From Treponema sp. (GTDB lineage: Bacteria; Spirochaetota; Spirochaetia; Treponematales; Breznakiellaceae): a stretch of 43,479 bases of DNA. This document shows positions 1-43,479 of the stretch, piece after piece. The translations under genes were made by a program, and so were the position numbers. The stretch is from assembly GCA_009778545.1 (NCBI GenBank), contig WRJO01000004.1, forward strand, positions 1 to 43,479, in the 5' to 3' direction. The first letter of the stretch is position 1; each line of letters opens with the position of its first letter. A model generated the notes under the pieces. The model saw only the letters and a program-made list of their open reading frames with translations. It did not search any database and was not told where the DNA came from.

Positions 1-602
1 CAGTTGATGCTATCACCCTCACCGGCAATCTCCGTTATCAATCCGGCTATTTTGCGGTTATCTATGTAGATGTCGTTAGGCCAGCGCAGGCTCACCGGCT
101 TCCCGCACAGGGATCGAATGGCGCGGGCGGCGGCGATTTGGTACACCATCACCGGCAGAAAATAATCGCCGAGGGCAATTGCCGGCCGTTCAAGGATCGT
201 GCAAAACAGCCCGCCCTGGCGCGATGCCCATGCCCTGCCGTTACGGCCCCTCCCGGCGCTCTGCCGTTCCGCAGTAATCACCGTTCCGGCGGGAAACCCC
301 TGCAAGGCACATTCCCGCGCATTGTCCATGGTGCTGGTCGTCCCGGCAAAGTGGCGGAACATCGCCTCTTTTTCGCCAAATTCCCAGGGGTACAGAAAAT
401 CGGCGGCCTTGCCTGGCTCAAGCGCGTAGCCGGAATCGTTGGTTTCAACCGGGTATCCCGCCTCGGTAAGCGACTGTACTCCCTTCCAGACGGCAACCCG
501 CGACACGCCGATAGCCGACGCCAGCACGGTTCCGCTCACCGGTTCCCCCGCCCTTTCCCGCAAAGCCATGAGCAATTTTGCCTTGGTGGAAATGTTAACC
601 AT
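1..602 (-). CDS. birA: Bifunctional biotin--[acetyl-CoA-carboxylase] ligase / biotin operon repressor, 5' part (cut by window edge)
   Basis: This gene is missing from the ORF track because its stop lies outside the window. Translating the minus strand from ATG at 602 gives 200 uninterrupted codons. Residues about 5-60 form a winged helix-turn-helix (SAIGVSRVAVWKGVQSL). The ligase domain follows, with the biotinyl-AMP loop GRGRNGRAW (about 118-125), RWPNDIYI (about 173-180) and the lysine region KIAGLITEI (about 184-191). The family activates biotin with ATP and transfers it to carrier proteins; members with an HTH also repress biotin genes. An in-frame TGA lies three codons before this ATG and no other start is available between them. 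No clear Shine-Dalgarno sequence is visible. The upstream minus-strand gene ends 35 nt away, so co-transcription is possible. An inverted repeat overlaps the first codons. The identification is secure; only the 3' end is unknown. Confidence 0.95.
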   Translation of the reverse strand, partial: MVNISTKAKLLMALRERAGEPVSGTVLASAIGVSRVAVWKGVQSLTEAGYPVETNDSGYALEPGKAADFLYPWEFGEKEAMFRHFAGTTSTMDNARECALQGFPAGTVITAERQSAGRGRNGRAWASRQGGLFCTILERPAIALGDYFLPVMVYQIAAARAIRSLCGKPVSLRWPNDIYIDNRKIAGLITEIAGEGDSIN

Positions 603-621
603 AACGAATCACAGGTTAACA
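593..621. promoter_or_regulatory. Candidate BirA operator overlapping the birA start
   Basis: TGTTAACC (593-600) and GGTTAACA (614-621) form a perfect 8-bp inverted repeat with a 13-nt spacer. A further half-like word, aGGTTAAAt, follows at 622-629. BirA regulators of the HTH class are known to bind palindromes of the general form TGTAAACC-N14/15-GGTTTACA. The adjacent BirA does have the HTH, so autoregulation is a reasonable inference. The left half lies inside the first birA codons. Confidence 0.5.
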
Positions 622-637
622 GGTTAAATTACCGGGG

Positions 638-1339
638 TCAAGGCTGCGCGGCACCGCGTCGGATATTTCCATCTGTACTGAAAGATGCAGTTTCCGTATT
701 CAGCTCAATTATGTTGCTATGATCATGAGAGTCGATACATAGAATTTTTGTTTTGGAATAAGGAGATATTCTGAATTGTAGTTCGTCGAGTTCAGAATGT
801 CCGACAACCTGATTATACCCTTTGACCGCAGTTTTCAAAAGGGCGGGAATTCGTATCCATAAACAGCCTTCATTTTCGTTATTTCCAAAACCATCCGGTC
901 CGACCCATCTGAAATAATCCGGTTTTTCGATAAACAACTCGTTGATTTCTTCTACTGACTGTATTCCGGCACATTTCATCCATTTATGCGACACTCCGGC
1001 GTGAGAAAAAAGCCACCCATCATATACCGCTGCAACCTGCATATATTGACTGGCGCTCATGAGCGCTTTTACTATTGCAATGGCATGGTGGAATTGAAAT
1101 CCGCTGCACTGCTCATTCAGAAAATACGAAGTTTCATGATTGCCAAAGAGGACGTCAACTTTATCCGGGTTCCTTTTTTTGAGCTGTATTATTTCCAAGA
1201 AATTATTGATTTGGTCAGGCCATTTATTTTCCCAGCAATCAAAATAATCCCCCAGAAAGATAACTTTATCTGCAGAATCAATATTTGCTTTTTTCCAGTG
1301 AGTAGATTGATGAACATCCGGAATAACGCATATTTTCAT
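638..1339 (-). CDS. Calcineurin-like metallophosphoesterase
   Basis: A 233-residue protein with the ordered metal-binding motifs of the calcineurin-like phosphoesterase fold: PDVH at residues 7-10, GDYFD at about 30-34, GNHE at about 66-69, SHAG in the middle and GHSE near the C terminus. The family uses two metal ions to hydrolyse phosphomonoesters or diesters. The substrate here cannot be told; bis(5'-nucleosyl)-tetraphosphatase or protein-phosphatase-like activity are both possible. No signal peptide is seen, so it is probably cytosolic. The start at 1339 sits only 34 nt after the 3' end of tRNA-Cys on the same strand, with no evident terminator between. birA follows 35 nt downstream. tRNA, phosphoesterase and birA may therefore share a primary transcript. 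Confidence 0.85.
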   Translation of the reverse strand: MKICVIPDVHQSTHWKKANIDSADKVIFLGDYFDCWENKWPDQINNFLEIIQLKKRNPDKVDVLFGNHETSYFLNEQCSGFQFHHAIAIVKALMSASQYMQVAAVYDGWLFSHAGVSHKWMKCAGIQSVEEINELFIEKPDYFRWVGPDGFGNNENEGCLWIRIPALLKTAVKGYNQVVGHSELDELQFRISPYSKTKILCIDSHDHSNIIELNTETASFSTDGNIRRGAAQP

Positions 1340-1373
1340 AAAAACCGCAAAGCCTTACATCTTGTCACATAAA

Positions 1374-1444
1374 GGCGCCGATCGGAATCGAACCGATGCA
1401 TAAAGGTTTTGCAGACCTCTCCCTTACCGCTTGGGTACGGCGCC
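1374..1444 (-). tRNA. tRNA-Cys (anticodon GCA)
   Basis: On the minus strand the 71-nt sequence folds as a cloverleaf. The acceptor stem GGCGCCG/CGGCGCC is 7 bp and perfect. The anticodon loop reads CTGCAAA with anticodon GCA, and the T-arm contains GGTTCGATTCC. CCA is not encoded; the 3' end is followed by TTTATG. It is transcribed away from the importer operon. Confidence 0.96.
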
Positions 1445-1453
1445 GATTACCAG

Positions 1454-1482
1454 ACTATACCAAAAACCGGCCTTTTGTTCAA
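1454..1482 (-). promoter_or_regulatory. Sigma70-type promoter of tRNA-Cys
   Basis: On the minus strand: TTGAAC (1477-1482), 17-nt spacer, TATAGT (1454-1459). The expected start site is a few nt before the tRNA 5' end at 1444. Both hexamers match consensus at 5 of 6 and 5 of 6 positions. Confidence 0.7.
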
Positions 1483-1496
1483 GCCATAAGCAGCAG

Positions 1497-1526
1497 TTGA
1501 CCTTGCAGCCGTATCCGGTTTATGAT
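1497..1526 (+). promoter_or_regulatory. Sigma70-type promoter of the importer operon
   Basis: TTGACC (1497-1502), 18-nt spacer, TATGAT (1521-1526). A start near 1533 would leave a leader of about a dozen nt, just enough for the GGAGGA Shine-Dalgarno sequence at 1535-1540. This promoter is back-to-back with the tRNA promoter, with 14 bp between the two -35 boxes. A leader this short leaves no room for a riboswitch. Confidence 0.6.
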
Positions 1527-1544
1527 GTTATTATGGAGGATATG

Positions 1545-2684
1545 ATGAAAAAAATCAATCTTTGTCTTGTTTTGGCCGTACTGGCTGCGGCTTTTGTTGT
1601 CCTGGCAGGCTGCAACAAGAAGCCGACCGCCAATGTATCCCACGTTTCAGAAACGCTGGCCCTTGGAAGCGGCGACATTACCGTGCGGCTTTTAACCGAT
1701 GCCACGGGTATCGACGACAAATCATTTAACGCGGCAGCCTGGCGGGGCATTCTTGAATTTTACGGCGACAACTGGACGCATCAGACAAAACGCGGCATTG
1801 CCTACGATGTCGTAACGGCGCAGACCCAGGATATGTACGTCCCCAACCTCAGACAGGCTACGGACGAGGGCTACGATCTCATCGTTACCACGGGGTTTAC
1901 CTGGGCGGAAGCGATGGGCGAGGTTGCCTCCGGCAATCCCCGGCAGAACTACATGATCGTCGACGTTGACTGGCTGGGCGGCGCGAATGTCATGCAGTCG
2001 GCCTATGCCGAACATGAAGGCTCCTACCTTGTAGGCGCGGCAGCGGCGCTTAAGGCCAAAGAAGACGGCATCGCCAATCCCCGCTTCGGCTTTATCGGCG
2101 GAGTTCCCGGCGCGGTCATCACCAAGTTTGAGGTGGGCTTTGTCCAGGGCGTACTTTCGATAATCCCTGATGCTCAAATCGTCGACTACTATGTAAACAG
2201 TTGGGGCGAACCAGCGCTCGCCAAGACCCAGGCGAAAAATTGGTACGATTCCGGCGTGTACGCGATTTATTCGGCGGCGGGCGGCAGCGGCAACGGTACC
2301 ATCGCGCAGGCAAAAGAATACCGCGCTGCGGGGCGGAACGTATGGGCCATCGGCGTCGATTCCGATCAGCATGAGGAAGGGTTGTTCAACAACACCGATT
2401 CTGCCGTTCTTACCTCTATGCTGAAGCGGGTGGAAACAAGCCTATTGTACGCACTGCAGGCAGTCAAAAACCACACATTCCGGGGCGAGATCGTCACCTT
2501 TGACCTTGTCAAGGAAGGCGTTGGATATTCCACCAGCAACCACGCTTTGAGCAACAGCATCGTAACGCAGCTAGAGGCGCTCAAACAGCGGATCATCTCG
2601 GGCGACATTTATGTAGCAGCCACCAACGCCGAAGCCAAAACGCTTCCCGGCTTCCCCCAGGACCTAAAAGCAATTGATGATTAA
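1545..2684 (+). CDS. BMP/PnrA-family substrate-binding lipoprotein of an ABC importer
   Basis: The ORF track starts at 1431 inside the tRNA; the true start is ATG 1545 (or 1542), 5 nt after GGAGG. That gives 379 residues beginning with a lipoprotein signal (two lysines, hydrophobic stretch, lipobox VLAGC, Cys23). The body is a type I periplasmic-binding fold of the BMP family, with the conserved TDATGIDDKSFN at about residue 50. In Treponema this family includes PnrA/TmpC, which binds purine nucleosides; the riboflavin receptor RfuA has a similar fold and gene order. The neighbours (double ATPase plus two permeases) complete a nucleoside-type importer. A palindrome after the stop may separate this gene's expression from that of the transporter genes. 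The substrate (purine nucleoside or riboflavin) is not decided by what I can see. Confidence 0.88.
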   Translation: MKKINLCLVLAVLAAAFVVLAGCNKKPTANVSHVSETLALGSGDITVRLLTDATGIDDKSFNAAAWRGILEFYGDNWTHQTKRGIAYDVVTAQTQDMYVPNLRQATDEGYDLIVTTGFTWAEAMGEVASGNPRQNYMIVDVDWLGGANVMQSAYAEHEGSYLVGAAAALKAKEDGIANPRFGFIGGVPGAVITKFEVGFVQGVLSIIPDAQIVDYYVNSWGEPALAKTQAKNWYDSGVYAIYSAAGGSGNGTIAQAKEYRAAGRNVWAIGVDSDQHEEGLFNNTDSAVLTSMLKRVETSLLYALQAVKNHTFRGEIVTFDLVKEGVGYSTSNHALSNSIVTQLEALKQRIISGDIYVAATNAEAKTLPGFPQDLKAIDD

Positions 2685-2696
2685 TTAATACAAGAG

Positions 2697-2785
2697 TCAA
2701 CGAATGACGCGAATGTAAACGAATGGAATATTAAAGCAATATTAAATATTCGTATTTATTCGCGTTCATTCGCGCAATTCGTTGA
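2697..2785. repeat. Iterated-word palindrome between lipoprotein and ATPase genes
   Basis: The left arm TCAACGAATGACGCGAATG and the inverted right arm match at nearly every position across about 19 bp. Both arms continue as repeats of an (A)CGAATG-like word around an AT-rich centre. It lies in the 127-nt gap inside the importer operon. It could act as an mRNA-stabilising or attenuating hairpin; no run of T follows, so it is not a classical terminator. Confidence 0.7.
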
Positions 2786-2811
2786 TCTTTTTCAATTCCA
2801 AGGAGTGATTT

Positions 2812-4326
2812 GTGCGGGCGATTGAGATGCTTGGTATCAGCAAGGCGTTTCCCGGGGTTCTGGCAAATGACCGCGTGAACCTGCTTGTTGAGCAAGGCGA
2901 GATACACGCCCTCCTTGGCGAAAACGGCGCCGGAAAGTCAACCCTCATGTCGATTCTGTTCGGCCTGTACGAGGCGGATTCCGGCATCATAAAAATTTGG
3001 GGCGAAGAGGTGAAAATCCGCAGCCCCAATGATGCCACCGCCCTGCGCATCGGGATGGTGCATCAGCATTTCAAACTGGTTCACAACTTTACCGTTACCG
3101 AAAACATCGTCCTTGGCATGGAGCCGTGCAGTTCCATGGGAAATGTCGATTTGCACAGTGCGGAAGAACGTGTCGCCGAACTTTCCGAAACCTACGGCCT
3201 CTCCGTCGATCCAAAGGCGAAAATCGAAAACATCACCGTGGGAATGCAGCAGCGGGTGGAGATTCTCAAGATACTCTACCGCAGCGCCGACATCCTTATT
3301 TTTGACGAACCGACCGCCGTGCTGACCCCGCAGGAGATCGACGAACTTCTGGCGATTTTCAGCCGCCTGAAAACCGAAGGAAAAACGATCCTCTTTATCA
3401 CCCACAAGCTGCGGGAAATAAAGGCCGCCGCCGACCGCTGCACGGTGCTCCGCCGGGGAAAGTTCATCGACACCGTCGACGTTGCGGCGGTAAGCGAGGC
3501 GGAGCTTGCCGAAAAAATGGTGGGACGGGCGGTGACGTTCCGAATCGAAAAAAAGCCGGCAAAGCCCGGCGGAGTGGTGCTTAAAATCGAGGACCTTACC
3601 GTTTCCGGGCCAAAGGGCGCGCCTGCGGTTACCGGCCTTTCGCTGGAGGTACGCGCCGGGGAAGTGGTTGGCATCGCCGGAGTCGACGGCAACGGCCAGT
3701 CGGAACTGGTGGGCGCCATTGCCGGTTTACTGCCGATCCGCTCCGGCCGGGTGCTGCTGCGGGATCACGATATTTCAAAAGAAAGCATCAGAAGGCGGAA
3801 CGAAAGCGGGTTGGGGCTGGTGCCGGAAGACAGGCACAAGCATGGACTGATTCTCGACTTCCGCGTGGACGAAAATCTGATTCTAAAAAACTTCCGCCGC
3901 CAGCCCTATTCAGGTCCGCTTGGTTTTCTCCGGTTTCCCGCAATCGCAAGGCACGCCGAAAAACTTATTACCGACTATGATATACGGGCTGGACACGGTC
4001 CGGCGACTTTGGCAAAGGCAATGTCCGGCGGCAACCAGCAGAAGGTGATCATCGCCCGCGAGATCGACCTTTCCCCGGAACTGCTTATCGTGGCACAGCC
4101 GACACGGGGCCTGGACGTAGGCGCCATCGAATACATCCACCGCCGCATTATCGACGAGCGGGACAAGGGGCGCGCCGTGCTTCTCGTGTCTTTTGAGCTG
4201 GACGAGATACTTGGCCTGTGCGACCGGATCGCCGCCATTTCCAAGGGCGAGGTGGTGGGCATCCTTCCCGTGGAGGAAGCAGACGAGCGGCGAATCGGCG
4301 CGATGATGGGAGGTATCCGTGCCTGA
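2812..4326 (+). CDS. Nucleoside-type ABC importer, double ATP-binding protein
   Basis: 504 residues with two fused nucleotide-binding domains. NBD1 has Walker A GENGAGKST (about 37-45) and Walker B ILIFDEPTA (about 162-170), with a divergent signature (VGMQQRVEI). NBD2 has a degenerate P-loop GVDGNGQSE that lacks the lysine, a good signature SGGNQQK (about 405) and a Walker B region LLIVAQPTRGLD in which the usual acidic residues are replaced. This asymmetric layout is normal for sugar and nucleoside importers of the RbsA/NupO kind. The start is GTG at 2812, six nt after AGGAG. The 3' end overlaps the next gene by 8 nt, indicating translational coupling. The protein would act at the cytoplasmic face with the two permeases that follow. 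Confidence 0.92.
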   Translation: MRAIEMLGISKAFPGVLANDRVNLLVEQGEIHALLGENGAGKSTLMSILFGLYEADSGIIKIWGEEVKIRSPNDATALRIGMVHQHFKLVHNFTVTENIVLGMEPCSSMGNVDLHSAEERVAELSETYGLSVDPKAKIENITVGMQQRVEILKILYRSADILIFDEPTAVLTPQEIDELLAIFSRLKTEGKTILFITHKLREIKAAADRCTVLRRGKFIDTVDVAAVSEAELAEKMVGRAVTFRIEKKPAKPGGVVLKIEDLTVSGPKGAPAVTGLSLEVRAGEVVGIAGVDGNGQSELVGAIAGLLPIRSGRVLLRDHDISKESIRRRNESGLGLVPEDRHKHGLILDFRVDENLILKNFRRQPYSGPLGFLRFPAIARHAEKLITDYDIRAGHGPATLAKAMSGGNQQKVIIAREIDLSPELLIVAQPTRGLDVGAIEYIHRRIIDERDKGRAVLLVSFELDEILGLCDRIAAISKGEVVGILPVEEADERRIGAMMGGIRA

Positions 4327-5506
4327 AAAAAAGCGCCCGGCGATAACGCCTAACGATATAAAAAACCGGATTCTCGATGCGTTTACCGGCTCCGACGCGC
4401 TGGTTTCCGTGGCGGTAGTGGCGCTGGGTTTTCTCGTGGCGACATTGCTCATCGCGATCATCGGCAGGAAACCCGGCGGCATGTACGAAGCCATCATCCA
4501 GGTGGTCACCGGCATTTCGCGCAACCGCAGCATGGAATGGATATGGAACCCCCGGTACATCGGCGAATGGCTGGTCAGTTCCATTCCCCTGATCCTCTGC
4601 GGCTTTTCGATGGCATTTGCCGTCCGCACCGGGCTGTTCAACATCGGCGCGGAGGGGCAGTACATCGCAGGCCTTACAGCGGCGCAGCTTATTGCGATAC
4701 ATTTTCCGCCTATTCCTGTGCTTGCCTGGATCGTTGCGGTGCTGGGCGCAATTGCAGCCGGTGCGCTGTGGGGAGGCATCGTCGGCTTTTTCAAGGCAAA
4801 GTTCAGGGTTTCCGAGGTTGTTGCGACGATCATGATGAACTACATCGCCTTCTACCTCCACCGGATTATCACGCTGAGGATACCGGGCAGCAACACCCAC
4901 CGCACCCCGGCTTTTTCACCGGAGGCGACTCTGGCTAGCCCCTTCCTCGCCTCGCTGACCAACGATTCCCGCCTGAGTTACAGTCTGTGGCTGACTTTGG
5001 CGGCGGTTTTCATCTACTGGGTGATCATGAGAAAGACCCGGCTGGGCTATTCCCTGCGCGCCACCGGTCTGAATAAAAACGCCGCTTTTTACGGGGGCAT
5101 CAGCGTAAACGCCAACATTACCGCCGCCATGGCGATAGCCGGCGCCTTTGCCGGGCTTGCCGGGGCTTCGGTTTCGCTGGGGGTATTTTCATACGGGCGG
5201 GTGCTGGCTTCTTTTGAAAACTACGGCTTCGACGGCATCGCCGTAGCCCTTGTTGGCAACAGTACCGCGCTGGGAACCGCCCTTGCCGGCCTGCTGTTCG
5301 GTATGCTCAAATCCGCCCAGCCGCTGATGCAGAGCCGCCAGATACCCAAAGAAATTACCGCGATAATCATGGGCCTTATTGTGGTTTTTATTTCCCTGCG
5401 CGCCGGAGTCCGCCTGCTCATCGAATGGCAGATGAAGGAAAAGGCCCGGCGCACAAGTGCGCCCCGAGCCCAAGCACACGATGTGCCGACACGCGAGGAG
5501 GCCTAG
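4319..5506 (+). CDS. ABC importer permease, nucleoside/branched-chain type (first)
   Basis: 395 residues, strongly hydrophobic, with a membrane segment near residues 25-50 and several more through residue 370. The family motif NIGAEGQY is at about 106-113 and EVVATIMMNYIAFY at about 165-178, both typical of BPD_transp_2 permeases paired with BMP lipoproteins (NupP type). The GTG start at 4319 is preceded by GGGAGG at 5 nt and overlaps the ATPase gene by 8 nt. The C-terminal tail is basic and cytoplasmic. It would form the transmembrane channel together with the next gene product. Confidence 0.9.
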   Translation: MPEKKRPAITPNDIKNRILDAFTGSDALVSVAVVALGFLVATLLIAIIGRKPGGMYEAIIQVVTGISRNRSMEWIWNPRYIGEWLVSSIPLILCGFSMAFAVRTGLFNIGAEGQYIAGLTAAQLIAIHFPPIPVLAWIVAVLGAIAAGALWGGIVGFFKAKFRVSEVVATIMMNYIAFYLHRIITLRIPGSNTHRTPAFSPEATLASPFLASLTNDSRLSYSLWLTLAAVFIYWVIMRKTRLGYSLRATGLNKNAAFYGGISVNANITAAMAIAGAFAGLAGASVSLGVFSYGRVLASFENYGFDGIAVALVGNSTALGTALAGLLFGMLKSAQPLMQSRQIPKEITAIIMGLIVVFISLRAGVRLLIEWQMKEKARRTSAPRAQAHDVPTREEA

Positions 5507-5507
5507 T

Positions 5508-6419
5508 ATGGACTTTTTTCTGATTATCTGGCGCATGCTTCCCTCGACCTTCATGATTGTTTCCCCGATTTTAATCGCGGCGATTGGGGGGATGATCTGC
5601 GAGCGCTCCGGCGTTGTCAACATCGCGCTGGAAGGGCTGATGGCGATGGGCGCGATGACCGCCGCAGTGTTTCATGTCCTTTTGGAAACCAAAATCGGCT
5701 TTTCGATACCTCTGGCGCTGCTGCTGGCCGCTGCCGCCGGCGGCCTTTTCTCGCTGATACACGCCTTTGCCTCGATTACCCTGCGGGCCGACCAGGTGGT
5801 TTCGGGGACGGGGATTAACCTCCTTGCCAACGGCGTCACGGTCTTTGTCTGCCAGTTACTGTTCAGCATGGACCGCAGCCAGAACTACCGCATGGGGATG
5901 CGATCCGACCGAATCGGTATTTACCCCACGGTGTGGATAGCCCTGGCAATATTGGGTATAAGCTGGTTCATGCTGTACAAGCGTCCCTGGGGATTGCGCC
6001 TGCGTGCAGCCGGCGAGCATCCACAGGCCCTCGCCTCTGCGGGCGTTAGCGTAATAAAAATTCGCTACATCGCCGTTTTAATTTCGGGTATTCTTGCAGG
6101 GCTTGCCGGCGGCTGCATCGTTCTGACCCAGGACATCCAGTTCACCGTCAGCACAATCAACGGCAAAGGTTTTATCGCCCTTGCTGCGGTATCATTCGGC
6201 CGCTGGGTTCCCCTGGGCGTACTTGGCGCCAGCTTTCTGTTCGGCCTTTCCTCTGCCCTTGCCGTTAACATCATCAACATCAGCGGCCTGCAATTCCTGC
6301 CTTCAGAATTCTTCAACGCCCTGCCGTACCTGATAACGCTGATCACGTTAGTCCTGTTCAGCGGCAAAGACTACGCCCCCCGCGCCGCCGGCAAACCCTA
6401 CGACAAAGGCATCAGCTGA
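5508..6419 (+). CDS. ABC importer permease, nucleoside/branched-chain type (second)
   Basis: The ORF track starts at 5457 inside the previous gene. ATG 5508 is chosen because GAGGAGG lies 6 nt before it and it begins 1 nt after the upstream stop. The product has 303 residues. VNIALEGLMAMGAM at about 36-49 is the counterpart of the family motif in the first permease, and LRLRAAGEHPQALASAGVSV at about 163-182 is the cytoplasmic coupling-loop region. Multiple hydrophobic segments fit a BPD_transp_2 permease (NupQ type). It is the last gene of the importer operon; a palindrome follows before the convergent paaK-like gene. Confidence 0.9.
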   Translation: MDFFLIIWRMLPSTFMIVSPILIAAIGGMICERSGVVNIALEGLMAMGAMTAAVFHVLLETKIGFSIPLALLLAAAAGGLFSLIHAFASITLRADQVVSGTGINLLANGVTVFVCQLLFSMDRSQNYRMGMRSDRIGIYPTVWIALAILGISWFMLYKRPWGLRLRAAGEHPQALASAGVSVIKIRYIAVLISGILAGLAGGCIVLTQDIQFTVSTINGKGFIALAAVSFGRWVPLGVLGASFLFGLSSALAVNIINISGLQFLPSEFFNALPYLITLITLVLFSGKDYAPRAAGKPYDKGIS

Positions 6420-6437
6420 AATTTATTTGCAAATTTT

Positions 6438-6545
6438 TCACACGGAGGCACGGAGGCACGGAGGGTAAGAAAAGTTAAGATTAGGGCAATATGCTATATT
6501 TCCTTGTCTTTTTCCGTGTCCTCAGTGCCTCAGTGCCTCTGTGAG
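6438..6545. repeat. Iterated-word palindrome between convergent genes
   Basis: The left arm repeats the word CGGAGGCA about three times (6441-6465). The right arm is its inverted counterpart built of CCTCAGTG words (6509-6545). The centre is AT-rich. The position between two converging genes suggests a bidirectional stop for transcription, but no T-run makes this certain. The same word family appears as a solo half-arm near 11332. Confidence 0.75.
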
Positions 6546-6565
6546 ATATATAGGGATATAATTTA

Positions 6566-7879
6566 CTATATATCTTTTGGGCGCAGGTCCTGGACGCGGA
6601 TGGCTTTGCCTTCGGACACGGGGAGGGCGCCGCCTTCGTGGAGTTCGACATGGGGACGGATTGAAATCGAAACCTGCAATGTCTGCATGATCCGCTCCTT
6701 CAGGGCGTTGAGGGGGCGGGAGTCGTCCATAAAGATGTCCTCTCCGATTTCGGTCTTTACCGTTAGGCGATCCATCGCGCCGTCTTTTTCCACCACGATG
6801 AGATAGTTGTTGCCAACTTCCTTCATGCCCATGATCACTTCTTCGATCTGGCTGGGAAAGACGTTCACCCCGTTGATTATCAGCATGTCGTCGCTGCGTC
6901 CCCTGATTCGGCGGAGGCGGCGGTGGGTTCTGCCGCACGGACAGGGTTCGGTGTAAAAGCCGGTAAGGTCGCGGGTTCGGTAGCGAAGTATCGGCGTCGC
7001 CTCGCGGCACAGTATCGTCAGGACCAGTTCTCCGACTTCGCCGTCGGCTGCCGGTTCCAGCGTGTCGGGGTTGATTATTTCGGCGATGTAGCCGTCCTCC
7101 CAGATGTGCATACCGTCCTTGCACTGGCATTCAAAGGCAACGCTGGGGCCGTTCATTTCCGACAGGCCGTAGGAGTTGTACACGTCGATGTCCAGCAGGC
7201 CTTCGATGCGCCTCCGCGTGTCCTCGGAATACGGTTCCGCCCCGGCAAAAGCCTTTTTGAGCGACAGGCTTTCCCGCGCCACGCCGGCTTCTTTCATCTT
7301 TGTTTCAACGTGCAGGAGGAAGCTCGGCGTTGCATGCACCACCGTCGTCCCGAAATCCTGCATGAGCTTGAACTGACGAGCCGTGTTGCCCGAGCCGGAC
7401 GGGATCACCATCATCCCGATTTCTTCGCCGCCCTGGTGCAGCCCCAGCCCTCCGGTAAACAGGCCGTAGCTTATCATGTTCTGGAACACGTCGTCTTTAG
7501 TACAGCCAGCCCCGTAAATGCAGCGGGCCATGTTGTCCGTCCAGTTTTTTATATCGTCCCGTGAAAAATAAATCGTTGTGGGAATTCCCGTAGTGCCGCT
7601 GGACGCGTGCAGCCTGACCACGTCGTGCCTTGGAATGCTCAAAAAGCCGTAGGGAAAGCCCTGCCGCAAATCGCTTTTTCCGGTAAAGGGAATCTTTCGT
7701 AGATCATCCAGGGAATGAATGTCGCCGGGGCCTGCGATCCCCGCCGCTGCCAGCCGCTCCCGGTAAAACGGCGTACGCAGGGCAAAGCCAATCTCCGCTC
7801 GCAGCCTGTCCAGTTGCAGCACCTCAAGCTCCGCCCTGGGCATTTTTTCAATCCGCTCGTTCCAGTACTGAAATTGCAT
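6566..7879 (-). CDS. paaK: Phenylacetate-CoA ligase family (aryl-acid adenylate-forming) protein
   Basis: 437 residues, the usual length of PaaK-type ligases. The P-loop-like SSGTTGIPTT is at about 93, YGLSEMNGP at about 235 and RYRTRDLTGF at about 300. The C-terminal hinge RSDDMLIINGVNVFPSQIEEV is at about 330. The family converts an aryl acid, ATP and CoA to aryl-CoA, AMP and pyrophosphate in the cytosol. GAGG lies 6 nt before ATG 7879. It sits 278 nt downstream of iorB on the same strand. This pairing is well known, with the ligase handling arylacetyl-CoA made by indolepyruvate oxidoreductase (energy-yielding when run in reverse). The direction of the reaction in this organism is inference. 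Confidence 0.9.
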   Translation of the reverse strand: MQFQYWNERIEKMPRAELEVLQLDRLRAEIGFALRTPFYRERLAAAGIAGPGDIHSLDDLRKIPFTGKSDLRQGFPYGFLSIPRHDVVRLHASSGTTGIPTTIYFSRDDIKNWTDNMARCIYGAGCTKDDVFQNMISYGLFTGGLGLHQGGEEIGMMVIPSGSGNTARQFKLMQDFGTTVVHATPSFLLHVETKMKEAGVARESLSLKKAFAGAEPYSEDTRRRIEGLLDIDVYNSYGLSEMNGPSVAFECQCKDGMHIWEDGYIAEIINPDTLEPAADGEVGELVLTILCREATPILRYRTRDLTGFYTEPCPCGRTHRRLRRIRGRSDDMLIINGVNVFPSQIEEVIMGMKEVGNNYLIVVEKDGAMDRLTVKTEIGEDIFMDDSRPLNALKERIMQTLQVSISIRPHVELHEGGALPVSEGKAIRVQDLRPKDI

Positions 7880-7900
7880 TTTAACCTCTATTCAAAATTC

Positions 7901-8153
7901 CTCACGCCAAGGCGCGGAGGATTAATTCACAATAATTTCACGCAGAGGCGCAGAGGCGCAAAGAACGCAGAGAAGGGTGCTTTATCCGTGAACGGCGCGC
8001 ATCCATCCTTGACTCCTGAAATCCGTGAGCTTTCGATAGAGGGATTAAAGCCCCCAGTCCCAAATCCCCTCTTCCCTTTGCGCCCTCTGCGCCTCTGCGC
8101 CTTGGCGTGAGAAATTCGAATAACATCTCTGCGCCTCTGCGCCTTGGCGTGAG
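7901..8153. repeat. Iterated-word inverted repeat between iorB and paaK
   Basis: The 278-nt gap is mostly repeats. CTCACGCCAAGGCGCGGAGG at 7901-7920 is followed by GCAGAGGC words at 7941-7975. The inverted form, CCTCTGCGCCTTGGCGTGAG, ends near 8112 and again at 8153. The right arm is thus duplicated in tandem with about 20 nt between copies. Roughly 95 nt of unique sequence lie in the centre. No gene is seen in it. Confidence 0.75.
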
Positions 8154-8157
8154 GTTT

Positions 8158-8736
8158 TTAAGTAAGTGTCCCTGCCTGTCTGCCAAGCTGGAACGCCTGC
8201 GCGTTGGCTTCCAGCACTGCCGTTCCCTTTGCCGCGAACACCGCCGCGATGGTATCGTGCAGCGTCTGCGCATCTAGCGGCAGGAAAGGGGAAGCCGCCC
8301 CGACCATAACGGTGTTCACCGCCCTTGGCAGCCCCGCTTCTTTTGCCAGTTTCGCCGCCTCGACAATCCGCCACAAGGGAAAGCTTTTAATAGCGGCGAT
8401 AATACCCTCCGGTTCCGGGTAGTTGGGAATGTTCACCAGCGGCTCGGCAGCTGTTACCAGCGCGCCGGAAGGGGCAAGCCAGGCCGTATAGCGGAGGCTT
8501 TCCAGCGGCTCCATTGAAATTATTAGATCGGCGCAGCCTTTGGGAACCAGGTCGCCGGCAATGGGTCTGCCGCTAATTCGCAGATGGGCAAGCACTGCCC
8601 CACCCCGCTGCGCCATGCCGTGTACCTCGGACTGCCGCACATATAGCCCTTCGCCGGCAGCCGCCTGTGCAATAATCGAGGCCACTGCCAGCACCCCCTG
8701 TCCGCCGACCCCGGCAAGAATAACGTCGCACTTCAT
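8158..8736 (-). CDS. iorB: Indolepyruvate:ferredoxin oxidoreductase, beta subunit
   Basis: 192 residues, matching the family (about 190-200). The N terminus AGVGGQGVLAVASIIAQAA and the SEVHGMAQRGGAV segment are diagnostic of the pyruvate/ketoisovalerate oxidoreductase gamma-type domain found in IorB. With IorA it oxidatively decarboxylates aryl-pyruvates from aromatic amino acids to aryl-acetyl-CoA, reducing ferredoxin. iorA normally lies directly upstream but here upstream sequence is an Rpn relic, so the alpha subunit must be elsewhere or lost. A weak promoter and an unusually short leader are discussed separately. The identification is firm; function depends on IorA. Confidence 0.92.
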   Translation of the reverse strand: MKCDVILAGVGGQGVLAVASIIAQAAAGEGLYVRQSEVHGMAQRGGAVLAHLRISGRPIAGDLVPKGCADLIISMEPLESLRYTAWLAPSGALVTAAEPLVNIPNYPEPEGIIAAIKSFPLWRIVEAAKLAKEAGLPRAVNTVMVGAASPFLPLDAQTLHDTIAAVFAAKGTAVLEANAQAFQLGRQAGTLT

Positions 8737-8744
8737 ATCGAATT

Positions 8745-8773
8745 ATTTTCCCTGTTTTACAGGATTTTATCAA
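8745..8773 (-). promoter_or_regulatory. Possible promoter of iorB (nearly leaderless)
   Basis: On the minus strand: TTGATA (8768-8773), 17-nt spacer, GAAAAT (8745-8750). The expected start site is within a few nt of ATG 8736, which would explain the lack of a well-placed Shine-Dalgarno sequence. The -35 box lies in sequence shared with the Rpn genes. This is tentative. Confidence 0.3.
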
Positions 8774-8990
8774 TATGGTAAAATGGAGGAAGCTGGAAGC
8801 GAAGGACATAGAGGTGATCTCCTGCACCAATGGCTGGTATATTTTGACAGGAACAGCCCGCTTGAACTTGTAGAGGAGGTTAAAAAGATGAATGGAGCGA
8901 TACAGATGGCGGACGAACGGATGGTATACGTCACCGGCGATGCCGAAGCTATCCGTACCTATGAAATGCGCCAAATGGCTATATATGACA
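8766..8990 (+). pseudogene. Rpn-family nuclease relic, internal/C-terminal piece
   Basis: From TTTATCAATATGG onward the sequence matches the middle of the intact Rpn gene at 11439-12326 (MVKWRKL, HQW, EEVKKM, MADERMVYVTGD, YEMRQMAIYD). The N-terminal catalytic half is absent. Similarity ends just after MAIYD, before the AT-rich MNT gene. The ORF-track entry 8540-9064 merges this relic with antisense sequence of iorB and is not a real gene. Confidence 0.85.
8817..8835 (+). repeat. 19-bp direct repeat, left copy
   Basis: ATCTCCTGCACCAATGGCT is identical at 9838-9856. Both copies are Rpn coding sequence (LLHQWL). Together they bracket the MNT/HEPN pair about 1 kb apart. Confidence 0.9.
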
Positions 8991-9050
8991 TACAATCAAT
9001 GCAAATGGTTGACTTAATGATGTTTTTAAATAATAATAGAGTCATATTTT

Positions 9051-9377
9051 ATGCGAGATATTAAAGAAAAACTAAATGTGATAAAAGAAGTAATTCTCAA
9101 GAGTGTTCAAGCTAAACAAATTTATTTATTTGGATCCTATGCCTATGGAACTCCGACTGAAAACAGCGATATAGACATTTATGCTGTTATTCCCGATAAT
9201 TTTAACAAGGGAATAATTGACACGATGGGTGAAGTAATAAATCAACTTTACAATAATAATATATTAAATGTCGATTTGTTTTTAATAAAAGAAAGCAAAT
9301 TTTTATTTTACAAAAAAAACAGTTCTTTCGAAGAAACAATTTGTAATAAAGGGATGTTATTATATGAAACCGTATGA
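9051..9377 (+). CDS. MNT-type nucleotidyltransferase (minimal NTase, antitoxin-like)
   Basis: 108 residues with the polymerase-beta nucleotidyltransferase signature: GSYAYG followed by SDIDIY (about 27-41), and a third acidic site near NVDLFLI (about 85). These small enzymes commonly pair with HEPN proteins; in characterised type VII systems the NTase blocks the HEPN toxin by AMPylation or a similar modification. The gene overlaps the following HEPN gene by 14 nt, the usual arrangement. The ATG at 9051 has no clear Shine-Dalgarno sequence. The DNA is far more AT-rich than its neighbours, a sign of transfer. Calling it an antitoxin is inference from the pairing. Confidence 0.88.
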   Translation: MRDIKEKLNVIKEVILKSVQAKQIYLFGSYAYGTPTENSDIDIYAVIPDNFNKGIIDTMGEVINQLYNNNILNVDLFLIKESKFLFYKKNSSFEETICNKGMLLYETV

Positions 9378-9819
9378 TATTGCTGAATGGTTCTGGATTG
9401 CGGAAGAAGATATAGAATCGGCAATGCTTCTTAATACGTCGATAAAATCCCAAAAAACAAATGTATATTATCATTGTTCGCAGGCTATTGAAAAATACTT
9501 AAAAGGTTATTTAGCTTATAACGATATTATATATAACAAAGATCATAATCTGTCTCTTACAATAAAAAAGTGTGTTGATTGTGATATTAGTTTTTCTGAT
9601 ATATTGCAGGATTGTAATAAAATGACAGCTGCAATAAAAAACTTGCGTTACCCTGGCAGAATTATTCCGACAGATAAAGATTTGAGTTTTGCATTTGCTT
9701 TAATAGATAGAGTAAAAAAAATTGAACCCATACAAAAATTGTTTAATATACTAATTAATGAATATGGGGAAAATTGGCAAGAAGATTTATTTCATAAATC
9801 CAATGATGATACTGATTGA
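9364..9819 (+). CDS. HEPN-domain protein (partner of the MNT protein)
   Basis: 151 residues, mostly helical. The segment YYHCSQAIEKYLKGYLAY (about 38-55) is the classic HEPN core, followed by KDHNLSLTIKKC. The RX4-6H motif that marks RNase-type HEPN toxins is not present anywhere in the protein. It may therefore belong to the HEPN group without that motif, or its activity may differ. It overlaps the MNT gene by 14 nt and is equally AT-rich, so the two arrived together. Right after its stop, Rpn-like sequence resumes. Toxin-antitoxin or abortive-infection roles are known for such pairs; here the role is unproven. Confidence 0.85.
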   Translation: MKPYDIAEWFWIAEEDIESAMLLNTSIKSQKTNVYYHCSQAIEKYLKGYLAYNDIIYNKDHNLSLTIKKCVDCDISFSDILQDCNKMTAAIKNLRYPGRIIPTDKDLSFAFALIDRVKKIEPIQKLFNILINEYGENWQEDLFHKSNDDTD

Positions 9820-9830
9820 ATGCATTCTGT

Positions 9831-10005
9831 GAGGGCAATCTCCTGCACCAATGGCTTGCAGACAGAAGGCTTGGCAGAAGGCCGTGTAGAGGGCCAAACC
9901 GAAACTAACCTGGAAATCGCACGGAAAGCTCTGGCAGAAGGGGCTTCTATTGAGTTTGTCCAGAAAATTACCGGGCTTTCTTCGGAAACCATCGAAGCCC
10001 TGTAA
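9831..10005 (+). pseudogene. Rpn-family nuclease relic, C-terminal piece
   Basis: It starts with GAGGGCAATCTCCTGCACC (matching the Rpn core), then jumps to the C-terminal tail: glycine/glutamate-rich TEGLAEGRVEGQ, LEIARKAL and the end ITGLSSETIEAL, followed by TAA at 10003-10005. The tail corresponds to that of the intact gene ending at 12326. The part between the two is deleted. Confidence 0.85.
9838..9856 (+). repeat. 19-bp direct repeat, right copy
   Basis: Exact copy of 8817-8835, lying at the left edge of the C-terminal Rpn relic. Confidence 0.9.
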
Positions 10006-10010
10006 TCCCC

Positions 10011-10276
10011 CTAAACTTGACCCGCGTTTCCTCCGCATTACTCCGGTGGGGGGCGGCGCGTGTGCGTCAAAAACCTGCGGGCGACCGCCTACGGAGCCGC
10101 CTGACCACTTGATGCTTCTTGTTAGGAGTAACTATCCATAATCAGATTATCAAGTGGTCAGGCATTTTCTGTACCCTATTAGCAAATTTCCTCCCTCGTC
10201 TCCTCCGGCGAGGAGGCCCAGAAGTTTTTGCCGCCCCCCACCGGGGCTATTCTTACACAAGGCAGGGCAAGTTTAG
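10011..10276. repeat. Structured palindromic element, copy A
   Basis: About 266 bp starting 5 nt after the Rpn relic stop. The ends CTAAACTTGACCC and GGGCAAGTTTAG form an imperfect terminal inverted repeat. Inside are outer arms containing TGGGGGGCGGC and GCCGCCCCCCA, and then a 15-bp perfect stem, GCCTGACCACTTGAT/ATCAAGTGGTCAGGC (10099-10113 with 10149-10163). The loop word TAGGAGTA (10123-10130) can pair, with one bulge, to TACCCTA (10172-10178) outside the stem. The core recurs in copy B at 38626-38868. The right arm also holds a small CTCCT/AGGAG hairpin. No coding capacity is seen. Confidence 0.75.
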
Positions 10277-10331
10277 CCTAATTCGCAAAGTGCTTTGACG
10301 TGTAAAAATCAAAAAAAATCTCCCGAACAAT

Positions 10332-10354
10332 GACGATTTCCTTCGGATATCGTC
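10332..10354. other. Hairpin with UUCG-type loop upstream of rpn copy 1
   Basis: GACGATTTCC-TTC-GGATATCGTC pairs over nine positions with one T-T mismatch. The loop can be drawn as C(UUCG)G. It lies between copy A and the conserved upstream block. The rest of 10277-10395 is AT-rich with a GGATTTTTT/AAAAAATCC palindrome at 10377-10397 and no gene. Confidence 0.5.
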
Positions 10355-10395
10355 GTCCTAAAAAAGAATTAGTCTCGGATTTTTTTTCAAAAAAT

Positions 10396-10442
10396 CCTCG
10401 CAAACATTAAAGCAAAACGCAACATTGCGCCATATAAAGGGT
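10396..10442 (+). promoter_or_regulatory. Conserved upstream block of rpn copy 1
   Basis: The 47 nt before the ATG closely match the 47 nt before the second rpn gene (11392-11438): CCTCGCAAACATTAAAGCAAA, then a variable stretch, then CGCCATATAAAGGGT. TATAAA lies just before the start codon and AAAGGG almost touches it. It may be a leaderless promoter or an unusually close ribosome-binding site. Confidence 0.55.
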
Positions 10443-11246
10443 ATGGAAACTTTAGACACAGGCAGGCCTCCTGCCCGGCAGGATCCCCTCAGCGACTACT
10501 TTTTCATTAAAGTAGTCGGCGAGAAAGGCGACGAAGGCCAGTTGTTGGGCTTTCTCAATGCGGCGCTGAAGCGGACCGGCGATGAACGGCTCGTTGCAGT
10601 TGAAATCCTTGAAAACAAGACGTTCTCGGCGGAATACATCGGCGGCAAGGCCAGCATTCTCGACCTGCGGGCGCAGCTCGAGGACGGCAGCAGAATCGGA
10701 ATCGAGGTGCAGCTCTCCAATTTAAAAAACATGGACAGGCGCAGCCTCTACTACTGGAGCAAGGAATATGCTGCCGGGATAAAAGAAGGCGAGGACTATA
10801 TCAGCCTGGTCAAGGCCATCGCCATTAACATAGTCGACTTCGACTTTCTGGAAACTGATAAAGTCCACACGATCTTTCATGTATGGGAGGACGGCGATCC
10901 AAGGCTCATGCTTACGGACGTACTGGAAATTCATTTTTTGAATATGGTAAAATGGAGGAAGCTGGAAGGGAAAGACATTGAAGGCGATCCCCTGCACCGG
11001 TGGCTGGCGTATTTTGACCGGAACAGCCCGCCGGAATTGATAGAGGAGGTAAAGAAGATGGGAACAAAAAATAGCGCCCAACGGGCGTTGACTGATCATA
11101 TGTTGAATGTTCCAGCGCAGAAAAATTTTACCGTCCACGGTAACAGTAAGTCGCCTTTAGGCGACTGTGCGCGCTGCGGAGCGATACTGATGGCAGACGA
11201 GCGGATGGTGTACGTTACCGGCAATGCCGAAGCAATCCCGCCTTGA
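10443..11246 (+). CDS. Rpn-family recombination-promoting nuclease / PDDEXK transposase-like protein, copy 1 (altered)
   Basis: The track starts at a TTG 18 nt upstream; ATG 10443 aligns with the start of copy 2. The product is 267 residues. The N-terminal half is intact, with SDYFFIKVVG and the PD-(D/E)XK-like core ILDLRAQLEDGSRIGIEVQL (Asp, Glu and Gln of the nuclease fold). Members of this family cut DNA and promote RecA-independent recombination. Two alterations are visible relative to copy 2. An in-frame 117-nt palindromic stretch sits after EEVKKM. The C terminus stops at EAIPP, losing the glycine/glutamate-rich tail. It may still make a catalytic domain, but it is probably on the way to inactivation. 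Confidence 0.8.
   Translation: METLDTGRPPARQDPLSDYFFIKVVGEKGDEGQLLGFLNAALKRTGDERLVAVEILENKTFSAEYIGGKASILDLRAQLEDGSRIGIEVQLSNLKNMDRRSLYYWSKEYAAGIKEGEDYISLVKAIAINIVDFDFLETDKVHTIFHVWEDGDPRLMLTDVLEIHFLNMVKWRKLEGKDIEGDPLHRWLAYFDRNSPPELIEEVKKMGTKNSAQRALTDHMLNVPAQKNFTVHGNSKSPLGDCARCGAILMADERMVYVTGNAEAIPP
11061..11177 (+). repeat. In-frame palindromic insertion in rpn copy 1
   Basis: Compared with the paralogues (KKMNGAI or KKMNEGI), 39 codons replace a single codon here and the frame is kept. The insert consists of consecutive small hairpins: GCGCCC/GGGCGT, TTACCGT/ACGGTAA and GTCGCC/GGCGAC. It resembles in concept the palindromic elements that insert in-frame in Rickettsia genes. Confidence 0.65.
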
Positions 11247-11331
11247 AATAACGTGGTTGTTACGGTATTTGCTCTTCGCATGGTGTGTACCGATGCATTT
11301 GATTGTCGCACATGGTCACCCCTTCCCCAAA

Positions 11332-11356
11332 TTTGTGCCTCCGTGCCTTTGTGTGA
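11332..11356. repeat. Solo half-arm of an iterated-word repeat
   Basis: The words GTGCCTCCGTGCCTTTGTGTGA match the right arm of the palindrome at 6509-6545, but no inverted partner lies nearby. The 192-nt gap 11247-11438 otherwise holds degraded sequence and the second conserved rpn upstream block. Confidence 0.5.
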
Positions 11357-11391
11357 TGTATTCTCAAAAAAATCATTTTTCCGCAAATTTC

Positions 11392-11438
11392 CCTCGCAAA
11401 CATTAAAGCAAATCGTAACTTCTCGCCATATAAAGGGT
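11392..11438 (+). promoter_or_regulatory. Conserved upstream block of rpn copy 2
   Basis: Same length (47 nt) and near-identical ends as 10396-10442, ending CGCCATATAAAGGGT directly before ATG. The conservation shows that the gene was duplicated together with its upstream region. Confidence 0.55.
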
Positions 11439-12326
11439 ATGAATACAATACAGAAGCATGAGCCGCCTGCGCGGCTCGACCCCCTCAATGATGTCCTTTT
11501 CATTAAGGTATTCGGCGAGAAAGGCGATGAAGGCCAACTTTTGGGCTTTCTCAATGCGGCACTGGACAGGACCGGCGATGACCGGCTTGTTTCAGTTGAA
11601 ATCCTCGAAGACAAAACATTCACGGCGAAATTCCTGGGTGACAAGACCAGCATCCTCGACCTGCGGGCACAACTCCAGGACGGCACTAAAGTTATTATTG
11701 AGGTCCAGCTCACCAACCTGAAAAACATGGACAGGCGCAGCCTCTTCTACTGGAGCAAGGAATATACTTCTGGAATAAAAAAAGGCCAGGACTATATTGA
11801 TTTGCCAAAAATCATCGCCATTAACATTATCGACTATAACTTTTTGGCGACTGAAAAAGTCCACACGGTCTTCCATATACGGGATGATAGCGAGCATGAA
11901 CTTATGCTGACGGATGTACTGGAAATTCACTTTATCAATATGGTAAAATGGAGGAAGCTGAAAGAGAAAGACATAAAGGGCGATCCTCTGCACCAGTGGC
12001 TGTCATATTTGGACAGGACCAGCCCGCCTGATCTGGTTGAGGAGGTTAAGAAAATGAATGAAGGGATACAGATGGCAGACGAACGGATGGTATACGTTAC
12101 CGGCGACGAAGAAGCCATCCGCGCTTACGAGATGCGGCAGATGGCGATTTACGATATGAACACACGGTTCCGCGAAAGTTTTGAGGAAGGCATATCACAA
12201 GGAAAAGCCGAAGGTCTTGCTGAAGCTAACCTGGAAATCGCACGGAAGATGAAGTCGTTGGGCGATTCTGCTGAAAGAATTCATACCATAACCGGCCTTT
12301 CAACCGAGACCATCGAAACACTGTAA
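11439..12326 (+). CDS. Rpn-family recombination-promoting nuclease / PDDEXK transposase-like protein, copy 2 (intact)
   Basis: 295 residues from ATG 11439; the track start at 11253 reads through unrelated intergenic sequence. DVLFIKVFG at about 18-26 opens the domain. The nuclease core is ILDLRAQLQ...VIIEVQL with Asp74, Glu88 and Gln90. NLKNMDRRSLFYWSKEY follows, then HQWLSYLDR and the DUF-like C terminus. The tail EEGISQGKAEGLAEANLEIARKM ends in ITGLSTETIETL. This layout is typical of the Rpn/PD-(D/E)XK transposase family, whose members are often multicopy with a variable C-terminal tail. Two damaged relatives lie upstream. It converges with the giant lipoprotein operon. Confidence 0.9.
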   Translation: MNTIQKHEPPARLDPLNDVLFIKVFGEKGDEGQLLGFLNAALDRTGDDRLVSVEILEDKTFTAKFLGDKTSILDLRAQLQDGTKVIIEVQLTNLKNMDRRSLFYWSKEYTSGIKKGQDYIDLPKIIAINIIDYNFLATEKVHTVFHIRDDSEHELMLTDVLEIHFINMVKWRKLKEKDIKGDPLHQWLSYLDRTSPPDLVEEVKKMNEGIQMADERMVYVTGDEEAIRAYEMRQMAIYDMNTRFRESFEEGISQGKAEGLAEANLEIARKMKSLGDSAERIHTITGLSTETIETL

Positions 12327-12330
12327 AGAT

Positions 12331-12496
12331 AGTGGTTAGCAGATAGTGGTTAGTGGCTAGTTCGGCATCCGAACAACAAGAATACTTCTATTAAATATTC
12401 CGGTTATCCGAACTGCAAAACTACTCACTAACCACTACTCACTAACCACTTCCTCCCCCACTACTCACTAACCACTTCCTCCCCCCACTAACCGCT
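12331..12496. terminator. Iterated-word palindrome and C-rich, G-free tract between convergent genes
   Basis: The left arm carries AGTGGTTAG at 12331 and 12345 plus an overlapping AGTGGCTAG. The right arm carries CTAACCACT at 12428, 12442 and 12468 and CTAACCGCT at 12488. GTTCGGcatCCGAAC forms an inner hairpin near 12360-12374. On the plus strand 12416-12493 contains no G at all in 78 nt and is C-rich, the composition expected of a Rho-loading site for the rpn transcript. The right arm reaches the stop codon of the giant gene. The role in termination is inference. Confidence 0.5.
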
Positions 12497-12498
12497 TC

Positions 12499-15400
12499 CT
12501 AATAGTCCTTCCACGTTGGCCGGTAGAAGTACGCGAGGCGGAACATGTCGCTGCCGTAGCCGATGGCGGCATGCCAGCCGGGTGCGGAACCGAGCGTGCC
12601 GCCACGGACAGTGGGCGGCCAGGCCTCAATGTTCAGGCGGTCGTTATTCACCACATAGTCAGAGGGCACGGATACCGCCTCCCAGCCGGTTATGTCATGG
12701 CCGGTTATCTCGTCGGCCAGCGTTCCGATGAACCGTATGCCGCCGCTGGCTGTGTTGCTGTTGGTGCGGTACGCTATGCGCGCGCCGTCGTAGCTGCCGA
12801 TGCGGAAGTTGTCCCCGTACACTATCCACGGATTGCCCTCGTTGTCTACCGAGATGTCTGTCCATACGCCGCCGGATACCACGGTGTCTACCGCGTATGC
12901 GGTAAAATTGCCGGTTCTGGTGCCCACCGCATACACTATGGTGTTATGGATAGAATTGTAGAAGGCAAGGTGGATATTATTTTCCTTATCCACCTTCATG
13001 CTGACATACCTGCCCGAGCCCTGGCGGAGCGCGTGGTTTGCGGGCAGCACATAGCGCCGGGTCCAGTTGCTCCCGGTGGAATTCGGCGTTACGCTGTTGG
13101 AATAGGCAAGCCGCAGGGTATTGTTGGCAGTATCGTAGTAGGCGACAACCAATCCTGTGCTGTCATAGTCAATCGCGCAGAACAGGCCGGCGTTGGACGA
13201 GGCAGATATGGTTCCGCATATGCTATTGTTAACAATGCCGCTTGTAGCGCCACTACCGTCAATATTCACCGAGGCAGTTATGGACTGGGAGCCACTGCCT
13301 GTGACAACGGAACCCCGCGCATAGTACAGCCTTCCGTTTACCGCGTTGTACGCTATGCCATGAGAGTCCGCACTCGTCGTTCCCGTCGCAAGGGCGCGGC
13401 TGTTTTGCCAGCGGTCATTGGCTACGGTGTTGTTTCCGCTGTTCCCTGTAGTGGATATGGGCAGATAATGTGAACTTCTCTCATCATACGAAATAAAAGG
13501 CGCGTTAAAATCGGTGCCATTCCGCAAAAGAAGCCGTCCCCCCTGAGCTTCCCATGAACAGACAATGGTACCGTTGGCGCGGCTTCCGTTGTAGAATGAT
13601 ACATCCGGCCCGACATACGGAGCATCCGGAGGTATTATCGGCTTTCCACTATATTGCTGATGCGTATTGGAATAGAAACCCCTGCCAACCTGATGGTTTG
13701 GTATCTGCTCATCTCCGGACCCCTTTGCGGGTGTTTCCGGATTGCGTACCGCGTGGCTATTGCGGCCGTAATAGACGTCTTTCAGGCGGTATACCGACCA
13801 TACGCCGGTAAGCCGGCCGGAATTGCCTCCGGTATACTCCAGCGCCATTGACGGGCTGGACAGTTCATGGCTGCCGGCCTCCTCCGACTTATTGCCAAAG
13901 TACGTTACCGGCGTGTCGGAAGCATTCGAGCTTTCCATAGATCGCCAGATGTGGGCGTAGGGCTTGTTCGTCCACAACTGCGAGCCGGGGGTAAAGCTGC
14001 CCCCTTCCCTGTTCCAGGACTGATCGGCGTTCGTGCGGTGGTTTAGGGCCTCCTCTGAACCGTTGACCGTTACCGATGTTTCCAGCCGGATTTTGCCGCT
14101 CACCGAAGAAGTATTATTTGGTACTGCAAACACTATGCGGTTAACGGTCTGTGTCGGAACACCTGTCCCCGTCGTCGTGAGGTTATAGGAAGCCGACCCT
14201 CCTGTCTGAATGTTCATCGCGGTAGCGCCCGGACCTTTCAGGTTATAGCCGAAGGCTGCGATATTCGTCTCGCCACGGAAGAAGCTGTACCAGCCCTGCC
14301 GCGAGCGCCTCGTCGCATAGCGGGGCTGCTGGCTGCTGCTGCTCCAGTTTACGGTAAAGCTTGGGTTGTTGTTGCCGTACCTCCGGAAGCCGGTTATGTA
14401 CGGCACTATGTCTACCGCCGCCGTGGTTTTGAATTTGTCCTGCGCTTCAACTTCCTGGGTCCGTTCTACTTTCGTGCTGGCAAGGCCCGCCTTGCCGTTG
14501 CCGTTTTCGTCGATGGCAGCTACCCAGATGCCGATGTTCCCGGCGGGCGCGCCGCCGGCTGGCAGTTTTTCCGTGTCCCACACATACGCCCACTCCACCG
14601 TATGCCCGTCTTTCCAGTGCATTTCCTCGACGGCCCAGGCCTGCGCACCGTTAACCGGCTGCAGCTTGCGGAAATTGGGGTTGGTCAGCGGGTCGCTCGT
14701 GTCGATCCGCAGTACCGCCATGCCCTGTCCGTCTACCGGATGGTACAGGTCGGTATTTTCCGAAGCGCCAATGTGGATGCGTATCTCGCGGATAAGCTGG
14801 TTGTCATAAGCCTGGCCGCGCAATATCACCTTGCCCGAGACCATATCCCTTGCAACCTCGACTTCAACGCCGGAATTGTCCTTAACTTTGTTTTTCCATG
14901 AATCGCCTTCAACATACCCGTCGGCCCAAATATTGTAGTACTGCCCGGTGCCGGGGTTCTTTACCCTGGGATACAGGGCCGTGTCCTTTGGCTCCAGATC
15001 GCTTGCGGCATGGGCGCTGTCCCTCGGCTCGATGTGGCCGGAAGAAACCGGATCGCGCTCGGTGTTGGCGTTGAATAATCCTCCACGCAGGATGTTGTCG
15101 CCGATGCCCCTCGGGTTCGCGGCGTTCCGTATCGTTATGTCCAGGTTGGGTATCGGGTTGCCGTCTGAATCAGTTTCCCTGGAGTCGCCGACGTTGTTTC
15201 CGGTAACGGCGTTTTCCGTATAGGGGTTCAGGTCGTACAGCCGTATGGTCGGCGGGACCGGGTCGGTCAGGTAGACGTTCATGCCGACTACGACCGCGTC
15301 GTGCAATTGGGCTTCCATCCCCTGGTTTTCAACGAGGCTGTCCCACACGGTGATCAGGAAGAACGCCGTGTCGCAGGGATCGTTGTCCTCGTTGTCCGGA

Positions 15401-18400
15401 AGGCTGCCGAAAAATTCGTTTATCTTATCCGTATCGACCACATCAAAATCCGCCCCCTGGAAGTTGAAGCCGTGCCCCGGCTCCCCTATTGGGGGATTGG
15501 CGTTGTTGGGCAGGACCGGCGGGTTAAACCCGTCGTCTTTCGGCAAACCGCCGGCCGGGGTTGCCTTTTTAAGCCCCCCTACCAGTTCGTACTGCCAGAC
15601 TATGGCGCTGCTGTCTTCAAAGCCGGCAGGCACCGCATCCAGGGCCAGCACGAAGTGGGTCCCAATCGGCGTTTCCGCCTTGTGCGCCCCAAGGGAGCGC
15701 CACCTGGCCGGATTGGTATAGTCGCCCAGCGATGCGATGGTGTACAGGTTGGAATATTTTCCGTAGTCGGCATGGCTGGGCGTCCTGTTGTCCACCATTG
15801 CCTGGAGTTTTTCCGCAGTCAGCGTAAGCTGCTGCCTTTTTACGTACTGCAGGCTGTAGTTCAGGGCGTTGTTGCCGAACATCGTTTCTACCTTGAACCC
15901 GATAAAGCTGTTCTTGGATATAAAGCCCGAGTTAAGGTACCCGAAGTTTTTCATTATTTTTTCAAAGCCCGCCTCGGTTCCGGTAAGGTTGGTGGTCATG
16001 ATGGAGCGGTATTCGGGAATGTAGTATTCAGTGGAAGCGATGTCCATGGTGTCGTGGGTCTCATAGACCGCGCCGATGCCGTTGTTGTCGGTGTACAGCG
16101 TTATCCGGTCGATCTCCGGGGAGCTGTTCCCCACCGTGATTACCTGGGTATGGTGGCTGGCGTTTCCGGCGGTGTCTTCGACAATGTAGTGCAGGGTTAA
16201 CAGGCCGTCGGGCAGTTTTTCCGTGTCGAGCTGGAACATCCACGTAATATCCCAGCTTCGGGGATTGGGTATCCAGGACATTCTGGGCACCGATCCGGGG
16301 ATGGCGGTGCTGCCGCTGATCTTCAGCACCCAGCCGTTTTCGTTAAACGTATCCGCAGGGGAAGTATCTATTTCTGCAGGGTAGCGTATGTCAGACGGCG
16401 TTCCCTTGTCCTCTTTGTCATCTTTCATGGGCCATTTGACGCTGACGGCGTTATCGGTTACTGGATCATAAGCAACCTCTACATTGCGGTTAGACAGAAT
16501 GCCCGTTCGCAGTACGCCTTCCGAAATGAGCTTTTGCTTTTCCGTGTCGCCGTCTTTGGGCATCATCTTGATAAAGTGGCTGTCCACCTGGGCGGTCCCG
16601 ACGCGCTTGGTAAGCCAGACATAGACATGGGATATGTCGCGCGGCGCGTTGGCAGAACCCATGCCGGGGTTAAGCAGATTGTCGGAGAAATCGAACACCC
16701 TGCCCATAAAGTCCTGGTTGGTCCCGGCGGCCCTGGGGTTGGTTCTGCGCAGCGGGTCGGCAGCGGGCGCGAAGTTGTCGATGTCGATCTCAAAGCCCTG
16801 TATTGCCTCTGACCACGGGGTCGCGTCGTCCTGAATGCGGATTTCTATTGGGTATTTGCCGCCGTATTCGCTCCATGCGCCTCCCTTTACCTGGTTAAAA
16901 CCAGTTACGGCATCAGTCGCCCTGGAATCGAAACTCATGGTAAGGCGGTACCACCGGTTCGGAATGTTATAGTTATTAGGGGATATCGCATCGCCGTTTT
17001 CGTCTACCGGTATGATGTTTAACCCCGGCATGGTTTTATTGCCGGTGGCGTCATCGCCGATATTCCATGCGGGCTGCCAGCCGCCGCCTTCCTCGCCCAG
17101 CCTGATAAACACGGCTCTGAGCGTCCGGCCCTCTGCCGCGTCCAGAAGCGCACGCACGGCAAACCGGCCGCTGCGAAGGTCGGTGCTGCCCTGGCCCCGG
17201 TACTCCTGCCATTCGGTTACAGCGGGGCTGCCGCTTGCGAAGCTGCCGGCTTCCCGTCCTTTTATTTCGGGGGTGGTGTTCTTGATGTAGAAAATTCTAA
17301 TGTAGGGCTTGGGCGTGGGTTCGGGCAGCCGGTCTATGTCGGCTATCCTGTCGCTTCCGGCAAAACTGCTCCTAAGGGCCTGCCCCTTACCACTGAACGC
17401 GAACACTTCCAGATAGACGCGGATCATGTTGTTATCTTCCGGGTTACCTGCGGGCAGCCCCGTACCAGAATAGAAACCTTCGGTTTTAATAAGGTTGGTT
17501 ATTTCGCCAAGCGAGTTAAAGTTGAAATTCCACGGCAAAGACGGATTGCCCGCCGCCGATTCGCGGTTGGCATAGTACCAGCCTTTTGTGGAAACCCCGC
17601 CTTTAACCAGAACCTCCCACTCGCTCCTCCCCGCCTCCAGAGAATCACCGGTTAAGAGGCTGCCGTCGTTGCCTTCCAGCTCGATAATATTGTCTTCATC
17701 ATCCGGATCGTACATGGCATACGATACATAGTTCCCGCCGGCGCTTACCTTTTTGTCTACCCTTACCCGGAAGATCACGCTGTTTACCGACTGGACGTTC
17801 GTCGCATTGCCGTCTACCGAAACCGTTCCGCCCATGGTAACGTCGGCAACGGGGTCGTCAGGTTTATCGGGATCAAGAATTTCCGGCAATCCGTTAATCG
17901 TTGTAACGGGAATGTCGCCGTCGGGGTAGAACCAAATGTCCCGCCATTCATAGCTGACGTTTCCCGCCCTGTCGGTAACGCGGATGTACAGCGGCATGCT
18001 GACTATCCCGTCTTCGCCGGAAATGTCGCGCGGAACAGGACGCACCATTTTATGGGTGGAACTGCCGTTGTAATCCCTGCCTTTTACCTCTATGGCTCTG
18101 GAGTATTGTTTTAGCCCGCCGACAATTTCTTTTGTCGTATTTTCTGTACCGGGGAATATGTCGGGTATGTCCATAACCCAGTCGTGAATGTTGGGATTAA
18201 CGACAAAGCCCCTGGGCGCGACTCCTCCCAGCCTGAACCACGAGTTGCCCTTGACATCGGCATTTCCCGTCGCAACATAATCCGCGGCGGCATCAAAATC
18301 GCCGCCAAATTGGGTTTTTACAACTGCTTCGATAGCCGCCTGATTGGGCCAGTCCGTGCCGTTAACAAAGCCGATGTGGTACCACATCGACGCGATGCCG

Positions 18401-21400
18401 CTTTCGCTGTGGGTTTCGCTTCTGTCTGCCGCCGATCCCCGTATCTGGTTATCCTGGCCGCCGTCAATTTTTTCGCCGCCCCACTCATAGCCCGGATCCC
18501 GAATGTCGTTGCGCCTCGGCGTATCAATGGTTACCACAGGCGGGGTATTGTCCAGGGTAAAGCTCCTCGTTGCCTCGCCCCATCTGCCTGCCATATCGAA
18601 AACCGTAACCTTTACGCGGCACAAGCCGTCTTCAACGCCATTGGGAACGGTAAAGCGTACTTCCCGTTCCTTATCCACCTCTTTGGGATAAACCGGATCG
18701 GCAGTGATAGTAAATTCTCTAACCACATTTCCCGGGAGCGTCAGCTCTGCCTGGATGGTGCGGAACCTGTTCTGATCGGTTATCGTAACGGGGAATACTA
18801 ATTCGCCGCCCGAATTGGCAGACGAAATAAACTGATCCACATCAAAGCTCACGGCAGGGTTGTTCCTGTCGTAGTAGAAGTACACATAGTCCGAATATAC
18901 GGGGTTGCCGTTCCCGGTTGCATCCCACAGCTCTGTTCCGTTACTGATTATCGAAGAATCTTTTGCCCGCAGGTTAATCCGGTACAGGCCGTCGGCGCGT
19001 TCTTTAACCGGCACCGCAGCGCCGCCGTTAATCGCTGTATTGCCGTTGATCTGCCAGTTGCCGCCTGAAATATTTACAACATCGGCTGCGTCATAGGCGA
19101 TTCCGGTATCGATCAATTCGATATGCCAGTTGCCGTTTTCGCCGACATAGGGGACGTTGTGCGTCAGGTCTTTTGTCCACTGGACGGAAGCCGATGTATT
19201 CCCCTTCAGGTCGGTTACCGCTGTCCGTCCCGTTCCCGGCGAATCCTCCTGCCATTCGGTCAGGAGGCCCCAGCCCTGCGCTTCTGCCCATTTGCCTGTC
19301 ATGTAGTCCCACTGCCAGACGCTGCTTTCCAGGCGGGAAATGCCGCTTGCCGTGTCGGTAACGCTGCCCTGGATGCGGAGGCTGTCGCTAAAGAACCGGT
19401 TGTAATATGGATCCGTCGGCTTCAAATTATTCAGCGGGTCCAGGTCGTCTTGATTAACGGGAGCAAGGCTTGAGACAAAGCCAATCGCCGGCGGGGAATC
19501 GTCCTTGATAAACGACCACACCGCCTCGTCGGACTCGTTGCCGGGCGTGTAATCGGCGGCGGTGACAAAAAGATCATAGACTGAACCGGGGGTAAGGCCT
19601 ATGTAATCTTCTATTGAGAGGGAGTACTGCCAGCTCATCTCAATGTATTCCGGCGGCCCGCTGGTAGCGGGGGGGTCGAGCGGTTCTGGCGGTTTGGGCA
19701 GGAACGTAATATGATTATACGAGTCGCTTTCGAGTACCCTCACCGGCGGATTTAACACATCCTTGCCTGTCGCCCGTTCCCTAATCCACAGCCGTACCTC
19801 TCTCAGATTGGCGTCGGTCGCCGTACCCCTAACGGTAAAGACATAGTTGGTAAAGCTGCCAGTTTTGCCGAAAACGGCCGGAGGATCGTTGTCGCCAATC
19901 TCGATGTCCTTTGCCGTATTCATCCTGTCGTCGGCATTATACGCCTGTATTTCTACCACCGGGCGTTTGGAATCGATCAAGAAAACATACATGTCGCGGA
20001 AATCGAAAACGTCTTCCGGCTCGCTGTCCAGCCAGTTGCCCGGCGTGTCGGCTATTCTGAACCGGATCGTGTGCATGCCGTCGTCAAGGGGGTTGATGGT
20101 TGGATTGCCGGCTGCGTCCGCTTTGGCCAGGTCTATTGTCCACCGGTAATTTCTGCCGGAGCCGTCGAATGTTGCCGCAGTGCGGAGAACAGGCTCGTTG
20201 TCTATCTGGTATTCGAACGATTCTGTGTCAATGTCGGATATACCGTCCTCGAAAGTACCGGCAAGCACGGGCATTCCGCCTGTGTCATAGTAAATAACCA
20301 CCGACCGGGCATTGGGCCGGTTTTCATACTCGTGAATTGCATCATACTTGTCCTCGTTCCGGTCCTGATACTCCTGGCCGGTAAGGTTATTCGCCCACCA
20401 GCGGTTGAACGTTAACGTCGGAGCAAGGTCGGCAAGGCGCGCTTCGCCGATGTTGGTAAAGGAGAACGACGGCGGATCCATGTCCTTGATAAACGTTACC
20501 GAATCGGAACCGGTCTTGCCGCTTGAATCGGTAACGGAAAAGCTCAGCGTGTGCGAACCGGGTGATATGGCTTCAAAGTGAAGCATGTTATACACGTCAG
20601 TGGCGGGGATGGTAAAATAAACGCCGGTAACAGCATGGCCGTTAATGTCGGTTGTCGCGAATTCCCTGCTGATATTGCCGGGATTTTCGGGATTAAACGC
20701 GGCAGAAGAAAGCGAAGGATCGATCTCGACATCCAGCGGCACTGCCTGGCCCCCTTCAAGCTGCCAGTTTATTTTATATATGTTGCCGCTCTTAACAAGG
20801 TTGGCATCCTTAAAAATTCCTCTGATGACAAATTCCCTTCGTGCCGACCTGCCGTATGTCGAGCCGTTTACCGGCGTGAGCAGTTCAATTTCCGGAGACG
20901 TATCGTCATAGACAAAGTGGATGAGCTTGCGCCGTGAAACGCGGCTTGCCGTATCCTTTTCCCCATCGGGGGTATATTTATTGATGGCCGCGTCTGTCGC
21001 CTCGATAACGATGTACTTAACGCCGTCGCCGCCAAATTCCGCATCGGTGAACAGGCCCCGCTCAGAATCGACGCTCTTTACCAGGGGTATGTTAAGGTTC
21101 AGGCTGGTGCCAGCGACGGTAATTCCGTTGGCTGCTTTTACAATTATTCCGTTCCGATCCGGTCCCGCCAGGGTAAATTCAGGATCGTTTTCGACATCAT
21201 AAATATTTATTAAAGCGGGATTCGGGTGGTTGTGGGCAAGCCAGATGCGGAGCGTATCCATTGAAAGATCAAAGCCGTTGTCTTCCAGCACCGCGCCCTG
21301 CAGAATAAGGCCGGTCTGTCCGACGACCATTCCTCCGCCCGGACTGACGTTGCTAAAGTACGGCTTGTCTTCTTCCTGCAAAAGGAATATTTCCTGCTGC

Positions 21401-24400
21401 AGGGACGCGTCGGAAATGTTGCCCGCCGAGTCGACCGCGATAACAAAAAGCCGGTACTCGCCGTCGGGATTGGGGAGGTCTTCCGTGTCAATAAAGATCG
21501 TGAAACTGCGCTTTTCCATGTCCACTTCGCCGTACGCCCCGCCGCCGCTGGCGCCGTTCGTGTAACCGCCCGTTCCGTACAGCGCGCCGGGAATGATGTG
21601 GACCGTATCTTTTTCGTCGTAACCGGGCAATCCTGCGGGGAAGGCATCGTATTCCGTTACCATCCCGCCGCCAAGGGCGCTATACAGCGAAGGCGAAGTG
21701 CCCATTTGAGCTGCGGCCACCGCGCCGTATGATCCGGCGTTGGCGGGCAAAAGCCACCAGCGTATGCCGTCTACCTTAAAGTTGTCGGTGGCGCTTATGG
21801 TAAAGCTGATTACCTTGTTTGCCAGCCTTCCCCTGTTCAGATTGTCGCTGCTGGCGGATAGCCGTGGGCCTGCAAGCACCACGTCGTTGAACCGGCGCTC
21901 GAACGTATCGATCATCTTGGTCAGCGCGACGGTGGGCGGCTCTTCGTCTACCGAGTACCGCGCGGACAGGCTGGACTGCACCCCGAAACGGTCTTCGAAC
22001 GTAAGCCGGTAGTCAAACTCGCCGGAGCGGCCCTGCATGTTAATCGTAGCGATAAAGTTGTATTCCCAAATTTTTTGGTTTTCCGGCTTTCTCCGCAGAT
22101 CGCCTTCGGATACTTCAAACGTAACCTCGTCGGTGATATTGTCCCGTCCTTCAAAAACCTGCATGTCGACTACTTTGATAGGCCCATTTTCGTCCGAAAC
22201 GGTTCCGTGCAGGTAGACGTTGGTGCTTGCCGATATGTAGATGCTGTTAATCGGCGTTCCCCTGTTTTTGTCGGCAAAGAGGCCCGCCGATTCGGCGGCG
22301 GGCGGGCTAGAATCTACGGCGATCCAGAAGCTCTTCGTCGTTGTTGCCGCGCTTGCATGGGCGGCCCTGTCCGGCATTATCAGCTTGATCCGGGGATCGG
22401 TGTAGTCGGACACGGAGACGGTTATTTTATACAGGCCGTCGGGCAGGCTGTGGAAGTTGTTTTTAGCTGAATTGGGAGGTATCGGGCTGACTGATTCGGT
22501 ATCAGGCGCGCCGAACAGGAAATTGTACGCCGGCCGTTTTTTGAGGCTGTCCAGCAGAACGGTCTGGCTTATCGTCCCCCCGCGCCGTTCCTTAACGGCA
22601 TTCCGGTACACCACGCCGTTTTCGGTCGTGGTCGGCTGGGGCGCGAACGCATTCTTAATCTCTTCCTGGGTCAGGCTGATAATGTGGGCGTCGTCGTCGT
22701 AGGCGATGATTTTTCTGTCGTCGTCTACATACGAGCCAACCATGGTAACTGCCACCGAGGAATTCCCCGCATCGGTCGTCCTTGAGTCGCCCAGGTCCAA
22801 TCCGTCGTCGTCGCTGAGCCGCAGCACCCGGATCGAAGCGCCCGGCCTGAACCGGTTCATTCCCGGCCATGTTTCAAAAGTATTGGGATCGCCGTAATTC
22901 GGTTCTGTTATGCGATCTTCTATGGAAAGCCCGAAGTCGATTTTCGGCTTGTCGGATTCGTAGTCAACTTTGAGGGGGAAGCTGTTATGCCCCACGTTAA
23001 ACGCGTTGTCGCGGGCAAATGCGTATAACAGATACCGTTCCCCATCGGGAAGGATTCTGTCTTTTTCCCAGTCGTCGGGGATAATGTTTCCCTGCGCGTC
23101 CTGGGTAAAGTAGATGGGAGAAACCTTGAACAGGCAGGCAGAGTTAAAGATCGGGCCGTCTCGAACGATAATGTTCCTGGCGGGATTGTCCGGGTCCGGC
23201 AGGCTCATCGCGCCGGGAACGGTCGAATTGGAAATGGGAAGCCAGGTAACCTCCCTGTCGGCAGGATCGGCCATCCGGGCGATGTAGCTTTCCATAATGT
23301 CCCGGTCGTTTTCATGCACAACGACAAAGACCTGCTCGGGGTTATTTGCGTACCCCTCACGGTAAAAGTACGGGGCAGTCGCGTTGCGGAGCCGCGAATC
23401 TTCGGGCCGCATGTCGGCGATCATGAACGTCGGCTTAACGACGCCGTTAACGGTGTACACGGGGTTAAGCGGATCAAAGTCGGCAAAGCCGGGATCATCG
23501 GCGGCGGGAATGTCGACAAAGCCGCCTTCCATGCCGTTAAGCGTCACCTGCGGCGGCACCCGGTCGATGTAGAGGTCGTACGAAACCGGTTCGGGGATCG
23601 GCGTAGACGTTTTGCTGCGGGTAGTTACATAGAGGGTGTAGTGCCCTTCGTCCAGCCTGCCGTCGCTGCCGGGGTGGTCGTCAATGTCTATCCAGTCGCC
23701 GTAGCTCGAAGCTTCCAGAGCGGCGGTGTTGATCCTGCCCTTGTCGTTCAGCCAGTCCGGGCCCTGGTAGATCTGCACGGTGGAACGGCCCGCCAACGCG
23801 GCATAGGCTTTGGACGTTACCCGCTCGTTGCCCGTGTCGTTGTAGGTAAAGACAAAGCTCCGGGTGCTGGGAGTCATTTCCTGGATGTGGGGATTTTCGA
23901 GGCCCCAGTAGATGTACGGCTGGGCAAGTTCGACATAATCGCTATAAAAACCCTGGTACGGCGGTTCGTCCGCCGGGTCCCAGATAAAGCGTCCCTTATA
24001 GCCCCCGTCCCTTTCAAAATACACCGATGCGGAGGCGATGCCCCGCGAGTGGCGCGCCCGCAGGCGCAGGGTAAAGGGGCCGTTCTTGGTCGATATGTTC
24101 CGGTCGATATACCGGTGGCTGCCTTCCGGGTCTATGTCGTAATCGTTGTACCAGTCAAGGTCGTCATTCCAGCCTTCCGGCGGGGCCTTATCTATGGCTT
24201 CCAGCTTCCAGAGGTTCAGCGTGGGGCTTTCTTCCGGAGCGCTCAGGTATACAATAATCAGGCTGCATTCAAGCTGTTCCGCCTCGCTCATCCCTTCCCA
24301 TTTTTCTTCGTAATAGCTTTGCGGAAAATACGTTTCCGTCGCGGCGATGTCGCGGCTCTGTGCCCGAATCTGGAAAGCGTAAAACCGGTCGGCGACATTG

Positions 24401-25314
24401 GGAAGGTTGAAAATAAACTGGGCGCTGTGCGGCCCAAGGTCGTTCAGGCTGTCTCCATGGGCGTGGCGGTCGGCAAAAGCCTCCCAGGGAAGCTCCGCTT
24501 CCGACGGGGGCTGGCTGTAGGGGAATATTTTTACCCCGTCCGAATTGACCGGCGCGTCTCCGTCGGCATCGCTGTAAATCTGCCAAAAGCGAATCTGCGG
24601 GGGGAAAAACCGCTGTATTTCGCCTGTTTCGGGATCTATCTCTTCGGCGCTTCTCTTGTTGATCCCCTCGTTGTCGGTGATAATGCCCGCCATCAGCGTG
24701 CTAACTTCCGCCCTGCGCGGATAGAACGGATAGTCGCCGCCCCTGTATTCGTAATTCAGCAGCGTGCTGCCCAGTTCCCCCCGGCTGATCCCCACGTTGA
24801 TCGGCGGAAGGGCCAGGCTGATAAGCGGCGGATCGTTCTTGATGAAGAAGGCGATTTCGTCGGTTTCCGTCCACTTTCCCACCGAATCGGTAACCTTGAG
24901 CCGGATTTTAAAATCGCCGTCGCCAAAGTCGCAGGTGTTAATGTCCAGGTACCATGTCCAGTCGGGCAGCAGCGTTACCGTGTAGTACTCGTAGTAGGGA
25001 TTGGGTATAAGAGTATGTAACCCGGTTTCCTCGTCAAAGATGGAGAGGTATTCGTCGTGGCTGGTTACTTTTAGTTCCACCTTGTCCAGCTTGTAGTCGT
25101 CGTGGGCGGTTCCATGGAACCTCCGTTCGCCGCGTATATGCTCCCCCGCCCCCGGACTTATAAGCGTTACCGTGGGATCGTAGAGGTCTACAACGCCGCC
25201 AAGGCCGGCCTTAAACGGCTGCTCGCAGGCGAGCATCGCCAGCAGCAGCGAACCAAGGCACAGCATACGGATAATTTTCTTACTTGCAATCATGGTTTTA
25301 ACCCTCTTATTCAT
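12499..25314 (-). CDS. Giant Ig-like repeat surface lipoprotein (4,271 aa)
   Basis: One uninterrupted frame of 4,271 codons. Positions 1-30 are a lipoprotein signal (basic start, LCLGSLLLAMLAC, Cys30); the lipobox is loose, as in spirochaetes. From about 40 to 3,600 follow many Ig-like/cadherin-like modules marked by linkers such as NDPPLISL, DNTPPVVTIDTP and DDSPPAIGFVS and strand ends like DGLYRINLRAKD. A TIG-like segment begins at VPYITGFRRYG (about 3,630). From about 3,950 to the end, repeated strands (GLVVAYYDTANNTLRLAYSN, NIHLAFYNSIHNTIVYAVG, PWIVYGDNF) suggest a beta-propeller-like head. No catalytic motif is recognised. GGGAGGG lies right after the upstream giant gene's stop, 7 nt before the ATG. 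The protein is probably exported by Sec and anchored to the outer membrane. Adhesion or polymer binding is a guess. Confidence 0.85.
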   Translation of the reverse strand: MNKRVKTMIASKKIIRMLCLGSLLLAMLACEQPFKAGLGGVVDLYDPTVTLISPGAGEHIRGERRFHGTAHDDYKLDKVELKVTSHDEYLSIFDEETGLHTLIPNPYYEYYTVTLLPDWTWYLDINTCDFGDGDFKIRLKVTDSVGKWTETDEIAFFIKNDPPLISLALPPINVGISRGELGSTLLNYEYRGGDYPFYPRRAEVSTLMAGIITDNEGINKRSAEEIDPETGEIQRFFPPQIRFWQIYSDADGDAPVNSDGVKIFPYSQPPSEAELPWEAFADRHAHGDSLNDLGPHSAQFIFNLPNVADRFYAFQIRAQSRDIAATETYFPQSYYEEKWEGMSEAEQLECSLIIVYLSAPEESPTLNLWKLEAIDKAPPEGWNDDLDWYNDYDIDPEGSHRYIDRNISTKNGPFTLRLRARHSRGIASASVYFERDGGYKGRFIWDPADEPPYQGFYSDYVELAQPYIYWGLENPHIQEMTPSTRSFVFTYNDTGNERVTSKAYAALAGRSTVQIYQGPDWLNDKGRINTAALEASSYGDWIDIDDHPGSDGRLDEGHYTLYVTTRSKTSTPIPEPVSYDLYIDRVPPQVTLNGMEGGFVDIPAADDPGFADFDPLNPVYTVNGVVKPTFMIADMRPEDSRLRNATAPYFYREGYANNPEQVFVVVHENDRDIMESYIARMADPADREVTWLPISNSTVPGAMSLPDPDNPARNIIVRDGPIFNSACLFKVSPIYFTQDAQGNIIPDDWEKDRILPDGERYLLYAFARDNAFNVGHNSFPLKVDYESDKPKIDFGLSIEDRITEPNYGDPNTFETWPGMNRFRPGASIRVLRLSDDDGLDLGDSRTTDAGNSSVAVTMVGSYVDDDRKIIAYDDDAHIISLTQEEIKNAFAPQPTTTENGVVYRNAVKERRGGTISQTVLLDSLKKRPAYNFLFGAPDTESVSPIPPNSAKNNFHSLPDGLYKITVSVSDYTDPRIKLIMPDRAAHASAATTTKSFWIAVDSSPPAAESAGLFADKNRGTPINSIYISASTNVYLHGTVSDENGPIKVVDMQVFEGRDNITDEVTFEVSEGDLRRKPENQKIWEYNFIATINMQGRSGEFDYRLTFEDRFGVQSSLSARYSVDEEPPTVALTKMIDTFERRFNDVVLAGPRLSASSDNLNRGRLANKVISFTISATDNFKVDGIRWWLLPANAGSYGAVAAAQMGTSPSLYSALGGGMVTEYDAFPAGLPGYDEKDTVHIIPGALYGTGGYTNGASGGGAYGEVDMEKRSFTIFIDTEDLPNPDGEYRLFVIAVDSAGNISDASLQQEIFLLQEEDKPYFSNVSPGGGMVVGQTGLILQGAVLEDNGFDLSMDTLRIWLAHNHPNPALINIYDVENDPEFTLAGPDRNGIIVKAANGITVAGTSLNLNIPLVKSVDSERGLFTDAEFGGDGVKYIVIEATDAAINKYTPDGEKDTASRVSRRKLIHFVYDDTSPEIELLTPVNGSTYGRSARREFVIRGIFKDANLVKSGNIYKINWQLEGGQAVPLDVEIDPSLSSAAFNPENPGNISREFATTDINGHAVTGVYFTIPATDVYNMLHFEAISPGSHTLSFSVTDSSGKTGSDSVTFIKDMDPPSFSFTNIGEARLADLAPTLTFNRWWANNLTGQEYQDRNEDKYDAIHEYENRPNARSVVIYYDTGGMPVLAGTFEDGISDIDTESFEYQIDNEPVLRTAATFDGSGRNYRWTIDLAKADAAGNPTINPLDDGMHTIRFRIADTPGNWLDSEPEDVFDFRDMYVFLIDSKRPVVEIQAYNADDRMNTAKDIEIGDNDPPAVFGKTGSFTNYVFTVRGTATDANLREVRLWIRERATGKDVLNPPVRVLESDSYNHITFLPKPPEPLDPPATSGPPEYIEMSWQYSLSIEDYIGLTPGSVYDLFVTAADYTPGNESDEAVWSFIKDDSPPAIGFVSSLAPVNQDDLDPLNNLKPTDPYYNRFFSDSLRIQGSVTDTASGISRLESSVWQWDYMTGKWAEAQGWGLLTEWQEDSPGTGRTAVTDLKGNTSASVQWTKDLTHNVPYVGENGNWHIELIDTGIAYDAADVVNISGGNWQINGNTAINGGAAVPVKERADGLYRINLRAKDSSIISNGTELWDATGNGNPVYSDYVYFYYDRNNPAVSFDVDQFISSANSGGELVFPVTITDQNRFRTIQAELTLPGNVVREFTITADPVYPKEVDKEREVRFTVPNGVEDGLCRVKVTVFDMAGRWGEATRSFTLDNTPPVVTIDTPRRNDIRDPGYEWGGEKIDGGQDNQIRGSAADRSETHSESGIASMWYHIGFVNGTDWPNQAAIEAVVKTQFGGDFDAAADYVATGNADVKGNSWFRLGGVAPRGFVVNPNIHDWVMDIPDIFPGTENTTKEIVGGLKQYSRAIEVKGRDYNGSSTHKMVRPVPRDISGEDGIVSMPLYIRVTDRAGNVSYEWRDIWFYPDGDIPVTTINGLPEILDPDKPDDPVADVTMGGTVSVDGNATNVQSVNSVIFRVRVDKKVSAGGNYVSYAMYDPDDEDNIIELEGNDGSLLTGDSLEAGRSEWEVLVKGGVSTKGWYYANRESAAGNPSLPWNFNFNSLGEITNLIKTEGFYSGTGLPAGNPEDNNMIRVYLEVFAFSGKGQALRSSFAGSDRIADIDRLPEPTPKPYIRIFYIKNTTPEIKGREAGSFASGSPAVTEWQEYRGQGSTDLRSGRFAVRALLDAAEGRTLRAVFIRLGEEGGGWQPAWNIGDDATGNKTMPGLNIIPVDENGDAISPNNYNIPNRWYRLTMSFDSRATDAVTGFNQVKGGAWSEYGGKYPIEIRIQDDATPWSEAIQGFEIDIDNFAPAADPLRRTNPRAAGTNQDFMGRVFDFSDNLLNPGMGSANAPRDISHVYVWLTKRVGTAQVDSHFIKMMPKDGDTEKQKLISEGVLRTGILSNRNVEVAYDPVTDNAVSVKWPMKDDKEDKGTPSDIRYPAEIDTSPADTFNENGWVLKISGSTAIPGSVPRMSWIPNPRSWDITWMFQLDTEKLPDGLLTLHYIVEDTAGNASHHTQVITVGNSSPEIDRITLYTDNNGIGAVYETHDTMDIASTEYYIPEYRSIMTTNLTGTEAGFEKIMKNFGYLNSGFISKNSFIGFKVETMFGNNALNYSLQYVKRQQLTLTAEKLQAMVDNRTPSHADYGKYSNLYTIASLGDYTNPARWRSLGAHKAETPIGTHFVLALDAVPAGFEDSSAIVWQYELVGGLKKATPAGGLPKDDGFNPPVLPNNANPPIGEPGHGFNFQGADFDVVDTDKINEFFGSLPDNEDNDPCDTAFFLITVWDSLVENQGMEAQLHDAVVVGMNVYLTDPVPPTIRLYDLNPYTENAVTGNNVGDSRETDSDGNPIPNLDITIRNAANPRGIGDNILRGGLFNANTERDPVSSGHIEPRDSAHAASDLEPKDTALYPRVKNPGTGQYYNIWADGYVEGDSWKNKVKDNSGVEVEVARDMVSGKVILRGQAYDNQLIREIRIHIGASENTDLYHPVDGQGMAVLRIDTSDPLTNPNFRKLQPVNGAQAWAVEEMHWKDGHTVEWAYVWDTEKLPAGGAPAGNIGIWVAAIDENGNGKAGLASTKVERTQEVEAQDKFKTTAAVDIVPYITGFRRYGNNNPSFTVNWSSSSQQPRYATRRSRQGWYSFFRGETNIAAFGYNLKGPGATAMNIQTGGSASYNLTTTGTGVPTQTVNRIVFAVPNNTSSVSGKIRLETSVTVNGSEEALNHRTNADQSWNREGGSFTPGSQLWTNKPYAHIWRSMESSNASDTPVTYFGNKSEEAGSHELSSPSMALEYTGGNSGRLTGVWSVYRLKDVYYGRNSHAVRNPETPAKGSGDEQIPNHQVGRGFYSNTHQQYSGKPIIPPDAPYVGPDVSFYNGSRANGTIVCSWEAQGGRLLLRNGTDFNAPFISYDERSSHYLPISTTGNSGNNTVANDRWQNSRALATGTTSADSHGIAYNAVNGRLYYARGSVVTGSGSQSITASVNIDGSGATSGIVNNSICGTISASSNAGLFCAIDYDSTGLVVAYYDTANNTLRLAYSNSVTPNSTGSNWTRRYVLPANHALRQGSGRYVSMKVDKENNIHLAFYNSIHNTIVYAVGTRTGNFTAYAVDTVVSGGVWTDISVDNEGNPWIVYGDNFRIGSYDGARIAYRTNSNTASGGIRFIGTLADEITGHDITGWEAVSVPSDYVVNNDRLNIEAWPPTVRGGTLGSAPGWHAAIGYGSDMFRLAYFYRPTWKDY

Positions 25315-25327
25315 CGCCGTACCCTCC

Positions 25328-28300
25328 CTACTTCACATAATACGCGATTCGGAAATAATCCGAGGATAGATAGCCCACCGCCCCGTTCCAGAATTTGTTG
25401 TTATTGCCTGTAGTGGGACTGGAATTCCGCGCCGGGAAACACTCCATGCCGGTACGCCCGTTCTCCACAGAATAATCCGTGGGAACGTGCATGGTTTCCC
25501 AGCCGGTTATCGACGTACCGAACATGTCGTTAAGGTTTTTGGTATAGTCGGTAGTGTTGCGGTACGCCACCTTTACCCCGTCCTTTGAGTTTGCGTAACC
25601 CTCGTCGTGGTACGATATCCAGGGGTTGCCGTTTTCGTCCAGCGAGAGCGTACACCAGCGTCCTACTGCGCCCACATTGTCTACCACCTGCACGGTTACA
25701 TTGGTAAAGGTTGAGTTGGCGGCGGTATTGTTTGGGGTAATAATGCCGGTGATGTAGACCAGCTTTTTGGTAATTTCGTTCATCGCCGCTATGTGGATGC
25801 GGTTAAATGTGTCCGGATTGGTGGCGGCTGTGCCTCTCATATCAATCTTAATACTGACATACGCGCCGGTTCCAAAATGATTCTGGTTGGTCGTCGGGAT
25901 GACGTTATCTATGACGCGCCAGTTGTTGTTGCTGGCGTTGGAAGCGTTGGCAGTGGTGGGCGCAACATTGTTGCTGATCGCCATTTTTAGCTTTGAGTTG
26001 GTCGCATCGTAGTACACGATAACGGGATAGCCCTGACTGGTAACAGCAATAGCGTTGTGATAGCCGGTGTCGGGCAGCCCGGGTTTCGGACGATTGTTAC
26101 CGGTATTTTTGCGGCCGTCATGGTCATAGATACGGTCAAGGTTTGCGGTATGGGTTATGCGGAAAGCATCGCCGCCGTCCAGGGTAGCGTCTACGTTCCC
26201 GGTGTCATATCCAAACTGCGTGCCAGGAGTGATTTTACCATTATCATCATAATTGGGAAGGCGTTCCCAAAATGTACCATTCATCATCTGAAAATTACCC
26301 CAGGGAGGATGCCAGACTAGATGTAGGCCATTTCTGGTAGCCGGCCTTGAAACACGTGTCATTGTTCCCGGCATTGGCGCGCGCAATTCAAATTTTTCAT
26401 TTGCGGGAACTTGAGCTATAGCTGGCGTTTGTGGCTGCGGCCCTAAAGTATAGATCAACTGGTCCCGTGTAACGGTGAATGTGGTATTGATATTACTGTT
26501 ACTATTTCCAACATGTGTTTCCCGCAAAGCGTCAAATTTAAATTGGTCATGATCGATTACGTCAGTCCACACCATGCTTAGTTTATAATCCCGGGCCTCT
26601 GTAGCGTTTCTGCCGTTTCCCTCTGTGAGCGGGCCGTCTTCATCGTCAAAGCCGCCGTCCAGGTTTACCCATGCCCAGGGGGCTGCGGTAAATCTGTTTA
26701 TAATTCCGGGGTCTTGCCTCCTGTTATGCCGGTACTTTATCGAGCCGTCTTTGCCATCGTAGTAGCTAACATGAATGTGTTCTGCGCCGGAACCAGGCGT
26801 ATAAACGACAATGTGGGGCCGTGCGAACTGGTTGGTGCTCGCAGGTTCGGTATTCCCCCATTTAAACCGCGTAGAAGAGTTATAGTAGGTTTTTTCCACC
26901 AGGTAATGGCCAGTCGCGCCAGAAGTGCCGACTACGTTGCTCGGGAAGTTTGAAATAGCTTCATTTGGATAGCCACCTACACCGCTTTTAAGATTGGAAA
27001 CGGCGCCGCCCTGTCCCCAGACATACACCCCGCCAAGGTCCCACCATGCCTTGTTTGCCCCCTGCCTGCCAATAAAGCTGGAAACAACCCAAGGATGCGG
27101 GGATCGGTTACTGTTTCCGTTAGTTCCGCTGCCGACGCTAAAGTAAATATCGGACATAATAACCGGGTCTACAAAGGCGGCTACACGGCGGGTAGTATTG
27201 GAGTTGTTGCTGCTGACGGTGGTACCGTTGTTTTCATCATGACTCGACCAGAGCGTGCCGGTTCTGGGATCCATGCTCATGGAGGGGTTTTGAATAAACT
27301 GATTATCGTTGATCTTCCTGAACCGGCCCTGATCCGCGCCGGTATCGCTTGTGGTATTGTTCGACTGCCAGATATGGACACGGGTATAGTCGTCCCAAAG
27401 GTCAGAACCTTCGATGGCTGGCGAACGTTCCGTGTTCCAGGGTTGGATGTAGGGCTGTGTGCCTGACAATGGCCGGTCGGAGCCGTTATTGGCTGCCATA
27501 TAGCTGCCGGCGGTTAGCGTTAGCCTTCCGTCGCCCGTTGTCGCAGCCGCTTGTATGTTTTGGGAAAGAATACGGTAGCGGGCTGCACGGTAGGCATCTG
27601 CCGCGTCTTCATTTGCAGGAATATTGCCGTCAACAATGCCATACGTAACCAGGTTCGCGGCAGTCGCGGCACCGGTCCCCCTGTTTGCAGACTCCGGCAG
27701 CGAAATAGTGGTAGTAATATCGTCCCCGCCAAGGTTAAAGCCCTTTATTAACGGCGCTTCTGCCCTGGCAAAGATGTACCTGCCCTGCAGCGAGCGGGTG
27801 TCGTTGCGGAACTGCGTTTTATTCCGGTGGAATCCGGTAATGTAGGGCCGCAGGTGCATCTCTATGGCGTTGTACTTGTGCATGCCTTCAGGGAAGCCGG
27901 GGTTGTGTATCTCGTAGCTGATGCCGGTATTGGTGTGGGCCTCTTCCCGTGTCGCATTTATCGGGCTGCTTTCCTTTCTTGGCTCGGAAGCAACGGTATT
28001 GGTGTTCATGTTATACGAAAGGGCGCGGACGGTAACATTGCCCACGACGGTGTCTGCCGGAATCGTTTCGGTGTCCCACATATACGCCCATTCCACGCGG
28101 TGGCGGTACAGGTCGATGGTGTCGGTAAAGTACACCTTCCCCGCCGCGCTTGCGGACGGTGTTAAAAGACCGGTTCGCGGCGGCGTGAAATTCGCCGGAT
28201 TGGCCGGCGTTGCCGGATCGTCGGACTGCACCAAGATGTCGAACGTGCTGCCCCCTATTTGCAGGGCGACCCGCTGGACGCGCTGGTCGTCTTCCACATA

Positions 28301-31300
28301 GCCTCGCAGTATCACCTGGCCGCTTACCGTGTCATGGGTAAAGAATCCGGCGGGATTTGCCCAGGGCCGTTCAACAGAAGCAGTTGCTGCGCTTGCCGCC
28401 CCGCCCATCTGTACACTGGAAAGGCTGTGGTGCCATGCGTTGTATGGCGTAACGGTGTAGCCAATACTTCTTGGCTCTATGTGGCCGGGTTTTACAATAC
28501 CGGTGAGGTTTACGTTGGTGTTCCACAGGCCGCCCTTGGTGCGGTTACTGTTGGGGCCCTCGCCTATGAACATCGGCGTGAGCGAACGCTGTACGGTCTG
28601 CGGCCGGTCCTGCCCTTCGGTCATGGGGTTAAGGTCGTACAACTGGGCAAAGGGCCGCGTTATGTCGTTGTTGTTTATCCGCACGCGGATAAGGGCGAAG
28701 TCGCAGAAGAGGTCCTCTTCGGGGCCGTCGGACACTTTAAGTATGAACAGCGAGTGGTGCGGCCTGTTTCCGTCCGCGTCCGCCGCCTGGCCGGGCTGTA
28801 CGGGGTTAATGCCTTCGGCGGGGGGCCATGCGTTGGTTCCGCCAAAGTCGACGATCCTGGTGCCGTAGGCGGCGCCAAACGCGCTGCTTGCGTAGGCAAA
28901 TTCGGCGAACTGTACATCTGGATCAACGGTGCCGCCGCCCGCCGCCGGGTATTCAACGTCGTTAATTTGAAGTGCGGCATTAACATTGTTGTGGGTCCTT
29001 CTAACATAGTCCTCGGTGTTGGCAAAGGCGCTGTAATAGCCGCTGTTCAGTTCCCAGGCAGAACCAACGCCGCTTACCCTGGGTTTCCACGTATTGTCCT
29101 CATCCTGGAACATTCCGTTAACGGCGGCAATAAAGGTATACCCCCGCTGCCAGGGGCCTTCGCCCTCCGCGCCCAAACTGCCCCATGCGATGCTTCCGGG
29201 GTTGTCGATGATGTAGACGCGCCCTGCCATAACCTGCCGCAGGCCGTTGTCCGCCAGTTCATTGCTTACTATACTGGCGAGCTTTGCCGCGCCGGAAACA
29301 TATTCAACGCGGTAATTCCGTTTTTTCTTTGGATCAGGATCCGCCGCGGTCTTTATCCGCATGGCCATCAGGTCGTTGCGGACGTTAAAGTCGATAACGT
29401 GGCCAACGTTCAGCGCGTTGGAATGGATGGGGTTGGTAATGCCGCTCTGGTTGTCGTTCAGTCCGGTCACGCCGAATGAATCGCGTATCCTGTCCAGCGG
29501 CCACTTGGTTGAGGCATTATTGGGAGGATAGGGATAGCCGTTATGAGGAGCGGGATGGCTGACGTTGCCGGTGAAGGCGTTGGGAGTGTCGCCGGTAAAG
29601 ACGCTGTTGCCCCGGATGTCGGTGCCAAGCTGTATCCAGTCGATCAGCGGGGCATTGTTCATGATGACCAGCGGTTCTTCGTAGTATTTGGCGTTGCCCG
29701 CCTTGTCGAACACCACATAGTGCATCGTTACCGGGCCCGATTCCATGCCGAAGCTGTTGATTTCGACGTACCAGATCATCCCCATGCCGCCGTTGGTAAA
29801 GCCCATCGGCAGCCGGTGGCCGTGGTGATCCTGGCGGCCCATCGGATCGTTCCGGTCGATAACGATGGCCCAGCTTCCGCCCGACCCTGCCGCATTGCCG
29901 GATTCAATCCCGCCTGCTATGCCCGGTATCAATATCGGCCGGCCCTGCCTGTCGGCAGCCGGAATTACGCCGTCGGTTATCAATTCGTCTGCCCATTGGA
30001 CATTTGCCGGAACGGCCGGCCATGGCGTAGCCGGCAGCGTAGTAATTCCCGTCACAGATGTCTCGTGCCAGGACAAAAAGTTCCTAGGGCGGACTCCGGC
30101 TACTTCTTCGCCAAGCCGCGAGAACCACAGCACCACCCGCGCAACGCCGGACACGTCTCCGGCATCGCCCGCTTCGCCGCCGATGGGAACGGAAACGCCC
30201 GCAGGCCGCCGGTTTTGGGTATAGGCGGCGGTGGGGGCATATTCGTCGATGGGCAGGAAGGCGGTGCGCGAGGCGGACAGCGGCGTTGGCCGCGAGATGT
30301 CCGAAGCGGTCAGGTACACGGGGAACAGCACCGAAGCTTCCGGCTCTCCGGGGTCGATGCCCATTTTTTCCAATAGTTTTGTCGTGTATACGTCTACGGT
30401 AACCTGCCACAGGTAGTAGCGGTCGGCGGTTCGTTCAATTACTTTCGCCGCGCCGATACTCGCCGTAGAGCCGGTGATTACGCTGTACCGCATATAGGCA
30501 GGATCGGTAGATGTTTTTCCGGTGAATTCCTGATTCGGGATAACATTCAGCGCATCGTTCCACTCCCATATAATATAGGTACTGGCGGAATTCAGGGTTA
30601 TTCCTGTCTTGAGTTGCCCCGGATGCGGCTCGGCGCGTACCGCCATGCCGGCAGTACGGGCTGCAACTCCGGCCTTATCCGTTAAGTAGGTCCCGCCGAC
30701 ATCATAGTAAGCGGAATCCAGCAGGTTGTACGCATTGCCGCTGCCGGAAAGGGCGCGGAAAACGCCGTCGCTATATTCCGTTCTGTTCCAGCGGATCGAT
30801 CCAAGGCCGTTATCGTCTTTTACCGTTATCCGGTACGAGCCGTGCCTTCGCAGGTTGATCTCGTTAACCGAATCCCAGTCTGTTTCCGCAGGGTTAAGCT
30901 TGCGGGCTGCCTGTTCGTTTTCAAAGATAGGCGCGCCCGCCACTACCAGCGCGTTAACGGGGAGCGGCCGGCTTACCAGGCCCCGCACGTCCAAATCCCA
31001 TTTGCCGGTCGCTTCGTCCATCGTAGCGTCTTCGGCGCGCACTTCAATAATAACCTTGCTTGCCCCGCTGCCCACTTTCTTTGAAAGCTCGTCGCGGACG
31101 TTAATATCGGCCCACCAGCTTGCGACGGTATTGCCATCGCCGCCCCTGTTTGCCATGTACCAGCCGCCGCTGTCATCATCGTCGCCGGCAGCAAAGCCTC
31201 CGCCAATTTCTGCTCTGGTTTTTGCAGTCTGGGTTCCCGTACCTGCCGTCCAGTTGGTCTCGTTCCAGTTGGGAATATCGTTCAGCTCATAGGGCTGCCC

Positions 31301-34300
31301 GTGATCAGGCTCATCGTCGTTATCGTTTATTACCCTGAACCAAACGTACCTGATCCGCTCGTTGTCCCGCGCCTGGCCCCTGATGCGGATTGGCCCGTTC
31401 AGCAGGCGTTCGGCATCCGACGCTTCCGAGCTGGGGTTGGTAATGCTTGTTATGACAGGGCGGTCCCCTTCGGGGTAGAGCCAGTACTGCAACTTTGCGG
31501 TGGTAATGTTCCCCGCCGGATCGGCTGCCATTACATGAATCGTAATTAAGCCGATCTCCTCGCCCGGCTCAATCTTCCTGCCGTCATACCGGACATCCGC
31601 ATAATTTGTAGCGCTGGTATTGCCGGTATCAAATCCGCCAATAACGCCGCCCATTTCGCCCCATTGGACGTATTTGTCTTTATCTTTTGAAAGAATCAAA
31701 TTCCTCGTGTTGGGTATTCGGATTTCCCAGCTAAAGGTTCCCTGCCGTACTTCGAGCAGAACTTTGCCTTCGCTGTCCTTAAGTTCGTGGTTCCCGCCGC
31801 CGCCTTCGTTGTACAGCCATTCGGCGGAATTGGGCGCCGGCGCGGGGGCGTTCCAGTTGGCGTTATTCGTCACAAAGAAAGACACCCGGTCGATAAGGTT
31901 GGAATTGTCGCCGGCGTTGCCCCTAAAGTTTACCCTGCCGGTCTGCGCATTACGGAAAATGTTCGGCGGAATTGCCGTATCAGTCGATTGCTGCGGCGGC
32001 TGGAAGTTGCTTAGTTCGGGGTCCCTGTTATCCAGGATAAACTGCCGGGTGTCGCCGCTTATCGCCTCCCTGCCCGCCGCGTCAAACACAAAGAGCTGCA
32101 GGGTATAGGACTTGGGCGGATCGCCTGGAGCCGCGCCAACCAGATCAAGCGGCGTTCCCGTAGCCGTTCCGTCGCCGGTCATGCGGGGCGATACGGTCAA
32201 AGTCCGCTCGGTGTTCCAGGCAAAGCCCGAAAGGGTTCCGTTGGCATCTGTCGTGCCTGCCGGGGCAGTAATCGGGAATCGTCCGACCTTAACATCGCCG
32301 TTTGAGTCCAGCACCTCCGCTTCAACCTTTGCGATGGTATTGGCGTCTTTCAGTTCGAACGTAAATTCTACCCTGCCTAAGTCGTTGTTCTTAAAGTACA
32401 TTCTGTCTGCATCGTTAGGATTAACGGGAGCATAGATAATTTCGGGATAGTCGTTGTCAATAAAGAATATTCTTGACTTATAGCGATCTTCCGTCAGCGG
32501 ATCCCTCGTATCCAGGGGATTGCCGGTTCCTATCGACCAGTCGGTAACGTACAGGTCCAGTTTGTATTGGCCTTCTTCGTACACCCCCATCGCTTTCAGA
32601 TCGTTAAAGGCGATTTCCCAGTTAACCGATGTTTCGGCGTTATCTTTGGAGTAGCCGGATGGAAGCGCGCTGGGCCAATAGTCCCTGCCGACAGGATCAT
32701 CGGGATCGGGCTGTATATCATTCCAGACGGAATTATAGTACCAGGACCACTTGCTTTCCTCATAGTTCCATTTGGCGATGCTGTACCGCACGTCCTGAAC
32801 CTTTGTATGGTCGCTCGCCGTTCCATTCAGGTCAAAGCCCCTAAGTCCGTCTTCGCTTACCTCAAACACCGACGGCGCAGTTGCGGAAAGGTTCGAGTAT
32901 TGAACAGCGGGGGGTTCCGTGTCCAGGTTAAAATTCCAGATAAAGGGGCCGGCCCTGCGGCGGGCCTTATCCCGCGCCACCACGCTGATAAAGTGCCGCC
33001 TGCCATGATTCGGCGGCGAGCCGCGCAACGCCGCTACGTCCGCTTGAAGAACGGTAAATTCCCATTCGTACAGAGGCGCGCTTCCGGTAACGGTCAGCCG
33101 GGGATCGCTGCTCTGGGGGTTATTTACATCCCCGTCGACAACGTATTTGCCGGTGATCGCGTTGTAATCGACGGTAACGGAATAGTTGCTTGCGGAGGCA
33201 ACATGGGCCTGCTCGATGGTAAACGTCAGCTCGGCAAGGTTATGCTCGTAGACATAGCCTTTCAGGCTGAACGCTTCGGTACCTGGGCCAAACGAGCTGA
33301 ACACCCGCTCGGTTTCCGACTCAAGGGCGGTGCCGGGCGGCGTTATCAGGAAATTCTCCACCCTGTTCTGCTGTTCCGGGGCCAGGTTTGCCATTTCGCC
33401 GGGCGTTGCTGTCCAGCCAAAATATGGATCGGCCCTGTCCAGTATGAACTGTATGCCGTATATGTACGACCAGTTCCCTGCCGAGTCGTCTATTCCGATG
33501 TCAATCCTGTTACGGCCGTCAGTAAGGCCGTAGCTGTCGGAAATCTCAATTTTCCATGACGCGGAAGATTCCTTCTGGTCTTTAACGGGATCGGCAATAG
33601 GCATGTCTTCCCAGGGCATAGGATCGAGTCTGCCGGTTGAATTGAAACGGTACAGGAATTTTTTAGGCGTTTCCATCCCCGGCGGATCGGCATTAATATC
33701 GTCCGCTTTCCAGACGTTGGAAAATTCGTCCTGGAACCTTCCCTCGATAAAGGGCAGATTATTGGATATATTGGAAATAACGGTGGGAGAGTCGGTTCTT
33801 TCGTTTTCCCGCTCCAGTTCGGCAATTACCCTTTCGGCGGTAAAGAATGCATACTCGGTCGGCCAGTTTTCGATAACGTCTTTCCAGCTTTGATCCCATG
33901 CAAGCCACTTTGCATCGCCCTTGCCGGAGGGCCAGTCGGAGGGCCATGCCGGGCCTTGGGTCGCCCCCGATCCTGAGCCGTTCGGGAAAGCGCCGGGGAG
34001 AAGGGGAAGAATGTCGCTGCGGCTGATTGCCCGCGATATGTTGTTGGTAACGATGTCCGGCCCCCGCGTGTCCTTGTAGAACATCCACGAAACCTCGGCG
34101 GGTTGGCCGGCCACGTCTACGGCTTTAATGCTGATGCTGTGCGGCCCCTGGGGGGCTGTCTCAAACTGGGCCAGATCGTCCGCCGTTACCGACCAGTAAA
34201 AATCTCCATCTGCCGGGGGATTATCGGGATCGTAGCTGAACAGCGTCCGGGTCATCTGCCCGTAGGTAAAGTACACGAATTTTAGGTTTTCTTCGATTAC

Positions 34301-37300
34301 CGTTCCGGTCAAATCGTTGAGCAGGTCTTCCAGCGACGAGTACGTGGGGCGGGTGCCCGAATCGATTGGGTCATAGTTGTCAAACGTAATTACCGGGGGT
34401 GTGTCGTCCAGAATAAAGCTGAAATATTCGTTGTCGCCGGGGAATGTTTTTGACTCCGCGCCGATGTAGGTAAACGTAAAACCGGGGAAGTTTTCGGGAT
34501 TATCACGTTTGTAGGTATCGGGGTTCTTGCCGAAATTGAGGTTGTCCGGCCCCGCGTCCGGCTCGTCGGTTATTCTAATCTGATAATGCTTGGGGCCGTC
34601 TTTTTCAAAGTAATTGTTAAAAATCGTTTCCATGCTGCCGCTGGTTTTGGCGGCGTAATCGGCAATATCAAACGCAAAATTAATCGTCTCGGCGGGATTG
34701 CGGGTTCCCGGAACATTTATCCAGGCACCCCACGATGTCGGCTCATAGGTGGCGTTCACCGAAGCGGGGAAGCGTATCTGCACGTATGGGTTTTTTGCCG
34801 GATCATAGGCATCGCTCATTTTCGCCGGGTCAAAGCGGTCGTCGTCGAACGCCCTGCCGCTTATCGTCAGGCCGCTTCTGCCAACGGCGCTTTCCCTGGA
34901 GGAGCCGCTCGGCGGGCTGATGCTGCCGACCAGTTCCGGTATGTCCCTGGCCTGGTTAACAATGAAGGGAGCGCTGCTTGGGATCAATATCCGGGTATCC
35001 CCGGTGTTGTAGTTCCCCGCGTTGTCTTCGGCCATGGCGAACAGCACGTACGCCGCCCCGTTCTCGAGCTTTGTTGAATCGATAACAGCCCGGTAGCGCC
35101 CGCCGCTCATCGAGTCGGCGTAGCGGAACTGGCCGTCAAAGCCGTCTGCCGGATTAACCAAAGCGTAATTGGTAGGGTTGTCAAAGTCGTCGGGCGGCAG
35201 GGTGCCGGCGCGGCGGATCCACCATTTTACCCGGACGCGATCATGGTCGGCCTCTTCCTTGATGCCGTTATCGTCGGAAGCGTTAATGGTAAACAGCACT
35301 TTGCCGTGCACCGCGCCATCGCGGTTGTTGTTGAATTCGCCCAGCGAAACGCGGGGGTCCGTGTTGTCTACCTGCACCTCGCGATCTTCGACGGAAGAGC
35401 TGCCGACGCTGTCCCATGCTTCAATGCTGAACCGTCTGCCGGAGCTGGTGGTATCAAGGCCGGCCGGGCTGAAGTTGACGTTATCCATGTGCCAGTTGTA
35501 GGTGTAGAACCCCTGGGGATCGGGGACGGGATTGGGAAGACCGCCGCCGCCTACAGGCGACCGCACAAGGCTTAGGGAATCGTTGTACAGCATCTTGCTG
35601 CCGGTGCTCGGCGTTGGGCTGACAACGTCGGGGGTAAAGGTGATGTACAGCGTTTTTACCTCAAAGCGGCTTCGTACCGTGCCGCTTATGGTAATGGGCA
35701 GTTCGCTTTGCAGGGAATTCGGCTGGGGAGATTCTATCTCTATCTCCGGCGTGTCGTTTAACACGGCAAAATGGTAGCTTGCCGCAACCGTTACTTCCGA
35801 AGGGTCGTCGCCGGGCTGTTCCTTTCCCGGCGGGCGGTCGATTTTTACCTTGGCGTTTTTGTCGTCGGTAACGGTAAAGTCGATTTTGTACATCCCGTCG
35901 CGCAGGGCCAGGCTTGCCGGAGGGTTGGCGATACCGTAGAGCGCCGACGCCATCAGCCGCTGGCTGAGCGTGCCCGACCAGGAAAGGCTGTTGCCGCTAA
36001 GAAATTCAAGCTGATCGTTATTGAGCGTTACTTCGTTTTCGGCAGGGCCGTTCAAATCGGTAATGGTTATGGTAATAAATTCCCTGTCCCGCCGCACGCC
36101 GTCGTCGTCGGAAATGTGTATCTCAATGCCAGCGCCCATTTCCAGAATGTTGTTCCTGCCGGACTCGCCCCAGTTGCCTTCCCTGGAAATTCTTCCGTCA
36201 TTGTCGATGTCTCTGGAAACGAATACATGGAGTTTGGAATGGTGGTCGATTAATTCGCCTTCGCCGTTGTCGCCATACAGATCGGGAATGTCAAGCACGG
36301 GCTTGTCGCCCTCGTCGTTAACGCGGATCTTCTGCAAAAAATAGCCAAGGTTGTGCACGCCGTCCTGGGCGATGATGTACAGCCACAGGTATTTTCCGTT
36401 GTCGTGGGGTTCATACTTCTCCGTAACCGGGTTCCACGCCGTTAGCGGATTATCCCAATCGTTTTTGCCGTCAACCTCGTTGCGGGTGTTGAACTTGAAG
36501 TGCGGCAGCAGGTCTTCGCGGTATGCGTCTGCCGGCGGGGGAACGCTCACCGGCATTACCCAGCCGGAAACGGCGCTTTCTTCTATATTATAAAAGAAAT
36601 CAAGCCCGTCTCTTGAGGGATCGTGCCGGTATTTATTGAGCAGGCTCAGCATGGTGGTTCCGCTGCGGTCGGGATCGGGGGTGGCCGTCTCGACTACCCA
36701 CTTAACCATCGAGAAACCTTTTGCGGGCGGAGTTATGCCCATGCCCTCCTCGTGCCCCATGATCCCCGAATTGTCGACGCGGCTGATGGCAACCTGGATG
36801 TTGCCGTTGACGATGTAGGGATCGTCGAGGCGGGCATCGTCCTGCAAAGCGCCAAAGTCTGTATCCTCCGGATCGATTTCCGATCCGCGCAGCGAAAGTA
36901 TCCGCACCTTGGGGCCGTCGCCGTCCAGGTAGAGCATGTAGCGCGCGGTGTTCTGAATGCCGCTGTCGGTGTAGACCGTTACCCGCAGGGTGTACGGCTC
37001 CGAACTGGGCGTAAAAATATAATCGCCGTAATGATCGTTGTCGCGATCATTTTCTTCCAGATGCCCGTCTGCGGTAAATTCAAAGAGCCTGCCTTCGCCC
37101 TGTTCGCCGGGGACCTTGAACTTGCCGTGGTACCCGTGGTGGGCCATTGTCAGATCGTTTCTGGGGTCAACATAGCCTTCTCCGGCCGCGCCATAATCGT
37201 CCCACTTGAGGAATCCGGTCCGGCGGGAACTTTCGTGTTCATATTCCAGTATCGCGTGATGTATCGGATTTTCGGAATGGGTCGCCACCACCCGCAGGCG

Positions 37301-38482
37301 GAAGTCGTTCCTTCCGGAGTGGCCGATGTGGATTTTTCTGCTTGTCGGATCGTTGATGTAGATGTTGGGTTTCGCCAGCAGGACTTCGTTGTTAATGTCG
37401 TCGTTGTCCAGCCGAATTATGGGAAGTTCCTCAACGCCGATAAGCGTGAGGGTGATGGGCGTAATGTCGGGATCAAGGGGGTCTTCGTAAATCGTGTCGT
37501 AGCCGAGCGGCGGAAAGTAGCCGATTATTTCCGTCTCGTCGCCCACAGGGCGGCGCGGCTTGAGGAATTCGTCAAAGAACGTGTCCGATGTCCGTATCTT
37601 AAAACGGTACACCTGTCCCGACGGCAGGGGAATCTGATTCCCCCCTTCCAGCTCGTACTGTATCGCTCGGGTATCCGTTACCGGATCGAGTGGGGCTATG
37701 GTGTACTGGTTCAGGTTGAAGATGAACTGCGCGACGCGGACCGGCGCTTCGTTGTAGCGGTTCACATACGATCCCTGCCCCATGGGGTTGTCGTAGCCGG
37801 AGAGGAACAGGCTCGCCCAGCCCCAGTTCGGATCATCGTCGGCGGGCTCGCCGCCGGGAAGCTCCTGCGGCCAGAATTTTATTTGGGGATAGCCGGGCTT
37901 AAGTCCCTTGCGGTCGGTTATCTGCCCGCGAATTTCCGTGCCGGTTAAAATCTGGTAATCGCCGCCGTGCCCCCGGAAGTGGGGAGAAGTAAGCCTGACA
38001 TCGGAAGTGTTATTTTTTACGATGTACACCAGCTCGATTGAGTCGGCAAACAAATTGGGATCTCGGGCGCGGAACTGCAATTTTACGATGCCGTCTTCCA
38101 GCCCTACCCGGTCTTCAAAAACTTTTCTGAGCGTATCCAGATCGAAGCGCCAGTTTTTTTCCCGCAGGCTATCCGTCGGCTCGAATTCGATGCCTTCGCT
38201 GGTCCAGTCCATGATGGGCCGGTCTTCCATTCCGTCTTCCAGGTTAAATATCTTAACCTCTACGCTGGAAAGTTCCCGGTACGCCGTAGCTTTGCCGGTA
38301 AATACGGCTATGCCTTTAAGGTACGCGCCGGATACGGGATCTTCTATGGTTATCGTCGGCGGTTCAACGGTAACTTTCCCGCCCATGTTGTTACTTAGCG
38401 GATTCTCGCAAGTAAGAAAGAGCACGAGTATGGCGGCAAAAGCCGCAGAGAACCAAATTGTCTTTTTTAAAAAGGTATGCAT
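25328..38482 (-). CDS. Giant Ig-like repeat surface lipoprotein, paralogue (4,384 aa)
   Basis: The track starts at 38539. ATG 38482 is preferred because it gives a clean lipoprotein signal (MHTFLKK, hydrophobic run, Cys25), follows GGGGGGTG at about 5 nt, and lies downstream of a plausible promoter that overlaps the longer start. The lipobox FLTC is unusual at -1. The body has the same succession of Ig-like modules as the downstream giant (NDTPEIEIESP, DDTPPVITFDN, LDTEPPAVQYSN, LYPEGDRPVITSI). A TIG-like segment begins at LRPYITGFHRNK (about 3,540), and the C terminus is propeller-like (HIHVSYYDGKDGSIKYRHNR, PVIVYYDATNSKLKMAISNN, PWISYHDEGY). Matching landmarks run in the same order through both proteins, so they arose by tandem duplication. 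It is first in a two-gene operon; 13 nt separate it from the next start. No enzyme motif is recognised. Confidence 0.85.
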   Translation of the reverse strand: MHTFLKKTIWFSAAFAAILVLFLTCENPLSNNMGGKVTVEPPTITIEDPVSGAYLKGIAVFTGKATAYRELSSVEVKIFNLEDGMEDRPIMDWTSEGIEFEPTDSLREKNWRFDLDTLRKVFEDRVGLEDGIVKLQFRARDPNLFADSIELVYIVKNNTSDVRLTSPHFRGHGGDYQILTGTEIRGQITDRKGLKPGYPQIKFWPQELPGGEPADDDPNWGWASLFLSGYDNPMGQGSYVNRYNEAPVRVAQFIFNLNQYTIAPLDPVTDTRAIQYELEGGNQIPLPSGQVYRFKIRTSDTFFDEFLKPRRPVGDETEIIGYFPPLGYDTIYEDPLDPDITPITLTLIGVEELPIIRLDNDDINNEVLLAKPNIYINDPTSRKIHIGHSGRNDFRLRVVATHSENPIHHAILEYEHESSRRTGFLKWDDYGAAGEGYVDPRNDLTMAHHGYHGKFKVPGEQGEGRLFEFTADGHLEENDRDNDHYGDYIFTPSSEPYTLRVTVYTDSGIQNTARYMLYLDGDGPKVRILSLRGSEIDPEDTDFGALQDDARLDDPYIVNGNIQVAISRVDNSGIMGHEEGMGITPPAKGFSMVKWVVETATPDPDRSGTTMLSLLNKYRHDPSRDGLDFFYNIEESAVSGWVMPVSVPPPADAYREDLLPHFKFNTRNEVDGKNDWDNPLTAWNPVTEKYEPHDNGKYLWLYIIAQDGVHNLGYFLQKIRVNDEGDKPVLDIPDLYGDNGEGELIDHHSKLHVFVSRDIDNDGRISREGNWGESGRNNILEMGAGIEIHISDDDGVRRDREFITITITDLNGPAENEVTLNNDQLEFLSGNSLSWSGTLSQRLMASALYGIANPPASLALRDGMYKIDFTVTDDKNAKVKIDRPPGKEQPGDDPSEVTVAASYHFAVLNDTPEIEIESPQPNSLQSELPITISGTVRSRFEVKTLYITFTPDVVSPTPSTGSKMLYNDSLSLVRSPVGGGGLPNPVPDPQGFYTYNWHMDNVNFSPAGLDTTSSGRRFSIEAWDSVGSSSVEDREVQVDNTDPRVSLGEFNNNRDGAVHGKVLFTINASDDNGIKEEADHDRVRVKWWIRRAGTLPPDDFDNPTNYALVNPADGFDGQFRYADSMSGGRYRAVIDSTKLENGAAYVLFAMAEDNAGNYNTGDTRILIPSSAPFIVNQARDIPELVGSISPPSGSSRESAVGRSGLTISGRAFDDDRFDPAKMSDAYDPAKNPYVQIRFPASVNATYEPTSWGAWINVPGTRNPAETINFAFDIADYAAKTSGSMETIFNNYFEKDGPKHYQIRITDEPDAGPDNLNFGKNPDTYKRDNPENFPGFTFTYIGAESKTFPGDNEYFSFILDDTPPVITFDNYDPIDSGTRPTYSSLEDLLNDLTGTVIEENLKFVYFTYGQMTRTLFSYDPDNPPADGDFYWSVTADDLAQFETAPQGPHSISIKAVDVAGQPAEVSWMFYKDTRGPDIVTNNISRAISRSDILPLLPGAFPNGSGSGATQGPAWPSDWPSGKGDAKWLAWDQSWKDVIENWPTEYAFFTAERVIAELERENERTDSPTVISNISNNLPFIEGRFQDEFSNVWKADDINADPPGMETPKKFLYRFNSTGRLDPMPWEDMPIADPVKDQKESSASWKIEISDSYGLTDGRNRIDIGIDDSAGNWSYIYGIQFILDRADPYFGWTATPGEMANLAPEQQNRVENFLITPPGTALESETERVFSSFGPGTEAFSLKGYVYEHNLAELTFTIEQAHVASASNYSVTVDYNAITGKYVVDGDVNNPQSSDPRLTVTGSAPLYEWEFTVLQADVAALRGSPPNHGRRHFISVVARDKARRRAGPFIWNFNLDTEPPAVQYSNLSATAPSVFEVSEDGLRGFDLNGTASDHTKVQDVRYSIAKWNYEESKWSWYYNSVWNDIQPDPDDPVGRDYWPSALPSGYSKDNAETSVNWEIAFNDLKAMGVYEEGQYKLDLYVTDWSIGTGNPLDTRDPLTEDRYKSRIFFIDNDYPEIIYAPVNPNDADRMYFKNNDLGRVEFTFELKDANTIAKVEAEVLDSNGDVKVGRFPITAPAGTTDANGTLSGFAWNTERTLTVSPRMTGDGTATGTPLDLVGAAPGDPPKSYTLQLFVFDAAGREAISGDTRQFILDNRDPELSNFQPPQQSTDTAIPPNIFRNAQTGRVNFRGNAGDNSNLIDRVSFFVTNNANWNAPAPAPNSAEWLYNEGGGGNHELKDSEGKVLLEVRQGTFSWEIRIPNTRNLILSKDKDKYVQWGEMGGVIGGFDTGNTSATNYADVRYDGRKIEPGEEIGLITIHVMAADPAGNITTAKLQYWLYPEGDRPVITSITNPSSEASDAERLLNGPIRIRGQARDNERIRYVWFRVINDNDDEPDHGQPYELNDIPNWNETNWTAGTGTQTAKTRAEIGGGFAAGDDDDSGGWYMANRGGDGNTVASWWADINVRDELSKKVGSGASKVIIEVRAEDATMDEATGKWDLDVRGLVSRPLPVNALVVAGAPIFENEQAARKLNPAETDWDSVNEINLRRHGSYRITVKDDNGLGSIRWNRTEYSDGVFRALSGSGNAYNLLDSAYYDVGGTYLTDKAGVAARTAGMAVRAEPHPGQLKTGITLNSASTYIIWEWNDALNVIPNQEFTGKTSTDPAYMRYSVITGSTASIGAAKVIERTADRYYLWQVTVDVYTTKLLEKMGIDPGEPEASVLFPVYLTASDISRPTPLSASRTAFLPIDEYAPTAAYTQNRRPAGVSVPIGGEAGDAGDVSGVARVVLWFSRLGEEVAGVRPRNFLSWHETSVTGITTLPATPWPAVPANVQWADELITDGVIPAADRQGRPILIPGIAGGIESGNAAGSGGSWAIVIDRNDPMGRQDHHGHRLPMGFTNGGMGMIWYVEINSFGMESGPVTMHYVVFDKAGNAKYYEEPLVIMNNAPLIDWIQLGTDIRGNSVFTGDTPNAFTGNVSHPAPHNGYPYPPNNASTKWPLDRIRDSFGVTGLNDNQSGITNPIHSNALNVGHVIDFNVRNDLMAMRIKTAADPDPKKKRNYRVEYVSGAAKLASIVSNELADNGLRQVMAGRVYIIDNPGSIAWGSLGAEGEGPWQRGYTFIAAVNGMFQDEDNTWKPRVSGVGSAWELNSGYYSAFANTEDYVRRTHNNVNAALQINDVEYPAAGGGTVDPDVQFAEFAYASSAFGAAYGTRIVDFGGTNAWPPAEGINPVQPGQAADADGNRPHHSLFILKVSDGPEEDLFCDFALIRVRINNNDITRPFAQLYDLNPMTEGQDRPQTVQRSLTPMFIGEGPNSNRTKGGLWNTNVNLTGIVKPGHIEPRSIGYTVTPYNAWHHSLSSVQMGGAASAATASVERPWANPAGFFTHDTVSGQVILRGYVEDDQRVQRVALQIGGSTFDILVQSDDPATPANPANFTPPRTGLLTPSASAAGKVYFTDTIDLYRHRVEWAYMWDTETIPADTVVGNVTVRALSYNMNTNTVASEPRKESSPINATREEAHTNTGISYEIHNPGFPEGMHKYNAIEMHLRPYITGFHRNKTQFRNDTRSLQGRYIFARAEAPLIKGFNLGGDDITTTISLPESANRGTGAATAANLVTYGIVDGNIPANEDAADAYRAARYRILSQNIQAAATTGDGRLTLTAGSYMAANNGSDRPLSGTQPYIQPWNTERSPAIEGSDLWDDYTRVHIWQSNNTTSDTGADQGRFRKINDNQFIQNPSMSMDPRTGTLWSSHDENNGTTVSSNNSNTTRRVAAFVDPVIMSDIYFSVGSGTNGNSNRSPHPWVVSSFIGRQGANKAWWDLGGVYVWGQGGAVSNLKSGVGGYPNEAISNFPSNVVGTSGATGHYLVEKTYYNSSTRFKWGNTEPASTNQFARPHIVVYTPGSGAEHIHVSYYDGKDGSIKYRHNRRQDPGIINRFTAAPWAWVNLDGGFDDEDGPLTEGNGRNATEARDYKLSMVWTDVIDHDQFKFDALRETHVGNSNSNINTTFTVTRDQLIYTLGPQPQTPAIAQVPANEKFELRAPMPGTMTRVSRPATRNGLHLVWHPPWGNFQMMNGTFWERLPNYDDNGKITPGTQFGYDTGNVDATLDGGDAFRITHTANLDRIYDHDGRKNTGNNRPKPGLPDTGYHNAIAVTSQGYPVIVYYDATNSKLKMAISNNVAPTTANASNASNNNWRVIDNVIPTTNQNHFGTGAYVSIKIDMRGTAATNPDTFNRIHIAAMNEITKKLVYITGIITPNNTAANSTFTNVTVQVVDNVGAVGRWCTLSLDENGNPWISYHDEGYANSKDGVKVAYRNTTDYTKNLNDMFGTSITGWETMHVPTDYSVENGRTGMECFPARNSSPTTGNNNKFWNGAVGYLSSDYFRIAYYVK

Positions 38483-38523
38483 ACTACACCCCCCATGTGT
38501 CCTCATGGCGACACTACCCCCAT

Positions 38524-38552
38524 TGTATAACCTAAGCATTAATATAGCACAA
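38524..38552 (-). promoter_or_regulatory. Possible promoter of the giant lipoprotein operon
   Basis: On the minus strand: TTGTGC (38547-38552), 17-nt spacer, TATACA (38524-38529). Each hexamer matches the sigma70 consensus at about four of six positions. The start site would be near 38517, leaving a leader of about 35 nt to ATG 38482. Confidence 0.4.
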
Positions 38553-38625
38553 TAGTTTAGAAATATCTACAATATCGGCACATACCGCCTAACACTTGCA
38601 GGCAAAACCACCCCCCCCTGGCGGG

Positions 38626-38868
38626 CTAAACTTGCCCCACAATGTATTTGCTCAAACCCCGGCGGGGCGGGGGGGGGCGGGCGGGCTGGCAAAAATCTGG
38701 AAGAGTCCGACTACGGAGCCACCTGACCACTAATACATGATGCTTAGGGTAACTATCCATAAATCATCTTTAATTAGTGGTCAGGCATTTACTGTACCCT
38801 AGTTTTGAAATTTACCCGCTCGTCTCCTTCGTCGGGGAGCTCCAGAAATTTTTTGCCAGCCCGCCGCC
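38626..38868. repeat. Structured palindromic element, copy B
   Basis: It opens with CTAAACTTGCCCC, like copy A. The core shares TACGGAGCC, CCTGACCACT, GATGCTT, GTAACTATCCATAA and GGTCAGGCATTT with copy A. The stem CCTGACCACTAAT/ATTAGTGGTCAGG (38722-38734 with 38773-38785) is perfect over 13 bp although its distal part differs from copy A. Loop TAGGGTA (38745-38751) is exactly complementary to TACCCTA (38795-38801). The outer arms pair GGGCTGGCAAAAA with TTTTTTGCCAGCCC. The right terminal repeat seen in copy A is not found. It lies in the divergent region between the giant operon and the OmpA-domain gene. Confidence 0.75.
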
Positions 38869-38913
38869 TTTGCAATACATGCCGGTCAGTTATTTACCGT
38901 GCCTCAAGTAAAT

Positions 38914-38969
38914 AAAATTTACTCGCTCATCTCCTCCAGCGGTGAGACCCATAAATTTTCGCCGCCCCC
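38914..38969. repeat. Extra right-arm module of the structured element
   Basis: AAAATTTACTCGCTCATCTC, then a GC-rich bend, then AAATTTTCGCCGCCCCC repeats the right arm of copies A (about 10184-10239) and B (about 38807-38868). The core hairpin is not repeated. It suggests a second, truncated insertion or a local duplication. Confidence 0.6.
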
Positions 38970-38987
38970 GCTGCGCCCCCCTCGCTG

Positions 38988-39060
38988 CCCTCACTCCCTC
39001 ACTCCTCACTCCCCATTCCACATTCCACATTCCCCTCCCCTCTTCCCCTTTTCTTTTTTC
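38988..39060 (+). promoter_or_regulatory. C-rich, G-free tract upstream of the OmpA-domain gene (possible Rho-loading site)
   Basis: 73 consecutive nt with no G, dominated by C and T, with the word CATTCCA repeated. It ends 39 nt before ATG 39100. If transcribed it would be an unstructured C-rich leader of the type Rho binds. On the minus strand it is purine-rich. No obvious sigma70 promoter is seen after it. Confidence 0.35.
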
Positions 39061-39099
39061 GCCGATAATATGTCATACATAAAACTTAAAAAGGTGAGT

Positions 39100-42000
39100 A
39101 TGAGCAAATTTATTCGCGGTATTGGTGTTTTTACGGTGTTTTTAAGCCTCGCTGCGGGGCTTTGGGCAGTGGATTCTCCGGAATGGGGGGCGGACGCGGC
39201 GCCGGACCTCTATGCGCCGAACCTGGCGGGACAGGGCGGCTTTTCTACCAGCGCCGGGGGCGCGCCGGCAAGCGCGATTAACCCCGCCCAGGGCGGCGAC
39301 GCGCAGCGGATAGTCTTCGATATCGGCTTTCTTGGCCTGTACGGCCTGGGAGACGAGAAAAATTCCGGCGTGGCTATTGAAGCGGGAATGTTGTACCCCA
39401 CCCGTTACGGCGTTTTCGGCGGCTCCCTCCAATATATCGACAGCCCCTTCGACAGCTTTCCCATAAAGCGATCATTTGGCGGCAACCTGAACGCTGCCAA
39501 GGAAATATACCCCGGCATGTCGGTCGGCGCAGGGCTGAATTGGGGATTCGGCTCCAATTGGCTGTGGACCCTCGCCGGAGACCTCGGCTTCCGGTGGAAC
39601 GTCGGCAAAGTCGGCCACCACGAAAACTTTTTTGATAACTTTACCTGGGCATTCGTAATGCGGGGCCTCGGCGTAAGCTGGACTCCGACCTGGCTCACCC
39701 CGATGGCGGGCCTTTCCGTAGACCTCCTGCGGATCTACGGCAAAGACGGAAAAAATGACCCCTTCGCCATTATTGGCGCCGCCGATATGAGCTTCCCCTC
39801 CCTGCTGTCTTTTAAAGAAATTAACTTTATCTTTAAGGCAGGGCTCAAGTTCGAAATAGCCGAAATTGTTAACGTCTCAATGTCGTGGCCGGGCGGCTCG
39901 GGGGTAAACGCCCGCGAACTGGCGAAAGACCGAAGCGGCCTGTTCACGCCGATTCCGTCGGTGGGCATCGGCGTCGACATCGCCCTCCCCTCCAGCGGCA
40001 ACCGCATAGCCGGCGGACAGCTTCCCGCAGACGGCGACCTGGCGATCGACCTGGCGTTCAAGCCCCTGTACAAGGGCGTTACGGCGATAGGCGCCGGCGC
40101 GACATGGAAGGTCGGCATCGCCGACAAAAAACCCCCGTCAATCATCATCGACTACCCCGAAATGATGAACCTTGCAACGGCAAGCGAAAGCCACGACCTG
40201 TATCTGCCGGACCACGATCCGGCGGTACACGCGCCGATGTACTTTTCGCCCAACAACGACGGCAAGGCCGATTACCTGGAATTCCCCATCACCATTACCG
40301 ACGAGCGGTATGTGGAAAGCTGGGTGTGGGAGATAACCGACGAGGACGGCGAGGTTGTCCGCACATTTCGCAACAAGGAACTGCGGCCCGAAACCCAGGG
40401 ATTCAGAAACTTTTTCGCCCGCCTCTTTGCCATTAAAACACAGGTAGAAGTTCCGCCGACCCTCCGCTGGGACGGCATCGCCGAATCGGGGGAACTTGCC
40501 CCGGATGGCAGGTACTTTTTTACCATTACCGCGACGGACGACTCAGGCAACACCGCTGTCAGCGACACATATGTCGCCGTTTTGAAAAACGCCCCGCCGG
40601 AGATCAGCATCACGCCGATTGAAGAAGCGCAGCGGGTGTTCGGGCCGGGCGGCACGGGCGGCAGAAGCACCATCACCCTTACGCCGACCGGCTCCTTTGA
40701 GGACGCATGGGAAAGCGGGATATACGACAGCTCCGGCGAAATAGTCAGGACGTTTGAAGCCGAGCGGGGAAACCCCTCGCCGAGAATTTGGGACGGCAGA
40801 GGCGATAACGGGGCGATAGTGCGGGACGGCGTGTATACCTACCGGATTGGCACCACGGACAGGGCGCAAAATTCCGCCTATGCGGCGATGGGCAACATCG
40901 TCATTAACACGATCCGCCCGTCTGTGAGCGTATTTATTGCAGACCCCTGGTTTAGTCCCAACGGCGACGGCATTAAGGACACGGTGATAATGGCCCTGAA
41001 CGTGCCTTCGCAGGAAGGGGTCATCGGCTGGTCGATGCAAATACGGGACAGGCAGGGAAATGTCCGGCGGACGATTGCCGGAGGGCCGGAAGGCGGGGTT
41101 GGCGCGGTTTGGAATACCGCTACCGGGATAGTGCCCGTCCCCGAACGGCTGGAATTCGACGGCATGGATGACAGCCGCAAGATACTTGAGGAAGGGGAGT
41201 TTATCGGAGAACTTTCGGTAAGCTACCTTAACGGATTTACCGCCACGGCGCTTTCTCCCTCGTTCTTCCTTGACGTGACCGCTCCCGCTGCGGCGGTGGT
41301 TTCGGAATACACGGCGTTTTCCCCCAACTATGGGGGCGTTCAGAGCGAGATGCTGATACGGCAGGAAGGCACGCGGGAACTTTTATGGATCGGCGAGATA
41401 CGGCGGGCAAACGGCGAACCGGGCGAGCGTCCGGTACGGAGCTTCCGCTTCAGCGGTATCCCGCCCTTTGAACTCAAGTGGGACGGCCAGGGCGAATCGG
41501 GCACCTTTGCCGCAGACGGCGAATACGTCTACGAATTGTACTCGACCGATCAGGCCGGCAACACCGGGCGGTCCAACCTCCTGCGCTTCCGCCTGAGCAC
41601 CGCCGACACGCCGGTGATGATCACCACCGACCACCGGGCATTCGCCCCCGCCGGCAACAGCCCGCGAACCAGCGTCAATATGGTGCCGCAGATACAGGTG
41701 CGGGACGGAGTCGTCAGCTACAAGATTGAAGTGCTGAACAGCGCGGGGAATGCGGTGCGTACATTCGAGGGCCGTGGGCTTCCCGCCGCCTCGGTTAGCT
41801 GGAACGGCAGGTCCGACGACAACGCCCTTGCGCCGGAAGGCATGTACACGGCAAGGCTTTCCCTCCGCTACGAGCAGGGGAACCAGCCGATCGCCACGTC
41901 GCTGCCCTTTGAAGTGGACAACACCCCGCCGGCGGGGACAGCATCCGCGCCGTACACGGCGTTCGCCCCCGGCTCGCGGCGCTCGACCCTTCCGCTGAAC

Positions 42001-43293
42001 GTTGCCACCGAGGCAAACGACGAATGGGAAGCGGCAATTACCGCCGCCAACGGAACCAAAGTGCGTACCTGGAACTGGACCGGCAAAGCCCCGGAACTCA
42101 GTTGGGACGGCAGGGACGCGGCGGGCAACTTTGCCGCCGACGGAACCTACCAGTTTGTGCTTGCCTCTGCCGACGCGGCGGGCAACACCGCGCGGTACAG
42201 CATACCCGGCATCGCCCTGGACAAGCGCGTCCCGCAGGTGATACTCACCGCGTCTGCGACGGGCATCGCCCCCAAGCCGAATCAGAGCACCGACCTGGTG
42301 CGCTTCGGCATTATCTGCCCGCTGCAGGATGGCATTGAAAGCTGGCGGCTGGAGCTGAAAGAACCAGGCGGCGACATATTGAAGCGCTTTGACTCATCTC
42401 CGCCCGCCGCCAACGGCCGCGTAGCCCCGCCGCCGGCGAGCATCGGCTGGAACGGCCTGTCCGAAGGGGGCGGCATACGCGAAGGAACGTTCACCCCCGC
42501 GCTTACGGTAAGCTACCTCAAGGGAGACCTGGTAGTCGCCGAAGCCGCCCCGATTTTGGTCAACGTTACCGGGCCCCGCCTTACGATGAGCCACCGCCCC
42601 GAGTACTTCAGCCCCGACAACGACGGCGTGGACGACGAGCTGTTCATCAGCCTGCGCGCCGTAAGCCCATCGCCCATCGCCACATGGTCTGTGGAAATCC
42701 GCGAACCGGAGCCGCCCTATCTGCTATTCTACCGGGTAACCGGCAGGGGCAGCCCCACCGAAACGATACGGTGGGACGGCAGAAGCAACCGTGGCGAACT
42801 GGTACAGGCTGCCACCGACTACCCGGTAAAGTTCTCGGCGACAGACAACCTGGGCAACTCCAGCGAGATCGAGTCGAAGATCGGCGTCGACGTGCTGGTA
42901 ATCCGCGACGGCGACCGCCTGAAAATTCAGGTGCCGTCGATAGTGTTCCGGGAGAACGCCGCCGACTTTAACGGCATACCGGAAGACAGGGTTACCAACA
43001 ACCGCCGTGTAATCCGCCGCATCGCCGAAATACTCAACAAATTCCGCGATTACAAGATAGTGGTTGAAGGCCACGCAAATCCCGTATTGCTGACCGCGAG
43101 GGAAGAGCAGGAAGAGCTGCAGCCCCTCAGCGAAAGGCGCGCCCAGGCAGTAATGAACATGCTGATAGAATTCGGCGTTGCCCGTTCACGCCTCTCGTTC
43201 ATCGGCATGGGCGGCAAACGCACGGTAGTACAGCACGCCGACCGCGACAACTGGTGGAAAAACCGCCGCGTAGAATTTATTCTAGTAAAGTAA
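39100..43293 (+). CDS. Outer-membrane protein: barrel + FlgD/gliding-type repeats + C-terminal OmpA domain
   Basis: The track starts at 38899; ATG 39100 is chosen for its signal peptide (MSKFIRG, hydrophobic core, cleavage after LWA at 23) and AAGGTGAG just before it. The product has 1,397 residues. About 24-340 is glycine/aromatic-rich with alternating strands, as in a small outer-membrane barrel. About 375-1,260 carries repeats: FSPN(N/G)DG-type calcium-loop-like starts (about 380, 617, 1,168) and WDGxxxxGxxAxDGxYxxxI units (about 456, 563, 793, 901, 1,000, 1,224), as in FlgD Ig-like and gliding-motility-associated domains. About 1,280-1,397 is OmpA-like (VEGHANP, LSERRAQAVMNML, NRRVEFIL), which binds peptidoglycan; the usual Asp in GHTD is Asn here. 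It is transcribed divergently from the giant operon. Anchoring envelope layers is the likely role. Confidence 0.88.
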   Translation: MSKFIRGIGVFTVFLSLAAGLWAVDSPEWGADAAPDLYAPNLAGQGGFSTSAGGAPASAINPAQGGDAQRIVFDIGFLGLYGLGDEKNSGVAIEAGMLYPTRYGVFGGSLQYIDSPFDSFPIKRSFGGNLNAAKEIYPGMSVGAGLNWGFGSNWLWTLAGDLGFRWNVGKVGHHENFFDNFTWAFVMRGLGVSWTPTWLTPMAGLSVDLLRIYGKDGKNDPFAIIGAADMSFPSLLSFKEINFIFKAGLKFEIAEIVNVSMSWPGGSGVNARELAKDRSGLFTPIPSVGIGVDIALPSSGNRIAGGQLPADGDLAIDLAFKPLYKGVTAIGAGATWKVGIADKKPPSIIIDYPEMMNLATASESHDLYLPDHDPAVHAPMYFSPNNDGKADYLEFPITITDERYVESWVWEITDEDGEVVRTFRNKELRPETQGFRNFFARLFAIKTQVEVPPTLRWDGIAESGELAPDGRYFFTITATDDSGNTAVSDTYVAVLKNAPPEISITPIEEAQRVFGPGGTGGRSTITLTPTGSFEDAWESGIYDSSGEIVRTFEAERGNPSPRIWDGRGDNGAIVRDGVYTYRIGTTDRAQNSAYAAMGNIVINTIRPSVSVFIADPWFSPNGDGIKDTVIMALNVPSQEGVIGWSMQIRDRQGNVRRTIAGGPEGGVGAVWNTATGIVPVPERLEFDGMDDSRKILEEGEFIGELSVSYLNGFTATALSPSFFLDVTAPAAAVVSEYTAFSPNYGGVQSEMLIRQEGTRELLWIGEIRRANGEPGERPVRSFRFSGIPPFELKWDGQGESGTFAADGEYVYELYSTDQAGNTGRSNLLRFRLSTADTPVMITTDHRAFAPAGNSPRTSVNMVPQIQVRDGVVSYKIEVLNSAGNAVRTFEGRGLPAASVSWNGRSDDNALAPEGMYTARLSLRYEQGNQPIATSLPFEVDNTPPAGTASAPYTAFAPGSRRSTLPLNVATEANDEWEAAITAANGTKVRTWNWTGKAPELSWDGRDAAGNFAADGTYQFVLASADAAGNTARYSIPGIALDKRVPQVILTASATGIAPKPNQSTDLVRFGIICPLQDGIESWRLELKEPGGDILKRFDSSPPAANGRVAPPPASIGWNGLSEGGGIREGTFTPALTVSYLKGDLVVAEAAPILVNVTGPRLTMSHRPEYFSPDNDGVDDELFISLRAVSPSPIATWSVEIREPEPPYLLFYRVTGRGSPTETIRWDGRSNRGELVQAATDYPVKFSATDNLGNSSEIESKIGVDVLVIRDGDRLKIQVPSIVFRENAADFNGIPEDRVTNNRRVIRRIAEILNKFRDYKIVVEGHANPVLLTAREEQEELQPLSERRAQAVMNMLIEFGVARSRLSFIGMGGKRTVVQHADRDNWWKNRRVEFILVK

Positions 43294-43332
43294 TAGGACG
43301 GCAAAGCAGAAATGTATGCTTAAAAGGGCAAT

Positions 43333-43349
43333 ACAGGAAAACACCCTGT
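43333..43349. terminator. Small hairpin after the OmpA-domain gene
   Basis: ACAGG-aaaacac-CCTGT, a 5-bp stem 40 nt after the stop, followed by AAGTTTTA. It is weak as a terminator on its own. Confidence 0.3.
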
Positions 43350-43368
43350 AAGTTTTACTTCGGGGCCC

Positions 43369-43419
43369 GTCGGAGGCCAAGCGCACTCGTGCTGCTCGCA
43401 CGGCACGCTTGCCTCCGAC
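43369..43419. repeat. 51-nt imperfect palindrome near the window end
   Basis: GTCGGAGGCCAAGCG and CGCTTGCCTCCGAC form the outer stem with one bulged C; CGTGC-tgctc-GCACG forms the inner stem. It lies 75 nt after the OmpA-domain gene and could be a strong terminator or a mobile repeat. The rest of 43294-43479 shows no gene. Confidence 0.65.
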
Positions 43420-43479
43420 ACCCGCCGCCGCACATTATCGGGGGATTTTTCTGCCATGTTGCAATAGTCAAACATTTCT

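Follow-up and report, generated by a model that had tools for sequence, protein, structure and literature searches.

Giant Ig-stalk lipoproteins of Treponema with a putative seven-bladed β-propeller head of BNR_4/PLL-lectin type

The window analyzed here, a stretch of 43,479 nucleotides from a contig (WRJO01000004.1) of an uncultured, gut-type Treponema sp., encodes two adjacent giant proteins, A and B (Table 1), whose C-terminal regions raise the question of which fold they adopt and what they do. Protein A is organized as a lipoprotein signal (LLLAMLAC), a long Ig-like stalk, a TIG-like neck, and a propeller-type head. Protein B, whose gene lies 13 bases upstream of the A gene and shares its strand, has the same architecture. 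In both giants, the hydrophobic signal stretch leads into a lipobox (MLAC and FLTC), which most relatives with a complete N terminus retain; with a signal peptide and a lipobox cysteine, A and B are both predicted to be lipoproteins. The long middle part matches bacterial Ig families in Pfam (Big_13, E = 4e-16). The last ~294 residues of A and B align by BLASTP with an E value of 7e-37 and 32% identity, indicating that the heads are homologous, and a second segment (E = 6e-15) covers the stalk end together with the PYITGF part. A preliminary description, made from the sequence of the window, had proposed that both giants share one C-terminal head after the Ig-like stalk, and this alignment bears it out. 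The motifs quoted in that description are present as well: PYITGF at residue 3638 in A and 3565 in B, along with NIHLAFYNSIHNTIVYAVG, GNPWIVYGD, and GNPWISYHDEG. The boundary that it had placed at nucleotide 14425 lies inside the codon for residue 3630, which makes a fair limit for the domain. Elsewhere in the window, two PDDEXK_2 transposase-type genes (10425–12326) lie just downstream of the giants, and a Bmp-type ABC importer operon comprising a binding protein, an ATPase, and two permeases occupies 1431–6419.

Table 1. Coordinates of the giant genes, their C-terminal parts, and the divergent neighbour in the window.
Feature	Residues	Position (nt)	Strand	Basis
Giant protein A (P0001)		12499..25314	minus	open frame, 4271 aa
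TIG-like neck of A	3632-3785	13960..14421	minus	alignment with relatives
Putative blade 1 of A, divergent	3788-3850	13765..13953	minus	alignment; low-confidence strand group in a relative's model
Putative blade 2 of A, divergent, least certain	3905-3940	13495..13602	minus	position between blades 1 and 3 only
Blade 3 of A	3966-4005	13300..13419	minus	blade model, E 0.37
Blade 4 of A	4041-4090	13045..13194	minus	blade model, E 2e-16 (training member); pLDDT ~60-79
Blade 5 of A	4099-4145	12880..13020	minus	blade model, E 1e-16 (training member); pLDDT ~63-82
Blade 6 of A	4147-4188	12751..12876	minus	blade model, E 4e-12 (training member)
Blade 7 / closing segment of A (GWE...FRLAYF)	4206-4271	12502..12699	minus	alignment with relatives
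Giant protein B (P0002)		25328..38539	minus	open frame, 4403 aa
TIG-like neck of B	3559-3720	27380..27865	minus	alignment
Putative blades 1-3 of B	3722-3965	26645..27376	minus	blade 3, blade model, E 0.02; rest alignment only
Degenerate lipoyl-like (barrel-sandwich) insert of B, single copy, between blades 3 and 4		26345..26494	minus	insert model, 13.0 bits
Blades 4-7 of B	4157-4403	25331..26071	minus	blade model; blades 4-6, E 2e-15, 3e-14, 6e-12 (all training members)
Divergent neighbour with FlgD_ig repeats and C-terminal OmpA domain		38899..43293	plus	domain matches

The PYITGF segment between stalk and head had been described as TIG-like, and profile searches with aligned neck segments lend support to this. 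PF01833 (TIG) is matched by seven of the 13 aligned neck segments scanned (best E value 9.4e-5), a set that includes the segment of window protein A twice in slightly different cuts, and the one displayed in full reaches 22.1 bits, above the cut-off of 20.9. The neck segment of the window is accordingly termed TIG-like by homology to its aligned relatives.

Beyond the neck, the heads contain internal repeats, three or four of which are clear by sequence. A blade model built from 48 segments, corresponding to blades 4–6 of 16 heads, gives 36–51 bits on blades 4–6 of both window heads, themselves part of the training set. Nowhere in the stalks does it exceed 1.0 bit, and no score among 600 shuffled heads is above 10.7 bits. 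These controls indicate that the repeat pattern reported earlier did not arise by chance. The model also recovers a fourth, untrained repeat, blade 3, in several relatives (2.4e-6 in G030, 3.1e-5 in G037 and the B protein of G011, and 2.1e-4 in G033).

Three stand-alone proteins from other Spirochaetota (L087, L088, and L090) contain seven blade-model repeats each, almost all with E values no higher than 1e-7, and two of them exceed the cut-off of BNR_4 (PF15892), with values of 6.4e-12 in L090 and 2.5e-7 in L087. The latter combines a lipobox-like start, an Ig domain, and the seven repeats, and to judge by its sequence it is in effect a miniature version of the giants. A different protein of 378 residues, with only two clear blade matches (L089, 1131–2264, in G363), recurs across many genomes of genus g105. 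The window heads do not reach the BNR_4 gathering cut-off and have no direct match in Pfam, nor by sequence in the PDB; weak BNR_4 matches occur in three of 16 head segments, the best at 0.0017. Profiles of the heads alone returned nothing useful from the PDB, and searches of phage and viral collections with head profiles were likewise unproductive. A joint profile of the stand-alone proteins and the heads matches PDB entries 4irt, 5muk, 5mum, and 5mvh at 2.7e-4 to 4.3e-3. BT3686 (5muk) is a seven-bladed propeller with the catalytic residue His48, and in the pocket of the related lyase the residues equivalent to BT3686 His90 and His110 are used (PMC8377490). The PL25 lyases bearing BNR_4 are also seven-bladed propellers (PMC13193363).

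The head homology, internal repeats, TIG similarity, lipobox, and Ig stalk are shown by sequence; the fold was addressed with structure models, which rest on only 8–10 aligned rows. The model of the A head has a pLDDT of 41.5 and a pTM of 0.45, with blades 4–6 at ~60–82, while that of a simpler relative (L052) reaches a pLDDT of 54.2 and a pTM of 0.53, and displays seven strand groups with blades 4 and 5 above 80. Blades 1, 2, and 7 are poorly modeled. In Foldseek searches, the top 11 matches of the A head are Photorhabdus PLL/PHL lectins (E values of 7e-5 to 6e-4), and the top matches of the L052 model are a pseudaminidase, GH145 proteins, GH43 enzymes, and the CV39L lectin. Three of the four PDB entries found by the joint profile recur in the L052 search at ranks 2, 3, and 6. 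These matches, together with the internal repeats, the seven-repeat homologs of BNR_4 type, and the PDB profile matches, uphold the earlier proposal of a propeller head. The query-normalised TM-scores to propellers are 0.16–0.36 with both low-confidence models, values at which neither closure nor blade number is demonstrated, and since model confidence is low (pLDDT 42 and 54), we only infer a closed seven-blade ring in the window heads. Seven is the best estimate of blade number, because there are exactly seven repeats in the stand-alone relatives and seven strand groups in the L052 model. This estimate falls within the six to eight blades expected earlier; closure of the ring is not confidently modeled. 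Large parts of both models are unconfident, as would be expected if the C terminus were merely more Ig-like modules or disorder; such an arrangement is nevertheless highly improbable, as the blade model finds every head while giving no more than 1 bit in the stalks, and Foldseek returns propellers and no Ig folds.

Whether such a head binds or cuts its ligand was assessed from its conserved residues. Consistent with the earlier remark that Asp-boxes are missing, a search for SxDxGxTW in the C-terminal 900 residues of 22 giants found none. In a register set by one weak profile match, the position of BT3686 His90 aligns with the invariant Gly of GxYVSM in the heads, and those of His48 and His110 align with non-conserved, mostly non-His positions. 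In this weakly supported register, the GH145/PL42 catalytic histidines (His48, and His90 and His110 of the lyase) are therefore not conserved in the heads. GH145/PL42-type proteins and sialidases are among the solved structures that come closest in profile and in fold, which would suit a propeller enzyme (sialidase, rhamnosidase, or uronate lyase) trimming polysaccharides near the cell. Given the absence of Asp-boxes and the replacement of the histidines, as placed by that single weak match, catalysis appears improbable, and a non-catalytic, lectin-like head is the best reading. Propellers are also common protein-binding platforms, and the head might bind a protein partner or its own copy, serving in assembly or as a cap or scaffold with no glycan involved. 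The adjacency of A- and B-type genes in the present genome (twice), G011, and G018 suggests a two-protein unit, and the lipoyl-like inserts of the B heads described below could be docking sites; however, the closest lectin and CAZyme relatives of the head are sugar-binding proteins. Protein binding ranks between the other two readings, as rather unlikely but better placed than catalysis.

We consider it probable, though far from assured, that the giants are lipid-anchored, long-reach adhesins whose seven-bladed tip of BNR_4/PLL-lectin type binds glycan without cutting it. The lipid-anchored proteins would probably be surface-exposed, with the tandem Ig-like modules forming the stalk and the TIG-like neck joining it to the head, a putative seven-bladed β-propeller. 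The head would most likely bind glycan on the surfaces of protists, gut, plant fibre, or neighbouring cells, again without cleavage, so that the whole giant could grip sugars far from the cell. The stalk length and the lipid anchor point to outward display of the head, whereas spirochaete lipoproteins can face the periplasm as well, which counts against surface display.

The B-type heads carry an additional element, a lipoyl/HlyD-like barrel-sandwich domain between blades 3 and 4. A 4921-residue paralogue on contig C9 of the same genome (L037) has six tandem copies at residues 4076–4643, which Pfam supports on its own, independently of any dedicated model (PF13533, 9.8e-20), and one or two copies occur in G011, G033, G156 (L063), and others. 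Because the copies of C9, G011, and G033 were used to train an insert model, only its matches elsewhere are independent; it gives 13.0 bits to the copy in window protein B, against at most 4.7 bits in shuffles and 3.3 bits in stalks. The insert resembles the biotin/lipoyl-like domains of HlyD/RND adaptors (PF13533, PF00364), as seen in the C9 paralogue, but unlike these it forms tandem copies inserted between the blades of a propeller, belongs to a lipoprotein, and lies outside an adaptor context. As a guess, it may act as a docking or spacing module. A literature search, with subscription journals mostly outside its coverage, found no paper on barrel-sandwich inserts in propellers. The head on contig C48 of the genome (L038, a 991-residue frame) has a different insertion inside blade 4, at residues ~712–790 (AGHRLNVGDRVY...).

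The gene divergent to the giants encodes an OmpA/FlgD_ig protein whose N-terminal part may be barrel-like. It adjoins the giants in the present genome and in G011, G018, and G042, and it was considered as their dedicated partner. This candidate was dropped, as 146 of 149 genomes in the order encode the protein, some of them with no detected head; its near-universal presence identifies it as a general envelope protein rather than a specific partner. A profile match relates it to Leptospira Lsa66 (E = 1.9e-71), though well short of the cut-off set for that model. In several genomes, propeller-headed giants have as neighbours Ig-domain proteins whose C-terminal end is similar and barrel-like (L038, 5372–12693; L053, 12123–19166; L091, 12253–14499).

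The giants are not confined to the window. The second adjacent pair of the genome, on contig C9, encodes proteins of 4287 and 4921 residues, and a further head fragment is located at the end of contig C48. Adjacent pairs are also found in G011 and in Treponema sp. Coa324_bin45 (G018). A profile of the last ~265 residues of the head has matches in 132 of the 294 genomes sampled from the order, and most of the frames concerned are 2,000–7,500 residues long. Across the phylum, the head profile is found in 88 of 247 genomes and gives no match in a 1.1-Mb genome (G034). Within the class, these matches include proteins of 2890 residues from another family; beyond it, they are for the most part propellers of smaller size. 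A literature search, again mostly short of subscription journals, found no earlier paper on giant treponemal propeller proteins.

Comparison with characterized systems suggests a known fold in a new context, with a broad distribution among spirochaetes. The Photorhabdus PLL/PHL lectins, with CV39L, are the most similar to the A head in fold (best Foldseek E value 7e-5, rmsd 4.0 over 198 columns), whereas the identity to PLL/PHL lectins is only ~10–13% and sequence searches give no match. These lectins are seven-bladed propellers, and PLL-type lectins have four-stranded blades and bind without catalysis (PMC6943638). They are free lectins, whereas the heads of A and B form the tip of a giant lipoprotein. 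The BNR_4 propellers, comprising the GH145/PL42 proteins BT3686 and BACCELL_00856 and the PL25 ulvan lyases, are linked to the heads through the stand-alone relatives that pass BNR_4 and by profile E values of 3e-4 to 4e-3. Unlike these enzymes, the heads have replaced catalytic histidines, no Asp-boxes, and an attached Ig stalk, and do not match BNR_4 itself. The long Ig-stalk adhesins of Gram-negative bacteria consist of a long tandem Ig-like run with a distal binding domain. The giants share this tandem run and distal domain but differ in their N-terminal lipid anchor and C-terminal propeller.

It is a tentative possibility, less likely than the adhesin reading itself, that these lineage-wide, often paired giant lipoproteins, with propeller tips diversified by barrel-sandwich modules between blades 3 and 4, constitute a modular recognition system in Treponematales and related spirochaetes. 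A considerable part of the coding capacity goes to the giants, with about 26 kb in the window in addition to the second pair elsewhere in the genome. Little is known of how gut treponemes attach to protists, fibre, and tissue, and this recurring, taxonomically broad stalk-plus-propeller protein provides a defined, expressible head domain of ~640 residues for ligand screening.
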